Shown here in pieces: positions 1-64,000 of a stretch of DNA of 64,000 bases (positions are counted from its first letter, which is position 1; every line of letters starts with the position of its first letter). Origin of the DNA: Bradyrhizobium sp. LMTR 3 (GTDB lineage Bacteria > Pseudomonadota > Alphaproteobacteria > Rhizobiales > Xanthobacteraceae); assembly GCF_001693485.1 (NCBI RefSeq), contig NZ_MAXC01000033.1:248001-312000 (forward strand), written 5' to 3'. Made by a program: the position numbers and the translations under genes. The notes beneath the pieces are model-generated. The model ran no database searches, was not told the origin of the DNA, and was given only the letters and a program-made list of their open reading frames with translations.

Positions 1-655
1 TCAGAAGGTCGGCGCCCTTGATGTGTCGGAACTCGCCGACATAGATCAGGTCGGTGGCGTCCTCCGCCTTGATGACGGGGTCGAATTCACTGGCGGTGAC
101 GCCGTTGAACACGCATCGCACCAGTCCCGTCGGCGTGCCGATGGTGCGTTGGTAGGTGTTGCGAGCAAACGCGCTTTCGAACAGGAACAGGTCGGTATCG
201 TTCATCAGCGCGCGTTCGACACGGGCATAGATGTTGCCCTTCAGCGTCGACAGCGGATAGTGCAGCGAGCCGCCGTGCGGAGTGTAGACCCTGACCCTGT
301 CGCGGGAAGCGGTCCTTAAACGCATGAAGGCGCCGGCCTTGGCGCCATGACCGTGCAGCACGTCCGGCTTCAATTGGCGGATCATGCGCTGGAACCGGGC
401 CCACACCAGAAGATCGGACGGCAGCGGCTCGCGGCGAATGGCGGTGCGGTGAACGCCGAGCTCGAGGCGCGGGGCGATTTCCGCCAGCGCCTGCTCGGCG
501 CGTTCGCCGCCGGTGAGGCTATCGGCGATGATGCCGACGTGATGGCCGCGATCGACCTGGCCGTTGGCGAGATCGAGGATGTGGCGGAAGATGCCGCCGA
601 CCGGCGCGCGCGTTGCGTGCAGGATACGAAGCGGCTGACCGTCAACGACAGGCAT
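1..655 (-). CDS. Glycosyltransferase family 4 (partial, 3' end outside window)
   Basis: The minus strand is open from an ATG at 655 to the window edge, so the C-terminal half is missing. The N-terminus reads MPVVDGQPLRILHATRAP followed by GGIFRHILDLA, the usual start of a GT-B glycosyltransferase (a Gly-rich loop after the first beta strand). Further on are a VLHGHGAKAG segment, a YTPHGGSLHY segment and FNGV, matching the acceptor-domain pattern of GT4 enzymes that add sugars to lipid-linked polysaccharide repeats. The start is supported by an AAGGCGG ribosome site 5-8 bases upstream. It is divergent from the Wzz-like gene at 939, so it probably belongs to an exopolysaccharide or LPS-type cluster extending left. 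The sugar and linkage cannot be told. Confidence 0.85.
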   Translation of the reverse strand, partial: MPVVDGQPLRILHATRAPVGGIFRHILDLANGQVDRGHHVGIIADSLTGGERAEQALAEIAPRLELGVHRTAIRREPLPSDLLVWARFQRMIRQLKPDVLHGHGAKAGAFMRLRTASRDRVRVYTPHGGSLHYPLSTLKGNIYARVERALMNDTDLFLFESAFARNTYQRTIGTPTGLVRCVFNGVTASEFDPVIKAEDATDLIYVGEFRHIKGADLL

Positions 656-761
656 CGAGACCGCCTTCAGATGCGACCGGAACCTGCGCAGCCCGGACCA
701 GGCAGCCCGCAAGCGTCAGCGCAGCAATCAGATATCGAATAGGGGCGAGCACGCCTCGCAT
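642..761 (-). CDS. Possible small lipoprotein overlapping the glycosyltransferase start
   Basis: A 39-residue frame starts with ATG at 761 and ends inside the first codons of the glycosyltransferase (14-bp overlap). It has a short charged start, a hydrophobic stretch LIAALTLAGC ending in a lipobox-like LAGC, and a short tail. An AGGA lies 8-11 bases upstream of the ATG. It may be a real small lipoprotein or leader peptide translationally coupled to the glycosyltransferase, or simply a chance frame in GC-rich DNA. No family is recognised. Confidence 0.3.
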   Translation of the reverse strand: MRGVLAPIRYLIAALTLAGCLVRAAQVPVASEGGLDACR

Positions 762-819
762 TACAGGTATCCTGAAAAGTATTCCGCGATTAAGGGCTTT
801 GATGGTTAACAAAAAATGA

Positions 820-851
820 CTGCGCGCGCGAGGTTCTGCTCGGGCGCGCAG
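820..851. other. Strong hairpin in the divergent polysaccharide-gene promoter region
   Basis: CTGCGCGC (820-827) pairs with GCGCGCAG (844-851); a second stem CGAG/CTCG continues it after one mismatch, leaving a short loop. On the minus strand it is followed by a run of T (816-811), so it resembles an intrinsic terminator or attenuator in the leader of the minus-strand glycosyltransferase unit. Confidence 0.4.
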
Positions 852-938
852 ACGAGGCAAATTAACCCAGCAGCAACCATAATGAAGTGTAATCGCCTTG
901 ATCGAGTGGACCGATAGTTGCGTCCGCGGGAGTGTGCG

Positions 939-3209
939 ATGCGTTTGGCGTTCTGGCGTGCAGGCAAGGACAAGCCGGTGGTGCAGCGGGCAATGGCAAG
1001 GCCTGTGTCTTCGGCGCCGAAGACCGTCACCGCATCCGATTCCGGCGATCTCGATCTGCATGCGCTTGGTCAGGCGTTGATGCGCAGGCGGACCTGGATC
1101 ATCGTTCCGACAGTGCTGGCGCTGGTGCTGTCGCTGGCCGCGGTCAACATGATCACGCCGCGCTACAAGTCGGAAGCGCGCATCCTGGTCGATGGGCGCG
1201 AGAACGTTTTCCTGCGGCCGAACGGCGAGCGCAACGAGGAGCGCAGTGCGCTCGACGCCGAGGCCGTCACTAGCCAGGTGCAGTTGGTGCAATCGCGCGA
1301 TCTGGCCCGCGAGATCATCAAAAAGAACAAGCTAGCCGAGCGTCCCGAATTCGATCCGGTGCTTCAGGGGCTCTCGCCGCTGAAATCGCTGCTGGCACTG
1401 GTCGGCATCGGGCGCGATCCGTTTTCGTTGACGCCGGAAGAGCGCGTGCTGGAAGCCTATTATGAGCGCTTCACGGCCTATGCGGTCGACAAGTCGCGGG
1501 TCATCGTGGTTGAATTCCAGTCGCGCGATCCCGAGTTGGCCGCGCGCGTCGCCAACTCGATCGCGGAAGGCTATCTGGTGCTGCAGCAGGACGCCCGGCA
1601 GCAGCAAGCGAAGTCTGCCAGCCAGTGGCTCTCGGGTGAAATAGAACACTTGCGCAAGCGCGTGGCCGAGGCCGAATCGCGGGTCGAGGATTTCCGCTCC
1701 AAGTCGAGCCTGTTCGTAGGCACCAACAACACCACGCTGTCCAACCAGCAGATGGGCGAGATCAACACGCAGTTGAACAACGCCCGCGCGCTGAAGTCGG
1801 ATGCCGAATCCAAGGCGCGGCTGATCAAGGAGATGCTTCAGAGCGGCAAGCCGATCGAGGCTTCCGAGGTGCTCAATTCCGAACTGGTGCGCCGGCTGTC
1901 CGAGCAGCGCGTGACACTGCGCGCGCAGCTCGCCGAGCAATCCTCGACGCTGCTCGGCGGTCATCCCCGCATCAAGGAATTGAAGGCCCAGCTTGCCGAT
2001 CTCGATCGGCAGTTGCGCGAGGAGGCGGGCAAGGTGTCTCGCTCGCTGGAAAACGATGCCCGCATCGCCGGCGGCCGGGTCGAAGGCCTGACGGCGAGCC
2101 TCGATCAATTGAAAAAACAGGCTTCTTCGACCAACGGCCAGGACGTGCAGCTCCGCGCCCTCGAGCGCGAGGCCAAGGCCCAGCGGGACCTCTTGGAATC
2201 CTATCTCGCCAAGTACCGCGAGGCGAACACCCGCGAGAATATCGAGGCGGCGCCGGCCGATGGTCGTATCATCTCCCGCGCTACTGTCTCCAACACCCCG
2301 GCCTATCCGAAGAAGCTGCCGATCGTCTTGATCGCGACGCTGGCGACCCTGCTGCTCACTTCGGGCGCGATCGCGACCGGTGAATTGCTACGCATGACCG
2401 CCCCTCGGGCACTCGGTGCGGCTTCGTCAGAAGTTATGCGTGAAATTGCGCCAGAGATCGTCCTGGCTTCTGCGCCGGAACCGGTGCGTCCGCCGGCGAA
2501 CGCGCCCGAGCTTCCTGTGGCGAACCTCGCTGAAGCGGATCACGTTTCAGAGCCAACGCTGAATGAGCCGCATGCCGACGCCCCGCGCATGGATGCTGCG
2601 GCGGGGGACAGCGAGATCGAGCAACTGGCTGATGAGCTGGTTGGCGTAGCCGCTGCAGCGCGCAAGGTGGCCGTGCTCGGCACGGCATCGAGCGAGAGCA
2701 TCACGCTGACCGCACTCACGCTGGCGCGGCTGATGGCGCAGCAGGCAAAGATCGTGGTGGTCGATCTCGTTGCATCCTCGCCGACGATGACGGCGGCGTC
2801 GGTCGATCCGGTGGCACCAGGGCTTGCCGAACTGATGCAGGGCGAGGCCTCGTTTGCGCAGATTATCACCAAGGACCGGCTGTCGCGCGTCCATCTCGTC
2901 AGCGCCGGACGCCCCGGCTTCGACCGTGCGCAGCTTCAATCGCCGCGGCTGACGCTTGCGATCGACGCGCTGCTGCGGGTCTACGATCATGTGCTGCTGG
3001 ATGCCGGCACCGCGTCCGATCTGCCGGCCGAACTCCTGACGTCGCAGGCGCGCGCGGTCGTGGTGCCCGAAGCATCGATGGCTCAGGATGCGCGCGCGCT
3101 GATGTGCGATCAGCTCAAGGCGGTCGGCTTCCTTGAGGTGACGATGCTGAGCAAACCGTGCGAGTCGTCGGACGCCGTCGAAGCCGGCCTGCGCGTCGTA
3201 GCGGCTTGA
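939..3209 (+). CDS. Wzz/GumC-type polysaccharide co-polymerase with degenerate tyrosine-kinase-like C-terminus
   Basis: A 756-residue inner-membrane protein predicted to control chain length or export of a surface polysaccharide. It has a first membrane segment at about residues 53-71, a long periplasmic part rich in coiled coil (about 180-440, with many heptad-like E/K/L/R residues), and a second membrane segment at about 461-483 preceded by a TPAYPKKLP motif typical of the Wzz family. The cytoplasmic tail (about 570-756) has the fold pattern of a bacterial tyrosine kinase or ParA-like ATPase: KVAVLGTASSESIT stands where Walker A belongs and KIVVVDL where Walker B belongs. The Walker A lysine is absent, and there is no C-terminal tyrosine cluster. 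The ATG at 939 has GGGAG upstream; a TTG 21 bases earlier is less likely. Confidence 0.88.
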   Translation: MRLAFWRAGKDKPVVQRAMARPVSSAPKTVTASDSGDLDLHALGQALMRRRTWIIVPTVLALVLSLAAVNMITPRYKSEARILVDGRENVFLRPNGERNEERSALDAEAVTSQVQLVQSRDLAREIIKKNKLAERPEFDPVLQGLSPLKSLLALVGIGRDPFSLTPEERVLEAYYERFTAYAVDKSRVIVVEFQSRDPELAARVANSIAEGYLVLQQDARQQQAKSASQWLSGEIEHLRKRVAEAESRVEDFRSKSSLFVGTNNTTLSNQQMGEINTQLNNARALKSDAESKARLIKEMLQSGKPIEASEVLNSELVRRLSEQRVTLRAQLAEQSSTLLGGHPRIKELKAQLADLDRQLREEAGKVSRSLENDARIAGGRVEGLTASLDQLKKQASSTNGQDVQLRALEREAKAQRDLLESYLAKYREANTRENIEAAPADGRIISRATVSNTPAYPKKLPIVLIATLATLLLTSGAIATGELLRMTAPRALGAASSEVMREIAPEIVLASAPEPVRPPANAPELPVANLAEADHVSEPTLNEPHADAPRMDAAAGDSEIEQLADELVGVAAAARKVAVLGTASSESITLTALTLARLMAQQAKIVVVDLVASSPTMTAASVDPVAPGLAELMQGEASFAQIITKDRLSRVHLVSAGRPGFDRAQLQSPRLTLAIDALLRVYDHVLLDAGTASDLPAELLTSQARAVVVPEASMAQDARALMCDQLKAVGFLEVTMLSKPCESSDAVEAGLRVVAA

Positions 3210-3214
3210 ACGAA

Positions 3215-3330
3215 TTCGCAGGGTGGGCAAAGGCGCGTCAGCGCCGTGCCCACCGTTTCACGACGTCATCTTGAATGGTGGGCACTTGGATGGTGGGCAC
3301 GCTTCGCTTTGCCCACCCTACAGTCCTACG
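3215..3330. repeat. Intergenic palindromic repeat (GGTGGGCA family)
   Basis: The gap contains GGGTGGGCAAAGGCG on the left and its near complement CGCTTTGCCCACCC on the right, with internal copies of GGTGGGCAC. It forms a long imperfect hairpin between convergent genes and resembles the multi-copy intergenic palindromes of Bradyrhizobium-type genomes. Confidence 0.7.
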
Positions 3331-3340
3331 ATGATAACAT

Positions 3341-4531
3341 CTAGCTGAACGCGCTGCGCAGCTTTTGCGCCATCTCCAGCAGCGCCGGATTGTGCTTCAC
3401 CAGCCGCTTGGTGCGGTTGAGGCCCGACATGATGCCGGCTGCAAGCTTGCCGCGCTGGCTGAGCGGGATGAAGCTGTCGAAGATTGGCTCGTCGCTCTTG
3501 CAGAACAGCCGCTTGTAGTCGTCCGATCCGATTCCGAGGTCGAGTGCGCGGTAACCCTGTGCGGCATAGTGATCGATGATGTCGCGCATCAGGATCAGGC
3601 CGGGGCTGTACTTTGAATTCGCCGACATCGTGTAGGTGTTGAACATCATCGAGAACCGATGCCCGTCGGCGACGCCGGCAAAGATCGCGATCACTTCCTC
3701 GTCGCATTCCAGCGCGTGGATGTCGATGGCGTGCCTGCCGCCGCCGAGCGGCGCGGCGCAGGCGCTGCGGACGAATTCCTCGATGCCGGGATCGGCGAAC
3801 ACATTCGGGAGCTTCTGCTCGGCCATCCGCAGCGGCTTGACGCGGAAGAACCAGTCGAGCAGCCGGGTGATGTCGGCCTCTGACGACGCAATATGGCTGC
3901 GATAGCCGGGCAGGGACTGCAGCTTGCGTTCCTTGCCCTTGAGGCGGCGCCGGAACGAGTTGCTGATCAGCGCGGGGGGAGCGGCGCCAGGCTCGATCGC
4001 CAATAGCGGGCAATCATTGGCCGACGGCTGATGCGGCAGCAAGGCGAACGGATTAGGTAGATCGCGCCAGCGAACCGGTTGCTGGTGCAGCGCGAGGACG
4101 TCGGCTTCCGACCGCTGCGATATCGCCGAGATCAGGCTTTCGAGATCAGCTTGCGTTACGCTTGCGGCGAAATCGCGGTCGAACAGCGCCATGTTGAAGG
4201 TGGAATGCTTGCCGCCCATGAAACTGGCGCAGCGCGCGCCATAAGCGTGCCTGAGCGCGAGCGGAAGCAGCGCCAGCGGACGGCGTTCCGCGTCGTAGGC
4301 AATCACGATGAAGGGAACGAGGCCTTCGCGCGCGCCGACCTGCCGCTGCCAGGAGCTGAGGAAGTCGAAGCGCTGATACGGCGTGAAGAAGGTTTGCGCG
4401 CCTTCCAGATTGCGCCAGACGCCTTCCGCCGCGGCGAGGTCGTGGACGATGTCGATCCCGGCGATGCGGCTCGCCTTCGACCACCCATCTGCATCCGCCG
4501 TCCGGTCTTCGATCGCGGCAGCCATGGTCAT
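3341..4531 (-). CDS. GNAT-family acyltransferase, CelD/BcsL (BioF2-like) type
   Basis: A 396-residue cytosolic protein. The middle and C-terminal parts match the Acetyltransf_6 pattern of CelD/BcsL proteins associated with cellulose and exopolysaccharide loci: an RRLKGKERKL segment before the domain, a long helix with WFFRVKPLRM, then the acyl-CoA-binding strand region GVADGHRFSMMFNTY and GLILMRDIIDHY, closing with YRALDLGIGSDDYK. It is expected to move an acyl group to a sugar or amine during polysaccharide modification. It runs tail to tail with the Wzz-like gene and head to head with the deacetylase-like gene at 4615, so the region reads as one polysaccharide cluster. MTMAAAIED offers two nearby starts (4531 or 4525). 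Confidence 0.8.
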   Translation of the reverse strand: MTMAAAIEDRTADADGWSKASRIAGIDIVHDLAAAEGVWRNLEGAQTFFTPYQRFDFLSSWQRQVGAREGLVPFIVIAYDAERRPLALLPLALRHAYGARCASFMGGKHSTFNMALFDRDFAASVTQADLESLISAISQRSEADVLALHQQPVRWRDLPNPFALLPHQPSANDCPLLAIEPGAAPPALISNSFRRRLKGKERKLQSLPGYRSHIASSEADITRLLDWFFRVKPLRMAEQKLPNVFADPGIEEFVRSACAAPLGGGRHAIDIHALECDEEVIAIFAGVADGHRFSMMFNTYTMSANSKYSPGLILMRDIIDHYAAQGYRALDLGIGSDDYKRLFCKSDEPIFDSFIPLSQRGKLAAGIMSGLNRTKRLVKHNPALLEMAQKLRSAFS

Positions 4532-4614
4532 CGCAGAGCCCGTGTTATATGAATTTGTTTACAATTTCGGCTTTGGCCGACCTTCGCAGGGAAATGTCAA
4601 CAAAGGGTAATACG

Positions 4615-5712
4615 ATGCGGGCGCGACGGGCAGCGCGACCGCATGCTGAGGGCGGTACGTTGGCGTCGGATTTCGGAATTTTGCGGCGGGCCTGGATGGA
4701 GCTCGCCTATTTCAGCGGCTACTTCAGGCTGAAGCAGCGGCGGAGCGGTGGCGCCGGCGTCATTTTGCGGTTCGAGCGCGTGCGTCCGTGCGATTCCCGC
4801 ACCTTTCAGCCCAACCGGTGGCGTGAAATCACGCCGCAATTTCTCGACCGGACGATCCGTGCACTAAAGCGCTGGAACTTCGACCTGATCACGATGGACG
4901 AGGTGTGCCGGCGGGCGGTCACGCTGCCAAGGTCGAACCGGTTTGCCTGCCTGACCTTCGACGGCGGCTGCAAGGATGTCATCACGGAGGCCTATCCGGT
5001 GTTGTCAAAGCACGGCGTGCCCTTCACCGTCTACCTGCCCACCGCGTTTCCGGATGGGCTCGGCGAAGCCTGGTGGCTGGCGCTGGAAGAGATGATCGCG
5101 CGCGAGGATCGCATCAGCCTGGTGATCGACCGCAGGGAGCGGCGTTTCGCAACGGGCAGCACGTCCGAGAAGCATGACACGTTCGAATTTCTGGCGAGCT
5201 GGATGCGGATGCTGCCGCCGCCGGATCTTTCGTTCGCGATCCACGACCTCTGCACGCGCTACTCCGTCGATCTCGCGGCGCTGTCGCGCGCGGCCTCACT
5301 GGATTGGGACGATCTGGCCAAGCTCGCCTCCGATCCGTTGGTGACGATCGGCAGCGCAACGGTGAACTATTCCGCACTGTCCAACCTGAAAGGGACGGAC
5401 GCGCAGCGCGAAATGACGATGGGCAAGGCGGTTGCGGAGACCGCCTTGCGCCAGCCCGTCAGGCATTTCGCCTATCCGTTCGGCGACCGGCAATCCTGGC
5501 GCCGGGAGCATGTCGTGATGGCGCAGGAGGCAGGTTTCGCCAGCGCCGTATCGACGATTCCAGGCGTCGTCGAGGCCAAAGGATACACGAATCTGCATGC
5601 ATTGCCGCGGATCGCCTGGGACGGGCGGCAGGGTTCGTTGCGCACGATGCGGGTGTTGCTGTCGGGGATGATGTTTCCCGCGGTCAGGCCGACCCGGGAC
5701 AACTGGGTCTAG
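4615..5712 (+). CDS. Polysaccharide-deacetylase-fold protein lacking metal ligands
   Basis: A 365-residue protein with the NodB-homology (carbohydrate esterase 4) layout: FACLTFDGGCKDV at about 110-122, then YPVLSKHGVPFTVYLPT, and near the end RHFAYPFGDRQSWRREH. In active CE4 enzymes the first motif is TFDDG, with the second Asp binding metal, and the second motif is H-x3-H. Here the first is TFDGG and the second position reads IGSATVNYSALSN with no histidine, so metal-dependent deacetylation looks lost. The start at 4615 is preferred because AAAGGG lies at good spacing; upstream ATGs at 4549 and 4594 are weaker. It is divergent from the acyltransferase gene. It may be a binding protein or a regulator of chain modification. 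Confidence 0.82.
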   Translation: MRARRAARPHAEGGTLASDFGILRRAWMELAYFSGYFRLKQRRSGGAGVILRFERVRPCDSRTFQPNRWREITPQFLDRTIRALKRWNFDLITMDEVCRRAVTLPRSNRFACLTFDGGCKDVITEAYPVLSKHGVPFTVYLPTAFPDGLGEAWWLALEEMIAREDRISLVIDRRERRFATGSTSEKHDTFEFLASWMRMLPPPDLSFAIHDLCTRYSVDLAALSRAASLDWDDLAKLASDPLVTIGSATVNYSALSNLKGTDAQREMTMGKAVAETALRQPVRHFAYPFGDRQSWRREHVVMAQEAGFASAVSTIPGVVEAKGYTNLHALPRIAWDGRQGSLRTMRVLLSGMMFPAVRPTRDNWV

Positions 5713-5763
5713 AGCATGATCCGGAAAAGTGGGTACCGGTTTTCCGAAAAGATCATGCTCAAA
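5713..5763. repeat. Palindromic intergenic repeat (GAGCATGATC family)
   Basis: GAGCATGATCCGGAAAAG at the left and CTTTTC/GATCATGCTC at the right form an almost perfect inverted repeat around GGGTACCGG. This type of short palindrome is dispersed in many copies in rhizobial genomes. Here it separates two convergent genes and could also act as a bidirectional terminator. Confidence 0.75.
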
Positions 5764-5767
5764 ATTA

Positions 5768-5980
5768 CTAAGCGGCGCGATCGGGCCGCGACATCCAGCT
5801 CACGATCGGCATCGCCGGCAGCACCCATCCAAGCCCGGCCACGACATAGAAGATCGCCTGCAGCAGGCCTGAACTGGCCAGCCACGGCGTCTGGGCGATG
5901 GTCATGCCCAACAGCGACCACACCACGACCAGCACGAGCAAAGCGAGGGTTCCGAAGAATTTGCGGGTGCGTATCGTCAT
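5768..5980 (-). CDS. DUF2842 family small membrane protein
   Basis: A 70-residue protein with two hydrophobic segments ([18 protein letters not shown] and [18 protein letters not shown]) and a short polar tail containing SRPDR. Length and the [13 protein letters not shown] segment match DUF2842, a conserved alphaproteobacterial inner-membrane protein of unknown function. It is divergent from ctaA with about 115 bp between the start codons. Confidence 0.8.
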
Positions 5981-6097
5981 GGCGGATATATCAGGCTCGT
6001 GGCGGGTTGCGCGCGGGAAGGGGCGGACTATAAGGGGCGCGCCAATTCAATCAAGCGCGCCTTCGAGGCGAGCCAGGACGGATTTCAAGACGGGTTT

Positions 6098-7189
6098 ATG
6101 ACCTCTAGTTCCGCACAGCAGGCCCCACATGCCGGCGCCATCAGGTGGTGGCTGATCGTGGTTGCCACGCTGATTGCGGTCATGGTGCTGGTCGGCGGCG
6201 CCACGCGCTTGACGGAATCCGGATTGTCGATCGTGGAGTGGAAGCCGGTTACCGGCACGCTGCCGCCGCTCAACGAGGCGCAATGGGCGCAGGCGTTCGA
6301 GGGCTACAAGGCCATTCCGCAATACCGCGAACTCAACGCCGGCATGAGCCTTGCCGAGTTCAAGACCATCTTCTGGTGGGAATGGAGCCATCGCCTGCTC
6401 GGGCGCGTGATCGGTGCGGTCTATCTGCTGCCGTTCCTGTACTTTCTGTGGCGTGGCGCGTTCAGCGCTGAATTGAAAAAGCGGTTGTGGCTGATCTTCG
6501 GCCTCGGCGCGCTGCAGGGCGCGGTCGGCTGGTGGATGGTCGCCTCTGGTCTCTCGCAGCGGACGGAGGTGTCCCAGTATCGTCTGGCGACGCATCTGGT
6601 GCTGGCGCTGATCATCTTTGCGTCGATCATCTGGACGCTAAGGCGGATGAGCGCACGTCCGCAGCCTGTGGCGGCGCCACGACTGAAGATAACCGCTGTG
6701 GCCTTGCTGGGATTGACTTTCTTGCAGCTCTATTTCGGCGCGCTGGTCGCGGGCCTGCGCGCGGGACGGGTGTACAACACCTGGCCCGAGATCGATGGCG
6801 CCTTCATTCCATCAGCGGCGCGGCTGTTCTTCGAGGAGCCGTGGTGGCGCAACTTGTTCGACAACACGCTCACTGTGCAGTTCGAACACCGCATGACCGC
6901 CTACGCGCTGTTGGCGCTGGCGGTCCTTCATGCGGTCGATAGCGTGCGGTCACGGGCCGGTGTTGCCGTGGTCGGCGGGGCCTGGTCTCTGGCGGCGGCG
7001 ATCGCGCTGCAGGCCGGGCTCGGCATTCTGACGCTGCTGCATCAGGTGCCGATCGATCTCGCGCTGGCGCATCAGGCCGTTGCGATCGTGGTCCTGACGC
7101 TGGCGGTTTTGCAGACAGAGCGTCTGGTTGCGCGGCGCACCGAGCGCGACCAGCAGAAGCTGGTGATGCCGCTCGGGCAGCCTGGCTGA
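6098..7189 (+). CDS. ctaA: Haem A synthase (COX15/CtaA)
   Basis: A 363-residue polytopic membrane protein that oxidises haem O to haem A for cytochrome aa3 oxidase. About eight membrane helices can be read, and the four conserved haem-ligand histidines sit in the expected contexts: [30 protein letters not shown] and [10 protein letters not shown]. The N-terminal [19 protein letters not shown] is a family signature. The ATG at 6098 (MTSSSAQQ) is preferred to longer upstream frames because the extra residues are not conserved in type and carry no hydrophobic segment. Confidence 0.95.
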
Positions 7190-7342
7190 AATTGAGCAAT
7201 TCTAATCTGCTGTCATTGCCGGAAGTGCCCGAATTGCAGGGGTTTCTTGCTACGCAAAGGCCTTGATGCATTTGGGTGGCGTGCGACCGCTTTACTTGAA
7301 TCGTTTGGACGATAAAACGAGCCAAAACAAAGGTTCAGTTTC

Positions 7343-8155
7343 ATGTCGTCAGCTTTCATCCAGGCCGCAATCATCCTGCTCCGCGAGGGGCTCGAAGCCA
7401 TGCTGGTGATAGCGGCACTCGCGGGCTACCTGACCAAGGCCGGTGCCGCCCACCGCATTCAGGCGCTGTACGGCGGCGCGCTAGCCGCGGTCGGCGCCAG
7501 CTTGGTCGCCGCCTGGCTGTTTGCGGTGCTCAACTCCGGCGATCACAGCGATGTCCTCGAGGGCGTCATCATTCTCGTCGCCGCCGCCCTGATGCTCTAT
7601 GTCAGCGGCTGGCTGATGGTGAAACAGGACCCGCGCGGCTGGCAGGATTATCTCGCGCATAAAGCCGACCGCGCGCTGTCGCAGGACACGGTGTGGGCGG
7701 TCGGCGCGCTGGCTTTCCTCGCGGTGTTCCGGGAGGGCGCCGAGACCGTGCTGTTCATCCATGCGCTGGCGAAGACCGAGGGCGGCTGGAGCGCTGGCCT
7801 GTTCGCCGGCCTTGCCGCCGCGACGGTGGGCCTCGCCGTGCTGTTCTATTTCATCAACCTGATTGCGCGAAAGCTTCCGCTGCGGCCGCTGTTCATCGTC
7901 ACCTCGGCGTTCCTGTTCGTGATGGCGATCAAGTTCATCGGTGAGGCGGTGCAGGAGTTCCAGGAACAGGCGATCATCACGGTAACCGAGGTGAAGGGCT
8001 CGGCGTTTCTGACCGCGATCGGCCTGAATCCTTCCATGGAAGCGCTGTCGATCCAGGGCCTCGTGATCCTGTTTGCGCTGGCGAGCTATTCGGTGGTCCA
8101 GCGCAACAACCGCCTGATGCGCGAGGACAAAGCCGCTATGCGCGCGGCCGAGTAA
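7343..8155 (+). CDS. FTR1-family iron permease
   Basis: A 270-residue membrane protein with the two REGxE motifs that define FTR1/EfeU iron permeases: LLREGLEAML in the first helix and VFREGAETVLF in the fourth. About seven membrane segments are visible. It should import ferric iron, normally with a partner oxidase or a periplasmic EfeO-like protein. No EfeO or EfeB gene lies beside it, so it stands alone here. The 150-bp upstream gap is AT-richer and probably holds its promoter; no iron box could be assigned by eye. It is convergent with nadC, with only 10 bp between. Confidence 0.9.
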   Translation: MSSAFIQAAIILLREGLEAMLVIAALAGYLTKAGAAHRIQALYGGALAAVGASLVAAWLFAVLNSGDHSDVLEGVIILVAAALMLYVSGWLMVKQDPRGWQDYLAHKADRALSQDTVWAVGALAFLAVFREGAETVLFIHALAKTEGGWSAGLFAGLAAATVGLAVLFYFINLIARKLPLRPLFIVTSAFLFVMAIKFIGEAVQEFQEQAIITVTEVKGSAFLTAIGLNPSMEALSIQGLVILFALASYSVVQRNNRLMREDKAAMRAAE

Positions 8156-8165
8156 TTCATCGCAA

Positions 8166-9035
8166 CTACGCTGCCTGCCGATTGAGTCCGAGATAGTCGA
8201 GCCCGATATCCAGCGCGGCCGAGCTGTGGGTCAGCCAGCCGGCGGAAATCAGGTCGACACCGGTCGCGGCGATCGCTTTTGCCGTCTCGGCCGTAATGCG
8301 GCCGGAGGCTTCGGTGATCGCCCGACCGCCGGTCATCGCCACCGCCTGTCGCAGCTCCTCGACCGTCATGTTGTCGAGCAGGACGGCATCCACGCCGATC
8401 GCAAGGGCCTGTTCGAGTTGCGCCAGGGTGTCGACCTCGACCTCGATCTTGACGAGGTGGCCGGCATGCGCCTTTGCCCGCCCGATCGCGGTCCTGATAT
8501 CGCCGGCCAATGCGATATGGTTGTCCTTGATCAGAATGGCGTCGTCGAGGCCAAAACGGTGATTGCTGCCACCGCCGGCGCGGACTGCGTATTTTTCCAG
8601 CGCGCGCAGCCCGGGCGTCGTCTTGCGGGTACAGACGATGCGCGCCTTGGTGCCTTGCGCGGCCGATACCAGGGAGGCCGTGGCGGTCGCGACGCCGCTG
8701 AGGTGGCAGAGAAAATTCAGCGCCGTCCGTTCGCCGGTCAATAGTCCGCGTGCCGGCCCCTCGATCGCGGCGATCACGTCTCCCGGCGCCACCACGCTGC
8801 CGTCAGGGTGTTCCGCCTCGAGTTGGATCGCAGGATTGACGAGCTGAAATGCACAGCGCGCGATGTCGAGCCCGGCCACCACGCCGGGCTGGCGTGCGCG
8901 CAGCACCAGCGAGGCGCGCTTGTCCGCCGGAACGATCGCATCTGCCGTGATGTCGCCGGCGCGGCCCAAGTCTTCGAGCAGGGCGGTTCGAACCAGCGGC
9001 TCGTACACGACAGGCAGAAGCGGGGTTGGTGTCAC
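8166..9035 (-). CDS. nadC: Nicotinate-nucleotide pyrophosphorylase (quinolinate phosphoribosyltransferase)
   Basis: A 289-residue cytosolic enzyme that converts quinolinate and PRPP to nicotinate mononucleotide, the third step of de novo NAD synthesis. Family signatures are EDLGRAGDITADAIV near the start, RTALNFLCHLSGVAT, CTRKTTPGLR (substrate-binding Arg and Lys), GGGSNHRFGLDDAILIKDNH, and VLLDNM near the C-terminus. The start is a GTG at 9035 overlapping the nadB stop (GTGA), so translation is probably coupled. It is the last gene of the nadA-nadB-nadC run. Confidence 0.96.
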   Translation of the reverse strand: MTPTPLLPVVYEPLVRTALLEDLGRAGDITADAIVPADKRASLVLRARQPGVVAGLDIARCAFQLVNPAIQLEAEHPDGSVVAPGDVIAAIEGPARGLLTGERTALNFLCHLSGVATATASLVSAAQGTKARIVCTRKTTPGLRALEKYAVRAGGGSNHRFGLDDAILIKDNHIALAGDIRTAIGRAKAHAGHLVKIEVEVDTLAQLEQALAIGVDAVLLDNMTVEELRQAVAMTGGRAITEASGRITAETAKAIAATGVDLISAGWLTHSSAALDIGLDYLGLNRQAA

Positions 9036-10581
9036 GGCTGGGCACTCCCAACAGACAGAGATCCGGCTGCAGCAATGTCGCGCGCGGCCTCGAGCGCGTC
9101 CGCAAGCGAGATGGATGAGGATATGGCCGAAGGCAGGACATCGGGGAAGTCGGTGCGAAAATGCCCGCCGCGGCTTTCCTCGCGCCGCCAGGCGGCGACC
9201 GCGATCATCAATCCCACCAGCGCGGGATCGGCTGCCGCACTTCTGCCGTTGACGAGCGGATAGAGGCTGCGGATCGCGCGCTCGATGCCGTGCCGGTCGC
9301 GGAGCACGCCAAGGCCCTGCGACAGGATCGGCCGTATGGCCGAAGGATCGGACGCGGGCGCAGGTGCGCTGGCCACGCGCGCTTTCAGCGGGCCGTGGCT
9401 CGCGCCCGTGACGCTCTCTGCAACCCATTGCGCACAGACGATGGCTTCCATCAGCGAATTGCTGGCGAGCCGGTTGGCGCCATGGAGTCCGGTACGGCTG
9501 ACCTCGCCGCAGGCCCAGAGGCCGTCCACGCTGCTGCGGCCTTCGATGTCCACGGCGATACCGCCCATGTGGTAGTGCACCGCCGGCCTCACCGGAATCG
9601 GATCGACCGCGGGATCGATCCCGGCCATTTTGCAGAACGCGGAGATGACGGGATAGCGTTCTGCAAATTCCGCTCCCGGATGTTTGCGTGCGTCGAGGAA
9701 AACGTGATGCCCTTCCGCGCGGCGGCGCCAGACCGCGCGCGCGACAATGTCACGGGGCGCGAGTTCGGCACCTGGCTGATCCGCCATGAAGCGCTGCCCG
9801 GTATCGTCGATCAGGACGGCGCCGTCGCCGCGCACGGCCTCGGTCACGAGCGGCATCGGGCGCGACGGCCCGTCGAAGGCGGTCGGGTGAAACTGGATGA
9901 ATTCGAGATCGGCGAGCCGCGCGCCCGCGCGCGCCGCCAAGTCAAGGCCTTGGCCGTAACAGCCGGCGGGGTTGGTACTGTCGAGGAACAGTCCGCCGAT
10001 GCCGCCCGTCGCCAGCACGATGCGGGTCGTGTCGATCACCAGCGATCCCTGCGCGTTCACCGCGAGCACGCCCCTGATGGCGTGATCCTCGACGATCAGG
10101 CTGCGCGCCTCGACGCCCTCCAGCAGCGTGACCGACGGACAGCGGCGTACCGCTGCAATCAGCGCGCGCATGATCTCGCGGCCCGTGCCGTCGCCGGTCG
10201 CGTGCACGATCCGGTTGCGGCCGTGTACGGCCTCCAGGCCGAGCCGCCAGCCGCCATCGGGCCGACGATCGAAGGCAACGCCAAGCCGTGCGAGATGTTC
10301 GACGGCCGCAGGCGCCGCCTGAACGATCCGGTGAGCGACGGCTTCGTCGCACAGGTCGGCGCCAGCGGCGATCGTGTCGGCCAGGTGCAGGGCAGGGTCG
10401 TCATCCTCGCCCATCGCCGCCGCAAGCCCGCCCTGTGCCCACAGGCTCGAGGCTTCCGCGCCGAGCGGTGCCTTCGACAGCAACGCGACCGGCTCGGGCG
10501 CCATCTGAAGCGCCGTCATCAGTCCGGCGGCGCCGCCGCCGATGATGACGGGACGGTGGTTAAGCGCTGAAATCTTCGGGC

Positions 10582-10585
<4 letters not shown>
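9032..10585 (-). CDS. nadB: L-aspartate oxidase
   Basis: A 517-residue flavoprotein that oxidises L-aspartate to iminoaspartate, the first step of de novo NAD synthesis. It shows the N-terminal FAD dinucleotide-binding motif [15 protein letters not shown], then [40 protein letters not shown], and the C-terminal [16 protein letters not shown]. These are typical of the succinate dehydrogenase/aspartate oxidase flavoprotein family. Its ATG overlaps the nadA stop (ATGA) and its stop overlaps the nadC GTG, making a tightly coupled operon. Confidence 0.96.
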
Positions 10586-11568
<983 letters not shown>

Positions 11569-11569
11569 T

Positions 11570-11588
11570 TATACTCTCCATGAGTATA
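11570..11588. promoter_or_regulatory. Palindromic operator, probable NrtR site in front of nadA
   Basis: TATACTC-TCCAT-GAGTATA is a perfect 7-bp inverted repeat with a 5-bp spacer, ending 2 bp upstream of the nadA start codon and covering its Shine-Dalgarno sequence. The gene just upstream encodes an NrtR-like regulator. An AT-rich palindrome in front of NAD genes is what such regulators bind; the assignment is inferred from position. Confidence 0.7.
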
Positions 11589-11622
11589 TCCTGGCTTATC
11601 CTTATCCTGAGCATAATCGAAG

Positions 11623-12579
11623 TCAAGTGCGCGATAAGGGAAGTTTGGTTCCGGCGATCGCCCGCTCTGCCAGCACGCCGTGGCGGAATCTGAACAATTT
11701 GGCGGGACGGCCGACGGTGTCGGCGGCGATTGCGCCAGTTTCCTCAACGAGTTGCTGCTGCTCGATCAGGCGCCGAAAATTCTGCTTATGCAGCAGGCGG
11801 CCTGCAAGCGCCTCAACGCTGCGTTGCAGTTGCAGCAGGGTGAATTCGGCCGGCATCAGTTCGAACACCACGGGGCGGTATTTGATCTTGGCGCGCAGGC
11901 GCGCAATCCCGGTAGCAAGAATGCGGCGATGATCTCCGGTCATTGGCTTACCCGGAATGACGGTCGTGGCGGCTGCGCCGTCACGCACCGCTTCCGGGAT
12001 CAAGCCTGCTTCATAGAGCAGCTCATAGCGCTGCAGCACCAGCTCCTCGTTCCATTCGCGATCGTCGAGGCCAAACGTGATGGCGGCGCGCTGCCAGCGT
12101 TGGCGCTGCAGGCCGGTGTTCTCAGCGGATTTCGCCCACGCCCGCAGCCGCGACGCCAACGTCTTCGCCAGTGAAGCGGGGAGGCCGGCCCGCTGATCCT
12201 CCCATGGGAAATATTCGTACCAGCCGGACCAGTGCGCCTCAAAACCCTGGCCGACCTTGTCTTCGCGAGTCAGGCCCAGATAGCTGATCGAGATCGAATG
12301 CGGCGACTTGGCATCTCCGGCGCGCCCACGATCGGCAAACGTGTAGAGCTGCTCGACATAGCCGAGCGGATGGCCGGTCTGTGCCTCGACCCAAGCCCGC
12401 AATCCCGTCTGCAGCGAACGGTGCGCGAATTCGAACGGGCCGCTCGGCAACGCGCCGTCGTTGGCGATGGTCATGATCTTGGGCTCGCCCTCGGTGACGG
12501 CGACGAGGACGGCGACCAGATCCGCCGTGATCGCGTTGGCAGAACCTGTTGCCCTGTCTTTCTTCAATGCCCCTGCCAC
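11623..12579 (-). CDS. nrtR: NrtR-family Nudix-type transcriptional regulator of NAD synthesis
   Basis: About 318 residues. The N-terminal part (ADLVAVLVAVTEGEP to YVEQLYTFADRGR) follows the Nudix fold of NrtR. The catalytic Nudix box is eroded: LRAWVEAQTG stands where REx2EE is expected, so it should sense an ADP-ribose-type ligand without hydrolysing it. The C-terminal part (FTLLQLQRSVEAL to GRPAKLFRF) is the winged-helix DNA-binding domain. It lies directly upstream of nadA on the same strand, with the palindrome 11570-11588 in the 54-bp gap, so it probably represses nadABC. The start is uncertain: GTG at 12579 was chosen; TTGs at 12618 and 12567 are alternatives. Confidence 0.85.
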   Translation of the reverse strand: MAGALKKDRATGSANAITADLVAVLVAVTEGEPKIMTIANDGALPSGPFEFAHRSLQTGLRAWVEAQTGHPLGYVEQLYTFADRGRAGDAKSPHSISISYLGLTREDKVGQGFEAHWSGWYEYFPWEDQRAGLPASLAKTLASRLRAWAKSAENTGLQRQRWQRAAITFGLDDREWNEELVLQRYELLYEAGLIPEAVRDGAAATTVIPGKPMTGDHRRILATGIARLRAKIKYRPVVFELMPAEFTLLQLQRSVEALAGRLLHKQNFRRLIEQQQLVEETGAIAADTVGRPAKLFRFRHGVLAERAIAGTKLPLSRT

Positions 12580-12611
12580 CTCTGTTGTCCGTCTCCGTCT
12601 CTGATGCGCCG

Positions 12612-13037
12612 TTAGCAATATCCGTACACGCCGCAGGCATAGGGCAGGCGAGCCCAGTAGGGTGTATAGGGGCCGCCATAGTAGGGGCCGTCATAGCTGT
12701 AGGAATGGCTGGTTCCGTAATAGCCGGGCAGCGTCGACGACCCGGGCAGCAATGGCGTGCCCCTGATCAGCGGCACGTAGGGCACCACTCCCACCGGCCT
12801 GATCAGCACTTCGGGCTCTTCTTCCGCGACGACCACCAGTTGGCGGCCGCGCCGCACGTAGAGTGATGCGGCCGGGGCGACCGTGGTTCTGTAATTGTAA
12901 TGGGCTCTGGGCAGGCCAGGCGGCAAATTGCTGGCGGCACGAACCGCGGCGCGCTTGGTGGCGGCGGGGCCGTCGGCGGCGACAGCGGTTCCGATCGCGA
13001 ACGTTGCAATCAGCAATGACATCGTCCAGCGCAGCAT
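12612..13037 (-). CDS. Secreted Tyr/Gly/Pro-rich hypothetical protein
   Basis: A 141-residue protein with a clear Sec signal peptide (MLRWTMSLLIATFAIGTAVA, cut expected after AVA). The mature part has a VRRGRQLVVVAEEEPEVL segment and a C-terminal tail dense in Tyr, Gly, Pro and Ser, ending in two cysteines (LPYACGVYGYC) that could form a disulfide. No known domain is recognised. It lies upstream of nrtR on the same strand with a 32-bp gap and may share a transcript. Confidence 0.7.
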   Translation of the reverse strand: MLRWTMSLLIATFAIGTAVAADGPAATKRAAVRAASNLPPGLPRAHYNYRTTVAPAASLYVRRGRQLVVVAEEEPEVLIRPVGVVPYVPLIRGTPLLPGSSTLPGYYGTSHSYSYDGPYYGGPYTPYWARLPYACGVYGYC

Positions 13038-13126
13038 GGTTGGCTCCGAATCACTCGGGGGCGGGTCACCGCGACTTTATGCCGGAATGACCGTTAACGA
13101 GAGGCTTGTGATGCTTTGGTGAATGC

Positions 13127-13230
13127 GTCATTCCGGGATGGTGCGAAAGTACCAGACCCGGAATCTCGAGATTCTCAGGTGCGCAATCGCGCACCATAGT
13201 TCGATGCTACGCATCGCCCCGGAATGACTG
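13127..13230. repeat. Palindromic intergenic repeat (GTCATTCCGGG family)
   Basis: GCGTCATTCCGGGATGG on the left and CGCCCCGGAATGAC on the right are complementary arms; in between are GGTGCGCAATCGCGCACC and CGATGCTACGCATCG hairpins. It resembles the repeat at 15259-15342. Confidence 0.75.
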
Positions 13231-13233
13231 CTG

Positions 13234-14514
13234 TTACACGCTCAGCGCCTGCTCCAGATCCGCGATCAAATCTTCCTTGTCCTCGATGCCGATCGACAGG
13301 CGCACCACATCGGGCCCCGCGCCGGATCTCACCTTGGCGTCGTCGTCGAGCTGGCTGTGCGTGGTCGAGGCCGGGTGAATCACCAGCGAGCGGGTGTCGC
13401 CGACATTGGCCAGATGCGAGAACAGCTTCAGGTTCGATACCAGGCTGACGCCGGCGTCGTAGCCGCCCCTGAGGCTGAAGGTGAATACGGCACCGGCGCC
13501 CTTCGGCGCGTATTTGCGCGCGAGCTTGTTGTACCTGTCGCTGGCGAGGCCCGCATAGTTCACCGAGGCTACCGCGGAATGGCCGGCCAGAAATTCGGCG
13601 ACCGCCTTGGCATTCTCGCAATGCTTCTGCATGCGCAACGGCAGCGTCTCGATGCCGGTCAGTATCATGAAGGCGTTGAAAGGCGACAGCGCCGGGCCGA
13701 GATCGCGCAGGCCCAGCACGCGGCAGGCGATCGCGAAGGCGAAATTGCCAAACGTCTCCTGGATCCTGATGCCGTGATATTCCGGCCGCGGCTCGTTGAG
13801 CATCGGATATTTGTTGTCCTTCGACCAGTCGAAGGTGCCGGCATCGACGATGATGCCGCCGAGCGAATTGCCATGGCCGCCCAAGAATTTCGTCAGCGAG
13901 TGCACGACGATGTCGGCGCCGTGATCGATCGGGCGGATCAAATATGGCGTTGCCAGCGTGTTGTCGACGATCAGCGGCACGCCGGCCTTGCGGGCCACTT
14001 CCGCGATCGCTTCGATGTCGGTGATGCTGCCGGCGGGGTTGGCGATCGACTCGATGAAGATCGCCTTGGTGCGCGGCGTCACCGTGCGCTCGAAACTGCC
14101 GATATCGTCGGGGTCGGCCCACGCCACGTTCCAGCCAAAGCTCTTGAACGCATGCGTGAACTGGTTGATCGAGCCGCCATAGAGTTTTCGCGCGGCGATG
14201 AACTCGTCGCCCGGCATCAGCAATTGCTGCAGCACGACGACTTGCGCCGCGTGTCCCGAGGCAACCGCAAGGGCTGCGGTGCCGCCTTCCAGCGCCGCGA
14301 TGCGCTCTTCCAGCACGGCGGTCGTGGGATTGCCGATGCGGGTATAGATGTTGCCGAACGCCTGCAGCCCGAACAGCGAGGCGGCATGGTCGGCATCGTT
14401 GAACACGAAGGACGTGGTTTGATAGATCGGCGTCACCCGCGCGCCGGTGGTGGGATCGGGCTGCGCGCCGGCATGCACGGCAAGGGTTGAAAATCCCGGG
14501 AGACGGTCGGTCAT
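13234..14514 (-). CDS. O-acetylhomoserine aminocarboxypropyltransferase (sulfhydrylase)
   Basis: A 426-residue PLP enzyme of the Cys/Met metabolism family, expected to make homocysteine or methionine directly from O-acetylhomoserine and a sulfide or thiol. Family signatures are TLAVHAGAQPDPTTGAR, TPIYQTTSFVF, YTRIGNPTTAVLEERIAALE, the PLP-lysine context VVHSLTKFLGGHG, and SVNYAGL. Length and the long insertions fit the MetY-type sulfhydrylase better than cystathionine synthase or lyase. The ATG at 14514 is preferred; the frame is open upstream to 14586. No SAM riboswitch was found in the leader. Confidence 0.92.
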   Translation of the reverse strand: MTDRLPGFSTLAVHAGAQPDPTTGARVTPIYQTTSFVFNDADHAASLFGLQAFGNIYTRIGNPTTAVLEERIAALEGGTAALAVASGHAAQVVVLQQLLMPGDEFIAARKLYGGSINQFTHAFKSFGWNVAWADPDDIGSFERTVTPRTKAIFIESIANPAGSITDIEAIAEVARKAGVPLIVDNTLATPYLIRPIDHGADIVVHSLTKFLGGHGNSLGGIIVDAGTFDWSKDNKYPMLNEPRPEYHGIRIQETFGNFAFAIACRVLGLRDLGPALSPFNAFMILTGIETLPLRMQKHCENAKAVAEFLAGHSAVASVNYAGLASDRYNKLARKYAPKGAGAVFTFSLRGGYDAGVSLVSNLKLFSHLANVGDTRSLVIHPASTTHSQLDDDAKVRSGAGPDVVRLSIGIEDKEDLIADLEQALSV

Positions 14515-14667
14515 TCTTCTTCGTCCTGTTCTCTGGCTTGCTTGAAATGCGTGGGTGATGCTGATCGCAGCCGCGTCCGCCGTCAAGGCGAGGCGTTCAC
14601 ATGCAGCGGATTGGAAACGGGCCTGCTTCGTCAGGCCGCGTCTTCGAAATAATTGTTTCTCATTGCT

Positions 14668-15252
14668 TCACGTCGGCTCGCTTTTGTTCTTTGCGGCGCG
14701 ATCCGATGCTGCCGTTGCCCCGCCGCCGACGCTCATCCGGTTCAGCGACAGCCGCATGCCCTGCGTCGGGATCGGCGCGCGCTTGGAGCTCAGCGTGCGC
14801 GAATTGACGCCCATCCATGAAATCTCCGACGACAGCCGACCATACTCGATCTTCGGGCAGCGGTTCATCACCACCTTGATGCCGGCGGCTTCGGCTTTTT
14901 CGGCGGCTGCATCGTCACGCGCGCCGAGCTGCATCCAGATCACTCTTGGCAACGGCGACAATGTCAGGGCCTCGTCGACGACAGGCATGATGTGGCTGGA
15001 GCTGCGAAAGATGTCGATCATGTCGACGGGACGGCCGATATCGGACAGCGAGGCGACGAAGGGCTTGCCGAGTAGCTGCTTTCCGACATGACCGGGGTTG
15101 ACCGGAATCATGTCGTAGCCACGCTGCGCCAGGTATTTGAACGCGAAGTAGCTCGGCCGCACATTGACCGGCGAGGCCCCGACCATCGCGATCGATTTCA
15201 CGGAGTTGAGGATGCTGCGGATGTAATTGTCGTCGTATGCGTCGTGGTTCAT
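14668..15252 (-). CDS. CoA-binding domain protein (YccU type)
   Basis: A 194-residue cytosolic protein with a Rossmann CoA-binding domain in residues 10-140: SIAMVGASPVNVRPSYF is the nucleotide-binding loop, then GYDMIPVNPG, DMIDIFRSS and VIWMQLGARDD. The last 40 residues are a low-complexity Ser/Ala/Arg tail beyond the usual family length. Small CoA-binding proteins of this type are widespread but have no firm function. AGGAA lies upstream of the ATG at 15252. It is co-oriented with the sulfhydrylase gene downstream. Confidence 0.85.
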   Translation of the reverse strand: MNHDAYDDNYIRSILNSVKSIAMVGASPVNVRPSYFAFKYLAQRGYDMIPVNPGHVGKQLLGKPFVASLSDIGRPVDMIDIFRSSSHIMPVVDEALTLSPLPRVIWMQLGARDDAAAEKAEAAGIKVVMNRCPKIEYGRLSSEISWMGVNSRTLSSKRAPIPTQGMRLSLNRMSVGGGATAASDRAAKNKSEPT

Positions 15253-15258
15253 TTTCAA

Positions 15259-15342
15259 TTCCTGTCATTCCGGGGCGATGCGTAGCATCGAACCCGGAAT
15301 CCCGAGATTCCGGGTTCTCGCTTCGCGAGCCCCGGAATGACG
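15259..15342. repeat. Palindromic intergenic repeat (GTCATTCCGGGG family)
   Basis: GTCATTCCGGGGCGATGCGTAGCATCG at the left is closed by GAGCCCCGGAATGACG at the right, with internal hairpins CCCGGAATCCCGAGATTCCGGG and TCTCGCTTCGCGAG. It is the second copy of this family in the window. Confidence 0.8.
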
Positions 15343-15355
15343 ACGCTTTGCGTCG

Positions 15356-16210
15356 TCACTTATCCTGCCACTTTGGCTCACGCTTCTCGATGAACGCGCC
15401 GATGCCTTCCTCGGCGTCGCGCGCCATCATGTTCTCGGTCATCACTTCCGCCGTGTATCGATAGGCCTCGGCGAGACTCATTTCGGCCTGGCGATAGAAA
15501 GCCTCCTTGCCGAGCTTGACGGTATAGGCGGATTTGAGCGCGACTTTCTGCGCCAGCGCGATCGCCGCATCGCGCTCGGTGCCGGCGGCCACGACGCGGT
15601 TGATGAGGCCGATATTCTTCGCCGTCGTCGCCGAAATCGGTTCACCCGTGAGCAGCATCTCCATCGCCTGCTTGCGCGGGATGTTGCGCGACAGTGCCAC
15701 CATCGGCGTCGAGCAGAACAGCCCGATATCGACGCCAGGGGTCGCGAAGCCGGCAGCCTCGGAGGCGACCGCGAGATCGCAGCTCGCCACCAACTGGCAG
15801 CCGGCGGCGGTCGCGATGCCTTGCACGGCGGCGACGACGGGTTTCGGCAGGTGGACGACAGCCTGCATCATCGCGCTGCAGGCGTTCATGATCTGCCCGA
15901 AATAGGCGCGGCCACGATCGGGATCGCTGCGGCGCGCGGTCAGTTCCTTCATGTCGTGGCCCGCGGAGAACGCCGGGCCGTTAGCTGCGATGACAACGGC
16001 GCGGACGCTGTTGTCGTCGTGGATTTCCTTCAGCGCGCCGTGCAACTCGGCGATCAGGCCCTCCGACAGGCTATTGCGCGCCGCCGGCCGGTTGAGCGTG
16101 AGCACCCGGATGCTGCCGACATTTTCCTGCAGCAGGATCGGGGGTTGCGGCGTGGGTGCGCGAGCAGTTTGGGCGGGCATCTCTGAGGTTTCCACTCCAA
16201 GATTTTTCAT
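15356..16210 (-). CDS. Enoyl-CoA hydratase/isomerase family protein
   Basis: A 284-residue crotonase-fold protein. VLTLNRPAARNSLS and AFSAGHDMKEL form the first half of the oxyanion region; VAAVQGIATAAGCQLVASCDLAVAS forms the second half. The position of the first catalytic Glu (usually GG-E) is occupied by SCD-type residues as in ECHDC3-like members, so hydratase activity is not certain. It would act on an acyl-CoA in beta-oxidation-type metabolism. It is divergent from the thioesterase gene at 16269 with a 58-bp shared gap, which suggests related acyl-CoA roles. Confidence 0.85.
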   Translation of the reverse strand: MKNLGVETSEMPAQTARAPTPQPPILLQENVGSIRVLTLNRPAARNSLSEGLIAELHGALKEIHDDNSVRAVVIAANGPAFSAGHDMKELTARRSDPDRGRAYFGQIMNACSAMMQAVVHLPKPVVAAVQGIATAAGCQLVASCDLAVASEAAGFATPGVDIGLFCSTPMVALSRNIPRKQAMEMLLTGEPISATTAKNIGLINRVVAAGTERDAAIALAQKVALKSAYTVKLGKEAFYRQAEMSLAEAYRYTAEVMTENMMARDAEEGIGAFIEKREPKWQDK

Positions 16211-16268
16211 TTTGGCTTTGCTGACAACGTAATGTAACAGGCAGCCTTAATCGAGGGGCAGGGGTCGC

Positions 16269-16697
16269 ATGGCGGCAGCGAAAATGAGCGTGGCTGAGCT
16301 GGAGAAGTTCCTCCGCGAGGAGTTTCCGCAAGCCTTCAGCGATGGCGATATCACCATCGAGAGTGCCGACGGCGAGACCTGCCTGCTGCGGCGGCGCTAT
16401 GACGAGCGCATGCTGCGTCCAGGCGGCACCGTGTCGGGGCCGACCCTGATGGCGATGGCCGATTTTGCGATGTATGTGGTGCTGCTCTCGGCGATCGGTC
16501 CGGTGGGGCTCGCGGTAACGACCAATCTCAACATCAATTTCCTGCGCAAGGGCCAGCCGGGACAGGACGTATTGGCCGCGGCCCGCCTGCTAAAACTCGG
16601 CAAGCGGCTGGCGGTTGGCGAGGTCAACCTGCTGTCAGGCTCGTCGCCCGATCCGATCGCCCATGTGACGGCGACCTATTCCATTCCAAACAAATAG
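16269..16697 (+). CDS. PaaI-type hotdog-fold thioesterase
   Basis: A 142-residue protein of typical hotdog thioesterase length. RPGGTVSGPTLMAMADFAMYVVLL is the long central helix carrying the acidic catalytic position, followed by AVTTNLNINFLRKGQPGQDVLAAARLLKLGKRLAVGEV strands. It should hydrolyse an acyl-CoA thioester. It is divergent from the enoyl-CoA hydratase-like gene and followed by rplM with its own promoter. Confidence 0.85.
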   Translation: MAAAKMSVAELEKFLREEFPQAFSDGDITIESADGETCLLRRRYDERMLRPGGTVSGPTLMAMADFAMYVVLLSAIGPVGLAVTTNLNINFLRKGQPGQDVLAAARLLKLGKRLAVGEVNLLSGSSPDPIAHVTATYSIPNK

Positions 16698-16769
16698 GCT
16701 TTTGAAAGGTAGTATTACACCATATTTACAAGCTGCTGTTTTCGTTGATGTAATTTGTAAACATTGGCG

Positions 16770-16798
16770 TTGACTGGCAGCGCGCTGTTCTCTAGAAA
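16770..16798 (+). promoter_or_regulatory. Probable sigma-70-type promoter for rplM-rpsI
   Basis: TTGACT (16770-16775) and TAGAAA (16793-16798) are separated by 17 bp and lie about 50 bp before the rplM start. The leader after it contains complementary CTGGCG/CGCCAG stretches that could fold. Confidence 0.5.
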
Positions 16799-16851
16799 CC
16801 CGCCAGTTCGGCGCATCTGGCGCCGATTTCCATTTTCACGGATTTCCTCAC

Positions 16852-17316
16852 ATGAAAACCTATTCGGCAAAGCCCGCCGAGGTGACGAAGAAGTGGGTCT
16901 TGATCGACGCCAAAGGTCTGGTGGTCGGCCGTCTCGCCACCCTCGTCTCGATGCGCCTGCGCGGCAAACATCTGCCCACCTATACCCCGCATGTCGATTG
17001 CGGCGACAACGTCATCATCATCAACGCGGCGCATGTGGTGCTGACCGGTCGCAAGCGCGACAACAAGGTCTATTACAAGCACACCGGCTTCATCGGCGGC
17101 ATCAAGGAGCGCACCGCGAAACAGGTCCTCGAGGGACGCTTCCCCGAGCGCGTGGTCGAGAAGGCCATCGAGCGCATGATCCCGCGCGGTCCGCTCGGAC
17201 GCGTGCAGATGGGCAATCTGCGCGTCTACCCCGGCGCCGAACATCCGCATGAAGCCCAGCAGCCCGAGAAAGTTGATATCGCTTCGATGAACCGCAAGAA
17301 CATGAGGGCCGCATAA
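16852..17316 (+). CDS. rplM: 50S ribosomal protein L13
   Basis: A 154-residue protein, typical length for L13. Signatures: [71 protein letters not shown] and [20 protein letters not shown]. It assembles early into the large subunit. It is followed by rpsI after 1 bp, the standard arrangement. Confidence 0.98.
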
Positions 17317-17317
17317 G

Positions 17318-17794
17318 ATGTCGGATACCATGCAGTCGCTCGACCAGTTGGCGTCGTTGAAGACGGCCGCTCCGGAAGCGCCGAAATACGTCAAGAAGGT
17401 CGACAAATACGGCCGCGCCTATGCCACCGGCAAGCGCAAGGACGCGGTCGCCCGCGTCTGGATCAAGCCGGGCGCCGGCAAGATCATGGTCAACACCCGC
17501 GAAGTCGAGGTTTACTTCGCCCGTCCGGTGCTGCGCATGCTGATCCAGCAGCCGCTGGTCGCGGCCGCGCGTGCCGGCCAGTACGACGTCATCTGCACGG
17601 TCGCCGGCGGTGGTCTGTCGGGCCAGGCGGGTGCCGTGCGTCACGGCATCTCGAAGGCGCTGACCAACTTCGAGCCCGATCTGCGCGGCGTGCTGAAGAA
17701 GGGCGGCTTCCTGACCCGCGACTCCCGCACCGTGGAGCGCAAGAAGTACGGCCGGGCGAAAGCGCGCAAGTCGTTCCAGTTCTCGAAGCGCTAG
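17318..17794 (+). CDS. rpsI: 30S ribosomal protein S9
   Basis: A 158-residue protein with an N-terminal extension of about 35 residues before the core, as is usual in alphaproteobacteria. Core signatures are [53 protein letters not shown], and the C-terminal [20 protein letters not shown] tail ending in FSKR that reaches the P-site tRNA. It lies 1 bp after rplM and is followed by an intrinsic terminator. Confidence 0.98.
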
Positions 17795-17840
17795 TTGCTT
17801 CGCTAAAATTTGCAGCGGATTGCTGCATTCATCGGACGAA

Positions 17841-17867
17841 AAAAGGGCGCCGATCGGCGCCCTTTTT
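17841..17867 (+). terminator. Intrinsic terminator of rplM-rpsI
   Basis: The 18-base self-complementary GGGCGCCGATCGGCGCCC (17845-17862) is preceded by A-tracts and followed by TTTTT, about 50 bp after the rpsI stop. Confidence 0.92.
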
Positions 17868-18031
17868 GCTTACTATTTAGTGATGGGTTACCACGGATTT
17901 TCGTGAAAACTTGCTTACCTGCACAAACGAAATTGGAACACGGCCCTCCTAGTGTCCCCTGATGCGATGGCGCGAAATTGCATTTTCAGTGTGCGCCGAA
18001 CAAGTAGCATCACACGCGTTCGGGTGAGCCC

Positions 18032-19246
18032 ATGTCGTTCGATACTTCCACGCTGTATTTATTTGCCACGATGGTCGCAGGCATGCTCGGGGCGATGCTG
18101 GTGCTGTTCGGCAAGCAGGAAAACATTCCAGCCTTGAAGTGGTGGGGGACGGCCTATCTGCTTGGCGCATCGTCGGTGGCAATCTGGACCATCGGCGGCG
18201 CCACACTCGGCGAGCCGCTGTTGCTGGCGCTGCATGCGCTTGGTTTCGTGGCCTGCGGCATGGTCTGGAACGCCGCGCGCGTATTCCACGGCCGCAAGCC
18301 CAACCTGCCGGGGCTTTCCCTAGGCGCGATCGCCTGGGTCGGCACGGTGCTGGCTCTGCCATCCTTGAATCCCGCCATGCGGCTGGTCGTCGGTGCGGCG
18401 ATCGTCGCGATCTACGCGGGGCTGACGGCTTCCGAATTGTGGAGCGAACGGCGCCGGACGATGAACAAGCGCTGGCCCGCGATCGCCGTGCCCGTAATGC
18501 ATGGTTGCGTGCTGGCGCTGCCGATCCTGCTCGGCAGCCTGCTGCGCCCGCATGACGAGTCATTTGCCAGCAGCATCTGGGTGACGGCATTCTCGATCGA
18601 ACTGATCTTGTATGCGATCGGCACCGTGTTCGTGATCTTCATGCTGGTATCGGATCGCGCCGTGACGGTGCACAAGACCGCGGCCTCGGTCGATCCGTTG
18701 AGCGGAATGCTGAACCGCCGCGGCTTTTCGGAAGCCTGCAACGGCGTGATCGAACGCGAGGCCGCCGCGGGGCGGCCGGTGACGGTGATGATTTTCGACA
18801 TCGACCATTTCAAGAGCATCAACGACCGCTTCGGCCATCCCGCGGGCGACGAGATCCTCAAATTGTTCTCCACTGTCGTGGTCAGCAATTTGCGCATCAG
18901 CGATCTGTCGGGGCGCATCGGCGGCGAGGAGTTCGCGGCATTGTTGGCGTGTCCGCTGGAAGAGGGCGTGATCGTGGCCGAGCGCGTGCGCGAGGCGTTC
19001 GAGGCGTCCAACATCGTCTGCGAGGAAGGCCCGGTCGACACCACCGTCAGCATCGGCGTTGCCGGCGGTCCGGCGGGCACCGAGCTCGAAGTGCTGCTGG
19101 CGGCGGCCGATACCGCGCTCTATCAGGCCAAGCGCGGCGGCCGTAACCGGGTCGAGGCGGCGGAAGAGCTGCCGCTGTCGCTGGAGAAATGGCGGCGCAA
19201 GACCGCGGGACGCGCGGCTTCGCAACGCCCGGCGACAGCGACCTAG
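18032..19246 (+). CDS. Membrane-bound diguanylate cyclase (GGDEF)
   Basis: A 404-residue protein. The N-terminal half (about 1-215) has six hydrophobic segments and no recognisable sensor domain. The C-terminal GGDEF domain (about 225-385) starts with DPLSGMLNRRGF, carries MIFDIDHFKSINDRFGH, the active site GRIGGEEFAALL (GGEEF at about 297), and ends YQAKRGGRNRV. The product-inhibition I-site RxxD is present as RISD five residues before GGEEF, so it should make c-di-GMP under feedback control. It is a single-gene unit following the ribosomal operon terminator. Confidence 0.93.
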   Translation: MSFDTSTLYLFATMVAGMLGAMLVLFGKQENIPALKWWGTAYLLGASSVAIWTIGGATLGEPLLLALHALGFVACGMVWNAARVFHGRKPNLPGLSLGAIAWVGTVLALPSLNPAMRLVVGAAIVAIYAGLTASELWSERRRTMNKRWPAIAVPVMHGCVLALPILLGSLLRPHDESFASSIWVTAFSIELILYAIGTVFVIFMLVSDRAVTVHKTAASVDPLSGMLNRRGFSEACNGVIEREAAAGRPVTVMIFDIDHFKSINDRFGHPAGDEILKLFSTVVVSNLRISDLSGRIGGEEFAALLACPLEEGVIVAERVREAFEASNIVCEEGPVDTTVSIGVAGGPAGTELEVLLAAADTALYQAKRGGRNRVEAAEELPLSLEKWRRKTAGRAASQRPATAT

Positions 19247-19275
19247 CACGGAATGGTGCGCGAGCGGCTGAAGCG

Positions 19276-20097
19276 CTAGTTCGAGAGCCCGGATTTGATC
19301 GCGAGGTCTTGCACGACGGTGGCGACACGCATCAATTGGGGAAGCGCCTGGTCGCGGAACGCAGCCATGTCCATGCGCGTCGCATCCACCGTGACGCTTA
19401 GCCCGGCGGTCACCGAGCCCTGCGCATCGAAGACCGGCGCCGCCAGCGTGCGGAGACCGTAAGCGTTTTCGCCGTCGGAGATCGCGTGGCCCTGCTGCTT
19501 GACGAGATCAAGCCGGTCGAGCAAGGCATCGAGATCCGTCAGGGTTTTCTCGGATAATTTGATGCGTGGCCGCAATTCCAGCCGGCGGATCTGCTCGTCC
19601 CGCGGCAGATGTGCCAGCAGGATATGGCCGAGGGCGGCGCTGTAAGCCGGAATGCGCGTGCCGGGCCGCCGGTCCATCTTGTGCCGGTCGAGGCCGGTGC
19701 CGACGCGAGCGAGATAAATCACGTCGCCTCCGTCGAGGGCGCCGAGCGAGGCCGCGTCGCTCACCGACGGCACGAGGCCGCGCAGCAACGGCTCGGCCAA
19801 TGCGCGCAGCGTCCCGCCTGACAGCACCGTGTAGCCGAGATCGAGGCATGCAACGCCGAGCCTGAACCGGCGGCTCTGCGGAACGGGTTGGAGATAGCCG
19901 AGTTCAACCAGGGTCTGGATCAGGCGGAACGCCGTGCCGCGATCGAGATTGGCGCGCGCGGCAATCTCGCTCAGCGTCAGCTCGAAGGCGTCGCTGGAAA
20001 AACCTTGCAGGACCGCGAAGGCCTTGCCGACGGAGGCGACGTAGTTCTTTGGATTCTGCGGCGCGGTGGTCGGCACGCGCTTTGAGTTCTTCGCCAT
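19276..20097 (-). CDS. IclR-family transcriptional regulator
   Basis: A 273-residue protein. The N-terminal winged helix (about 18-80) reads AFAVLQGFSSD, LTLSEIAARANLDRGTAFRLIQTLVELGYL; the C-terminal effector domain includes GGDVIYLARVGTG, RIPAYSAALGHILLA and GLRTLAAPVFDAQGSVTAGLSVTV. It is divergent from the catabolic operon beginning at 20228, with a 17-bp palindrome in the gap, so it probably controls that operon in response to its substrate or an intermediate. Confidence 0.92.
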   Translation of the reverse strand: MAKNSKRVPTTAPQNPKNYVASVGKAFAVLQGFSSDAFELTLSEIAARANLDRGTAFRLIQTLVELGYLQPVPQSRRFRLGVACLDLGYTVLSGGTLRALAEPLLRGLVPSVSDAASLGALDGGDVIYLARVGTGLDRHKMDRRPGTRIPAYSAALGHILLAHLPRDEQIRRLELRPRIKLSEKTLTDLDALLDRLDLVKQQGHAISDGENAYGLRTLAAPVFDAQGSVTAGLSVTVDATRMDMAAFRDQALPQLMRVATVVQDLAIKSGLSN

Positions 20098-20184
20098 CTC
20101 GTCAATGCCCGCTTGAACATTGGCCCGGCAGCCCTTGACGGCCGCGCCGGTCCGGTTCTAGGAGAGTGCAGACTATATAACAAA

Positions 20185-20201
20185 TGTTCGCAATCCGAAC
20201 A
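20185..20201. promoter_or_regulatory. Candidate IclR operator
   Basis: TGTTCG-CAATC-CGAACA is a perfect 6-bp inverted repeat with a 5-bp spacer in the gap between the divergent iclR gene and the catabolic operon. Size and position fit an IclR-family operator. Confidence 0.6.
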
Positions 20202-20227
20202 ATGGCATTCGGGCGATCGGAGGAACT

Positions 20228-21151
20228 TTGTCGACATCATCCCTGCACCCTCGTGGCGTGTTCAGTGCGGCGCTGACCCCGCTTGACGCCGAGCTCGCTC
20301 CCGATCACGCGCGTTTTGTCGCGCATTGCCGCTATATCCTGAGCGAGGGCTGTGACGGCATCGCGATGCTCGGCACCACCGGCGAAGCCAACTCCTTCTC
20401 GGTCGGCGAACGCACGGCGCTGCTCGAGGCGGTCGTGCAGGACGGCATCGCGCCGAACCGGCTGCTGCCCGGAACCGGCGTCGCAGCGCTCAGCGATACC
20501 ATTGCGCTGACGCGTCACGCGCTTTCGCTCAGCGTCGATACCGTGGTGATGCTGCCGCCGTTCTATTACAAGGGCGTCACCGATGACGGCGTCTATGCGT
20601 CCTACAGCGAAGTCGTGCAGCGGCTTGGCGATGCGCGGCTCAAGATCGTGCTCTATCATATTCCCCAGATGTCGATGCAGCCGATCTCGCATGCGCTGAT
20701 CGAGCGGCTGCGCGCGGCCTATCCGGCGACCTTCGTCGGCATCAAGGATTCCTCCGGCGACTTCGCCAATATGACTGCGATGGTGGAGCGCTTTCCGGGC
20801 TTTGCGGTGCTGGCCGGCGCGGATCCGCTGCTCCTGCCGCTGTTGCGCAAGGGAGGCGCGGGATGCATCACCGCTACCTCCAACCTCGTCGCGCGCGATC
20901 TTGCCTATGTCTATCGGCACTTCCGCGACAGCGACGATGACGCCGGGCTCGCGGCGGCGCAGGCGCGCATCGTGAAGGCACGCGAGCTTGTCTCACGTTT
21001 TGCGCAGATGGCATCGCTGAAGGCTCTGGTTGCGCAGCGAACCGGCCATGCCGGATGGCAACGCCTCCGGCCGCCGCTGGAGTTGCTGCCGGCTCCGCAG
21101 TTGAAAGAGCTGCTTGCTAACGCCGGCGCGTTTGCCGCCGCCAGCGTTTAG
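20228..21151 (+). CDS. Dihydrodipicolinate synthase family aldolase/lyase
   Basis: A 307-residue (beta/alpha)8 protein of the DapA/KDG-aldolase family. The GEANSFSVGERTALLE segment, the catalytic tyrosine in IVLYHIPQM, and the Schiff-base lysine in FVGIKDSSGDF are all present, so it should form or cleave a C-C bond with a 2-oxo acid such as pyruvate. The GTTGE loop and context suggest a catabolic aldolase rather than lysine synthesis. The start is a TTG at 20228 with GGAGGAA upstream. It is the first gene of an operon that also carries a sugar-acid kinase and PdxA2-type dehydrogenase. Confidence 0.88.
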   Translation: MSTSSLHPRGVFSAALTPLDAELAPDHARFVAHCRYILSEGCDGIAMLGTTGEANSFSVGERTALLEAVVQDGIAPNRLLPGTGVAALSDTIALTRHALSLSVDTVVMLPPFYYKGVTDDGVYASYSEVVQRLGDARLKIVLYHIPQMSMQPISHALIERLRAAYPATFVGIKDSSGDFANMTAMVERFPGFAVLAGADPLLLPLLRKGGAGCITATSNLVARDLAYVYRHFRDSDDDAGLAAAQARIVKARELVSRFAQMASLKALVAQRTGHAGWQRLRPPLELLPAPQLKELLANAGAFAAASV

Positions 21152-21176
21152 CGCCAGTGGGCGACGAGACGAGCTG

Positions 21177-22640
21177 ATGACCGGATCCTTCCAAAATGTG
21201 CTTGCTGGATTGGCGGCACTCGTTGGCGACAATTATGTCATCGGTTCCACCGGCGATCAGGAGCCCTATGTAGTGGACTGGCGCGGACGCTACCGCGGCC
21301 GGGCTGTTGCGGTCGTCAAACCCGGCTCGACGGCTGAGGTTGCGGCGGTTGTCCGCTATTGTGCAGACCAGCGGCTCTCGATTGTCCCGCAAGGCGGCAA
21401 CACCGGCATGTGCGGCGCCGCCACACCGGATGACAGCGCATTCAACGTCGTGATCCGGCTCGACCGCATGCGGCGCGTGCGCGACGTCAGTTTGCTCGCC
21501 AATACGATTACGGTGGAGGCCGGCTGTATCCTCGCCGAAGTGCAGGCTGCGGCCGCGGCTGTGGACCGTCATTTTCCGTTGAGCCTCGGGGCCGAGGGCT
21601 CGTGCCAGATCGGCGGCAATATCGCGACCAATGCGGGCGGGACGGCTGTGCTTCGCTACGGACCGATGCGCGATCTCGTGCTTGGGTTGGAAGTGGTGCT
21701 GCCGGACGGACGCATCTTCAACGGCCTGCGCGCGCTGCGCAAGGACAACACGGGCTATGCGCTCAAGCAGCTCTTCATTGGTGCGGAAGGAACGCTTGGC
21801 ATCGTGACCGCTGCGGTGCTGAAGCTGTTCGCGCCACCGCGCAGCTCCGCCCTGGCACTGCTCAAATTGCACAGTGTCGACCAGGCCCTGCAGATCATGC
21901 AGCGTCTGCGTGGCGCCGTCGGTGACCGGCTCGGCAGCCTCGAAATCATGTCACGCAGCCAGATCGAGGCGATTGCGGCGACCGTGCCGCATGTCACCAT
22001 CCCTTTCGAAGTCACCACGCCGTGGTATCTGATCGTCGAACTGACCGACGCGCTGGCTGGGATCGACCTCAACGAGCCGCTGGCGGCGGTGCTCTCGGAG
22101 GCGATGGAGGCGGGACTGGCCGAAGATGCCGTTCTGGCCTCGAGCCTTGCCCAGGCGAAGGCGATCTGGGCCGTGCGGCACAGCGTGTCGGAGGGCAACA
22201 AGCGCAGCGGATACGTCGTGTCGCACGACAGCGTGGTTCCGCTGGAGCGGCAGGCCGCATTCGTCGCCAATGTCGAGACCAGGATCAAGGCGGCCGTTCC
22301 CGATGCGCAAGTTGTGATGCATGGCCATATCGGCGACGGCAATATTCATGTGATCGCCCTGATCGACCGCGATCGCTGCCAGGACCCCGCCGCGACCGCG
22401 GCGCTGGTGACGGAGATCAACGAGATCGTCGACGACGAGACCGCGGCGCAGGGCGGCGCGATCAGCGCCGAACACGGCATCGGCATCACCAATCGCGGCC
22501 GGCTCGCGCGTGTGGCCGACCCGCTCGATATCGACCTGATGCGCGGCATCAAGCAGCTGTTCGACCCAAATGGCCTGATGAATCCCGGCAAGATCTTCGC
22601 GGCCGAGCGCCGCACGGCCGGTAACGCGGGAGCAGCATGA
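21177..22640 (+). CDS. FAD-linked oxidoreductase (GlcD/D-2-hydroxyacid dehydrogenase type)
   Basis: A 487-residue flavoprotein. The N-terminal FAD-binding part has VVKPGSTAEVAAVVRYC, IVPQGGNTGMCGAATP, and SCQIGGNIATNAGG; the C-terminal part has HGHIGDGNIHV (metal and substrate histidines), SAEHGIGITNRGR and DPNGLMNPGKIF. The family oxidises D-2-hydroxy acids such as D-2-hydroxyglutarate, D-lactate or sugar-acid derivatives to 2-oxo acids. It starts 25 bp after the aldolase gene. It would feed a 2-oxo acid to the neighbouring aldolase or oxidise a sugar acid; the substrate cannot be fixed. Confidence 0.88.
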   Translation: MTGSFQNVLAGLAALVGDNYVIGSTGDQEPYVVDWRGRYRGRAVAVVKPGSTAEVAAVVRYCADQRLSIVPQGGNTGMCGAATPDDSAFNVVIRLDRMRRVRDVSLLANTITVEAGCILAEVQAAAAAVDRHFPLSLGAEGSCQIGGNIATNAGGTAVLRYGPMRDLVLGLEVVLPDGRIFNGLRALRKDNTGYALKQLFIGAEGTLGIVTAAVLKLFAPPRSSALALLKLHSVDQALQIMQRLRGAVGDRLGSLEIMSRSQIEAIAATVPHVTIPFEVTTPWYLIVELTDALAGIDLNEPLAAVLSEAMEAGLAEDAVLASSLAQAKAIWAVRHSVSEGNKRSGYVVSHDSVVPLERQAAFVANVETRIKAAVPDAQVVMHGHIGDGNIHVIALIDRDRCQDPAATAALVTEINEIVDDETAAQGGAISAEHGIGITNRGRLARVADPLDIDLMRGIKQLFDPNGLMNPGKIFAAERRTAGNAGAA

Positions 22641-23755
22641 CGATGACGAGCATCCGCCTTCTTGCCGACGATCTCACCGGTGCGCTCGATACCGCCGCCG
22701 AGTTCGTCGGACTATGCGGACCGTTCGACGTGACCTGGCCGGAAGCGCTTTCGACGGACAACTCTCCAAGCCTGGCGATCGACAGCGGTACCCGCGAACT
22801 CGCACGGGCCGAGAGCGTCGAGATCGTAGGACGGCTGGCGCCGCTGCTGTGTGAAGGCACGATCGCCTACAAGAAGGTCGACAGCCTGTTGCGCGGCGCG
22901 TGGGCTTCCGAGCTTGGCGCCTGCCTGCGTACCGGCCGTTGGGCTTCCTGCGTCGTTGCGCCGGCCTTCGCCTACCAGGGGCGGCGCACCCGCGATGGTC
23001 AGCAGTTCGCCCGCACGCCGGATGGCGACTGGTATCCGGTCGGCGCCAATCTTCTGACGCAGCTCAAGGCGGAGAACATCGACGCCCGGCAAGGCCGGCC
23101 CGACACGCTGTCGCATGGTGGCGTCCAGGTCTTCGATGCCGAGAGCGACCGCGATCTCGATCGTGTTGTCGAGATGGGCCGTCAGCTTGCTGCGCCGGTC
23201 TTGTGGTGCGGCAGCGGCGGATTGGCCGGTGCCTTGGCACGCGGCCGCCGCGCTGGTGCGCCGCGCCATCTGAAAAAGCCGGTGCTGGGATTGTTCGGCT
23301 CCGATCAGGTCGTGACGGCGTCCCAGCTTGAGGCGTGTGGAGAGGCTACCATCACGCTTGCAGAGGGCGAGGCCGCAGGTGCGGCGCGGGTGCACCGCAA
23401 GCTTGCCGGTGACGGCGTGGCGCTGGTGAAGTTTTCACTGCCCGAGAGATTGTCGCGCGCAGAGGCGGCACAGCGGATCGCGCGTGAAATGACCGCATTG
23501 ATTGCGGCACTTGATCCTCCCGGCACGCTGATTGTCGCCGGTGGCGAGACCTTGAAGGCGGCCTGCGTCGCGCTCGGTGCGCAGGCGTTACAGGTCGCCG
23601 GGCGCATCGTGCCGGGCCTGCCGCGCTCCATCCTTCAGGGCGGCCGCTGGGCCGGCGTCGACGTAATCTCCAAATCCGGAGCGTTTGGTACAAGGGAGCT
23701 GTGGCACGATCTGCTCCATGACAATGAACTGCTCAGCACAGGGAAACCGACATGA
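22637..23755 (+). CDS. Four-carbon acid sugar kinase (DUF1537 family)
   Basis: A 372-residue kinase. LLADDLTGALDTAAEF at the N-terminus is the substrate-binding signature of the OtnK/DtnK (DUF1537) family, with KKVDSLLRGAW further on; the C-terminal nucleotide-binding part has GTLIVAGGETLKA and DVISKSGAFG. Members phosphorylate the 4-OH of threonate or erythronate. It overlaps the preceding stop by ATGA and the following pdxA2 start by ATGA, so the kinase-dehydrogenase pair is coupled. Confidence 0.9.
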   Translation: MTMTSIRLLADDLTGALDTAAEFVGLCGPFDVTWPEALSTDNSPSLAIDSGTRELARAESVEIVGRLAPLLCEGTIAYKKVDSLLRGAWASELGACLRTGRWASCVVAPAFAYQGRRTRDGQQFARTPDGDWYPVGANLLTQLKAENIDARQGRPDTLSHGGVQVFDAESDRDLDRVVEMGRQLAAPVLWCGSGGLAGALARGRRAGAPRHLKKPVLGLFGSDQVVTASQLEACGEATITLAEGEAAGAARVHRKLAGDGVALVKFSLPERLSRAEAAQRIAREMTALIAALDPPGTLIVAGGETLKAACVALGAQALQVAGRIVPGLPRSILQGGRWAGVDVISKSGAFGTRELWHDLLHDNELLSTGKPT

Positions 23756-24789
23756 CCTCTCGCCATCTCGCGATCACCATGGGCGATCCGGCCGGGATCG
23801 GGCCGGAGATCATCGTCAAGGCCTGCATCGGCTTGCAGGACAGGATCGCCAAGGGCGATCTGCGCCTTCTGATCATCGGCAGCGGTGCCGCATTGGGGGC
23901 CGCGAAGGCGGCGCTTGGCGCAAGCATCGCGATTCCGGAAGTGAGCGCCGAAGACCGCGATTGGCCCAATCTCTGCTTTTTGCAGGCCGACGCCGAAGGC
24001 GCGCCGATCAAACCGGGGGCGCTGAGCGCCGATGGCGGACGGTTTGCTTTCAAGGCGGTGGAGCACGGCGTGCGGCTGACGCAGGCCGGCCGGACCGCGG
24101 CCATCGTCACGGCGCCCTTGAACAAGGAAGCGCTCAACAAGGCAGGCTACCACTATCCCGGCCACACCGAGATGCTGGCGCATCTCACCGGCGTGCGCGG
24201 CTCGGTGATGTTGCTCGCCCATGGTAACATGCGCGTCAGCCATGTCTCGACGCACGTGGCGCTCGAGGACGTGCCGAAGCGCTTGACGGCGGAGCGGCTC
24301 CGTCAGGTGATCGACCTCACCGACGATGCGCTGCGCCGGCTCGGCATCGCGCGCCCGAAGATCGCCATCGCAGCACTCAATCCGCATGCCGGGGAGGGCG
24401 GGTTGTTCGGCCGGCAGGATATCGACGTCTCGGCGCCGACCATCGCCAAGGCGGTCGCCGACGGTCTCGACGTCATTGGGCCGGTGCCGGGCGACACCAT
24501 CTTCGTCAAGCTGCGCGCCGGCCAGTTCGACGCGGCGGTCGCGATGTATCATGACCAGGGGCACATTCCGGTGAAGCTGTTGGGCTTCCAGGTCGATCCA
24601 GCGACCGGCCGCTGGCAGGAGCTTTCCGGCGTCAACATCACGTTGGGCCTTCCGATTATCCGCACCTCCGTCGACCACGGCACCGCCTTCGATATCGCAG
24701 GCAAGGGTATCGCCAACGAGCACAGCCTGATCGAGGCCATCGACTACGCCGAGCGCCTGGCCGGCGGCACCTCCATGGCTCCAAAGTGA
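23752..24789 (+). CDS. pdxA2: PdxA2-type 4-phospho-acid-sugar dehydrogenase
   Basis: A 345-residue member of the PdxA family: MGDPAGIGPEIIVKA at the N-terminus, metal-ligand histidine in YPGHTEMLAHLTG, VSTHVALEDVP, and HDQGHIPVKLLGF. Next to a DUF1537 kinase, PdxA homologues are known (PdxA2) to oxidise D-threonate or D-erythronate 4-phosphate with decarboxylation to dihydroxyacetone phosphate, rather than to make vitamin B6. The ATGA overlap with the kinase gene supports that pathway role here. A true pyridoxine role cannot be excluded from the sequence alone. Confidence 0.88.
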   Translation: MTSRHLAITMGDPAGIGPEIIVKACIGLQDRIAKGDLRLLIIGSGAALGAAKAALGASIAIPEVSAEDRDWPNLCFLQADAEGAPIKPGALSADGGRFAFKAVEHGVRLTQAGRTAAIVTAPLNKEALNKAGYHYPGHTEMLAHLTGVRGSVMLLAHGNMRVSHVSTHVALEDVPKRLTAERLRQVIDLTDDALRRLGIARPKIAIAALNPHAGEGGLFGRQDIDVSAPTIAKAVADGLDVIGPVPGDTIFVKLRAGQFDAAVAMYHDQGHIPVKLLGFQVDPATGRWQELSGVNITLGLPIIRTSVDHGTAFDIAGKGIANEHSLIEAIDYAERLAGGTSMAPK

Positions 24790-24805
24790 CGAGAGCAGAC
24801 ATCCA

Positions 24806-25936
24806 ATGACCAATTCCTTCACGCCGATCGAAATTCTGCGTCCCAACGTCGTCGAGTTCGGATGCGGAACGATTGCCGCCGCTCAGCGCTTTGCGGAGCG
24901 GATCGGCGCGCGGCGGCCGCTGGTGATTTCGGATCCGTTCAACGCGAAGCGCGTCGATCAACTCGGGCTGCCTGGAGCAGTCAAGGTATTCGGTGACGTC
25001 AAGCCAGAGCCTGATATGCCCAACCTCGACAAGGCGGTGGCGATGGCGCGGGAGGCCGCGCCCGATCTCATCGTCGGTTTCGGCGGCGGCAGTGCGATGG
25101 ACCTCGCCAAGCTGGTTGCCGTGCTCTGCACGGGTGAGGCGGCTTTTGCCGACGTCGTGGGCGCCGAAAAGGTTGCAGGCCGCAGCGTGGCGCTGATGCA
25201 GATTCCGACCACCTCCGGGACCGGCAGCGAAGCCGGCACCCGTGCACTCGTCACCGATCCGGCCAGCCGCAACAAGCTCGCGGTGCAGAGCCGCTTCATG
25301 CTGGCGGATATCGCCATCGTCGATCCCGACCTTACAATGACCGTGCCGAAGGATGTCACGGCGGCAACCGGCATCGACGCGCTGGCGCATTGCGTCGAGG
25401 CCTATACCAGCCGCAAGGCGCATCCGGCCATCGACCTCTACGCGATTGAAGGCGCGCGGCTGGTCGGCCGCTATCTGCGGCGTGCGGTATCCGACGGCAG
25501 CGATCGCGAAGCGCGCGCCGGCCTCGCGCTGGCCTCGCTTTATGGCGGTTATTGCCTCGGCCCGGTCAATACGACGGCTGGCCACGCCGTCGCCTATCCG
25601 CTCGGCACGCGCCACCATGTCGCGCATGGCCTCGCCTGCGCAGTGATCTTCCCGCATACGCTGGCGTCCAACATGCCGGCGACCTCGACGAAGACGATCA
25701 CGGTGCTCCACGCGCTCGGCCTGCCGGAACGCAACGTTCCGGCGGCGGCATTCGACGCCACTTATCGTTTCTGCGCCGATCTCGGCATCGAGATGCGGTT
25801 GTCCGCGCTCGGTGTTCCCAAGGACGATCTCGGCGTCATGGCGGGCGAAGCCCATGCCATTCGCCGCCTGCTCGACAACAACCCGCGCGATTTGAGCCGA
25901 GACGAAATCTTGAAGATGTACGAGGCGGCGTTCTAG
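24806..25936 (+). CDS. Iron-containing alcohol dehydrogenase (maleylacetate-reductase type)
   Basis: A 376-residue protein of the group III Fe-ADH family. DLIVGFGGGSAMDLAKL binds NAD(P); IPTTSGTGSEAGTRAL, ATGIDALAHCVEAYTS and NTTAGHAVAYPLGTRHHVAHG carry the metal-binding Asp and His residues. The family oxidises alcohols or reduces oxo groups, for instance 4-hydroxybutyrate or maleylacetate. It lies 16 bp after pdxA2 in the operon, so it may interconvert a hydroxy/oxo acid before kinase action or a side product. Confidence 0.88.
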   Translation: MTNSFTPIEILRPNVVEFGCGTIAAAQRFAERIGARRPLVISDPFNAKRVDQLGLPGAVKVFGDVKPEPDMPNLDKAVAMAREAAPDLIVGFGGGSAMDLAKLVAVLCTGEAAFADVVGAEKVAGRSVALMQIPTTSGTGSEAGTRALVTDPASRNKLAVQSRFMLADIAIVDPDLTMTVPKDVTAATGIDALAHCVEAYTSRKAHPAIDLYAIEGARLVGRYLRRAVSDGSDREARAGLALASLYGGYCLGPVNTTAGHAVAYPLGTRHHVAHGLACAVIFPHTLASNMPATSTKTITVLHALGLPERNVPAAAFDATYRFCADLGIEMRLSALGVPKDDLGVMAGEAHAIRRLLDNNPRDLSRDEILKMYEAAF

Positions 25937-25992
25937 CGACCCGGCAGTAGCGCGCGGCGGACAATTAATAACAGGAAGCAGAGGAAACTTAG

Positions 25993-26964
25993 ATGAAATC
26001 AATATGGCTTGTTGTTGCGTCGGCGATGTTGTTGGCGGCGGCGCCCTCGAAGGCGGAAGATGCGTATCCTTCGAGGCAGGTGAGCGTGATCGTTCCCTTC
26101 GCTGCCGGCGGCACCGCCGATATCTTCGCACGCATGGTGGCCAATCATCTTCAGGCGAAACTGGGCAAGCCGTTCGTGGTCGAAAACGTCGGCGGCGCCG
26201 GCAGTATCGTCGGCGTGACGCGGCTGGCGCGGTCGGCGCCGGACGGGCTGACCCTCGGCCTCGCCAGCACATCCGCGCTGGCGATCAATCCATCGCTGTA
26301 TGGGCCGAAGCTCAGTTATCAGCCCGACAAGGATCTGCAGCCGATCGTCCAGATCAGCGTCGTTCCCAATGTGCTGGTCGTCAATCCCGACAAGATCAAG
26401 GCGCGGACCTTGCCGGATCTGATCGCCTATCTGAAGGCCAATCCGGACAAGGTCTCGTTCGGTTCGGCGGGTGTTGGCACCTCGCAGCACCTGGCGGGCG
26501 AATTGTTCCAGCAGATGACCGGCACCAAGATGGTGCATGTGCCCTACAAGGGCTCCAGCACGATGCTGACCGACCTCATCAGCGGCCAGATCGACCTTGC
26601 CTTCGACAATGTGCCGCTGCTTCTGCCGCAAGCCAAGGACGGCAAGCTGACGCTGATCGCCGCCGCAACGCCCAAGCGCGCCTCGTTCGATCCGAATCTT
26701 CCCACTGTGGCCGAGTATCTGCCGGGCTTCGAGGCGGTCGCCTGGCACGGCTTCTTCGTCCCGGCGGCGACGCCGAAGCCGATCGTGGAGAAGTTGTCGG
26801 CGGAAATCCGGACCTTCATGCAGCAGCCGGAGACGGTGCAGAAGATGGCCGAACTCGGTGCCGATGCCGTCGCGGTGGAGCCCGGGCCGTTTGCTGCCTA
26901 CATCGCATCGGAGACGGCGCGGTGGAAGAAGGTCATCGTATCAGCCAACGTCAAGATGGAGTAG
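25993..26964 (+). CDS. Tripartite tricarboxylate transporter substrate-binding protein (TctC/Bug type)
   Basis: A 323-residue periplasmic protein with a Sec signal peptide (WLVVASAMLLAAAPSKA). VSVIVPFAAGGTADIFARM, FVVENVGGAGSIVG, and VPYKGSSTMLTDLISGQIDLAFDN are signatures of Bug-type binding proteins that present carboxylates to a TctA/TctB permease. No tctA or tctB gene is adjacent, so it is an orphan that must share a permease encoded elsewhere. As the last gene of the operon it likely captures the acid substrate. Confidence 0.9.
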   Translation: MKSIWLVVASAMLLAAAPSKAEDAYPSRQVSVIVPFAAGGTADIFARMVANHLQAKLGKPFVVENVGGAGSIVGVTRLARSAPDGLTLGLASTSALAINPSLYGPKLSYQPDKDLQPIVQISVVPNVLVVNPDKIKARTLPDLIAYLKANPDKVSFGSAGVGTSQHLAGELFQQMTGTKMVHVPYKGSSTMLTDLISGQIDLAFDNVPLLLPQAKDGKLTLIAAATPKRASFDPNLPTVAEYLPGFEAVAWHGFFVPAATPKPIVEKLSAEIRTFMQQPETVQKMAELGADAVAVEPGPFAAYIASETARWKKVIVSANVKME

Positions 26965-27103
26965 GGCGCTAATCGCGCTTTCTGAAACGTCACGCGTATA
27001 CAACGCGATACGCCCGGAGACTAATTCAGTACTTTTGAATTGGTCTCCGGATGGACACAATGTGGTAATCTTCCGTTTACCATTCCATTCATATCATCTG
27101 CGC

Positions 27104-27340
27104 ATGGACTCATCCCGCAGACGAAACCCACAGGCTGCCCTGATGTCGCTCGAAGCGGCCGCAGCCTCCGCCCGCGGCGGGTTTGGTTGCATGTTCTCGA
27201 CCTCGGAAGAATTCGAGATGGCGCTCATCACCGAGCGCCGTGCGCAGGGGCGTTACGTTCAGCGCAGAATGCGCTGGCCTGCCATCCTGTTCATCGGCTG
27301 TGCGCTGATGGTCGCCGGCGCGGCGCTGCTGTTCGGCTAG
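27104..27340 (+). CDS. Hypothetical small single-pass membrane protein
   Basis: A 78-residue frame with a polar N-terminal half (SLEAAAASARGGFGCMFSTSEEFEMALITERR) and one C-terminal membrane helix (WPAILFIGCALMVAGAALLF). No strong ribosome site lies before the ATG at 27104; ATG at 27143 is an alternative start. It is convergent with the haem-motif protein gene, 10 bp apart. No family recognised. Confidence 0.5.
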   Translation: MDSSRRRNPQAALMSLEAAAASARGGFGCMFSTSEEFEMALITERRAQGRYVQRRMRWPAILFIGCALMVAGAALLFG

Positions 27341-27350
27341 CAGCTCATCC

Positions 27351-29504
27351 TCACTTCGCCAATGGGTCGGGGCGTACCTGAATATGCACCGCCCGCGGCT
27401 TTGAGCCCTTGCCACCCTCCATCAACCAGGGTGTGCGGTCGCCGCTCGAACTCCAGAGACCACGGCCTTTCCAGCCTGCGTTTGGATCGTCAATGCGTCC
27501 GTCGAGGCCCTTGGCAAAAAAACCGAGCGGATAGGGGATGCGCAGCATCACCATCTGCCCGTCCTTGAAGGCGACGAAGCCATCGTTGAGGTTGGCGGTG
27601 GAGATCGGGATGTTCTCGCCGAGCCCGGCCGTGTTGTGGTGATCGACCCAGGTGTAATAGCTCGCCTCGGCGCTGGAGTTCTCGAACCCTTCGAAGCCGG
27701 GGCCCGGATATTTGAAGTAGGCGAAGCCTTCCGGGCAGTGGTTGCCGGTCGCTCCCGGCCCATTCAGCGGCGCCTTGCACTTGCTGCGATCGAAGCGGAT
27801 CAGGCTGCCGTTCGAGCCCGAGCCCCAGAGCACGCCGTTCTTGTCGATGTCGCCGCCGCGAATGCCGATGCCTTCCTTCGGAATCGCGTAAAATTCCGAG
27901 AGCTTGGTCTTGGGGTCGAACCGCATGAAGCCGGGTGGACCGACGAACACGTTGACGGTGTACCAGACCGAGCCGTCGGTCGGATGCGGCATCACCGCGT
28001 AGGGGCCGGAGCCCGCGATCCGCATATCCTTGCCGGCCTCCGCCGGCTTGCCCGGGTCGGTATATTCGTCGACCTTGCCGTTGCCGTTGGTGTCGAGCAC
28101 GAATGGTGCCCAGCCCTGCGCTTTGACGGCATCGCCGGTCTCGTCCCACAGCCTGGTGTTCACCCAACCGGCGACCGGGCCGGTCCCCGAAAGCCACAGC
28201 GTATCGTCGGCGTCGTAGCCGAATTGCGGATGGTGGGTGCCGAAGCAGGTATCGACGAAGCTGTACTTCTGGGTCTTGGGATCGAATACCGACACCTGCC
28301 GGCCCGAGCGTTCGAGCGGAAACGCCTTGGCCGACGGGTGATCAGACCCCTTCTTGCAATACGCCGGATTTTCGATGCCGCGTACGGCCGCCGCCAGCCA
28401 CAGGCGGCCCTTCTTGTCCAACATGCTGTTGTGATTGTTGGTCCGCTGGCTCCAGATCTTCTCGTCGCCCCAATAGGCCGAAGGGCTGACCGGATTGAGG
28501 AGGGCCGTGCCATGCAGCGGAGGGCCGAACGATTCCGGAGCGTTGGGATCGGCGACCGGCATCTTTGAGAACGTCACCTTGTGCGTTTTGGGATCGAGGA
28601 TCGGCATGTCGTCGGAGGAATATTCGTTCGCGCCGAACAGCGGGCCGTAGGCGTTGACAGTCGGATAACGCCGGTCCGAGGAAATCAGGTCGTGGACGAA
28701 GTGTTTTTCGGTCGCCCATTCCCACGACGAGATCACGACGTTGCGCTCGATGCCGGACGGCCGCGGCGGTTTTTCTTTCGGTAGTTCGCCCTTGGCGACC
28801 CGGTCGGTCCAGTCGCCGAAATATTTGAACGGTACGCCGCCCATTTGCCCGGCGAGCCGGTTCACCATCCATTCGCCAGTTTGCCCTGCGGCAACGCGGC
28901 GCATCCAGGCTTCCTCGCCCGATTTGAATTCGCCGAACGCGGCCGGGACCGTGCGGGTGGATTCCTGGCCGAGTTGATGGCAGCCGATGCAGTCGACATT
29001 GTTCATCCGCTGGCGCCAGAGGTCCTGAGTGATCTCCTTCGGGATTTCGGTGGAGCCGCCGAAATCTTTTGCCGGCGGGATCTTCATCAGCGTGTACCAG
29101 TAGATCGCCGAGTAATAATGAGCGGCGGCTGCCTCGTTCGGCGCCGGGACCGTAGTGAGATTGACCTGCTGGCCGGGCTTGGCGCGCAGCCTGGGTGAAT
29201 CCACCAGGCCATAGCCGCGAACCCAGATCGCGTAGTTGACGTTCGGCGGCAGGTCCGGGATCACGTAACGGCCCTGGTCGTCGGTGACGACGATCTTGGC
29301 GAATTTGGTCGGCAGTTCGGTGGTCTCCCCGATGACCCAGACGCCGGCCTCCGGCCCGTTCGGTCCGCGCACCACGCCGCCGATATCGTCATTGTCGATG
29401 GCGACTGCCGCTGGCTGCTGCGCATGCGATGGCGCCGCCATCAAGCTCAGTCCACTTGCCGCCGCGACCAGGGTGAAGGAGAACAGGATCCGACCGAGAT
29501 TCAT
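27351..29504 (-). CDS. Periplasmic beta-propeller protein with carboxypeptidase-regulatory-like domain and c-haem motif
   Basis: A 717-residue exported protein. After a signal peptide (FTLVAAASGLSLMAAPSHA) comes a carboxypeptidase-regulatory-like Ig fold (about 45-125: DDIGGVVRGPNGPEAGVWV, VTDDQGRYVIPDLPP). At about residue 170 is DCIGCHQLG, a CxxCH haem-c motif. The rest, from about 280 to 700, has repeated strand patterns (KKGRLWLAAA, DDTLWLSGTG, GSVWYTVNVF, KNGVLWGSGSNGSLIRFD) like the virginiamycin-B-lyase/SMP-30 propellers. It therefore looks like a periplasmic haem-bearing redox or sensing protein. GGGGAGAG lies before the ATG at 29504. The substrate is unknown. Confidence 0.8.
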   Translation of the reverse strand: MNLGRILFSFTLVAAASGLSLMAAPSHAQQPAAVAIDNDDIGGVVRGPNGPEAGVWVIGETTELPTKFAKIVVTDDQGRYVIPDLPPNVNYAIWVRGYGLVDSPRLRAKPGQQVNLTTVPAPNEAAAAHYYSAIYWYTLMKIPPAKDFGGSTEIPKEITQDLWRQRMNNVDCIGCHQLGQESTRTVPAAFGEFKSGEEAWMRRVAAGQTGEWMVNRLAGQMGGVPFKYFGDWTDRVAKGELPKEKPPRPSGIERNVVISSWEWATEKHFVHDLISSDRRYPTVNAYGPLFGANEYSSDDMPILDPKTHKVTFSKMPVADPNAPESFGPPLHGTALLNPVSPSAYWGDEKIWSQRTNNHNSMLDKKGRLWLAAAVRGIENPAYCKKGSDHPSAKAFPLERSGRQVSVFDPKTQKYSFVDTCFGTHHPQFGYDADDTLWLSGTGPVAGWVNTRLWDETGDAVKAQGWAPFVLDTNGNGKVDEYTDPGKPAEAGKDMRIAGSGPYAVMPHPTDGSVWYTVNVFVGPPGFMRFDPKTKLSEFYAIPKEGIGIRGGDIDKNGVLWGSGSNGSLIRFDRSKCKAPLNGPGATGNHCPEGFAYFKYPGPGFEGFENSSAEASYYTWVDHHNTAGLGENIPISTANLNDGFVAFKDGQMVMLRIPYPLGFFAKGLDGRIDDPNAGWKGRGLWSSSGDRTPWLMEGGKGSKPRAVHIQVRPDPLAK

Positions 29505-29719
29505 TGTTTCTCTCCCCGCGACCATGAGCTTGTTGTCGCTCGTTGTTGGCGCAAGCCTACACCAGACCAGGGTTGCGGCGGGAGCATGTCCCGCGCGCGG
29601 TTTCCTCACGCTTGCGGCATCAACGACTACCGTGCATCGCAACAACGTCCATGCATCCGCCTTTTGCTTTTGAGGCGTCTGGGTTAGACACGCCAATTCT
29701 CACGAGAGGGCGTAACCCA

Positions 29720-30022
29720 ATGATCACCGAAATCGCACAAATCGACGTGAAGCCGGGCACCGAGAAGGATTTTGAAGCGGCCGTCGCCAAGGCCCGTCCG
29801 CTGTTCCTGCGCGCCAAGGGCGGCAAGGGGTTTGAACTGCACAAGTCGATCGAGAAGCCGCAGCGGTACCGGCTGGTGGCGAAGTGGGAGACGCTGGAAA
29901 ACCACACCGTGGACTTTCGCGGCTCGGAAGATTTCACCGCCTGGCGGGCGCTGGTCGGGCCGTACTTTGCTTCGCCGCCCGAGGTCGAGCATACCGAGAC
30001 GGTGCTGACCACGGCGGACTGA
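29720..30022 (+). CDS. Antibiotic biosynthesis monooxygenase (ABM) domain protein
   Basis: A 100-residue protein that is one ABM dimeric alpha/beta-barrel domain: EIAQIDVKPGTEKDFEAAVAKA, then GFELHKSIEKPQRYRLVAKWETLENHTVDF. Such proteins act as cofactor-free monooxygenases or haem-degrading enzymes. No IsdG-type Asn/His/Trp triad is obvious. It is divergent from the haem-motif protein gene with a 215-bp shared gap, and AGAGGG lies upstream of its ATG. Confidence 0.82.
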   Translation: MITEIAQIDVKPGTEKDFEAAVAKARPLFLRAKGGKGFELHKSIEKPQRYRLVAKWETLENHTVDFRGSEDFTAWRALVGPYFASPPEVEHTETVLTTAD

Positions 30023-30027
30023 AGCCA

Positions 30028-31155
30028 TCAGCCGGCCGCAATCGCGACCGGCGCTGCTTCCGCCTTGAAATGATCGATCATCACCTTGGCGATTGCCATC
30101 AGCGGCAGCGCAAGCGCCAGCCCCCAGATGCCGAACACGACGCCGAGCAGGATCTGGAATGCAAACAGCGTCGCAGGCGGAATATCCAGCGCCTGCCGCT
30201 GAATGATCGGCGTCAGCACGTAGCTTTCCAGCGCGTGCACGCCGAGGAACAGGATGAAGGCGGAGAGGCCCGCGACCCATCCCGACGCGAGACTTGCCAG
30301 CACCACGATCAGTCCGCCGAGAATGGCACCGACCGTCGGGATGAAGGCGAGCAGGCCTGCCTGGATGCCCAGGATGAACGAGCTCTGGATGCCGATGATC
30401 GATAGCCCGATCCAGGTTACCAGGAACACCGCGACCATGGTGATGATCTGCGCAATCAGCCAGCGCTCCAGCGTCTCGCCGATCCGGTCGACGATCGCTA
30501 CCGCGCGCACGCGATGCTTCGCGGGCGCCATGAACAACAGGCCATTGCGGTAGACGCTCGGCTGGGTTGCGAAGGCAATCCCCAAAAACAGCACGATGAA
30601 GAAGTTTCCGACCGCGCTGGCGGTGCCGAGAATCAGTTTCAGGCTCTGGCTGAAGATGGCGCCGCCGCTGGCCGCTATCGTGCCGGCGCTGGGAAGCGTG
30701 TGCGGCGTCGGCGTCGCAGTGGGCGCCGGCGTGCCGTCATCCGACGTCGACGACAGCGTACCGAAATCGAAAAAGCTGGTGTCGATGCCGTTCCGCTCCA
30801 GGAAGCCTTTGACGTTGACGAGCTGCGATTTGAGCGTGTTGCTCAACGCCGTCGTCTGCTGGGCGATCGTGGTGCCGCCGAGGAAGACGATGCCCGACAG
30901 CATGCCCGCGACCACCAGGCAGACCATCGTCAGGCGCAGCGCGTGCGGCAGCCGCACCACGCGTCCGAGCAGGTTGCTCATGGCGTTGAGGGTGACGCCG
31001 AGCAGGATACCGGAAAAGATCAGAAACAGCGTCGCGGCAAAGTGCCAGGTGAACACGAGCAGCGCGGCGAACAGCACGACGCCGATGCCGCCGACCGATA
31101 TCGCCCACGCCATATCGTTGCGGGCCTGAAGGCGATTGTCAGCCGGACCTGTCAC
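30028..31155 (-). CDS. AI-2E family transporter (TqsA/PerM type)
   Basis: A 375-residue membrane protein with about eight helices, in the order usual for PF01594: two near the N-terminus (VGGIGVVLFAALLVFTWHF, LFLIFSGILLGVTLNAM), a soluble domain with a Pro/Thr-rich linker at about 110-150, then a second helix block ending LNAFILFLGVHALESYVLTP-type and IWGLALALPLMAIAKV. Members are exporters or permeases of diverse solutes; the substrate cannot be inferred. Confidence 0.88.
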   Translation of the reverse strand: MTGPADNRLQARNDMAWAISVGGIGVVLFAALLVFTWHFAATLFLIFSGILLGVTLNAMSNLLGRVVRLPHALRLTMVCLVVAGMLSGIVFLGGTTIAQQTTALSNTLKSQLVNVKGFLERNGIDTSFFDFGTLSSTSDDGTPAPTATPTPHTLPSAGTIAASGGAIFSQSLKLILGTASAVGNFFIVLFLGIAFATQPSVYRNGLLFMAPAKHRVRAVAIVDRIGETLERWLIAQIITMVAVFLVTWIGLSIIGIQSSFILGIQAGLLAFIPTVGAILGGLIVVLASLASGWVAGLSAFILFLGVHALESYVLTPIIQRQALDIPPATLFAFQILLGVVFGIWGLALALPLMAIAKVMIDHFKAEAAPVAIAAG

Positions 31156-31301
31156 GTTGATTCCTTCTCGCAGAATGTCGTCTGCAGTCTTTCGCCAAAA
31201 ACGCCGCCGGGATCAAGCCGGAGCGCACGCGCCGGTTTGACGCTGCCACGTCCGGTATGCCAAGCGGTAGACGAATCCGATATGGCGCCGGCGAGGATGA
31301 G

Positions 31302-31997
31302 ATGAATTTCAAATGGTTCGGCCCGATTGCGCTGTTGGCGGCGCTGGTGGTCGGCGACCAGATCAGAATCAACCGTCCCGCCCACAAATATCGTCTGTCG
31401 GTCGACGTCGAGACGCCGGAGGGGCGCAAATCGGCATCCGGCGTGGTGGCCGTTCATCCCGATCGCAGTTACACCCGCCGTGGTCAGACCCGCACCGTCG
31501 GCGACGCCATTTTCGTCGATCTCGGGCAAGGCAAGAACCTCGTCGCGCTGCTCGCGCATGTTGACACTAACCTCGTCCTCGACGACGTGAACTACGTGGC
31601 GCTGCGCGCCTACACGGCGGCGGCCGGCAAGCGGGTCTCTTTTGACGAGATGAGCCGGTTGACCGGCGTCGTGCCGGTAAAGGACGCGCTGATCCCGGTG
31701 CTCGTGACCTTTACCGATCCGGCCGAGCCCGGCACCGCGCGGCGGGTAGCGCCCGACGACGCCGAGGCGGTGCTCGGCAGCGGCTATCGCCTTCAGGGGA
31801 TATCGGCTGAAGTGGTACCGAACGGATATTGGCCGGTCGATTTCGGCGGCGCGCTGGGCGAGCCGGTCACGCGTGGAATTCAGGCGAAACTGCCGTGGCT
31901 GGGTGATGCCGGCAATTCGGCTGCCGCGGCGCTCCGGGCGGCCGGTTTGCCCGGGGTCGACGGCATCGACGCCCGCGAGGCTTTCACGCGAAAATAG
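31302..31997 (+). CDS. Conserved hypothetical protein with N-terminal membrane anchor
   Basis: A 231-residue protein. Residues 4-20 (KWFGPIALLAALVVGD) form a membrane anchor or uncleaved signal; the rest is soluble and probably periplasmic, with KYRLSVDVETPEGRKSASGV and a DAIFVDLGQGKNLVALLAH strand region. No domain is recognised. GAGG lies before the ATG at 31302. It stands alone between two unrelated genes. Confidence 0.65.
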   Translation: MNFKWFGPIALLAALVVGDQIRINRPAHKYRLSVDVETPEGRKSASGVVAVHPDRSYTRRGQTRTVGDAIFVDLGQGKNLVALLAHVDTNLVLDDVNYVALRAYTAAAGKRVSFDEMSRLTGVVPVKDALIPVLVTFTDPAEPGTARRVAPDDAEAVLGSGYRLQGISAEVVPNGYWPVDFGGALGEPVTRGIQAKLPWLGDAGNSAAAALRAAGLPGVDGIDAREAFTRK

Positions 31998-32120
31998 CAG
32001 GGCAGGCCCGCAAGCCGCTGCCGCATATTGATCCGCCGCCGGCTCGCGGGCATTATCGTCTGCAATGGCGGCCCAACCTAGAAGGTCCTTGCACAGGACG
32101 ATGACAGCGGAAAATTGGCG

Positions 32121-32891
32121 ATGAGACGGCCCGTGGTCGGTGTGATCGGGAACGCCTATCGCGTCGAAAATCGTTTCCAGACCCAGATGGTCGGAGAGCG
32201 CAATTTGCGTGCGGTCACCGACGTGGCGGGGGCGCTGCCGCTGATGTTTGCCGGGTCGCCCGAGATTACCGACATCGGCGCGCTGCTCGACGTCGTCGAT
32301 GGCATTGTGCTGACCGGCGCGCGGGCCAATGTCCATCCGACCCGCTTCAAGACCGAGCCGCATGAGAGGCACGAGCCCTACGACATCCACCGCGATGACG
32401 TCGCGCTGGCGCTGACGGAGGCCTGCGTCGCCCGCGGCGTGCCGATCTTCGGCATCTGTCGCGGCCTGCAGGAGATGAACGTCGCCTTCGGCGGCTCGCT
32501 GCATCCGGAAATCCGCGAGATCCCCGGCCGCATGAACCACCGCATGCCGAGGCTGGAGAACGGCGAGATTCATCCCGATCCCACGGTCGTGTTCGCGGAC
32601 CGCCACGACGTCCACCTCACGCCCGGCGGCACGTTTGCAAGTCTGCTCGGCTGCGAAACCATCCGGGTGAACTCGCTGCACGGGCAGGGCATCCTCGAAC
32701 CGGGCAATCGCGTCGTCATCGAAGGCATTGCCGAGGACGGCACCATCGAAGCGATCCGGATTGCGGACGCGCCGAGCTTTGCGCTCGGCGTGCAGTGGCA
32801 TGCCGAGTATGACCCGCAGCGCAACCCGATCAATCGCAAACTGTTCGAGGCGTTCGGGGCGGCGCTCAAGGCGCACGAGCGCGCGAGCTGA
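32121..32891 (+). CDS. Gamma-glutamyl-gamma-aminobutyrate hydrolase family (class I glutamine amidotransferase-like, C26)
   Basis: A 256-residue cytosolic hydrolase of the PuuD type. The nucleophile elbow is PIFGICRGLQEMNVAFGG (Cys), the catalytic His and Glu are in LGVQWHAEYDP, and IVLTGARANVHP with PYDIHRDDVALAL are family signatures. It should release gamma-linked glutamate, for example from gamma-glutamyl-GABA in putrescine breakdown. No other Puu gene is adjacent. Confidence 0.88.
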   Translation: MRRPVVGVIGNAYRVENRFQTQMVGERNLRAVTDVAGALPLMFAGSPEITDIGALLDVVDGIVLTGARANVHPTRFKTEPHERHEPYDIHRDDVALALTEACVARGVPIFGICRGLQEMNVAFGGSLHPEIREIPGRMNHRMPRLENGEIHPDPTVVFADRHDVHLTPGGTFASLLGCETIRVNSLHGQGILEPGNRVVIEGIAEDGTIEAIRIADAPSFALGVQWHAEYDPQRNPINRKLFEAFGAALKAHERAS

Positions 32892-33008
32892 CCGGACAGA
32901 CGCGCGTCCCGGAGCGACCTGATCCGTAATCCTACGGGGCCGAAAAGATGGGATCGGCTCCGGGAAGTCGGCTAAGTCACCCATCATCTCGACACTGGTA
33001 AAGTCGCC

Positions 33009-33689
33009 ATGACGCAACCTGGACGTCTCGCGCCGGCGATGATCCTGCTGGTCCTCGTGACGTCCTGCGTCGTGAGCGCAGTGACCTATTTCCTGGCGAC
33101 CCGCGCCCCCTCGCTGGGGCCGCTGGCGATCATCGTCGGCGCCGCACTGGCGAGCGCTGTAATCATCGGCCTGTTTGCGATTCTTGCTGCGGCGCGGCTT
33201 TGGCACAGGCTTTCCGATGTCGCGGGCCTTGCGGATGGACGCAACGGAGCGGAGGAGGAACGCGCTGACCAGACGCTGATCGACAGCGACATGGCGCAAG
33301 CCATTATCGAGGGTTCGCTCGACGCCTTCGTCCAGACCGACGAGCGCTGCGTCATCCTCGGCTGGAGTCCGCATGCCGAGGCCCTGATGGGATGGACGCG
33401 CACCGAGGCGGTCGGCCGGAGCGTGGACGAACTGGTGTTTCCGGAATCGCAGCGCGCCGTGCACCGGCAGTGGGTCGACCGATTCCTGAGCGAGGCGGCA
33501 GCCAGCCCCGTTGGCGGGCGATACGAAACGCCGCTGCTGCACAAGGACGGCCGCGAATTCTTCGCCGAAATATCGCTCACAGCACTGCACCGCGGCGAAG
33601 GTTACATCATCAACGCCTTCGTCAGGGACATCACCGCCAAGCGCGCCACGGAGGAGCAGTTGAAGGAAAATCCGCCGAGGCGGGAGTAG
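33009..33689 (+). CDS. Membrane-anchored PAS-domain protein without output domain
   Basis: A 226-residue protein with two N-terminal membrane helices (about 9-30 and 40-62) and a single PAS domain at about 98-215 (AIIEGSLDAFVQTDERCVILGWSPHAEALMG, then FFAEISLTALHRGEGYIINAFVRDITAKR). It stops just after the PAC motif. There is no kinase, GGDEF or phosphatase domain, so it is either a truncated sensor or a stand-alone partner for another protein. The next 1,070 bp has only repeats. Confidence 0.82.
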   Translation: MTQPGRLAPAMILLVLVTSCVVSAVTYFLATRAPSLGPLAIIVGAALASAVIIGLFAILAAARLWHRLSDVAGLADGRNGAEEERADQTLIDSDMAQAIIEGSLDAFVQTDERCVILGWSPHAEALMGWTRTEAVGRSVDELVFPESQRAVHRQWVDRFLSEAAASPVGGRYETPLLHKDGREFFAEISLTALHRGEGYIINAFVRDITAKRATEEQLKENPPRRE

Positions 33690-33727
33690 GTCTTCGAGGG
33701 ACGAAGACGGCGACAGCGCCGCCTTTC

Positions 33728-33808
33728 CGTCATTGCGAGCGCAGCGAAGCAATCCATCTCTCCGAGTGCGAGGTGACAATGGATTGCTTCGCTTCGCTCG
33801 CAATGACG
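33728..33808. repeat. Long inverted repeat (CGTCATTGCGAGC family)
   Basis: The 30-bp arms 33728-33757 and 33779-33808 are complementary with one mismatch, around a 21-bp loop. The arm starts CGTCATTGCGAGC and ends AAGCAATCCAT. This is a well-known type of dispersed intergenic palindrome in Bradyrhizobium-related genomes. Confidence 0.85.
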
Positions 33809-33831
33809 CGGAGATAGCGACGCAACACTCG

Positions 33832-33936
33832 ACTGTCATCCCCGCGAAGGCGGGGATCCAGTACGCTGCGGCTTCTCGGTTCAATCACTGGCGTCTCTGG
33901 AATACTGGATCGTCCGCCTTCGCGGACGACGACAGT
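33832..33936. repeat. Palindromic intergenic repeat (GTCATCCCCGCGAAGGCGGGG family)
   Basis: The element begins ACTGTCATCCCCGCG with hairpin CCCCGCGAAGGCGGGG and ends with CGTCCGCCTTCGCGGACG and GACGACAGT, giving complementary ends ACTGTC/GACAGT. The internal arms ATCCAGTA and TACTGGAT also pair. It is directly next to the previous repeat. Confidence 0.8.
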
Positions 33937-33959
33937 TGAATACGACTTCGCGATCTCGC

Positions 33960-34500
33960 GACGCATTGCGCCCGAACTTTGCCTAAAACTTCTCGCCCTC
34001 TCGTTCGGAGGGCGCAGGGAAGACCGGGTGCTTGCTGCACCCGCGGTCTCGTGTGCAATTTGCGCACTAAGAACGCGCACACGAGCATACAGGTACAGCG
34101 GGAGCATCCCGGCCTTCCCTGCGCAATGGGTTTACGGCTTACTTCGTGCTCTTCCCGGAGAACGGCTCTTTTGCCTCCGTCATCGGCGGGACACTTCCCG
34201 CCAACTTAGCGCCAGCACCGCGGCGCCCGAACCACACGACTTCGCCGTACGCTTCCGGCGCGTACGTCTAGCGCGCCATCAGCGTCCATCGCATCTCACC
34301 GCACGTTCGTGACGATCGCGAGCGCCCCTCAATGGGTGAGACGGGCAGAGTTATGCGACTGATTTGCCTCTTGCGTTAAGCGAAATATTTTTGATTCCTG
34401 CGCTTGACACGATTTCGGAAAATCAGAATTGATTTGCCCGTCGTGTTGATTTGTCGCAGCCCTGGCGCGAGATCGCGCTTGCACGGCAGGCAAATCAGTA
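33960..34500. repeat. Multi-hairpin structured intergenic element, no gene
   Basis: A 540-bp block without a credible gene but with perfect stems: CGCCCTC/GAGGGCG (33994-34014), AGACC+GGGTGC/GCACCC+GGTCT with a 2-nt bulge (34021-34049), TCGTGTGC/GCACACGA (34049-34084), CGGGA/TCCCG (34099-34111), GGCGGGA/TCCCGCC with a 4-nt loop (34185-34202), and CGTACGC/GCGTACG (34246-34266). A more AT-rich part follows (34376-34500). It resembles a repeated intergenic family of this bacterial group. It could be a structured RNA or a mobile palindromic element; strand unknown. Confidence 0.6.
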
Positions 34501-34758
34501 AAGCAAGTGGCCCCGCATGAGCCAACGGGTCGCGCGAATGCGCGCCCGATGACAGGCTCCGCGACATGCGGGCATGGTGAACATCCCAGGTGTCGCTTTC
34601 GCTCATCCGGACTACGCTTGCTGCTCTCGCGGCAACGTTAAGAAACGCCAGAAGAAGGCAACCTCAGTCGGCCTGGATATTTTTCGCGTTACCAGCATCG
34701 CTTCAGGCCCCGGATGTCGCTGCTCGCACAGTAATCACCACTAGAGGAGAGCCAACCC

Positions 34759-35367
34759 ATGTACATCCTGTATCACTTTCCGTATTCCCAGCACGCGCGA
34801 CGCGTGGTGTCGCTGATGGTGGAAGCGAATCTCGAATATGAGTTGCGCCACGTGGACATGGGCAAGGGCGAGCATCGGTCCACGGAGTACCTTTCCGTCA
34901 ATCCGAATCATCAGGTCCCTACGCTCATCGACGGCGACATCAAGATTCACGAGTCGAATGCGATCCTGCGCTATCTCTGTGTGAAGCATGGCCTCGACGC
35001 GTGGTACCCGAAAGAACTGCCCGTGCGCGCCAAAGTCGAGCAATGGCTCGACTGGAATCAATGCCGGCTGTCTCCGACCGTCGTCGACATCGTGCTCAAC
35101 AGCGTCTTTCTGGGGTCGGCGGGCGATAAGGCCGCTGTCGAGCGTGGGTTATCCCGGATGCCGGAGCTTTGGTCGATTCTGGATGCCGGACTCGCCGGCA
35201 CGCAGTTTCTGGCCGGCTCACGACCGACGATCGCGGACCTGTCGTTGGCGTCCAGCGTCTTCCAGTTAACATTCGCTAGCATCACGCCGACCGCGCGCAA
35301 TACCGTGGACTGGTTTCAGCGAGTGAGCGGGCTTGAGGGCTTCCGAAAATCGCTACCGTCGCAATAG
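34759..35367 (+). CDS. Glutathione S-transferase family protein
   Basis: A 202-residue two-domain GST. The thioredoxin-like N-terminal domain has ILYHFPYSQHARRVVSLMVEA (catalytic Tyr/Ser region), NPNHQVPTLIDGD (cis-Pro) and ESNAILRYL (gamma-glutamyl binding). The helical C-terminal domain has FLAGSRPTIADLSLASSV, the usual hydrophobic staple and capping box. It conjugates or reduces electrophiles with glutathione. GAGGAGAG precedes the ATG. It follows the long repeat block and is probably transcribed alone. Confidence 0.9.
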   Translation: MYILYHFPYSQHARRVVSLMVEANLEYELRHVDMGKGEHRSTEYLSVNPNHQVPTLIDGDIKIHESNAILRYLCVKHGLDAWYPKELPVRAKVEQWLDWNQCRLSPTVVDIVLNSVFLGSAGDKAAVERGLSRMPELWSILDAGLAGTQFLAGSRPTIADLSLASSVFQLTFASITPTARNTVDWFQRVSGLEGFRKSLPSQ

Positions 35368-35532
35368 TGTCGTAGCCAAAGTCAGATCCGAGCTTGGTTC
35401 AAGCTCCGCCGTGCGGATTAGCGGGCCGCGCGGCGGTGCATTATCAATGTCGTTGAACAGAATTACGGTGAGCACTGTCACCGAAATCATGCATCGGAGG
35501 CCGTGGCGAAGCGCGATTGCGGTGACGCTGCA

Positions 35533-36249
35533 TTAACGCAAGCCCAAGCTTTGCGGGAGCGACGGTGTCTGGGCATTTTGCACTGACTGCTCCTGTGTTC
35601 GGGCGTCCGGTACCTCGACCCGTGCATTTTGCTCTTCCCGGACCCTTGCTCGATGATTTCGCTGGGTTCGGATCTCTGCTCGCGCATTGCGCTCGGACCG
35701 GGCCCGTCGATGTTTTTTCGTTGGCTGGGCCTGAACTGGGGCATCTTGCGCAACCGGCACCGGGGCAGCTTGCGCGGGCTGTACGGGCACGACCTGTACC
35801 CGTGAATCTTCCCTGGCCGCCCAGGCTTCGAATTCCTTCAACAAGGCCTCGGCTGGCGGCTGACCGATCGCGGTTTGATTCTGATCGGCAGGTTCGGAAG
35901 CTGCAGCAATTTCGTCGCGCGCCGGCGCGTCGCTTGTCGTCGTCGGCAAATCCTGAGTGCCGGCGATCGATTGAATTGCCGGCGCCGACGGACCGGCGTC
36001 AGGCTGAAGCGCCGGTTTTTCGACCCACGCAGCCGTGACGTTCTCAACGAGCGCGACTGGATCTCCCACCGATAGGATCGCGATACCGATCGCTGTCGCC
36101 GTTGCAGCCCAAATACTCGCCTTGAGGATTCGCGACGAGATAACCGCTCTTTCCCAAACCTTCCCGATATCCGGCTGCCCGATTTCTTCGGCAGGCTCGG
36201 AGAGAAAGATAGGAGAACGATCCGGCTGGAAACCGTCTTTTGTCGCCAT
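35533..36249 (-). CDS. Hypothetical membrane-anchored protein with charged Ala/Pro/Arg-rich tail
   Basis: A 238-residue protein. Residues about 40-60 (ILKASIWAATATAIGIAIL) form a single membrane segment; the C-terminal 80 residues are low-complexity (QPAQAAPVPVAQDAPVQAQ, then Arg/Asn/Gln-rich repeats such as RARSERNARAE). A KEFEAWAAREDSR motif sits at the border. Only low-complexity features are visible, so no function is assigned. The ATG at 36249 (MATKDGFQ) is chosen over a longer open frame to 36456 that runs through non-protein-like sequence. Confidence 0.55.
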   Translation of the reverse strand: MATKDGFQPDRSPIFLSEPAEEIGQPDIGKVWERAVISSRILKASIWAATATAIGIAILSVGDPVALVENVTAAWVEKPALQPDAGPSAPAIQSIAGTQDLPTTTSDAPARDEIAAASEPADQNQTAIGQPPAEALLKEFEAWAAREDSRVQVVPVQPAQAAPVPVAQDAPVQAQPTKKHRRARSERNARAEIRTQRNHRARVREEQNARVEVPDARTQEQSVQNAQTPSLPQSLGLR

Positions 36250-36424
36250 TGGGGGATGCCGCCTCTTATTGTTCTCGCCCACGAATACCCCGCCAGCGAG
36301 GTCCAAAAGCGACAATGACCGCCACGATTTGGGAGAAGTCTTGATTTCACTGGGATTCGGGAACCGCAAGATCGCTGGAACCCGGATTGCCTTGAGCATG
36401 AGGGGAAGTGGCCGCCACAAAAAC

Positions 36425-36452
36425 AAAAGGCGCCCGAATGCAGGCGCCTTTT
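36425..36452 (-). terminator. Intrinsic terminator after the DUF992 gene
   Basis: AAAAGGCGCC and GGCGCCTTTT flank CGAATGCA. It works in both directions in principle; on the minus strand it lies 63 bp past the DUF992 stop, whose gene is transcribed into it. Confidence 0.85.
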
Positions 36453-36514
36453 GCATCTTGCGACAATGATCCCAGCGGCAAGCCGCCGACTAGTTCACCG
36501 GCGATGATGTCTCG

Positions 36515-37048
36515 TCACTGGGGCGCGCGGCGCGCGGGCGCAGCGGCGGCCGGTCGCAACTCCATTGTGGATACGCCTGCCGCAATATTCACGCCTGTCT
36601 GCCCCTGCACGGATAGCGGCTGCATCATCACCGTGCGGTCCGAGCCTCCAACCAGGACATTGGCACTCGCTCCGGCGCCGACCGTGCCGCCGGCGGTCGC
36701 ACCCGTATAGGTTCCCGCCAATGCCGCCCGGCGCAGCGTGGTCGGCGCAAAAATCGCCCAGGCCAACTGCCCGCCGGTCGTGGCGCCGATGTCGAGGCCA
36801 AGCGTGCTGACGGTGCCCTCATAGGCTTCGCGCCCTCTGCCTCTCGTTGACGCATAGACGCAGCTCAGTTGCCGTTGCCCACCGATAACCATGCCGACAC
36901 CGGGCGCTATGTTGCAGGTGAGCGTGCCGACTCTCGTCCGCCCGGTGTCCTGAGCCGTGGCCGGAGCCGCGGCAAGGGCGAGCGTCAGGGCAACGCATGT
37001 GGTCGCGAGACTATTCAAGGTTGTTCCATTCAGGGTTGCTTTGTTCAT
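36515..37048 (-). CDS. DUF992 family secreted protein
   Basis: A 177-residue protein with a signal peptide (LATTCVALTLALAAAPATAQ). The mature part matches DUF992: TRVGTLTCNIAPGVGMVIGGQRQLSCVY with two cysteines likely bonded, YEGTVSTLGLDIGATTGGQLAWAIFAP and VGGSDRTVMMQPLSVQGQTGVNIAAGV. DUF992 proteins are small periplasmic proteins of alphaproteobacteria with no known job. It is flanked by terminators on both sides, so it is monocistronic. Confidence 0.85.
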   Translation of the reverse strand: MNKATLNGTTLNSLATTCVALTLALAAAPATAQDTGRTRVGTLTCNIAPGVGMVIGGQRQLSCVYASTRGRGREAYEGTVSTLGLDIGATTGGQLAWAIFAPTTLRRAALAGTYTGATAGGTVGAGASANVLVGGSDRTVMMQPLSVQGQTGVNIAAGVSTMELRPAAAAPARRAPQ

Positions 37049-37231
37049 GGGCGGCGTCCTCCTTCGACGCATTCTGATGGACCCCTTCAACGCGCAGCGA
37101 CATTGCGAGGTTCCGGCCCCTATGGCGGGCTTCGAGCGCTTGCGGCGATATGAGCGGAATTCGCGGCGGCAGTTGGCCGTCACGAATATACGAACGAGGC
37201 GGCCAAACGCCTGACTTTCCTTCGCAAAAAC

Positions 37232-37258
37232 AAAAGGCGCCCCGCGAGGAGCGCCTTT
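37232..37258 (-). terminator. Intrinsic terminator of glnB-glnA
   Basis: AAAGGCGC (37233-37240) pairs with GCGCCTTT (37251-37258) and, on the minus strand, is followed by TTTTGTTTTTG. It lies about 45 bp after the glnA stop. Confidence 0.88.
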
Positions 37259-37303
37259 CGCATTGTCGGACGGTGATACTGGCGGCCCGAGCGCCGGGCG
37301 CCA

Positions 37304-38713
37304 TCACTGCGAATAATACATCTCGAACTCGACCGGATGCGGGGTCATCTCGAAGCGCTCGACTTCGGTCATCTTGAGCTCGATGAAGCTGTCGATGAAG
37401 TCGTCGTCGAACACGCCGCCGTTCTTCAGGAACGCGCGGTCCTTGTCGAGGTTTTCCAGTGCCTCGCGCAAGGAGCCGCAGACCGTCGGGATCTGCTTCA
37501 GCTCTTCCTTCGGCAGATCGTAGAGGTCCTTGTCCATCGCCGGGCCCGGATCGATCTTGTTCTTGATGCCGTCGAGGCCGGCCATCAGCATCGCGGCGAA
37601 GCCGAGATAGGGGTTGGCCATGGGATCGGGGAAGCGGACTTCGACGCGCTTGGCCTTCGGGTTCGCCGTATACGGGATGCGGCAGGAGGCCGAACGGTTG
37701 CGCGCGGAGTAGGCGAGCAGCACGGGGGCTTCATAGCCCGGGACCAGGCGCTTGTAGGAGTTGGTCGACGGGTTGGTGAAGGCGTTGATCGCTTTCGCAT
37801 GCTTGATGATGCCGCCGATATAGTGGAGGCAGGTCTCCGAGAGGTCGGCATATTTGTTGCCGGCGAACACCGGCTTGCCGTCCTTCCAGATCGACTGGTG
37901 GCAGTGCATGCCCGAACCGTTGTCGCCGTAGACCGGCTTCGGCATGAAGGTGGCGGTCTTGCCGTAGATGTGGGCGACCTGGTGGATGCAGTATTTGTAG
38001 ATCTGCATCTGGTCGGCCATCAGCGTCATGGTGTCGAACTTCATGCCGAGCTCGTGCTGGGCGGATGCGACTTCGTGGTGATGCTTCTCGACCTTGACGC
38101 CCATCTTGGCCATCGCGCCGAGCATTTCCGAGCGCATGTCCTGCACCGAGTCCTGCGGCGGGACCGGGAAGTAGCCGGCCTTGGTGCGGATGCGGTGACC
38201 GAGATTGCCGCCTTCATACTCGGTGTCCGAATTGATCGGCAGTTCCGAGGAATCGAGCTTGAAGCCGGTGTTGTAGGGGGTGGTCTGGTAGCGCACGTCG
38301 TCGAACACGAAGAATTCGGCTTCCGGTCCGAAGAACACGGTGTCGCCGACGCCCGACGATTTCACCATCGCCTCGGCTTTTTTGGCGATGCCGCGGGGGT
38401 CGCGGTTGTAGGGCTCGCCCGTGGTCGGCTCCAGCACATCGCAGACGATGACCATGGTGGTCTCTGCGAAGAACGGGTCGATCGTCGCGGTCACCGGATC
38501 AGGCATCAGGCACATGTCGGATTCATTGATCGCCTTCCAGCCGGCGATCGAGGAGCCGTCGAACATCTGGCCTTCGGCAAAGGTGTCCTCTTCGATCATG
38601 CTGACGTCGAAGGTCACGTGCTGCCACTTGCCGCGCGGATCGGTGAAGCGCAGGTCGACGTATTTTACGTCGTTGTCCTTGATCGATTTCAGGACGTCTT
38701 TAGCGGTCTTCAT
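37304..38713 (-). CDS. glnA: Glutamine synthetase type I
   Basis: A 469-residue enzyme, the standard GSI length, forming glutamine from glutamate, ammonia and ATP as a dodecamer. Signatures: [52 protein letters not shown] (metal and ATP), [17 protein letters not shown], and the adenylylation site tyrosine in [10 protein letters not shown]. Presence of this Tyr implies GlnE control. It is 137 bp downstream of glnB on the same strand, the usual alphaproteobacterial glnBA operon. Confidence 0.97.
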
Positions 38714-38850
38714 GAATACCCCTTTTGGCTTACGGGACGGTTTCCGGAGCGCGACATTTCGCAGACGATCGAGGCATCGCGAACGAAATCAGGCCGCGGA
38801 AGCAGCCCTTTTCTTGTTTTTCAGTCGCAAACTTTCGGATAGCACCCGGC

Positions 38851-39600
<750 letters not shown>

Positions 39601-41100
39601 ATGGAAGTCTTGACCACGACCGAGATGGAGCGGGCCGACCGGCTGACGATCGCCGGCGGAACGCCCGGCTTTGCGCTGATGATGAGCGCCGGGCAGGCCG
39701 TGGCGGAGGTTGCGATGGATCTCGTCGAGGAGGGGCCGATCGTCGTGGTCGCCGGCCGCGGCAACAATGGCGGCGACGGCTTTGTGGCGGCCGCCGAACT
39801 CGCCGCACGCGGGCGCGAGGTTTCCGTCATCCTGTTGTGCGAGCGCGACAGCCTGCAGGGAGATGCCGCGCTCGCCGCGCGCGGCTGGAAATATCCGGTG
39901 CTGCCGTTCAACCCACAGGCGATCGGCAAGCCGTCCCTGATCATCGACGCGCTGTTCGGCGCAGGTCTCAATCGTCCGGTCAAGGGCGATCCGCTCGAGA
40001 TGATCGAGGCGATCAACGCCAATGGCGCGCCGGTGCTGGCCGTCGACCTGCCGAGCGGCATCAACGGCACCACGGGCGCGGTGATGGGCGCTGCAATCGA
40101 CGCCGTCGAAACCGTGACCTTCTTCCGCCGCAAGCCGGCGCATCTGTTGATGCCCGGGCGCAGGCATTGCGGCCGCGTCCGCGTCGCCGAGATCGGCATC
40201 GATGCGCATGTGCTCGAGGAGATTCGGCCGCAGACGTTCGAGAACGTTCCGCAGAGCTGGCGAAAATCTTTTCCGGTGCCTTCTATCGACGGCCACAAAT
40301 ACGCCCGCGGCCACGCCGTCGTGCTGTCGGGGGAGCTGGCGTCGACGGGTGCGGCGCGGCTGGCGGCCCGTGGCGCGCTGCGGGCAGGGGCTGGCCTCGT
40401 CACGGTGGCCTCGCCGCGCGATGCGCTCGCCGTCAATGCCGCGGCGCTGACGGCAGTCATGGTGCGTCCCGTCGATACCGTGATCGAATTCGCCGACCTC
40501 GTGGGCGACAGACGGCTCAATTCCATCGTGATCGGGCCGGGCGCCGGCATCGGCGCGCGGACACGCGATCTCGTTCACAGCGCGCTCTCGACGAAACGCG
40601 GCCTCGTGCTCGACGCCGATGCGCTGACGAGTTTTGCCGAAGCGCCGGAGCGGCTGTTTGAAGCGATCAAGGCCAGCGAGGAACCGCAGGTCATTCTCAC
40701 CCCGCATGAGGGCGAGTTTCCGCGCTTGTTCAGCGACATCAGCAACAAGCACCCCGGCCGTTCGAAGCTGGAGCGGGTGCGCGACGCCGCCCAGCGCTCC
40801 AGCGCGGTGGTGCTGCTGAAGGGACCGGACACGGTGGTGGCTTCGCCGGACGGGCGTGCCAGCATCGCCGCCAACGCGCCGCCCTGGCTCGCGACGGCGG
40901 GAGCCGGCGATGTGTTGGCCGGCATGATCGCGGGGCTGCTGGCGCAAGGCGTGCCGGCCTATGAAGCCGCCTGCATCGGTGTCTGGATGCACGGCGAAGC
41001 CGCGGGCGAGGCGGGGCCTGGCCTGATCGCGGAAGACCTTTCGGAAGTGCTGCCCGCGGTATTCCGCCGGCTCTATGACGAGTTCGGCGTCGAGTATTAG
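39601..41100 (+). CDS. nnr: Bifunctional NAD(P)H-hydrate epimerase / ADP-dependent dehydratase
   Basis: A 499-residue fusion that repairs damaged NAD(P)H hydrates. The N-terminal YjeF-N epimerase domain (1-210) has VVVAGRGNNGGDGFVAA and IIDALFGAGLNRPVKG; the C-terminal ribokinase-like dehydratase (about 215-495) has SIVIGPGAGIGARTR, GLVLDADALTSFAE, ILTPHEGEFPRLF, and the ADP/AMP-binding WLATAGAGDVLAGMIAGLLAQG. The ATG at 39601 with GAGG upstream is preferred to 39583. It is monocistronic and convergent with the enolase-family gene. Confidence 0.94.
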   Translation: MEVLTTTEMERADRLTIAGGTPGFALMMSAGQAVAEVAMDLVEEGPIVVVAGRGNNGGDGFVAAAELAARGREVSVILLCERDSLQGDAALAARGWKYPVLPFNPQAIGKPSLIIDALFGAGLNRPVKGDPLEMIEAINANGAPVLAVDLPSGINGTTGAVMGAAIDAVETVTFFRRKPAHLLMPGRRHCGRVRVAEIGIDAHVLEEIRPQTFENVPQSWRKSFPVPSIDGHKYARGHAVVLSGELASTGAARLAARGALRAGAGLVTVASPRDALAVNAAALTAVMVRPVDTVIEFADLVGDRRLNSIVIGPGAGIGARTRDLVHSALSTKRGLVLDADALTSFAEAPERLFEAIKASEEPQVILTPHEGEFPRLFSDISNKHPGRSKLERVRDAAQRSSAVVLLKGPDTVVASPDGRASIAANAPPWLATAGAGDVLAGMIAGLLAQGVPAYEAACIGVWMHGEAAGEAGPGLIAEDLSEVLPAVFRRLYDEFGVEY

Positions 41101-41103
41101 ATC

Positions 41104-41190
41104 GTAGGATGGGTGGAGCGGAAGCGATACCCATCAATTCCCGCGGCTTGGTTAGATGATGGGTATCGCTTCGCTCCACCCATCCTACGC
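41104..41190. repeat. Long palindromic intergenic repeat (GTAGGATGGGTGGAGC family)
   Basis: GTAGGATGGGTGGAGCGGAAGCGATACCCATC and its near-perfect complement GATGGGTATCGCTTCGCTCCACCCATCCTAC enclose a 25-bp loop. It sits between two convergent genes and the right arm runs into the stop of the downstream minus-strand gene, so it may also terminate both transcripts. Confidence 0.85.
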
Positions 41191-42270
41191 GATCAGATAC
41201 TTCGCGACCGCCGTCTCATTCCACTCCAGCCCAAGGCCTGGGCCTCGCGCCGTCACCGTGCCGTCGACGATCTCGGTGGGGTGGGCGAGGATGACGCTGG
41301 CGAAATCCATAAATTCGAGCCAGTGCGCGGTTGGCGTCACCGCCAGCATGTGGGCGCTGGCTTCGGCGAAGAGATGGCTCGACATCGGGATGTTGGCGGC
41401 TTCGGCTTGGGCGGCGACCTGCAGCCAGCCGGTGACGCCACCGCACTTCATCAAATCGGGCATGATGAAATCGCTGGCACCTAGCGCGATCGCCTCTGCA
41501 AAGCCGCGCGGGAACCACCAGTTCTCGCCGGCCTGAATCGGGGTCGGCGAAGTCTCGCGGACCCTGGCGTGGCCTGCGAGGTTTTCCTGCGGCACAGGTT
41601 CTTCGATCCAGTGCAAATCGTAGGGCGCGAGGCGAGCGATCCGGCGCGCGGCTTCCGCTGTAGCGAGCGACTGGTTGAAGTCGATCATCAGCGCGATGTC
41701 GGGGCCGATCAGGGCGCGCACGCCCTTGACCACGCGCTCGTCATTGGCGGCATCGCCGTCGCCGCCCTTGATCTTGATGCCGCGAAACCCCTGCTCCAGC
41801 GAGCGGCGCAGCGCCTTCTCGTCGGCCACGGGATCGACCACGCCATAGCTGTCATAGGCCCGGACCGGCTTTGGCGAACCGCCGAGCAGTTCAACCACCG
41901 GCTTGCCCGGTATCTGGCCGAGCGCGTCCCAATAGGCCATGTCGAGGCCGGACACCGCCATGCCGACCAGGCCCTGCCAGCCGAGCAGGCGGAATTTTGC
42001 GTCCATCGTCTTCATCAAGTCGAAGGGCGCCATCGGCTTGCCAACCAACTCGCGCCCGATCTCCTCGATCAGGTGCACCAGCGGCTTCAGCGTCAGCTTG
42101 CTGTAGGCGAAAATGTAGGAGTGGCCGGTAACGCCCTGGTCGGTCTCGACATCGATCAGGACCAGTGGTCCGACATCGATCACGCCAAAGGCGTTCTTCA
42201 CGGGGCGGGCGAGCGGTACGACGAGCGCTCGCGCCTTGACGCTGCGAATAGCGGGAACGGGTTTGCTCAT
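41185..42270 (-). CDS. Mandelate racemase/muconate-lactonizing enzyme family (enolase superfamily)
   Basis: A 361-residue enzyme. The capping domain has GVTGHSYIFAYSKLTLKPL; the barrel has the K-x-K acid/base motif in FRGIKIKGGDGDAA, the metal-binding Asp in IALMIDFNQSLAT, Glu in YDLHWIEEPVPQENL, and Glu in PIQAGENWW. The His of the His-Asp dyad region lies near SSHLFAEASAHM, so the mandelate-racemase subgroup is most likely. It removes an alpha proton from a carboxylate or sugar acid; the substrate is not predictable here. It starts 11 bp after the multicopper-oxidase-like gene, so the two may be cotranscribed. Confidence 0.88.
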   Translation of the reverse strand: MSKPVPAIRSVKARALVVPLARPVKNAFGVIDVGPLVLIDVETDQGVTGHSYIFAYSKLTLKPLVHLIEEIGRELVGKPMAPFDLMKTMDAKFRLLGWQGLVGMAVSGLDMAYWDALGQIPGKPVVELLGGSPKPVRAYDSYGVVDPVADEKALRRSLEQGFRGIKIKGGDGDAANDERVVKGVRALIGPDIALMIDFNQSLATAEAARRIARLAPYDLHWIEEPVPQENLAGHARVRETSPTPIQAGENWWFPRGFAEAIALGASDFIMPDLMKCGGVTGWLQVAAQAEAANIPMSSHLFAEASAHMLAVTPTAHWLEFMDFASVILAHPTEIVDGTVTARGPGLGLEWNETAVAKYLIA

Positions 42271-42280
42271 GGCGTGCTCC

Positions 42281-43591
42281 TCATTCGACTGCGTACCATC
42301 GCACCAGCCGCGGCGCCGCCCAGTCGGTGACGACGGATTCGATCAGCCAGAGGCCGGCATGTTCGGCGGCAAAGGCGATGCGTTGGGTCTGGCCCGGCTC
42401 GATCGCCAGCGTATCCAGCCAGAACGGCTTCCAGCCGTCGTCGAGCCGGTCGAGCAGGCGGAAATGATGGCCGTGGAGGTGGAAGACTGTGGCGACCGCG
42501 GCACGGTTGGTGAGCGCCAGCACTACGGTACGGCCTTTCCTGGCGCGGAAGGCGGGCGGGGCACTCACGGCAAAATTGGCCGGCGTCGCCCAATCAGCGG
42601 AAGGCCCGCCCAGCACAACATCGATCCGGATCGCCCCCTTGAGGTCGAGCCGCTCGGGCAGGCCGTTGGAGGGCAGCGGCGGAGCGGGTGGCAGCGGGGC
42701 CGCACGGACCGGCGGTTCGCTGGAGACGACAAGCTTGCCGATCGGGCGGGCTTCCTTGCCATCATGCAGCAGGATCGCATTGGTCGTGCCTACTGAGGCG
42801 GTCAAATCGATGAAGGCGTCGACCCGCCCGCCCGGCGCCAGTACCAGCGCGCTATTGCGGGCCTGGAAGGGCTCCGATGGCTGGCTGTCGATGGCCATGA
42901 CCCGGACGTCGAGCCCATCCAGTTTGATAGCAACAACAGAGCGTTGGCATCCACTGATGATGCGGAGCCTGATCCGTTCGTTGGTACGACCTGAGAGTTC
43001 GAGCGAAGTCCGGCCGTTAATCGTTTGGAGGGGCGCGGTGTCCTTCGGATCGATTCCCGGCGCGATCGCTGTTCCGTCGGGCCTTGCCCGCCAGTCCTCG
43101 ATCAGGAGCACCTCGTCGCGGTCGACAACGACCGGCTCGGTTTCACGAACGATCAACGGCCGTGCCCGCGCTGGTTGTGCCTGTTGGTCGCCAAGCAGCC
43201 CGGAGTCGCAGACGAAGGTCCCGGCCTGGCGCAGGGGAAGCTGCAAGATGGCCTTGCCACCGCTTGCGAGGGCTGCGCGCGCCGTGAGGGGGGCGTGAGC
43301 CGGAACGCCGTCCATCCCCAGCCAGTTGAGGACGACCGGCACTGGCAGCCCATTGGCGAAGGCTATCTCGGCCGTCTCGCCACGCTTGAAGGTGAGGTCG
43401 GGTCCTTGCAGCGACCAGACCGGCGCGGCGGTGCCGCCCGGCCGGAGTGCGAGGGTCTCCGGCGTGGCCTGTAACGTCAGCGGGGGGCGTGCCTGGGCTG
43501 CGCCGGAAACCGGCCATATCGGGGCCAGCGCGGCGGCGCCCAGCCCGGCTATCAGCTCGCGTCGATCTAGCGTTGATTTGGGGCTTGCCAT
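42281..43591 (-). CDS. Multicopper-oxidase-fold periplasmic protein lacking copper ligands (SufI/FtsP-like)
   Basis: A 436-residue protein with three cupredoxin-type domains and a Tat signal (LDRRELIAGLGAAALAPIWPV). Of the four copper-binding motifs of multicopper oxidases only the third is near-normal (VFHLHGHHFRLL at about 371). The first reads LNWLGMDGVPAH instead of HWHG, the second FVCDSGLL instead of WYHSH, and the last GLWLIESVV instead of HCHIEWH. It thus cannot bind the full copper set. SufI/FtsP is a known Tat-exported multicopper-oxidase fold without copper that supports the divisome. The start at 43591 follows the usual N-region length. Confidence 0.82.
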   Translation of the reverse strand: MASPKSTLDRRELIAGLGAAALAPIWPVSGAAQARPPLTLQATPETLALRPGGTAAPVWSLQGPDLTFKRGETAEIAFANGLPVPVVLNWLGMDGVPAHAPLTARAALASGGKAILQLPLRQAGTFVCDSGLLGDQQAQPARARPLIVRETEPVVVDRDEVLLIEDWRARPDGTAIAPGIDPKDTAPLQTINGRTSLELSGRTNERIRLRIISGCQRSVVAIKLDGLDVRVMAIDSQPSEPFQARNSALVLAPGGRVDAFIDLTASVGTTNAILLHDGKEARPIGKLVVSSEPPVRAAPLPPAPPLPSNGLPERLDLKGAIRIDVVLGGPSADWATPANFAVSAPPAFRARKGRTVVLALTNRAAVATVFHLHGHHFRLLDRLDDGWKPFWLDTLAIEPGQTQRIAFAAEHAGLWLIESVVTDWAAPRLVRWYAVE

Positions 43592-43746
43592 CGGACCGAT
43601 ATGGACCATTTCTGATGTGCCTGTCCTAGCTGTGACGCCTTGCCCCGGGGCTGTCAAAAAGGGCCATTTTTTTTGCTGCGGAGGTGTAGGCTCATGTTAT
43701 AAGCCCGCCGCCCGCGGCATCGCGGCCGGGTATGGATGCTTTTCAC

Positions 43747-43831
43747 GCGGGCGTGGCGGAACTGGTAGACGCGCTGGATTTAGGTTCCAGTGACGAAAGT
43801 TGTGGGGGTTCGAGTCCCTCCGCCCGCACCA
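43747..43831 (+). tRNA. tRNA-Leu (anticodon TAG)
   Basis: An 85-base class II tRNA with CCA encoded. Acceptor GCGGGCG pairs with CGCCCGC; the D arm, anticodon loop TTTAGGT (TAG), a long variable arm TGACGAAAGTTGT and T-loop TTCGAGT are all present. Confidence 0.97.
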
Positions 43832-44001
43832 AGCGCTCTATCCAAGCGTTTGCATGACGAATACTGGAGGGCTTGCTTCCCCCTATGGGGGAGCCAAGGT
43901 CAGCCGAACCACCGGCGCAGGGCTGCAAGGCTTGCGCGCCGAACAAAATTAGACACTGCCGCGGCCGTTTGGCCCGGCGCAAGCGGAAGAAGATTGACAC
44001 C

Positions 44002-45366
44002 ATGCAGGTCACCGAAACCCTCGCCGAGGGATTGAAGCACGAGTTCAAGGTCAGCGTTCCCGCATCGGATCTCGATGCCAAGGCCGATGCCAAGCTGGTC
44101 GACCTCAAGGACAAGGTGAAGCTCAATGGCTTCCGCCCCGGCAAGGTGCCGGTGAGCCATCTGAAGAAGGTGTATGGCCGGTCGGTGATGGCCGAGACCA
44201 TCGACCAGACCATCCGCGACACTAACACGCAGATCTTCACCGACCGCGGTTTCCGTCTCGCGACCGAGCCCAAGATCACGTTGCCGACCGAGCAGAAAGA
44301 GGTCGAGGAACTGCTCGCCGGCAAGAGCGATCTGACCTACACGGTGGCGATCGAGGTGGTGCCGACGATCCAGCTCGCCGATTTCAAGACCTTCTCGGTG
44401 GAGAAGCCGGTGGTCGAAGTGACCGGCGCCGAGGTCGACGAGGCGATCAAGCGCATCGCCGACCAGAACCGTCCCTATGCCGCGAAGGCCGAGGGCGCCA
44501 AGGCGGAAACCGGCGATCGCGTCACCATCAGCTTCAAGGGCAGCATTAGCGGCACCCCGTTCGACGGCGGGACTGGCGAGGGCATCCAGGTCGTGATCGG
44601 CGCCGGACAGTTCATTCCGGGTTTTGAGGAACAGCTCGTCGGCATCGGGGCCGGTGAAACCCGCACGCTGAAGGTGTCGTTCCCGAAGAATTACGCCAGC
44701 GAGAAGCTCGCCGGCCAGCCGGCCGAATTCGAGACCACGGCAACCCTGATCGAAGCGCCGGGCGAGACTGAGATCAACGACGAGTTTGCAAAAACCCTTG
44801 GCCTGGAATCGCTCGACAAGCTGAAGGAGGCCGCGCGCGAGCGGCTGGTTGCCGAGTTCGCAGGAGCCACGCGCCAGCGCGTCAAGCGCGCGCTGCTCGA
44901 CCGGCTCGACGACAGCCACAAATTCGAGGCGCCACCGTCGCTGATCGAGGAAGAGTTCAACCTGATGTGGAACTCGATCAAGGCCGAGATGGAATCCTCC
45001 GGCAAGACCTTTGCCGATGAGAACACCACCGAAGAGGCGGCCCAGGAAGAGTACAAGAAGATCGCCGACCGCCGCGTCCGGCTCGGCCTCGTGCTGTCGG
45101 AGATCGGCGAGAAGAACAAGATCACCGTGACCGATGACGAGGTCAGCCGCGCGGTGATCGAGCGGGCGCGCTCGATGCCCGGCCGCGAGAAGGAGGTCTG
45201 GGACTACTATCGCAACAACGCCAATGCGCTGGCCCAGCTTCGTGCGCCTATTTATGAAGACAAGGTGGTCGATTTCATCCTCGAACTCGCCAACGTGACC
45301 GAGAAGAAGGTGTCGCGCGAGGACCTGTTCAAGGACGACGAGGCCGACGAGAAGAGCGCAGCCTGA
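44002..45366 (+). CDS. tig: Trigger factor (ribosome-bound chaperone, peptidyl-prolyl isomerase)
   Basis: A 454-residue protein. The N-terminal ribosome-binding domain has [15 protein letters not shown] and the ribosome loop [17 protein letters not shown]; the FKBP-like domain (about 155-245) has [20 protein letters not shown] and [16 protein letters not shown]; the C-terminal helical chaperone arms follow ([37 protein letters not shown]). The ATG at 44002 gives the family length; an open frame extends to 43873 but would overlap no family sequence. It precedes clpP as in most proteobacteria. Confidence 0.96.
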
Positions 45367-45629
45367 TCGATTTGGTCAGGCCGGCGTTAATGATGAACGG
45401 CGATAGCGGCGTGGTGACGGCACCCGTCGCTATGAGATTGGCTGCGAATCAGTTTGAACTTCTCTCATTCGGCTCCGCAATTGCCCGGCCTTGTCGCCAG
45501 GAAATTGGCTCATATCTGTGAGCTGAGTCGAAGTCCTGCATCACGGGACGTTCGTCCGCGCGCGGCAAAGATGTCTGCCTTGCCGATGGATGTTCCGCTT
45601 ATTCTCTATCCGAACCCTTGGGGTGATTC

Positions 45630-46265
45630 ATGCGCGATCCCGTTGAAACCTACATGAACCTCGTTCCGATGGTGGTCGAGCAGACCAACCGCGGGGAACG
45701 CGCCTACGACATTTTCTCGCGGCTTCTGAAGGAGCGCATCATCTTCCTGACCGGTCCGGTCGAAGACGGCATGTCGACGCTCGTCGTCGCGCAGCTTCTG
45801 TTCCTCGAGGCGGAGAATCCGAAGAAGGAAATCTCGATGTACATCAACTCGCCCGGCGGCGTGGTGACATCGGGACTTGCGATCTACGACACCATGCAGT
45901 TCATCCGTCCGCCGGTGTCGACGCTGTGCACCGGGCAGGCGGCCTCGATGGGTTCGCTGTTGCTCGCGGCTGGTGAAAAGGACATGCGCTTCTCGCTGCC
46001 CAATTCGCGCATCATGGTGCATCAGCCTTCCGGCGGCTTCCAGGGCCAGGCCACCGACATCATGCTGCATGCGCAAGAGATCCTGAATCTCAAGAAGCGC
46101 CTCAACGAAATCTACGTGAAGCACACCGGCCAGACCTACAAGGCGATCGAGGACGCGCTGGAGCGCGACAAATTCCTGACCGCCGACATGGCGCACGACT
46201 TTGGTATCGTCGACAAGGTGATCGACAAGCGTCCCGAAGAGACGACACCGGTGAAAGTCCCGTAA
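45630..46265 (+). CDS. clpP: ATP-dependent Clp protease proteolytic subunit
   Basis: A 211-residue serine protease that forms the tetradecameric barrel used with ClpX or ClpA. Catalytic Ser is in [15 protein letters not shown], His in [18 protein letters not shown], and Asp lies in [20 protein letters not shown]. The motif [14 protein letters not shown] and length are typical. It lies between tig and clpX, 264 bp after tig. Confidence 0.97.
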
Positions 46266-46687
46266 GGTACCGGGTAGCGACGCGTTGACCTTAACGGTTG
46301 GTTGAATCGGCAAATGTGGCCGAAAGCCGCGCCTATGCCCCGGCGTAGGCCGAAAGTTCCGCTTTCGTGCCGGTTTTGCGGCGTGGCAATACCGCAACGC
46401 TCGGTCGATTTCGTCAACTTCTCCCCGTGCGAACGCCACAAATCACGGTATTGTCACGGGTAGCCAAACCGGCCCCGATTAGCGAATTCTTGATAGTCGG
46501 GTGTCAGCATGGTTGGCTGTGTGGACTGCGTTAAGATCGCGGGGGATTCTAGAAGCCGTGATTCGCACGGTGGGTAATTGAGTTAGGGTCTTTTCTGGTA
46601 CGGAATTTGCTCTATCTACCTTCAGGTCCGGTGCAGTGCCGGAATGGGTCGATCGGGTAACGGATCGAACGGCGGACGGAGACAGGA
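46266..46687. other. 422-bp gap between clpP and clpX
   Basis: No gene of convincing length or ribosome site is visible. It holds hairpin-like pieces (CCGTG/CACGG at about 46556-46570) and must contain the clpX promoter, which could not be placed confidently. Confidence 0.5.
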
Positions 46688-47962
<1,275 letters not shown>

Positions 47963-48275
47963 TACCGTCGCGCTGCCCAGAACTCAGCATCTACAATAGC
48001 GCGGCTGCCGAGCCTTTCGGCGGCCGCTGTGGCGTAAGCATTTTTCGCGCGTCTGATCCGCAATTTGCGGTCATTTTCCGTGACTTGACACCCCCATACC
48101 CGATAGCCACCTAATGCCTATGGTGGCGGAAATCACGTTCGAGATTCGTCGCAAAGATCATCCGGTGAGAGGCGGCAGCGAAGGCGGCCGACCGGCCCGG
48201 AACTCCCAGCACCTTGTGGCGGTTGCGCAAGCGATGCGGACTGCGTGCAGGGGGGCAAAACAGAAGGAATAGGCC
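47963..48275. other. Gap between clpX and lon with strong hairpin and possible lon promoter
   Basis: No gene seen. GCGGCTGCCGA (48001-48011) pairs with TCGGCGGCCGC (48017-48027) as an 11-bp stem with one G-T pair and a 5-nt loop, and a T-run follows about 22 bases later, so it may end clpX transcripts. TTGACA at 48085-48090 could be the -35 of the lon promoter; a good -10 was not found. Confidence 0.5.
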
Positions 48276-50702
48276 ATGACGACTCCAAAAACCCGGCCAA
48301 CCATCATTCTCGGCGAAAGCCATTCGTATCCGGTGCTGCCGCTCCGCGACATCGTCGTATTTCCGCACATGATCGTGCCGCTGTTCGTCGGCCGCGAGAA
48401 ATCGATCCGCGCCCTCGAAGAGGTGATGAAGAACGACGCGCTGATCCTGCTAGCGACGCAGAAGAACGCGTCCGACGACGATCCGAGCCCGGATTCTATC
48501 TACGAAGTCGGTACGCTCGCCAGCGTGCTGCAGCTCCTGAAACTTCCCGACGGCACCGTGAAGGTGCTGGTCGAAGGGCTCGAGCGCGCGCGCGTGCAAA
48601 AGTATTCCGACCGCACCGAATATTACGAGGCGACCGCGGTCGCGCTCGCCGATACCGACGCCAACTCGGTCGAAGCCGAGGCTCTGGCGCGCTCGGTCGT
48701 GTCCGACTTCGAAAGCTATGTGAAGCTGAACAAGAAGATCTCCGCCGAAGTCGTCGGCGTGGTTCAGGCGATCACTGACTTCGCCAAGCTCAGCGATCAG
48801 GTCGCGCAGCATCTCGCTGTCAAGATCGCCGATCGTCAGGGTATCCTGGAGACGTTGTCCGTCACGCAGCGCCTGGAGAAGGTGCTGGGTCTGATGGAAA
48901 GCGAAATCTCGGTGCTGCAGGTCGAGAAGCGCATCCGCTCGCGCGTCAAGCGCCAGATGGAGAAGACCCAGCGCGAGTATTACCTGAACGAGCAGATGAA
49001 GGCGATCCAGAAGGAACTCGGCGACGACGAAGGTCGCGACGAGCTGGCCGATCTGGAAGAGAAGATTGCCAAGACCAAGCTTTCCAAGGAAGCGCGGGAG
49101 AAGGCGCAGCACGAATTGAAGAAGCTGCGCCAGATGTCGCCGATGTCCGCGGAAGCCACCGTCGTGCGCAACTATCTCGACTGGCTGTTGTCGATTCCGT
49201 GGAACAAGAAGTCCAAGGTCAAGAAGGACCTCGAGCAGGCCCAGGCCGTGCTGGACTCCGACCACTACGGGCTCGAGAAGGTCAAGGACCGCATCGTCGA
49301 GTATCTCGCCGTGCAGTCGCGCGCCAACAAGCTGACCGGACCGATCCTGTGTCTGGTCGGGCCTCCCGGCGTCGGCAAGACCTCGCTTGGCAAGTCGATC
49401 GCGAAGGCGACCGGTCGTGAGTTCGTGCGCGTCTCGCTCGGCGGCGTGCGGGATGAAGCGGAAATCCGTGGTCACCGCCGCACCTATATCGGCTCGATGC
49501 CCGGCAAGATCATCCAGTCGATGCGCAAGGCCAAGACCTCGAATCCGCTGTTCCTGTTGGACGAGATCGACAAGATGGGCGCCGATTTCCGCGGCGATCC
49601 ATCGTCGGCACTGCTCGAGGTCCTTGACCCCGAGCAGAACTCGACCTTCAACGACCACTATCTGGAGGTCGACTACGATCTGTCGAACGTCATGTTCATC
49701 ACGACCGCGAATACGCTCAATATTCCCGGGCCGCTGATGGATCGCATGGAGATCATCCGGATCGCCGGCTACACCGAGAACGAGAAGGTCGAGATCGCGC
49801 GCAAGCACCTGATCCCGAACGCCATCTCCAAGCATGGCCTCGATTCCAAGGAATGGTCGATCGACGACGATGCGCTGCTGTTGATGATCCGCCGCTACAC
49901 CCGCGAAGCGGGCGTGCGTAACCTGGAGCGTGAGCTCTCCACACTCGCCCGCAAGGCGGTGAAGGAGCTGATGATCTCCAAGAAGAAGTCGGTCAAGGTC
50001 ACCGAGAAGACTCTCGAAGACTTCCTCGGCGTGCCGAAGTACCGCTTCGGGGAGATCGAGAGCGAGCCGCAGGTCGGTATCGTCACGGGTCTGGCCTGGA
50101 CCGATGTCGGCGGTGAGTTGCTGACGATCGAAGGCGTCATGATGCCCGGCAAGGGCAAGATGACGGTCACGGGCAACCTGCGCGACGTGATGAAGGAGTC
50201 GATCTCGGCGGCGGCGTCTTACGTCCGCTCGCGGGCGATCAACTACGGCGTCGAGCCGCCGCTGTTCGACAAGCGCGACATCCACGTCCACGTGCCGGAG
50301 GGCGCAACCCCGAAGGACGGACCGTCGGCGGGTGTCGCCATGGCCACCGCGATCATCTCGGTCATGACCGGCATTCCGGTCCGGCACGATGTCGCGATGA
50401 CCGGCGAAATCACGCTGCGTGGCCGTGTGCTGCCGATCGGTGGCCTGAAGGAGAAGCTGCTCGCGGCCGCCCGCGGCGGTATCAAGACGGTGCTGATCCC
50501 GGAGGACAACGCCAAGGATCTCACGGAGATTTCCGATGCGATCAAGGGCGGTATGGATATCGTCCCGGTTGCTCGGCTCGATGACGTCGTCGCCAAGGCG
50601 CTGGTCCGCGCCCCAGTGCCGATCGTCTGGGAAGAGGACACCAAGGTGCCGGTCAAGCAGGACGCCTCGGACGAAGCGGCCGGTGGCCTGACGGCCCACT
50701 GA
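48276..50702 (+). CDS. lon: ATP-dependent protease La (Lon)
   Basis: An 808-residue AAA+ serine protease. The N-domain begins [27 protein letters not shown]; Walker A is [13 protein letters not shown] (about 370), Walker [11 protein letters not shown]; the protease domain has the catalytic Ser in [14 protein letters not shown] and Lys in [14 protein letters not shown]. It degrades damaged and regulatory proteins. Standard place downstream of clpX; a hupB gene commonly follows lon in relatives but is absent here. Confidence 0.97.
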
Positions 50703-50740
50703 GCTCGATCAGTCACCACTGAGCATCGAACTGAAATGAT

Positions 50741-50766
50741 AAAACGGCGCCTTCGGGCGCCGTTTT
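50741..50766 (+). terminator. Intrinsic terminator of lon
   Basis: AAAACGGCGCC-TTCG-GGCGCCGTTTTT: a 7-bp GC stem extended by A-T pairs, with a UUCG tetraloop and a U-run, 38 bp after the lon stop. Confidence 0.95.
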
Positions 50767-50809
50767 TGTTTATGCGCACGTCGTCACCGTCGTCCTGGCT
50801 GGACCTGAT

Positions 50810-50980
50810 CCCAGTGTGTCCCGGACGCGGCGCGGCACCATCAGCGCGTTTACGCGCGTCTTCGACACGCTATGGTGACGCGATGCAGAGCCGGGACCCG
50901 GTTGGCCGCCTCTGGGTCCAGCTCTGCGGCGCACCGCCAAGAGGCGCTGCACCGCGTCCGGGACACGACGAGCGAGTTGT
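50810..50980. repeat. Palindromic intergenic repeat (GTGTCCCGGACGCGG family)
   Basis: GTGTCCCGGACGCGGCGCGG near the left end is complementary to ACCGCGTCCGGGACAC near the right end. Inside are CAGAGCCGGGACCCGG and TGGGTCCAGCTCTG, which also pair. It fills the lon to GFA gap. Confidence 0.75.
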
Positions 50981-51028
50981 CGGGCAAATCTTTTGCTGAT
51001 CGGATGCGAGCCTGCGGAGTTGATGAGG

Positions 51029-51430
51029 ATGGAAATCGACGGGCAATGCCATTGCGGGCGGGTGACCTATCGGGCCGATATCGACCCTGAAAAAGTATCG
51101 ATCTGTCACTGCACCGATTGCCAGAACCTGACGGGATCGCCGTATCGGGTGACGGTGATCTGTTCGGCCGAGCAGGTCCGCATGACCGGCGCACCGGCGA
51201 AGGTCTATCCGAAGAAGGGCGACAACGGCCGGACGCGCTTTCAGCACTTTTGCGAAGTCTGTGGCTCGCCAATGTTCACCAGTGGAGACGGCGGACCGGA
51301 CGATTGGGGCATTCGCTGGGGCAGCATCCGCCAGCGCGATCAGCTCAAGCCGGCGCGCCAAATCTGGTGCCGCTCCGCCGCGCCGTGGATCCACGATCTT
51401 GAGGCGCTACCCGGGCGGCCGGGCGACTAG
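51029..51430 (+). CDS. GFA family (Mss4-like) zinc-binding protein
   Basis: A 133-residue protein with the zinc-binding cysteines of the glutathione-dependent formaldehyde-activating family: GQCHCGRVTY, SICHCTDCQNLTG, and HFCEVCGSPMF. It may bind thiol adducts or simply zinc; activity on formaldehyde has been doubted for the family. The ATG at 51029 has GGAG at good spacing; an ATG at 51023 is also possible. It is the last host gene before the interrupted tRNA. Confidence 0.88.
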   Translation: MEIDGQCHCGRVTYRADIDPEKVSICHCTDCQNLTGSPYRVTVICSAEQVRMTGAPAKVYPKKGDNGRTRFQHFCEVCGSPMFTSGDGGPDDWGIRWGSIRQRDQLKPARQIWCRSAAPWIHDLEALPGRPGD

Positions 51431-51495
51431 TGCAACCAAGCGCGGATATCCCACCTTGCACCAAAGGGGGTCGAGAGGCTAAACAGGCGGCTTAC

Positions 51496-51541
51496 GGGCG
51501 GCTAGCTCAGCTGGTTAGAGCATCTCGTTTACACCGGGATG
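51496..51541 (+). pseudogene. 5' half of a tRNA-Val(TAC) gene, split by insertion (attachment-site end)
   Basis: GGGCGGC-TA-GCTC-AGCTGGTTA-GAGC-A-TCTCG-TTTACAC-CGGGA is a correct acceptor 5' strand, D arm and anticodon arm (anticodon TAC). The T arm and 3' acceptor strand are missing: after about 51542 the sequence no longer fits a tRNA. The break right after the anticodon stem is where many tyrosine recombinases cut. Confidence 0.75.
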
Positions 51542-51551
51542 ACGCCAATGC

Positions 51552-51580
51552 GCAAAGGCTTGAAGTGCATGGCCTTTTTG
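51552..51580 (+). terminator. Possible intrinsic terminator after the tRNA fragment
   Basis: AAAGGC and GCCTTT flank a 12-nt loop, followed by TTTTTGC. It would stop transcription from the broken tRNA gene. Confidence 0.35.
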
Positions 51581-51629
51581 CATCGGTACTGCTGAGCGCA
51601 ACAGAAACCGCAACAGATACGGCGGCGTG

Positions 51630-51704
51630 GGGCGGTTAGCTCAGCGGTAGAGCACTGGTTTTACACACCATTGGTCGGGAGTTCGATCCTCTCACCGCCC
51701 ACCA
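51630..51704 (+). tRNA. tRNA-Val (anticodon TAC), carried by the element
   Basis: A complete 75-base tRNA with CCA encoded: acceptor GGGCGGT/ACCGCCC, D stem GCTC/GAGC, anticodon loop TTTACAC (TAC), T stem GGGAG/CTCTC with loop TTCGATC. The top pair of the anticodon stem is a C-T mismatch. Its D loop and anticodon stem differ from the host fragment 130 bp upstream, so it is not a simple duplicate. Confidence 0.92.
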
Positions 51705-51752
51705 CCGTTTTTCCGAAGATGTGGCCTTATGGCGGGGCGGGAGGCGCATTCG

Positions 51753-52007
51753 ATGCCAGTATTCGTTGCTAAGGTCACTGAGGAGAGCGGTGATCTATTG
51801 CTGCCTGTGACGGTGAGTGCACAAGACGCTCAAACAGCCGAGAAACTGGTTCGCGATTTGCCACATGTTGACGCGACGGCAAAGGTTGAGGTGCGCGAGT
51901 TGCAGGGCAATCTGAAGAAGGTTTTCGGCGCTCAGGCGGAGGGCACGGCTGTTGTTCGCATCGATTGGACTTGGCGAGGTGATCAGCCTGAGAAGAACCC
52001 GTTCTGA
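51753..52007 (+). CDS. Hypothetical small protein at element border
   Basis: An 84-residue protein (MPVFVAKVTEES to PEKNPF) with GGGAGG eight bases before the ATG, a good ribosome site. Alternating strand/helix pattern (LLLPVTVSAQDAQTAEKLVRDL) suggests a small alpha/beta fold. No family recognised. It is the only plus-strand gene at this end of the element, just after the tRNA, and is convergent with the DUF4238 gene. Confidence 0.6.
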   Translation: MPVFVAKVTEESGDLLLPVTVSAQDAQTAEKLVRDLPHVDATAKVEVRELQGNLKKVFGAQAEGTAVVRIDWTWRGDQPEKNPF

Positions 52008-52117
52008 GGATGAAGGCATCACACACCATCTGATGATCCGCATCCTCGTGCCCAGCACGTTCCCGCGCTGTGTGCGTCCCTTTGACCGCATCGCCGGGAC
52101 CGCTCCCGTGCCCGTGT

Positions 52118-53071
52118 TTATTTTTTTAGGAACTGCGCGTCCTTTACAAGTGACGCACCCAGCCGTGGCTTTCGATCATCGAGCGTATACAGGAAGTTGG
52201 TGTCTGCGGCGTAGACCTGCCGGTCCGCATAGGCGACCATCGCGCCGTTCAAGCGAGCAACGCCACTCGCATCGAGGACAATCGTATCTTCTTTGATTTC
52301 AAAAGCACCGACAACAGCCATGCGCCTACTGATGGGAAAGATGACTTCCGTGCCGGGCAGCCCGTGACCGGGGCCGTGAAAGCCGCCGCGCCTTTTGGGA
52401 TCGGAGAACATCAAGCAGACAGGATGATCGCAGGTAATGAAGCCGCCAGTTTCCTTTGGAGCCAGCAACACCACCCACTTCCTATCAAGCAACGTTCTCA
52501 AGACGGCATCGAGCGAATGCAACTCAAGTTGAATGTGCCGCTCTGTGGACACCTCCAGCCGAAATGCCTTTTCCACAACAAAGCGGCGCAATTCTTCATA
52601 GGGCACATCGTGCTCGGGGACATAACCTGACGCCTTCATTCGTCGCATCTGGCCCTCCCATCGCTCTTTAGTGCTTGTCGCCAAGTCCATGATGATTTCC
52701 GCCGTGCGCTCGTGAAAGCCACGAATGTTTTCGCGGCGTCGCGGGTTTCTGATTGCTGTTATCCCGATCAGGTTCATCAGGAGCAAGCGGTCATCATCGT
52801 TGTTGAGCGAGCGGCTTTCCAATATGCGGAGTAGTGCCGGACCAAGTTCGCCTTCAAACTTCGCGTACCCTTGCTCGATTGCGTCCGGCGGATGGCCTTC
52901 GACATCTATGCGATTGAAGTCCTTTTCGGTCGCAACATTGATGATGTTGGCGGTGAACGCCTTACCGTCACGATCGGCAACGTAGACGTGATGCGAAGCG
53001 CCGCGTCCACGGGGTTTACCGAAGTGCTTCAGGTAGCATCGCGGCAGGTAATGATGTCGTCTGGCAACCAT
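52118..53071 (-). CDS. DUF4238 family protein
   Basis: A 317-residue protein that starts ARRHHYLPRCYLKHF, the hallmark of DUF4238, and continues with TNLIGITAIRNPRRRENIR-type helices and VVLLAPKETGGFITCDHPVCLMF, then PISRRMAVVGAF. The family is of unknown function, mostly found scattered in accessory regions and mobile elements. The N-terminal HHxxPxxxL motif may bind metal. It is the last gene of the minus-strand run, next to the insertion border, a usual place for cargo such as defence or fitness genes. It overlaps the preceding small gene by 43 bp. Confidence 0.8.
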   Translation of the reverse strand: MVARRHHYLPRCYLKHFGKPRGRGASHHVYVADRDGKAFTANIINVATEKDFNRIDVEGHPPDAIEQGYAKFEGELGPALLRILESRSLNNDDDRLLLMNLIGITAIRNPRRRENIRGFHERTAEIIMDLATSTKERWEGQMRRMKASGYVPEHDVPYEELRRFVVEKAFRLEVSTERHIQLELHSLDAVLRTLLDRKWVVLLAPKETGGFITCDHPVCLMFSDPKRRGGFHGPGHGLPGTEVIFPISRRMAVVGAFEIKEDTIVLDASGVARLNGAMVAYADRQVYAADTNFLYTLDDRKPRLGASLVKDAQFLKK

Positions 53072-53202
53072 AGATTATCATGACATATGGCGGTTGAGGT
53101 CTCCAGCGCCATCAGACAGTAAGTTGTTGGCCGCCGCGCCCACCGGCGGCCGGGCAGAAAGGCAGTGATCAAGAGCAGAGCTACAATCGCGGCAGATTTC
53201 AC
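53029..53202 (-). CDS. Small exported or membrane protein
   Basis: A 57-residue frame with a GTG start at 53202 overlapping the upstream stop (GTGA) and GGAGGAGG eight bases before it. VKSAAIVALLLITAFLPG is a signal or membrane segment, followed by a short Cys-containing tail (YCLMALETSTAICHDN). No family recognised. Confidence 0.55.
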   Translation of the reverse strand: MKSAAIVALLLITAFLPGRRWARRPTTYCLMALETSTAICHDNLWLPDDIITCRDAT

Positions 53203-53387
53203 TTGCGATCCTCCTCCGGCCTGAAGCCCTTCGGCAGTCGCGGCGGTTCGTCCGGTGTCGACCGATTGCATCGCGGGCAGGGCGCGCCAGCAGCGCCACA
53301 AGCGCAGGCGTGCGGGCCTTCCCATGGCTGGTCGGGATGGACCTCGCAGACCCAGCCCGTGTCGTCGCAGAGCGGGCACGTCATCAT
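53199..53387 (-). CDS. Small Zn-ribbon-type protein
   Basis: A 62-residue protein with two CxxC pairs and extra cysteines (CPLCDDTGWVCEVH and CACGAAGAPCPRC), likely binding zinc in a DnaJ-like or rubredoxin-like ribbon. It overlaps both neighbours by 4 bp (ATGA upstream, GTGA downstream), so it is part of a coupled phage-type operon. Role unknown. Confidence 0.7.
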   Translation of the reverse strand: MMTCPLCDDTGWVCEVHPDQPWEGPHACACGAAGAPCPRCNRSTPDEPPRLPKGFRPEEDRK

Positions 53388-53581
53388 TGTTTGGGCTTCG
53401 GATGCGCCTGATCGTAAACGGCCGTCACGATGAACGCCGCGCTTGTCATCTCGCGACGCTGCTCGGTTCCGCAGTGGGGGCATTCAATGATCTCTAATTC
53501 CTTGCCGCCGGGGACACCGCCACCAATCGCTGTTACGGTGAACTGGCCTTGGCAGCGCGGGTCTTTGCAGGTCTCAGCCAT
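53384..53581 (-). CDS. Small Cys-motif hypothetical protein
   Basis: A 65-residue protein with paired cysteines (CKDPRCQGQ and CPHCGTEQ) separated by about 30 residues, a likely zinc ribbon. Its stop overlaps the next start (ATGA). Probably an element-encoded accessory protein; no function is assigned. Confidence 0.65.
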   Translation of the reverse strand: MAETCKDPRCQGQFTVTAIGGGVPGGKELEIIECPHCGTEQRREMTSAAFIVTAVYDQAHPKPKQ

Positions 53582-53619
53582 CGGTCTCCACCCCCTTGGG
53601 TTTTATATTTTCGTTGTCT

Positions 53620-53886
53620 TTAAGCGAACAGGTCCGCACCGGACTGCGTGAACTTCACGAACGTCCCGCTCTCGTGCAGTTCGAGCCAGCCGCGCTCGAT
53701 CGCGAAGGCGAGCCCGGCGGAATACTCTGCCGGAGTGCTTTTGTCTCCGAACAGGAACGGGCCGTTGAGAATCTCGATATAGATGCGGCCATCCTGCACC
53801 ACCTCGAAGGCGTGCGCGTGCTGCATCAGTCGGCGCGCGGCCTTCTCGGGATCAGCGAAGGGCCGGTCGGCGGCGGTGTACTTCAT
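53620..53886 (-). CDS. Hypothetical element protein
   Basis: An 88-residue protein (MKYTAADRPFADPEKAARRL to QSGADLFA) with a helix followed by strands (GRIYIEILNGPFLF, RGWLELHESGTFVKF). It looks like a small winged-helix or alpha/beta protein. Start overlaps the upstream stop by ATGA. No family recognised. Confidence 0.65.
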   Translation of the reverse strand: MKYTAADRPFADPEKAARRLMQHAHAFEVVQDGRIYIEILNGPFLFGDKSTPAEYSAGLAFAIERGWLELHESGTFVKFTQSGADLFA

Positions 53887-54245
53887 CGCAGCGGCACCTT
53901 CTCGCCGCGATCCATCAGCGCGTACTTCCGTGCCGTCCAGTCGCGTTGGTCACGCCACTCTTCAAAGTCGGCCTGTGTGCGTTTGGCTGCGAAGGCCAGC
54001 CATGCCTTTTCGAACCTAGCCTTAGCCTCTTCGAAGGTCTCGGCGCAGCCTGTCCTGATCTCACCAGCGTGAGAGCCGGGGTAGAAGCCAGCGGACCAAT
54101 TCCAGTTGTTGACCGCGTTGGGCATGCCGACGGCCTTAGCAATAGTGCCTGCGTGGATGTCGCCGCAATAAATGAACCAACAGTCGGGGCGGTCGGGGTC
54201 GCGGCGGCGGGTCAGCTTTGTGAAATCTAGCGTCACGACCGGCAT
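53883..54245 (-). CDS. Hypothetical protein of Bradyrhizobium accessory regions
   Basis: A 120-residue protein rich in aromatic residues: VTLDFTKLTRRRDPDRPDCWFIYCGDIHAGTIA, then WNWSAGFYPGSHAGEIRTG and EEWRDQRDWTARKYALMDRGE. This pattern recurs in hypothetical proteins of this bacterial group as I recall it, but no function is known. It is coupled to the next gene by ATGA. Confidence 0.65.
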   Translation of the reverse strand: MPVVTLDFTKLTRRRDPDRPDCWFIYCGDIHAGTIAKAVGMPNAVNNWNWSAGFYPGSHAGEIRTGCAETFEEAKARFEKAWLAFAAKRTQADFEEWRDQRDWTARKYALMDRGEKVPLR

Positions 54246-54292
54246 TTAAGCGCTTCAGCTTGCCTGTGAATACTGGATCATCCTGTGTTCGG

Positions 54293-54532
54293 TCAACGCC
54301 GCGAGCTAAGTTTCTTGGCCACTCGTGCGGCGATATCGTCTGGGTCTGGCAGCACACCGAGTACAGCCCTGCACCGAGGGCAGTGGGCGATGTAACCAGA
54401 TACAAGTGGCCCAGAAAAGCTATTGCCGAGCTGGCCTGCTTGCAGGTCAACATTCGACATGGTCTGCTCGCAGCTCGGGCATTTCACCGAGATCATCTTG
54501 AGTCCCTCTGGCCTAACGACGCGCGTCGTCAA
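54293..54532 (-). CDS. Small Zn-finger-like protein downstream of the antitoxin-like gene
   Basis: A 79-residue protein with CPSCEQTMS and CPRCRAVLG, two CxxC pairs 30 residues apart, matching a zinc ribbon. Its start at 54532 overlaps the HTH gene stop (ATGA); an internal ATG at 54496 just before the first CxxC is an alternative. It probably belongs to the same operon as the toxin-antitoxin-like pair. Confidence 0.6.
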   Translation of the reverse strand: MTTRVVRPEGLKMISVKCPSCEQTMSNVDLQAGQLGNSFSGPLVSGYIAHCPRCRAVLGVLPDPDDIAARVAKKLSSRR

Positions 54533-55005
54533 GCCTGCATCTGATCGAGCTGAGGTGCGTTTAACGGCTTCCAGCTGCTGTTGTTCTTCTTGAAGCAGGT
54601 GGTGCCATTCTCGATCCGATCGAGATCGGCGAGACGTTCAAGCATCTTGCGGATGTGAACGTCTCCGCCGGCGAATTCGGAGTAGAGCGCGCGCAGGAGC
54701 CGATCGGCCGTGCCTGGGATGTGCTTGCCTCGGCTCTTTTCCCATAGCCGAAGGGTTTGCTCGGTCGCGCCGATGATGCCGGCGAGGTCCCTTTGCGTCA
54801 GCTCCATCTCGGTCCGGAGAAAGCGTAGCTCGGCGCCGTCGAGGGGGATCGGGCGCGTGATCAGGTGCTTGCCAATGGCCTTGTGGAGGCCGGCTGTGTT
54901 CTGGATCGACACGCCTTCGCCGTACGGCGTCTTGTGAATTGTGAAGCCGTCTACGAGATAGATGTTGTCGAGGCCGCTTTCCGTGTAGTGATAGCTCTTT
55001 GACAT
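54529..55005 (-). CDS. HTH-type antitoxin/transcriptional regulator (MqsA/HigA-like)
   Basis: A 158-residue protein whose middle (about 52-105) is an XRE-type helix-turn-helix: ELRFLRTEMELTQRDLAGIIGATEQTLRLWEKSRG. The N-terminal 45 residues (YHYTESGLDNIYLVDGFTIH) resemble the partner-binding part of MqsA-like antitoxins. It follows the DUF4258 gene by 12 bp, giving the toxin-first order seen in HigBA and MqsRA. It probably binds the palindrome at 55422-55440 and represses its own operon. Confidence 0.8.
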   Translation of the reverse strand: MSKSYHYTESGLDNIYLVDGFTIHKTPYGEGVSIQNTAGLHKAIGKHLITRPIPLDGAELRFLRTEMELTQRDLAGIIGATEQTLRLWEKSRGKHIPGTADRLLRALYSEFAGGDVHIRKMLERLADLDRIENGTTCFKKNNSSWKPLNAPQLDQMQA

Positions 55006-55017
55006 GGACTGCTCCTC

Positions 55018-55419
55018 TCAGAAGGTGGTGACGACGATCAATCGCGCTGGCCAGTCAATCGCGACGACGCAGGTGATTTGTTCACCGGCGGTAAACCGTG
55101 ACAGATTGACTTGCCAATTTCCCTTCGCGTTGATGAAGGGTCCTTCTGTAATACTTCCTTTCTGGATGCACCGCTCGATCTGAGGGCGCGTGATATTTCG
55201 TTGTGCTCTTCGTTTCTGTGCATGCTTGATGACGACGATGTTATTGCTGTCGGCAGCAAGCATGTGGATAAGCTTGAGGGCATCCGCCTCGTTGAGGCGG
55301 TCCGGCTGTTCAGCGGGCGGAAACGCCCGCCGTATCGGGACAACCTCGGCCGAATGGCGTGCCTTATGCTCGGCCACACGCTTCGGTGGTCGCTTTGGCT
55401 TATCGTCCGGTTCATTCAT
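55018..55419 (-). CDS. DUF4258 family protein, probable toxin of a type II toxin-antitoxin pair
   Basis: A 133-residue protein. The C-terminal 70 residues match DUF4258: VVIKHAQKRRAQRNITRPQIERCIQKG, GNWQVNLSRFTAGEQITCVVAID, LIVVTTF. DUF4258 belongs to the RelE/BrnT-like RNase-fold group often paired with HTH antitoxins. The N-terminal 60 residues are charged and disordered (DDKPKRPPKRVAEHKARH). The ATG at 55419 lies at the expected transcription start of the promoter 55427-55454, so the mRNA is probably leaderless. A longer open frame to 55500 runs through the promoter and is not preferred. Confidence 0.75.
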   Translation of the reverse strand: MNEPDDKPKRPPKRVAEHKARHSAEVVPIRRAFPPAEQPDRLNEADALKLIHMLAADSNNIVVIKHAQKRRAQRNITRPQIERCIQKGSITEGPFINAKGNWQVNLSRFTAGEQITCVVAIDWPARLIVVTTF

Positions 55420-55421
55420 GG

Positions 55422-55454
55422 ACCTATAAATATTATAGGTTACGGTCCTGTCAA
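55422..55454 (-). promoter_or_regulatory. Promoter and operator of the toxin-antitoxin-like operon
   Basis: On the minus strand TTGACA (55454-55449) is followed after 16 bp by TATTTA (55432-55427). ACCTATAA-ATA-TTATAGGT (55422-55440), a perfect 8-bp inverted repeat, overlaps the -10. The calculated start falls at about 55420, next to the ATG. This layout fits autorepression. Confidence 0.7.
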
Positions 55455-55635
55455 CACCTGCTTTTGCCAATGGTTCCTGGGCGTGATGAATTCGCGGCAA
55501 TGTGACCGATCCGCGACGGTAATTGGGCGTCCGACGCCGAAAATGGCTTGCCGTGCAAGGGGTTTGTTAACCTTGGCCGCGCGCGCGGGCTCCGGCGCTT
55601 TCACAGCCAGCGAAGGCAGGCGGCTCGACCCGGCT

Positions 55636-57687
55636 CTATTGCGCGCCCCCATCAAGCCCGGTCTCGGTCATCTGGCGGTAACGCTGGATCGATGTTTTCT
55701 GGAAGAAGCCGTCGCTTTTCGCGTCCACCTTGGTGCCGCTTGGCGCGTGCACCGATACGTTGACCGAGCCCTCGGCCTTCACCGCCCCGGCGCTTGTGCC
55801 GATCGCGCCATCGATGCGGCTGCGGCTGATGTCGGCGTCGACGTTGGCCCCGATCCGCCGCCGCTCCTCGTTGATCCGAGCCTGCATCGCTTCCCGGAAG
55901 CGTCGGGCTCCCGCATGGCCGCCAGGGCCGCCGCCCCAATCGTTATAGATGTTGGTGTCGCCACGGAACTCCTTGCGCCCGCCCATGTACCAGCCGTTCG
56001 GATCGCTCCTCATGCCCTGATCGGTTGCGCCTTCAAGTTCGTTGCTCGTGAATGCCTGATCGATGGCGCGGTTCATCTGGCCGGCAAGTGCCGGGTTGCG
56101 CCGTAGCCGTTCGATGTGCGCCGGCAATTCACCGCGCCGGATTGGACCGTAGAAGCGGCCTGTCATCATGTCAGCAAGCGGCTTGTTGGCATAGTCGGCG
56201 CGGTTGAACAGGCTTTCGACGACGCGGCGCGGGTTCCTGGCACCCTCGCTATGTGCAATCGCCGCCAGCTTCTCTCGCAATGCCGGGTTCGCTTCCAGCT
56301 CTTGCTTGAACCTGGCTCTACGCTCGGCGAGATATGCCGAGCCCGTGCTGTCCGATGTCACTGATCCAGCGCGGTTGGTGTCGAACGGCGACCTGCCGCC
56401 GCCATCGAGGCTCGGGACGGCACCGCCCAGCCCATTGCGGCCGGTGCCGAACATGCTGCGGTTGCCACCGCCCATTTCGGGGATCACAGAATAGCCGCCG
56501 CCACCGAAACCACCGAAACCACCGAACCCGCCGCCGCGTGCCGCACCGCTGCTACCGCCAAAGCTTGCATTGATCATGCCGCCGGTATTGCCGCCACTGA
56601 GCCCGCGCTCAAATTGGAAGTTCGCCTTCCTAAGATTGTCGGCGAACTTACCGAGTTCATCGTCTGTCTGACGAAACGACTGCGGTATCGCCCGGCCTCC
56701 TGTGCGCGGGTTGCCGGGGTTCAACAGCCGATCCCAAAAATCACCAGATGATCCACCAGCAGGCGGTTTGTAGCCACCGCGCGGTGACTGGTTTTCGCTC
56801 GGCCCGAACATATTTCTCAACTTCTCAAAGCCGCTGATCGTCTTTTCAATGGCGGTGTTGATCGCTTCCAGGCCGCGCGTGAATGTCGGAAACATTCCCG
56901 ACAGCGCCTTGGTCTTGATGTCGTCGAGGGTGTTGCCGAGCTTTTCCCATTGCAGCCGGAATTTCTCGCTCGCCTCGATTTGATCTTTCGCAAGTGTCCC
57001 GCTCTTGGCTATTTCGGCGTTCGCTTTCTCAAGGTCCTGCCATGTCAGGCGAGCGGCGGCGGCGGTGCCGAACATGCTGTCAGCAAATCGCTTCGCTACC
57101 GCAGGGTTCTTCCGCTGCAACTCCTGCATACGCTGGAACGCAATCCGCAGCGCGTCGGTGGTGCTGCCGGCGCGAGCAATTGCCTCAACCACATCGCCAG
57201 CGCCGGGATTGTGCAGTTCGTCACGAAGCCCGCCGATGCGCAGTTTGAAATCTTCGGCGTTCTTCGCGAAGGTTTGTAATGCGGCAAGTGATTGGCTAGG
57301 GTCGATGCGAACGCCCTCGAACGCCCTCTGAAACGCCTTCAACTGCTGCGTGGTGAAGCCGAGCGAGTTCGCGGCAAACTTCATGTCGGCGTTGACCCTG
57401 GAAAAATCGCGCAACGCGGTCATGGTTTTGCCGGCCGCCGCAGCGAACACGCCTGCCGCAAGCCCGGCACCGGCGAGGCCGAACCGAAATTGCGATAGCG
57501 CCTCAACACCGCCGGTCAATCCGGTTCGCAGATTGCGCAGCGGGTTGACCATGCCGGTCAGTTCGCGGCGGGTGCGGGAAGTGTCGACGCCTTTCCCGAG
57601 TTCGGAAAGCTTGCCCCTGATCTGCGACAGCGTGCGCGACACGTCATCTTCGAGCGTCGCTCGCATCCTCAAGACATCGTCAGCCAT
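55636..57687 (-). CDS. Phage tail tape-measure-like protein
   Basis: A 683-residue protein. The first 300 residues are helical and phage tape-measure-like: LSQIRGKLSELGKG, a hydrophobic FGLAGAGLAAGVFAAAAG segment, then ALQTFAKNAEDFKLRIGGLRDE and MQELQRKNPAVAKRF. A Gly-rich linker (about 375-405) leads to a region around 450-560 (AIAHSEGARNPRRVVESLFNRA) that resembles peptidoglycan-hydrolase domains found inside some tape measures. The ATG at 57687 is chosen; an upstream TTG at 57723 is less likely. An ACTGTCTTT box and a GATAAT -10-like string lie just upstream, so it probably has its own promoter. It is the largest gene of the element. Confidence 0.75.
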   Translation of the reverse strand: MADDVLRMRATLEDDVSRTLSQIRGKLSELGKGVDTSRTRRELTGMVNPLRNLRTGLTGGVEALSQFRFGLAGAGLAAGVFAAAAGKTMTALRDFSRVNADMKFAANSLGFTTQQLKAFQRAFEGVRIDPSQSLAALQTFAKNAEDFKLRIGGLRDELHNPGAGDVVEAIARAGSTTDALRIAFQRMQELQRKNPAVAKRFADSMFGTAAAARLTWQDLEKANAEIAKSGTLAKDQIEASEKFRLQWEKLGNTLDDIKTKALSGMFPTFTRGLEAINTAIEKTISGFEKLRNMFGPSENQSPRGGYKPPAGGSSGDFWDRLLNPGNPRTGGRAIPQSFRQTDDELGKFADNLRKANFQFERGLSGGNTGGMINASFGGSSGAARGGGFGGFGGFGGGGYSVIPEMGGGNRSMFGTGRNGLGGAVPSLDGGGRSPFDTNRAGSVTSDSTGSAYLAERRARFKQELEANPALREKLAAIAHSEGARNPRRVVESLFNRADYANKPLADMMTGRFYGPIRRGELPAHIERLRRNPALAGQMNRAIDQAFTSNELEGATDQGMRSDPNGWYMGGRKEFRGDTNIYNDWGGGPGGHAGARRFREAMQARINEERRRIGANVDADISRSRIDGAIGTSAGAVKAEGSVNVSVHAPSGTKVDAKSDGFFQKTSIQRYRQMTETGLDGGAQ

Positions 57688-57699
57688 TTCCATCACCCC

Positions 57700-57722
57700 G
57701 TTGATTATCAAAGACAGTATCA
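57700..57722 (-). promoter_or_regulatory. ACTGTCTTT box and -10-like sequence before the tape-measure gene
   Basis: On the minus strand ATACTGTCTTTGATAATC: the nonamer ACTGTCTTT is followed by GATAAT. The same nonamer, or one with a single change, occurs twice in the divergent control region at 63.84-63.92 kb. Confidence 0.5.
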
Positions 57723-57741
57723 AATTCGGCGCGTCGCCGCT

Positions 57742-58110
57742 TTACGGAATTGCCACGGAAACACCATTGACGGCCCAGCCCTGACCGATCGCGCAAGCTG
57801 CCGGCTCCAGCATCGGCGCACGCGCCAGCAAACTGGTTGTGCTGCATGCCGCCCACCACGACGCGGTGCCGTCAGCGGTGAAGGTGCCGAGCGCGGTGAG
57901 GGACGTAACCTTTCGACCGCTCGGCGATCCTGCGGACGGCGGCCCGAACAGCGTTGGACCTGCCGGGTTCGTCGCAACGCCCATCTTGTAGGTTGATGAT
58001 GCCTCCGCGAATGTCGTCGGCTCGGCGTTGCACAGAAACATCTGGCTTGCCTGACTTGAAAGAACACCCAGCCCACCGTCCAGAACCTCATCCCCAATAA
58101 CGCCCGGCAT
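57742..58110 (-). CDS. Phage structural-type protein, copy A2
   Basis: A 122-residue protein (MPGVIGDEVLDGGLGVL...) related to the gene at 58557-58931: both have DxxLxVL at the start, an ICxxEPxxYxxAxxTYxxG-type segment (here LCNAEPTTFAEASSTYKMG), a GRKVTSL strand and the block GTASWWAAC. The all-beta pattern suggests a tail-tube or decoration-type protein. It is the gene immediately upstream of the tape-measure-like gene. Confidence 0.65.
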   Translation of the reverse strand: MPGVIGDEVLDGGLGVLSSQASQMFLCNAEPTTFAEASSTYKMGVATNPAGPTLFGPPSAGSPSGRKVTSLTALGTFTADGTASWWAACSTTSLLARAPMLEPAACAIGQGWAVNGVSVAIP

Positions 58111-58170
58111 CGCTTCCTCTCCTTGCCCAAACCACCAAAGCTCAAAAACCCGATGATGCGGATCATGCGG

Positions 58171-58521
58171 TCAGTGTAATCCGCGTTCGTGTGTCCATCG
58201 AACCATCGCGCGGAACTCGTCCAGCAACGCGTCCCTAGTGAGATTGAGCGGCGCGCCACCGAGCAGCGCGACGTCAAGCCGCTCCCGAAACCTCGCGACA
58301 ACTGCGCCGTCCCACGCGGCGTCAAAAACAGCAAGGTGGGCCAGCACGCCGTCCTCGACCTGATCCAAAACATCAACGGCCCTCCGCAACATGCGACGCT
58401 GTTCGTCAGCATGTGTGTCGTCAGGATCGATGCTTATTTCCGCGATGGCATCGCCGAGCCGGGCGCGCAAATCGCAGGTGGCGTCCCAAAGCGGTGCAAG
58501 ATCGGCGATTTCGTGTTTCAT
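58171..58521 (-). CDS. Small helical element protein, copy B2
   Basis: A 116-residue helical protein (MKHEIADLAPLWDATCD to WTHERGLH). Its pattern (LGDAIAEISI, a hinge with several Asp, a long helix, FRERLDVALLGGAPLNL, LLDEFRAMVR) parallels the gene at 59026-59406, so the two look like distant copies. It lies between the two A-type genes. The ATG at 58521 is preferred to a TTG at 58542. No function known. Confidence 0.6.
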   Translation of the reverse strand: MKHEIADLAPLWDATCDLRARLGDAIAEISIDPDDTHADEQRRMLRRAVDVLDQVEDGVLAHLAVFDAAWDGAVVARFRERLDVALLGGAPLNLTRDALLDEFRAMVRWTHERGLH

Positions 58522-58556
58522 CGGAAGCTCGCAAGGTGTCAATCATCGCATCGTCG

Positions 58557-58931
58557 TCATTCGGCCGGCAGACGGATATCGAACGATGCCAGCGTGAAGG
58601 TGTTCGTTACGGCGACAACTTGCGCGGCCGCCAGAGGGCCGTGTGCATGCAGCGATGCAGTGCCGCAGGCAGCCCACCATGACGCGGTGCCGGATGTGGT
58701 GATGGTGCCGTCGGTTATCGCGACCGAGCTAACCTTCCTGCCGTTCGGAGATGCGTCCGAAGGCGAGGAAAACACATTGCCAGCGCCCCAGCTTTTGACG
58801 CCGAGAACGTATGTAGTCGACGCCTGCGCGTAGTTTGCCGGCTCGCTTGAGCAAATGAAGATATGAGACGTGAGCGTGTCGAGAACCGACAGCCCATTGT
58901 CCGCGACAACATCCGAAATTCCCGCTGGCAT
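58557..58931 (-). CDS. Phage structural-type protein, copy A1
   Basis: A 124-residue protein (MPAGISDVVADNGLSVLDTL...) sharing with copy A2 the segments IFICSSEPANYAQASTTY, PNGRKVSSVAI and GTASWWAACGTASL. The shared cores and spacing show duplication of one ancestral gene, followed by divergence. All-beta pattern, likely virion- or tail-associated, but no exact family is recognised. Confidence 0.65.
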   Translation of the reverse strand: MPAGISDVVADNGLSVLDTLTSHIFICSSEPANYAQASTTYVLGVKSWGAGNVFSSPSDASPNGRKVSSVAITDGTITTSGTASWWAACGTASLHAHGPLAAAQVVAVTNTFTLASFDIRLPAE

Positions 58932-59025
58932 TTCACTGTCCCCCGGTCATCGTCATTAAAAGTTCGCAAGGTAGTTGGAGTCGGGCATCTCGTCTCCTGT
59001 CGACGTGGCTGCGATTTCCGCGTGA

Positions 59026-59406
59026 TCAGTTTACCCGCCGCTTGCGTACCGTGTCGAACAACGGCCGGTGCAGTTCGTCGAGGAATGTTGCAGCGTCCGG
59101 GTGATCTAGCGTCGGGCCGCCGCCGACCGCGCGCAGCCTGATCTTCAGCGCCATCATGATGATGCCGCCGGTCGCGCGATCCGCCGACGCCAGGTTGTAC
59201 AGCGTGACGTCCGGCACCTGACCCAGCGTGCCTGCGATCCTAGCGAGACCATCGCGCGCAGCGTCGGCGCAAGGGCTCGCCGGGCTGACCGCGATCGCGG
59301 CGGCGGCGATTGCGTCGCGCAGTTGATCCGCGAAGTCGTCGATGACGTTGATCATTTCCCTGATTTCGTCGTCACTCGGCTCGGGCTCATGCAGCATCGT
59401 CGACAT
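59026..59406 (-). CDS. Small helical element protein, copy B1
   Basis: A 126-residue helical protein. Residues match the B2 pattern: QLRDAIAAAAIAV, ADAARDGLARIAGTL, then ALKIRLRAVGGGPTLDHPDAATFLDEL. The ATG at 59406 overlaps the end of the terminase-like gene by 20 bp, which suggests translational coupling; a longer open frame to 59565 would lie entirely inside that gene. Role unknown. Confidence 0.6.
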   Translation of the reverse strand: MSTMLHEPEPSDDEIREMINVIDDFADQLRDAIAAAAIAVSPASPCADAARDGLARIAGTLGQVPDVTLYNLASADRATGGIIMMALKIRLRAVGGGPTLDHPDAATFLDELHRPLFDTVRKRRVN

Positions 59407-59941
59407 CGGCACCCTCCTGTGCGCGCAGTTCATCAGCCTTGCGCCCGGCAACGTCAGCAATCTCGTGCAAGCACTCGTGGATGACGCCCTCGATCCTCCT
59501 GCGCAAGAGAAGATCCGAACCCGCAGCCCGCGCGGGAAGTCCGGACAGACAGGTCCGCATGACACCGCACATTTCGTCTACAATGTTCAGGTGATCATCG
59601 AACTTGATCAACGAGCCCGTCTTCTCGCCGACCTTCAGCCGCAGCAATTCCGTTTTCGCCTTGGTGAACTCGACGTCGGCCGCCGACCGCGCCGACTGCG
59701 CCCGCTGCTCACGCAGGCGCTTGATGTAGCGGCTCCGGCATTCGTCGAGATCGAAGCCGCCGCCCGGCAGCGCCTTGATGACATCGGCGGTCACCAACTT
59801 GCCGATGTATTGCCTCGAGCACGACAGATGCGTCGCCAAGGTGGCAGCCGACACGCCCGGCTTGGGCCGACCGGCAGCAGCAGCCTCGCCCAGGCGACGA
59901 GCCTGCGATCCCCGGCGGCGTGGTGGTGATTTCCCCGTCAT
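59387..59941 (-). CDS. Terminase small subunit-like protein (Nu1 type)
   Basis: A 184-residue protein with an N-terminal DNA-binding HTH (VSAATLATHLSCSRQYIGKLV, then FDLDECRSRYIKRLREQ) followed by a helical region SAADVEFTKAKTELLRLKVGEKTGSLI, the layout of lambda Nu1-type DNA-packaging small subunits. It would recognise a pac or cos site and recruit a large terminase, but no large terminase gene is next to it or elsewhere in the visible element. In phage satellites a lone small terminase can redirect a helper phage's packaging motor; whether that happens here is inference. Confidence 0.75.
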   Translation of the reverse strand: MTGKSPPRRRGSQARRLGEAAAAGRPKPGVSAATLATHLSCSRQYIGKLVTADVIKALPGGGFDLDECRSRYIKRLREQRAQSARSAADVEFTKAKTELLRLKVGEKTGSLIKFDDHLNIVDEMCGVMRTCLSGLPARAAGSDLLLRRRIEGVIHECLHEIADVAGRKADELRAQEGADVDDAA

Positions 59942-60111
59942 GCTTGCCCCGGCAACCGCAACCTTGGTTTCTCGAAAATCAAATATCCTGAAGGCGGGCC
60001 GTCGCGCGTCCCCTGCTGGCTTTCCGAGCCCCAGAGGACCCGGAAGGGCTCAGCAGGGCCGTTGCCAGCCTCGCCCATGCGTTCCGCTGCCTCGGGTGTC
60101 GGCGGCGACAT
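59938..60111 (-). CDS. Possible small protein coupled to the terminase-like gene
   Basis: A 57-residue frame (MSPPTPEAAERMGEAG to RLPGQA) filling the 250-bp gap before the terminase-like gene; its stop overlaps the next ATG (ATGA). No ribosome site is strong and no family is recognised, so it may be a chance frame in GC-rich DNA. Confidence 0.35.
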   Translation of the reverse strand: MSPPTPEAAERMGEAGNGPAEPFRVLWGSESQQGTRDGPPSGYLIFEKPRLRLPGQA

Positions 60112-60191
60112 CCATCCTCGATTGCCGCATGGGCGGTGGCAGCGGCCTTGGCGCGGCCCTCTGGCGGCAACGGCCGGATAGGCTGCGGCCG

Positions 60192-61193
60192 TCACCATCG
60201 CTTCGCCCACGACTTTATCTCATATGGTACGTCCGGGGCGGGCGGCTTCGGCACCGCCTTCAATCCCAGTACGGCTTCGGCGGGCAGGCCGTCGCGAAAG
60301 GCGATCGGCGCGCCGGCATCGATCTGTTGCCATATCATGGCGCATTCGGTGCGGGCATTAGCCATGATGTCGTCGCTGATCTCGTCCTCACGACGTCGGC
60401 GATCGTCATCGGTCAGCGCGTTCGCGTCATCAGCTTCCGCTTCGATCTCGCGGTCCAGCGCGGCGACCAGCGCGTCCTGATGGACAAACGCAAACAGGCT
60501 CAGCAAATCAGGCTCGACCCACTGCGCTAGCGCGGCAGGGCTTTCCACGTTCGCAACTCTTGCGGAACGGCGCACGTCGGCAAACGTGATTTCGGAACCA
60601 TGCTCAACCAGCGCGCCGACGTGCGGCCGCCCGCGCTCCGCCAGTTGGGCAATCTGCGATCGCATCGCTTGCTTTGCCCATGCGGATGGTCGCGGTGCTG
60701 ACTGAACACGATGAAGGTCGCCTTGAAGCTCGCGGCCTCGGCGCTGCGCGCGCTTGGCGGCGTCCGTCAGCGTCTCGCCCTTCTTCATCTCAGGAACAAC
60801 TTCGACAACCTCGAAGTCATTGGCCCCGGTGCTGCCTATAACCCATCCCTCGCAGGCCTCAACGATCCGGTTAATCGCCTGCCAGGCTGCACCTCTCTCG
60901 TCGCGGATAACTTCTAGGCGCTGTGCTTCGGCGCTCGCCGATGCCGCGACATTCTTCAGTCGCATGACCTCGGGATCGCCAGTGTCCTCGGGCAGGCGGA
61001 ACACCGCGATCTGTCGCCGGATCGTCGCTTCAGCGTTTTGCTGGCGTTCCCTCTGCTGGTTCACGCGGTCCGACGCAGCCAGCACCGCAGCGTGCTTTTC
61101 GGCGCTCGCATCGCCAAGGCGGCGCAGGCGCGATGCCGCCACGTCAGGGAGAGCGATGTCGGCGGCGATGGGTTTGGCTAGTGTCGGATGCAC
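60192..61193 (-). CDS. Hypothetical coiled-coil-rich element protein
   Basis: A 333-residue protein with a GTG start at 61193 and AAAGGA eight bases upstream. It is highly charged and mostly helical, with coiled-coil-like stretches at about 35-125 (QQRERQQNAEATIRRQI; NVAASASAEAQRLEVIRDER) and an acidic Asp/Glu-rich segment near 265-285. No enzymatic motif is visible. It lies between the putative DNA-binding genes and the terminase-like gene, where a head-morphogenesis or replication factor could stand, but nothing in the sequence decides this. Confidence 0.65.
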   Translation of the reverse strand: MHPTLAKPIAADIALPDVAASRLRRLGDASAEKHAAVLAASDRVNQQRERQQNAEATIRRQIAVFRLPEDTGDPEVMRLKNVAASASAEAQRLEVIRDERGAAWQAINRIVEACEGWVIGSTGANDFEVVEVVPEMKKGETLTDAAKRAQRRGRELQGDLHRVQSAPRPSAWAKQAMRSQIAQLAERGRPHVGALVEHGSEITFADVRRSARVANVESPAALAQWVEPDLLSLFAFVHQDALVAALDREIEAEADDANALTDDDRRRREDEISDDIMANARTECAMIWQQIDAGAPIAFRDGLPAEAVLGLKAVPKPPAPDVPYEIKSWAKRW

Positions 61194-61223
61194 TGTGTTT
61201 TCCTTTCATCGAAGCGTGATCGA

Positions 61224-61607
61224 TCACAACGTGCCCGCGTCGGTGGCTAACGAATAGCGAGAAAGTGCGGCACGGGTTGTGCCGAGCGAAGGCACAGCGT
61301 CACGCGCCTTCAAAGCCTCGAAGCAATGTGCGGTGACCCGGCCAAGGTGGCGTGTCGGACAAGTCACTGCGGTCCGCTCGCGCCGCCAAGAACCGTTCGC
61401 ATACATGCTGACGACATCACGCACTTTTCGCGCTGCCTCACGCTGCGACAAGCCGGGGAAGTGCTGCGCAATGGCTCGCAGAGCTTCATCACGCCGGGCG
61501 ATGGCCGCCAAAAACTGCGGCGTCCTGATCCCGCGACCACGCGCCACCGGCGGTGCGTCGACCGCTTCAGCGCCGACGAGATCGACAGCGTGACGCAACT
61601 GTTTCAT
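61224..61607 (-). CDS. Putative small DNA-binding element protein
   Basis: A 127-residue protein whose centre (LRAIAQHFPGLSQREAARKVRDVV) looks like a helix-turn-helix with a recognition helix rich in Arg. It has LAAIARRDEALRAIAQH before and several Arg after. The ATG at 61607 overlaps the previous stop (ATGA). Function not known; perhaps a regulator or replication accessory. Confidence 0.6.
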   Translation of the reverse strand: MKQLRHAVDLVGAEAVDAPPVARGRGIRTPQFLAAIARRDEALRAIAQHFPGLSQREAARKVRDVVSMYANGSWRRERTAVTCPTRHLGRVTAHCFEALKARDAVPSLGTTRAALSRYSLATDAGTL

Positions 61608-62080
61608 GGCTTGTCGTTCCCGGCATCCCAAGCGCGCGTCGGGTACGTCGTCGGCCACGGCAACTTGGGCAGCGTGATCGGACGGTGTTGAAGCTGCTGA
61701 TGCTGTTCGTCATCAGCGGTCGGCCGGTCCTGCACGGGCTTTGGGTCAACACGCGCCGGGCTCGGCGGTCGCGGGGCACGGGACTTGACCGGCCGCCGGG
61801 CGGCTACCGCTAATTCCCGCGCCTCTGCTGCCGACGCAATCGAGCGCCATCGGTCCGAAAGCGTGAAAATCTGTGCACGGCGGACATCGACGAACCCGAG
61901 CGACGCGAGTTCGCGGGTCGATGAGGCGATGTGCGCCCTGTTGCACCCCGCCGCCTGAAGCGCGTCATACGATAGTGCCGCCGGTGCTCCATTGCGCGCC
62001 GCCGCGTCCACGGCAAGCGCAAGAATGTGCCGGCTCGTCTTGCCGAGGGTTGCGTAGGCGATTGATTGTTCACGTGTCAT
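61604..62080 (-). CDS. Winged-helix-like element protein
   Basis: A 158-residue protein. Residues 1-70 (TREQSIAYATLGKTSRHIL, SYDALQAAGCNRAHIASSTRELASLGFVDVRR) fit a winged helix-turn-helix with the turn GCNRAH and a wing. The second half is Pro/Arg-rich and probably disordered. AGGA precedes the ATG at 62080; an upstream ATG at 62146 overlaps the previous stop (ATGA) and is an alternative. Likely a replication or control protein of the element. Confidence 0.6.
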   Translation of the reverse strand: MTREQSIAYATLGKTSRHILALAVDAAARNGAPAALSYDALQAAGCNRAHIASSTRELASLGFVDVRRAQIFTLSDRWRSIASAAEARELAVAARRPVKSRAPRPPSPARVDPKPVQDRPTADDEQHQQLQHRPITLPKLPWPTTYPTRAWDAGNDKP

Positions 62081-62142
62081 GTGGTCGCTTCCTCGCTTGC
62101 CTGCGCTCGGCGGCCTCTCTGCGCTTGCGTTGCGCAGGCGCG

Positions 62143-63003
62143 TCATGCAACACGGGCAGTGCTTTCTTCGTCACCGGGAGACCGGTGATCGGGTTCTGGG
62201 TACCGTGTTGATGCGGAATACCCCTTGGAAGGCCTCTTTCGGTGGTTCTGCGGTCTCGTGTCGCAAATGTTGTCCACAGTAAGAACCACAAGGTTACTGT
62301 GGACGCATTTTGCGACAGGGGGGCTAAGTCCTGCTGTAGCCGCCTTTTTCCGCCTCCGCTCCAAGGTCCGGCGGCAGATGCCCTCGGCCTCCCAAGGACG
62401 GCTCTGGCTCAGCGGCACGCGCTTCGGCTGGGCGGCGCGTTGGTCCCGCTTACGCTCACGATCCTTGCGCTTGCGCCGCTCCTCGGCCGTCTCGCCCGCG
62501 TTAAAGGCCCAGATGGTCTTGATCTTCAGTGCCGTGCGGACGTCATCCGTCAGGCCGATGGCGATGCCCAGCGCCGCCGCGTTGTATCTCCTCGGACGCG
62601 TGGCGGCCTGCTTTGCCATCGCCTCAGCCTTCGCTTCTGAGAGCCACGGTGCCCATACCTTCGCGAAATGGCAGCAGCGATTGATGACGTCGCTACCAGC
62701 CACAGCGAAGTGGTGAAACAGGATCATCAGATCGTCGCGCCCTGCGTCGTCGTCAGACAGGTGCCGGCCGTACTTCAATCTGAAGAAACGCTCCAACTCG
62801 CGGATACGCAGGTTGCCTTTCAGCCGGTAGGGTTGACCACCTTGCCTATCGAGTGCGGCGACGCGGTATTTGTGCGCGATGATGCGGCGACGGGTGGCGA
62901 CTGCCTGGGGCGATGGCCGGGGCCGGGCTTGCGTCTGCCGATCCGCTGGCGTATGTGTTCTAGGCATCATTATTCGATCCTCGTCGAATGGTGGTGCGTT
63001 CAT
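62143..63003 (-). CDS. Hypothetical DNA-binding-type protein, possible replication or control protein
   Basis: A 286-residue protein. Basic N-terminus, then LRIRELERFFRLKYGRHL and a helical middle (DDLMILFHHFAVAGSDVINRC), KDRERKRDQRA, and an HTH-like RPWEAEGICRRTLERRRKKA. Its size and place near the control end recall element-specific replication initiators, but no Rep, primase or helicase motif (no Walker A, no HUH) is visible. ATG at 63003 with GAGG upstream is preferred; ATG at 63018 is possible. Confidence 0.6.
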   Translation of the reverse strand: MNAPPFDEDRIMMPRTHTPADRQTQARPRPSPQAVATRRRIIAHKYRVAALDRQGGQPYRLKGNLRIRELERFFRLKYGRHLSDDDAGRDDLMILFHHFAVAGSDVINRCCHFAKVWAPWLSEAKAEAMAKQAATRPRRYNAAALGIAIGLTDDVRTALKIKTIWAFNAGETAEERRKRKDRERKRDQRAAQPKRVPLSQSRPWEAEGICRRTLERRRKKAATAGLSPPVAKCVHSNLVVLTVDNICDTRPQNHRKRPSKGYSASTRYPEPDHRSPGDEESTARVA

Positions 63004-63111
63004 GGTGATGTGCCTCATCGCTGAACGCTGTTTTCGTCCTGAACCCCAAGTGTTGCCGCCGCTCCGTAGCCCCGGAAGCGGCGGTATTTTTTCGGTGATG
63101 GTGTGAGGGCG

Positions 63112-63528
63112 TCATGGCGTGGCCTCGCGCGGTCCGAACGAACCACCGGGCACGAAGCGGCTCAAGACGCGCGCGGCGTGCCCTTCAATTTCAGCGAAGG
63201 GCAAATCGCGCCAACACGGCAAGCAGACCGCGGAGACCGTCGCCGCAGTCGGGCGGACGGCGCTGCACGAATATAGAAATGCTGCCGGTTGCAGCGCTGT
63301 CTCGAAGTCAGCCTCACAGCAGATGCAACTGAGCGCGCCAGCGCCCCGAACGAAGTCCCCCAGCGCTGCTTTGAAGATATTCGCGTGCGGATGTGTGTCG
63401 AGCGGCACACCGGCCGCGACCAACGCGGTGTCGAGCCCGTACGCGCTGCGGCGGCGGAAGCGGCTGACCTTGGCGGCCTCGTGTCGGCGGGCGTGGCGGT
63501 TTTCACGGATAGGCGGAATAGCGCGCAT
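63112..63528 (-). CDS. Hypothetical Cys-motif element protein
   Basis: A 138-residue protein with a basic N-terminus (RHARRHEAAKVSRFRRRSAY) and a Cys pattern typical of a zinc site: LSCICCEADFETAL in the middle and AVCLPCWRDLPFAEIEGHA near the end, spaced about 40 residues. The YSCSAVRPTAATV segment lies between. No family named. Part of the same minus-strand operon. Confidence 0.6.
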   Translation of the reverse strand: MRAIPPIRENRHARRHEAAKVSRFRRRSAYGLDTALVAAGVPLDTHPHANIFKAALGDFVRGAGALSCICCEADFETALQPAAFLYSCSAVRPTAATVSAVCLPCWRDLPFAEIEGHAARVLSRFVPGGSFGPREATP

Positions 63529-63599
63529 GATGCGCTCGCTCTCTCTTCAAATCTGCACCGCGCCAGTCCCGCCACCGGCGTGTTACTAGAGCTTTCTCG

Positions 63600-63806
63600 T
63601 TATCCTGCTGCGCTCTTGGCCTGCGTCGGCCTGCCTTCAGCGAGGATACGCCGCCACAGATCGCCGGGCACCCGCAGCTTTCGCCCGAACTTGGTGGTCG
63701 GGATTTGCCCGCGCTTGGCCGCCTCGTAGGACGCGGCGCGGCTGAGGTCGACCATGGCTCCTGCTTCTGGAACGGCATAGGTAAGCGGCAAGTCCTTGCG
63801 TTTCAT
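63600..63806 (-). CDS. Excisionase/AlpA-like HTH protein
   Basis: A 68-residue protein MKRKDLPLTYAVPEAGAMVDLSRAASYEAAKRGQIPTTKF-type: the order VPEAGAMVDLSRAASYEAAKRGQIP-TTKFGRKLRVP is the MerR/excisionase-type winged helix that decodes phage and satellite excision (Xis/AlpA). It reads as DNA-bending or regulatory protein, encoded by the first gene of the minus-strand run. A longer open frame upstream of 63806 runs through the promoter region and is not used. Its divergent partner begins at 63933. Confidence 0.7.
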   Translation of the reverse strand: MKRKDLPLTYAVPEAGAMVDLSRAASYEAAKRGQIPTTKFGRKLRVPGDLWRRILAEGRPTQAKSAAG

Positions 63807-63827
63807 GTGAAAACCCCGCGCTGAAAA

Positions 63828-63922
63828 GTTGTCTGACACTATGAAAGACAGTCTCACTGCGTCTTGATCGTGGCAATGGGATGGGATAGGTTCTGACTTA
63901 ATATTTGTAAGACAGTTTGAGG
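63828..63922. promoter_or_regulatory. Divergent control region with repeated TGTCT boxes
   Basis: Three related sites lie in the 126-bp gap between the excisionase-like gene and the plus-strand gene: TGTCTGACA (63830-63838), AGACAGTCT (63846-63854; minus-strand ACTGTCTTT overlaps it) and AAGACAGTTT (63909-63918; minus strand AAACTGTCTT). The first two are 9-bp palindromes around a central base. CATAGT lies where a -10 for the minus-strand gene could be. Confidence 0.5.
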
Positions 63923-63932
63923 CAGGCGGCGG

Positions 63933-64000
63933 ATGAGCAAGCGACGTGGGCCAGCCCCCAAGGGGGAGCATTACGGGAAGAGCGCAGTATTCAGCACGCG
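63933..64000 (+). CDS. Start of a divergent element gene (partial)
   Basis: ATG at 63933 with GGCGGCGG-type purine-rich leader opens MSKRRGPAPKGEHYGKSAVF, and the frame stays open to the window edge. Only 22 codons are seen. Basic start with RRGPAPKGEHYGK would fit a DNA-binding repressor or a small protein before an integrase, but nothing more can be said. Confidence 0.5.
   Translation, partial: MSKRRGPAPKGEHYGKSAVFST

Follow-up and report, generated by a model that had tools for sequence, protein, structure and literature searches.

Results

Ends and integration site of the element

The window, that is the whole stretch of 64,000 nucleotides of Bradyrhizobium sp. LMTR 3 DNA analysed here, carries an integrated element that spans 51522 to 66202 in window coordinates (14,681 bp, G+C 0.619); its part inside the window, 51522..64000, continues to 66202. 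On the left, an 18-nt attL core (51522-51539), identified from a direct repeat and the sequence, splits a host tRNA-Val, and the 5' half of this tRNA-Val(TAC) (51496..51539, plus strand) ends in the core. The right end, not located in the first-pass annotation, was found outside the window at 66203: a copy of the core with one mismatch (attR) lies there (L003:2203), 2.2 kb beyond the window, and the 3' half of the tRNA begins at this point. Joining the flanks rebuilds the empty site as an intact 77-nt tRNA-Val(tac). The element itself carries a complete tRNA-Val(TAC) (51630..51704, plus strand, ARAGORN), which apparently replaces the split host copy; a search of the genome with the host tRNA as query did not find a second intact copy. 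A candidate integrase arm-type repeat was seen in the sequence near attL (51594..51617, plus strand) and a near-identical copy near attR (L003:2102-2124), their role being inferred. The integrase is a tyrosine recombinase (PF00589, 1.2e-7) and an excisionase-like HTH protein is encoded at 63600..63971 on the minus strand (PF12728, E 0.0023, under the curated cut-off). By its small size, its integrated state and the possession of an integrase and att sites of its own, this locus fulfils a criterion for satellites. The genes lon, HU and pepT are found in its neighbourhood.

Gene content of the element

All the genes described in this section lie on the minus strand. The Nu1-type terminase small subunit (TerS, 184 aa, 59387..59941) matches the PHROG family phrog_57 'terminase small subunit' over residues 29-176 (E 9.3e-18), and the tape-measure-like tail protein (TMP, 683 aa, 55636..57687) matches phrog_2013 ('lytic tail protein') with an E of 1.8e-7 and, less strongly, phrog_2276 ('tail length tape measure protein') with one of 1.4e-4. 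Both genes had been proposed by the first-pass annotation, and the profiles bear out both with exact coordinates. The TMP is short and its PHROG scores are modest; no match was obtained with Pfam or, by tblastn, in the phage collection, and the predicted structure was useless (pLDDT 34.6) and unfit for a fold search. Its assignment also rests on alignments to the TMPs of the relatives G028, G429, G143 and G132. The protein consists of an N-terminal part, a Gly-rich linker and a C-terminal domain, and all three show a relationship to phage TMPs or to the ends of these: residues 1-366 (32%) and 616-683 (43%) align to the TMP of the G429 prophage, and residues 449-675 to that of the G132 prophage (40%).

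Four small genes separate TerS from the TMP. The first, encoding a 126-aa satellite protein (59026..59406), overlaps TerS by 20 bp; in G139 a homologue directly follows TerS, and in G028 one gene stands between the two. A 123-aa satellite protein (58171..58542) belongs to the same family (alignment A5, 33%). The 124-aa protein encoded at 58557..58931 has a paralogue of 122 aa (57742..58110, 43% identity) and tblastn homologues in two phages (40-43%), where they sit immediately before genes annotated in the records as tailspike or tail fibre; judged from sequence, it is possibly a tail-fibre-associated virion protein. The tight 4-20 bp junctions noted earlier are borne out in part: overlaps of 20, 4 and 19 bp are seen around TerS, but from there to the TMP the genes are separated by gaps of 94, 14, 60 and 54 bp.

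On the other side of TerS lies the gene of a 333-aa protein (60192..61193), hereafter the hallmark protein, common to the satellites of the superfamily proposed below (profiles A1 and A4). It is followed by backbone genes of 144 aa (61224..61658, homologues in G028, G481 and G665), 180 aa (61604..62146, homologues in G028 and G481) and 138 aa (Cys-rich, 63112..63528, homologues in G028 and G481), and by a 291-aa gene (62143..63018) with homologues in the G028 and G010 islands, for which a replication function is possible, inferred from its place only.

Beyond the TMP, a DUF4238 protein (52118..53071; Pfam PF14022, 7e-38; PADLOC PDLC03000, 2e-50) is a candidate anti-phage cargo. Two further cargo genes have counterparts in the G028 element, one of 88 aa (53620..53886, 85% identical) and one of 120 aa (53883..54245, 56%); a homologue of the former also adjoins a G028 prophage, and one of the latter the G143 prophage. 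An MqsA-like HTH regulator or antitoxin (54529..55005; phrog_5119, unknown function, 9e-43; TIGR03830, 7.3e-6, under cut-off) lies next to a DUF4258 protein (55018..55500; PF14076, 1.2e-10), which may be its toxin partner, a pairing that we infer.

Search for virion genes and for a helper

Neither six-frame tblastn nor PHROG and Pfam scans, which covered 20 of the 24 listed genes, four small ones being omitted, detected a large terminase in the element, or a portal, capsid, protease, sheath, tube or baseplate set. When 27 virion proteins from prophages and islands were compared with the element by tblastn, only TMP and TerS scored below E 0.01; the best other match was a 39-residue portal stretch (E 0.096), leaving no significant virion-gene remnant. 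As a control, the G429 and G070 prophages were searched with the queries from the G143 and G028 prophages, and there the large terminase (TerL), portal, capsid and sheath were all detected. In these searches, the lack of capsid, portal and large terminase genes reported in the first-pass annotation extends over all 14,681 bp: they were found neither beyond 64 kb in the same element nor as frameshifted remnants, either of which would have refuted its reading. An element without the gene set of an autonomous virion meets a second criterion for satellites.

With the same scans of 20/24 genes (Pfam, PHROGs), no primase or Rep was recognised, and a remote one could have been missed; a G763 satellite, unlike the window element, has a recognised primase or replication gene. 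No cos- or pac-like sequence common to four helper-type phages and two satellites was found using k-mers and short BLAST searches. Upstream of TerS, a stretch of 31 bases is identical in two of these phages and missing from the satellites. Ten-base words are shared slightly above the level of shuffled satellites (6 vs 1.6) but resemble GC-rich words; at lengths of 11 and 12 bases, there is no shared word. Comparison with solved structures returned a chance match only. The genome of the window gave no match to the gpA-type TerL of helper-type phages and none to a sheath; an empty result of the latter kind is weak evidence. No resident helper of the candidate type, with a gpA TerL, was thus found in this genome.

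Related elements and helper-type prophages

An element of ~15.2 kb in G028, of the same genus, bounded by 19-nt end repeats 15,188 bp apart, resembles the window element in TerS (38% identity), TMP (32%) and hallmark protein (32%). It additionally encodes a baseplate hub (phrog_177, 5.6e-59), and its TMP contains a Phage_lysozyme2 domain (3.4e-17). The G481 element has a TMP and four backbone homologues; in the 19.9 kb examined, a TerS could not be recognised. In G763, of another family, a single 4.3 Mb contig holds five hallmark islands, of which four have end repeats 14.4-14.9 kb apart. Three of the five show the order hallmark-TerS-TMP, with the TMP (phrog_28, 1.2e-34) directly after TerS (phrog_57, 2.1e-23); the other two have no TMP, and in one of these a pair that looks HicAB-like, named by eye, takes its place. 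The three G763 TMP copies gave dN/dS values of 0.12, 0.15 and 0.13; they stem from one contig, DNA exchange between them is possible, and the window element was not included. The G763 TMP matches 124 phage records, with 27-30% identity over 35-39% of its length in the best 15 of 124, and the same contig holds a prophage whose TMP is 50% identical to those of the islands. Two scans of genome contigs returned no named relative.

Genes in the relatives were called with a codon-score script, by which small ones may be overlooked or wrongly placed. Labels given without a profile scan, among them those of the tail chaperones, of HicAB and of sheath, tube and hub in the G028 C173 and G763 prophages, rest on inspection by eye or on similarity to genes so labelled; the G028 C173 gene labelled sheath has no Pfam match.

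Helper-type prophages encode a gpA-type TerL with related TerS and TMP, and those of G143 and G070 also a hub. In full prophages, TerS and TMP are separated by ~10-13.5 kb of virion genes, and the TerS, TMP and hub of the elements have relatives there, as expected if the window element were a decaying prophage that had lost its head genes and most of its tail genes and kept TerS and TMP. Judged by eye, certain lone TerS loci (G122, G124, G139) do resemble remnants. Yet the window element has intact ends and no remnants, G028 (32-38% identity) shows a similar arrangement, which also occurs three times on the G763 contig, and the G763 dN/dS values are low. Moreover, the backbone genes were not found in the fetched stretches of helper-type prophages. 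We consider decay very unlikely. The backbone is common to other small integrated elements, and the window TerS clusters in a tree with other non-phage TerSs, apart from phage TerSs (96/94). The earlier argument that a recent random deletion is less likely gains from the same TerS/TMP pair in G028 and three G763 islands and from the lack of a significant remnant. Recurrence of this pair, as far as sequences can tell, suggests a kept design, not a broken virus.

The islands can also be read differently, with the satellite TMP serving mainly as an anti-helper weapon, a decoy or poison of helper tail assembly or a superinfection block. The TMP is indeed a variable module on the G763 contig, replaced in one island by the HicAB-like-looking pair, and PLE11 interferes with tail assembly through a different protein, Rta, according to the available part of that report (PMC12987554). 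However, the satellite TMP retains its N- and C-terminal parts, adjoins TerS in G763 and is paired with a hub in G028, which suits assembly better than a decoy. The TMPs of PLEs, in the same partly available source, are incorporated and required for transfer: PLE11 virions hold the PLE's own TMP and BhuB, and deletion of tmp reduces transduction by 96-99.9% in PLE1, PLE4 and PLE11 (PMC12987554). A role chiefly as a weapon appears improbable, without being negligible.

Distribution of the hallmark protein

Profile searches (A1, A4) identified the hallmark protein in 20 of 296 genomes of the family and 18 of 297 of the order. That of the window had no match in 50,697 phage records and none in the fetched helper-type prophage stretches; its one IMG/VR match is itself on an integrase-bearing island. 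A TerS, TerL, capsid or protease gene was recognised at 19 hallmark loci, and at 18 of these, L043 being the exception, the hallmark gene lies at most ~1.1 kb away from it; a role of the protein in head assembly or packaging is probable. It is predicted, with low confidence, to be coiled-coil-like and all-helical with a long N-terminal hairpin; the model (pLDDT 54.9) is unfit for a fold search. The idea from gene order that it might be a portal finds no support in this weak helical model.

At least 10 of 34 hallmark loci contain a TMP, and no full TMP was found in at least 24 with the queries used. Other islands carry a large terminase, or capsid and protease, and the L072 and L075 relatives combine capsid, protease and TMP. 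The island L081 has a short TMP-like stretch only, perhaps a product of decay. In a tree, the G481 TMP joins a phage TMP (100/100), apart from the remaining satellite TMPs. The window element and its relatives meet the criterion of the proposed superfamily, a hallmark gene on an integrase island that has also captured a gene for packaging, capsid or tail; the captured gene or the integrase was not seen at every hallmark locus.

Tail proteins without a capsid might also point to a tailocin-like or gene-transfer-agent-like particle system. But the whole tail is represented only by the TMP, plus the hub in G028, with no sheath, tube or baseplate set found; two sheath queries, one labelled by eye, had no match in the 34 hallmark loci, and TerS, integrase and att sites would be useless to a tailocin. 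Such a system is extremely unlikely here.

Discussion

We favour, with reservations and without any experiment, the view of this element as a phage satellite redirecting a helper terminase and building chimeric tails. Counting against this view are the failure of the searches above to reveal a shared cos- or pac-like sequence, a resident helper or a replication gene, the patchy presence of the TMP among hallmark loci, the modest scores of the window TMP and the narrow source of the dN/dS values. The first-pass suggestion of a phage satellite is supported by the ends, the 14.7 kb size, the integrase, the non-helper backbone, the grouping of TerS and the lack of a structural cassette. Its remark that a TMP on a satellite would be unusual holds only in part: TMPs are reported in PLEs and shown as putative in PLE-like elements and some cf-PICIs, as far as the available part of the source goes (PMC12987554, legend of Extended Data Fig. 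10), and they recur among the hallmark loci.

In the mechanism that we propose, the helper would be a contractile-tailed phage on which the 14.7 kb element depends, and helper induction or infection would, by inference, lead to excision and replication of the element. The Nu1-type TerS would pair with the gpA-type large terminase of the helper, which would be steered to satellite DNA, and the satellite TMP would replace that of the helper as scaffold of the tails on satellite heads, as in PLEs; both steps are inferred. The chimeric tails may have an altered length and a different TMP C-terminal domain, peptidoglycan-acting or membrane-entry, and for the G028 relative the same substitution would extend to the baseplate hub. 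With a TMP of its own, the satellite could become independent of helper TMP variants or of defences targeting them, and the cells that it enters may change. Remodelling of the helper tail by the element TMP is plausible, inferred by analogy with no data here; retargeting of that tail is likewise an inference.

More tentatively, at somewhat less than even confidence, the hallmark loci could form an order-wide satellite superfamily, marked by the one coiled-coil-like protein, that makes chimeric virions by modular replacement. Each island would contribute no more than a few parts, or even a single one, out of TerS, large terminase, capsid and protease, tape measure and baseplate hub, with the helper supplying the rest, and the TMP would be repeatedly exchanged with local helper phages, switching tail assembly to the satellite. 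With three TMP islands, two without and a prophage with a related TMP, G763 makes the effect of an own TMP directly comparable.

Among known systems, the P4-like satellites are likewise small integrative elements parasitising a contractile-tailed phage; P4 is not known to encode a TMP or a TerS. PICIs, including SaPIs, share with the window element the size (~15 kb), an own integrase and att site and, in some members, a TerS, and the available part of their description defines them by the absence of genes for phage structure and the presence of a primase-rep module and of two divergent regulators (PMC6092414). The window TerS (phrog_57) is a feature of a PICI subset, and the hallmark protein satisfies the criterion of element-class genes absent from phages; in contrast, the TMP is a structural gene, so that the absence of such genes is not fulfilled, and no primase-rep module with a divergent master regulator was recognised in the 20 of 24 genes scanned, where a remote one could have been missed; plain PICI membership is not favoured. 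Some cf-PICIs have putative tmp genes, in the accessible portion of the source (PMC12987554), and L072 and L075 look similar to them, whereas the window element, without capsid, portal and large terminase found, does not meet the cf-PICI criterion of own capsid, portal and terminase genes. The Pseudomonas satellite AH14b (helper AH14a) is a 16.8 kb satellite-like prophage with one tail gene and otherwise no structural genes; this gene encodes tail assembly protein I, like that of the helper and described as no component of the mature tail, and the part of the article available mentions no satellite TMP (PMC4936722).

A likeness in tail strategy exists to PLE1, PLE4 and PLE11 of Vibrio cholerae, which, in the available part of their description, have their own TMP and take the remaining tail from a contractile-tailed phage, PLE11 having an additional baseplate hub and tail assembly chaperone (PMC12987554). 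For its part, the window element has the TMP, and a hub, paired with the TMP, was seen only in the G028 relative. The window element differs by its Nu1-type TerS, the lack of an identified chaperone and its different bacterial host. Chimeric tails were demonstrated in 2026 for one satellite family, the PLEs, again as far as that source is available (PMC12987554); here the same idea is joined to a satellite-borne TerS, in another bacterial order and in several lineages, with low dN/dS.

Ends and integration site of the element

The element extends past 64 kb of the window, which covers bases 248001-312000 of the 570,792-base contig. With this further sequence included, an 18-nt core with one mismatch was found at 51522 and 66203, the former after the 5′ half of a tRNA-Val(TAC) and the latter before its 3′ half. 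Joining the flanks in silico restores an intact 77-nt tRNA-Val(tac). The element measures 14,681 bp and its integrase (PF00589, 1.2e-7) adjoins attR. The first-pass annotation would have been refuted by capsid, portal and terminase genes just beyond 64 kb. With the right end now located at 66203, this is not the case.

At 51496-51704, the host tRNA-Val(TAC) is split at the anticodon loop by an element that supplies a complete, different tRNA-Val(TAC). This complete copy, unlike the host copy in sequence, is carried near attL and also lies within the circular form. A tRNA match of at least 80 bases was obtained in each of the 12 other same-genus genomes searched (12/12). The host tRNA query detected no further intact tRNA-Val(TAC) in the LMTR 3 genome, only the two halves, the element copy and two more distant matches. 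The tRNA borne by the satellite may therefore be one that the host relies on.

Virion genes of the element

The same annotation had proposed a Nu1-like small terminase (TerS) at 59387-59941 and a tape-measure-like gene (TMP) at 55636-57687, without capsid, portal or large terminase (TerL). Profile searches support both genes: the first matches phrog_57 (terminase small subunit, E 9.3e-18), the second phrog_2013 (lytic tail protein, 1.8e-7) and phrog_2276 (tape measure, 1.4e-4). The proposed absence also holds, as PHROGs and Pfam revealed no TerL, portal, capsid or head protease in 20 of the 24 listed genes, and a six-frame search of the element with 27 virion proteins from prophages and islands agreed, returning only TMP and TerS below E 0.01. 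As a control, queries from the prophages of genomes G143 and G028 recovered TerL, portal, capsid and sheath in those of G429 and G070.

Between TerS and TMP lie paralogous 122/124-aa proteins, whose homologues directly precede tail-spike/tail-fibre genes in two phages, Octadecabacter Antarctic DB virus 2 and Roseobacter phage CRP-6. This hints, by inference, at further tail parts. The cargo includes a DUF4238 protein with a PADLOC model for known and candidate defence (52118-53071) and an MqsA-like gene paired with a DUF4258 gene (54529-55500), possibly a toxin-antitoxin system.

A proposed superfamily defined by a hallmark gene

The 333-aa, coiled-coil-like hallmark protein of the element (60192-61193, minus strand) had no match among 50,697 phage records. 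Its profile was found in 20 of 296 genomes of the family, and a wider profile in 18 of 297 genomes of the order (10 of 122 genera), LMTR 3 being counted in both. We fetched and examined 35 hallmark loci and scored 34 of them at E 1e-4 (24/25 and 10/10, L090 being dropped); several of the loci are truncated by contig ends. Module counts rest on homology queries, with PHROG support for the subset scanned. TMP was recognised in at least 10 of the 34 loci (window, G028, G481, L072, L075, L141, L164, L166, L167, L172), TerS in 9 (window, G028, L043, L141, L164-L167, L170), TerL in 6 (L073, L074, L076, L083, L088, L171), head protease in 4 (L072, L075, L077, L141) and capsid in 3 (L072, L075, L081). 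Portal and sheath, each searched with just two query sequences, were found in none, and many loci showed none of these genes. The pairing of TerS with TMP is firm in five loci (window, G028, L164, L166, L167) and doubtful in one, L141, whose TerS-like gene matches phrog_57 at 2.6e-6 only, over 54 residues.

The islands L072 and L075 combine capsid, protease and TMP; portal and TerL were not found with the queries used. In the six loci with TerL, this gene lies near the hallmark gene, and the queries used detected no further virion genes.

Related elements in other genomes

Across 146 genomes of the genus, including LMTR 3, TMP matched in 11 and TerS in 17, and a TMP profile matched 20 of 265 genomes; many of all these matches are prophages or other islands. 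A second element, in genome G028, has homologues of the window TerS (38% identity) and hallmark protein (32%) as well as of the 138-, 180-, 126-, 120- and 88-aa genes; its TMP is 32% identical to the window TMP in the first 400 residues and 54% identical in a C-terminal stretch of 54. It carries a baseplate hub between TerS and TMP (phrog_177, 5.6e-59; Pfam gp44/GpP domains), its TMP bears a phage tail lysozyme domain (PF18013, 3.4e-17), and its likely ends lie 15,188 bp apart, at two copies of a 19-nt repeat that differ by one base. A third element, in G481, has TMP, the hallmark gene and homologues of the 144-, 138- and, weakly, 126-aa genes as well as of the 180-aa gene; the 19.9 kb read of its 30 kb contig yielded no TerS.

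Other islands were also observed. In G010, a 19.3 kb island with an integrase lies between perfect 57-nt tRNA-Tyr repeats (L020:229-19571). It contains an S78 prohead-protease-like fragment and a 687-aa gene that resembles phage TMPs, itself without PHROG or Pfam match; hallmark, TerL, portal and capsid matches are all absent. Islands adjoining tRNA-Thr in G114 (L022), G005 (L023) and G088 (L024) carry an integrase and a TMP-lysozyme-like protein of 1031-1067 aa (phrog_1259, 2.6e-106 in L023). No TerS or head genes were noticed in them, and they are a further type of TMP-bearing element.

Five islands on one contig

Genome G763, from another family of the same order, has five hallmark islands on a single 4.3 Mb contig. 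For four of them, candidate end repeats were identified at a spacing of 14,407-14,888 bp; three of these pairs are at tRNA genes, and the remaining one is a short repeat (24 nt, 88%). Three islands share the order hallmark-124 aa-TerS-TMP, with TMP starting about 20 bp past TerS, while one of the others has TerS without TMP and the last has neither. In L164, TMP matches phrog_28 (1.2e-34) and TerS phrog_57 (2.1e-23), and a primase-helicase is present. The 124-aa gene (L168:10812-11186) has profile matches to head maturation proteases (phrog_53, phrog_17040), in their C-terminal part, and is perhaps a scaffold piece.

A purpose-written Nei-Gojobori script gave dN/dS values of 0.12, 0.15 and 0.13 for the three TMP copies, 0.07-0.35 for TerS, 0.19-0.44 for the hallmark gene and 0.31-0.69 for the primase; primase and integrase pairs were higher and partly saturated. 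The copies sit on the same contig and may have exchanged DNA. A prophage on this contig encodes a 706-aa TMP, 50% identical over 614 residues to the 869-aa island TMP, and genes resembling G028-prophage genes labelled sheath and hub by eye.

Helper-type phages and trees of TerS and TMP

G143, G070 and G429 contain full contractile-tailed prophages whose TerS and TMP are related to those of the satellites, as is the hub in G143 and G070. In these prophages, TerS and TMP stand about 10-13.5 kb apart, with head and tail genes in between. The TerL of G429 is of the lambda gpA type and is accompanied by a portal of lambda type and a sheath with Pfam support; the other helper-type prophages match it, and the same gene order was found in IMG/VR phages. 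The stretches read contained no satellite backbone genes, except for a cargo homologue beside the G143 prophage. The G028 prophage combines the helper head type with a different tail. The LMTR 3 genome had no match to the helper-type TerL or sheath, the empty result being weak for the sheath search. Two TMP genes stand next to each other in the G070 prophage (L021:7105-11554), and each is related to the satellite TMPs.

In a TerS tree of 10 rows, a 96/94 branch separates the window, G028, G139 (twice), G122 and G124 from three phage TerSs and G056. By eye, no phage genes lie beside the G139, G122 and G124 TerSs, and one of these (G139 C23) sits in a hallmark locus. By this split, TerS behaves as a satellite gene. 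In a TMP tree of 12 rows, the TMP of G481 clusters with that of the G143 phage (100/100) and those of the window and G028 are unresolved among phage TMPs. This tree requires at least two separate TMP gains or exchanges with phages, in a direction that it does not show.

Tape measure length and comparison with known satellites

At 683 aa, the window TMP falls below the range of the eight helper-type TMPs that were measured (709-813 aa), that of G481 (800 aa) has phage length, and those of the G763 islands (863-869 aa) exceed the TMP of the resident prophage. Satellite TMPs being shorter, equal or longer, any effect on tail length would differ from case to case. TerS would act as a packaging redirector, after the biology of phage-inducible chromosomal islands (PMC6092414).

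Within the literature searched (satellite TMPs, alphaproteobacterial and Bradyrhizobium satellites, satellite surveys), as far as its texts were accessible, satellite TMPs are described only in a 2026 paper on the Vibrio cholerae satellites PLE (PMC12987554); most subscription papers and preprints were outside this scope, and the absence is weak evidence. A review of ICP1, the PLE helper, also contains satellite and tape-measure terms (PMC9040626), and neither 'satellite' nor 'tape measure' occurs in the main text of a 2023 mBio study of Bradyrhizobium phages (PMC10127595). Satellites with a TMP of their own have been on record as a kind since 2026; what appears new is the TerS-plus-TMP type, together with its spread in this order and the hallmark gene. 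According to PMC12987554, PLE11 virions hold the TMP and hub of PLE, not those of ICP1, their tails fall short by some 10 nm, and without tmp transduction drops by about 99.9% for PLE11, 96% for PLE1 and 99% for PLE4. PLE offers the closest evidence for the role of a satellite-borne TMP.
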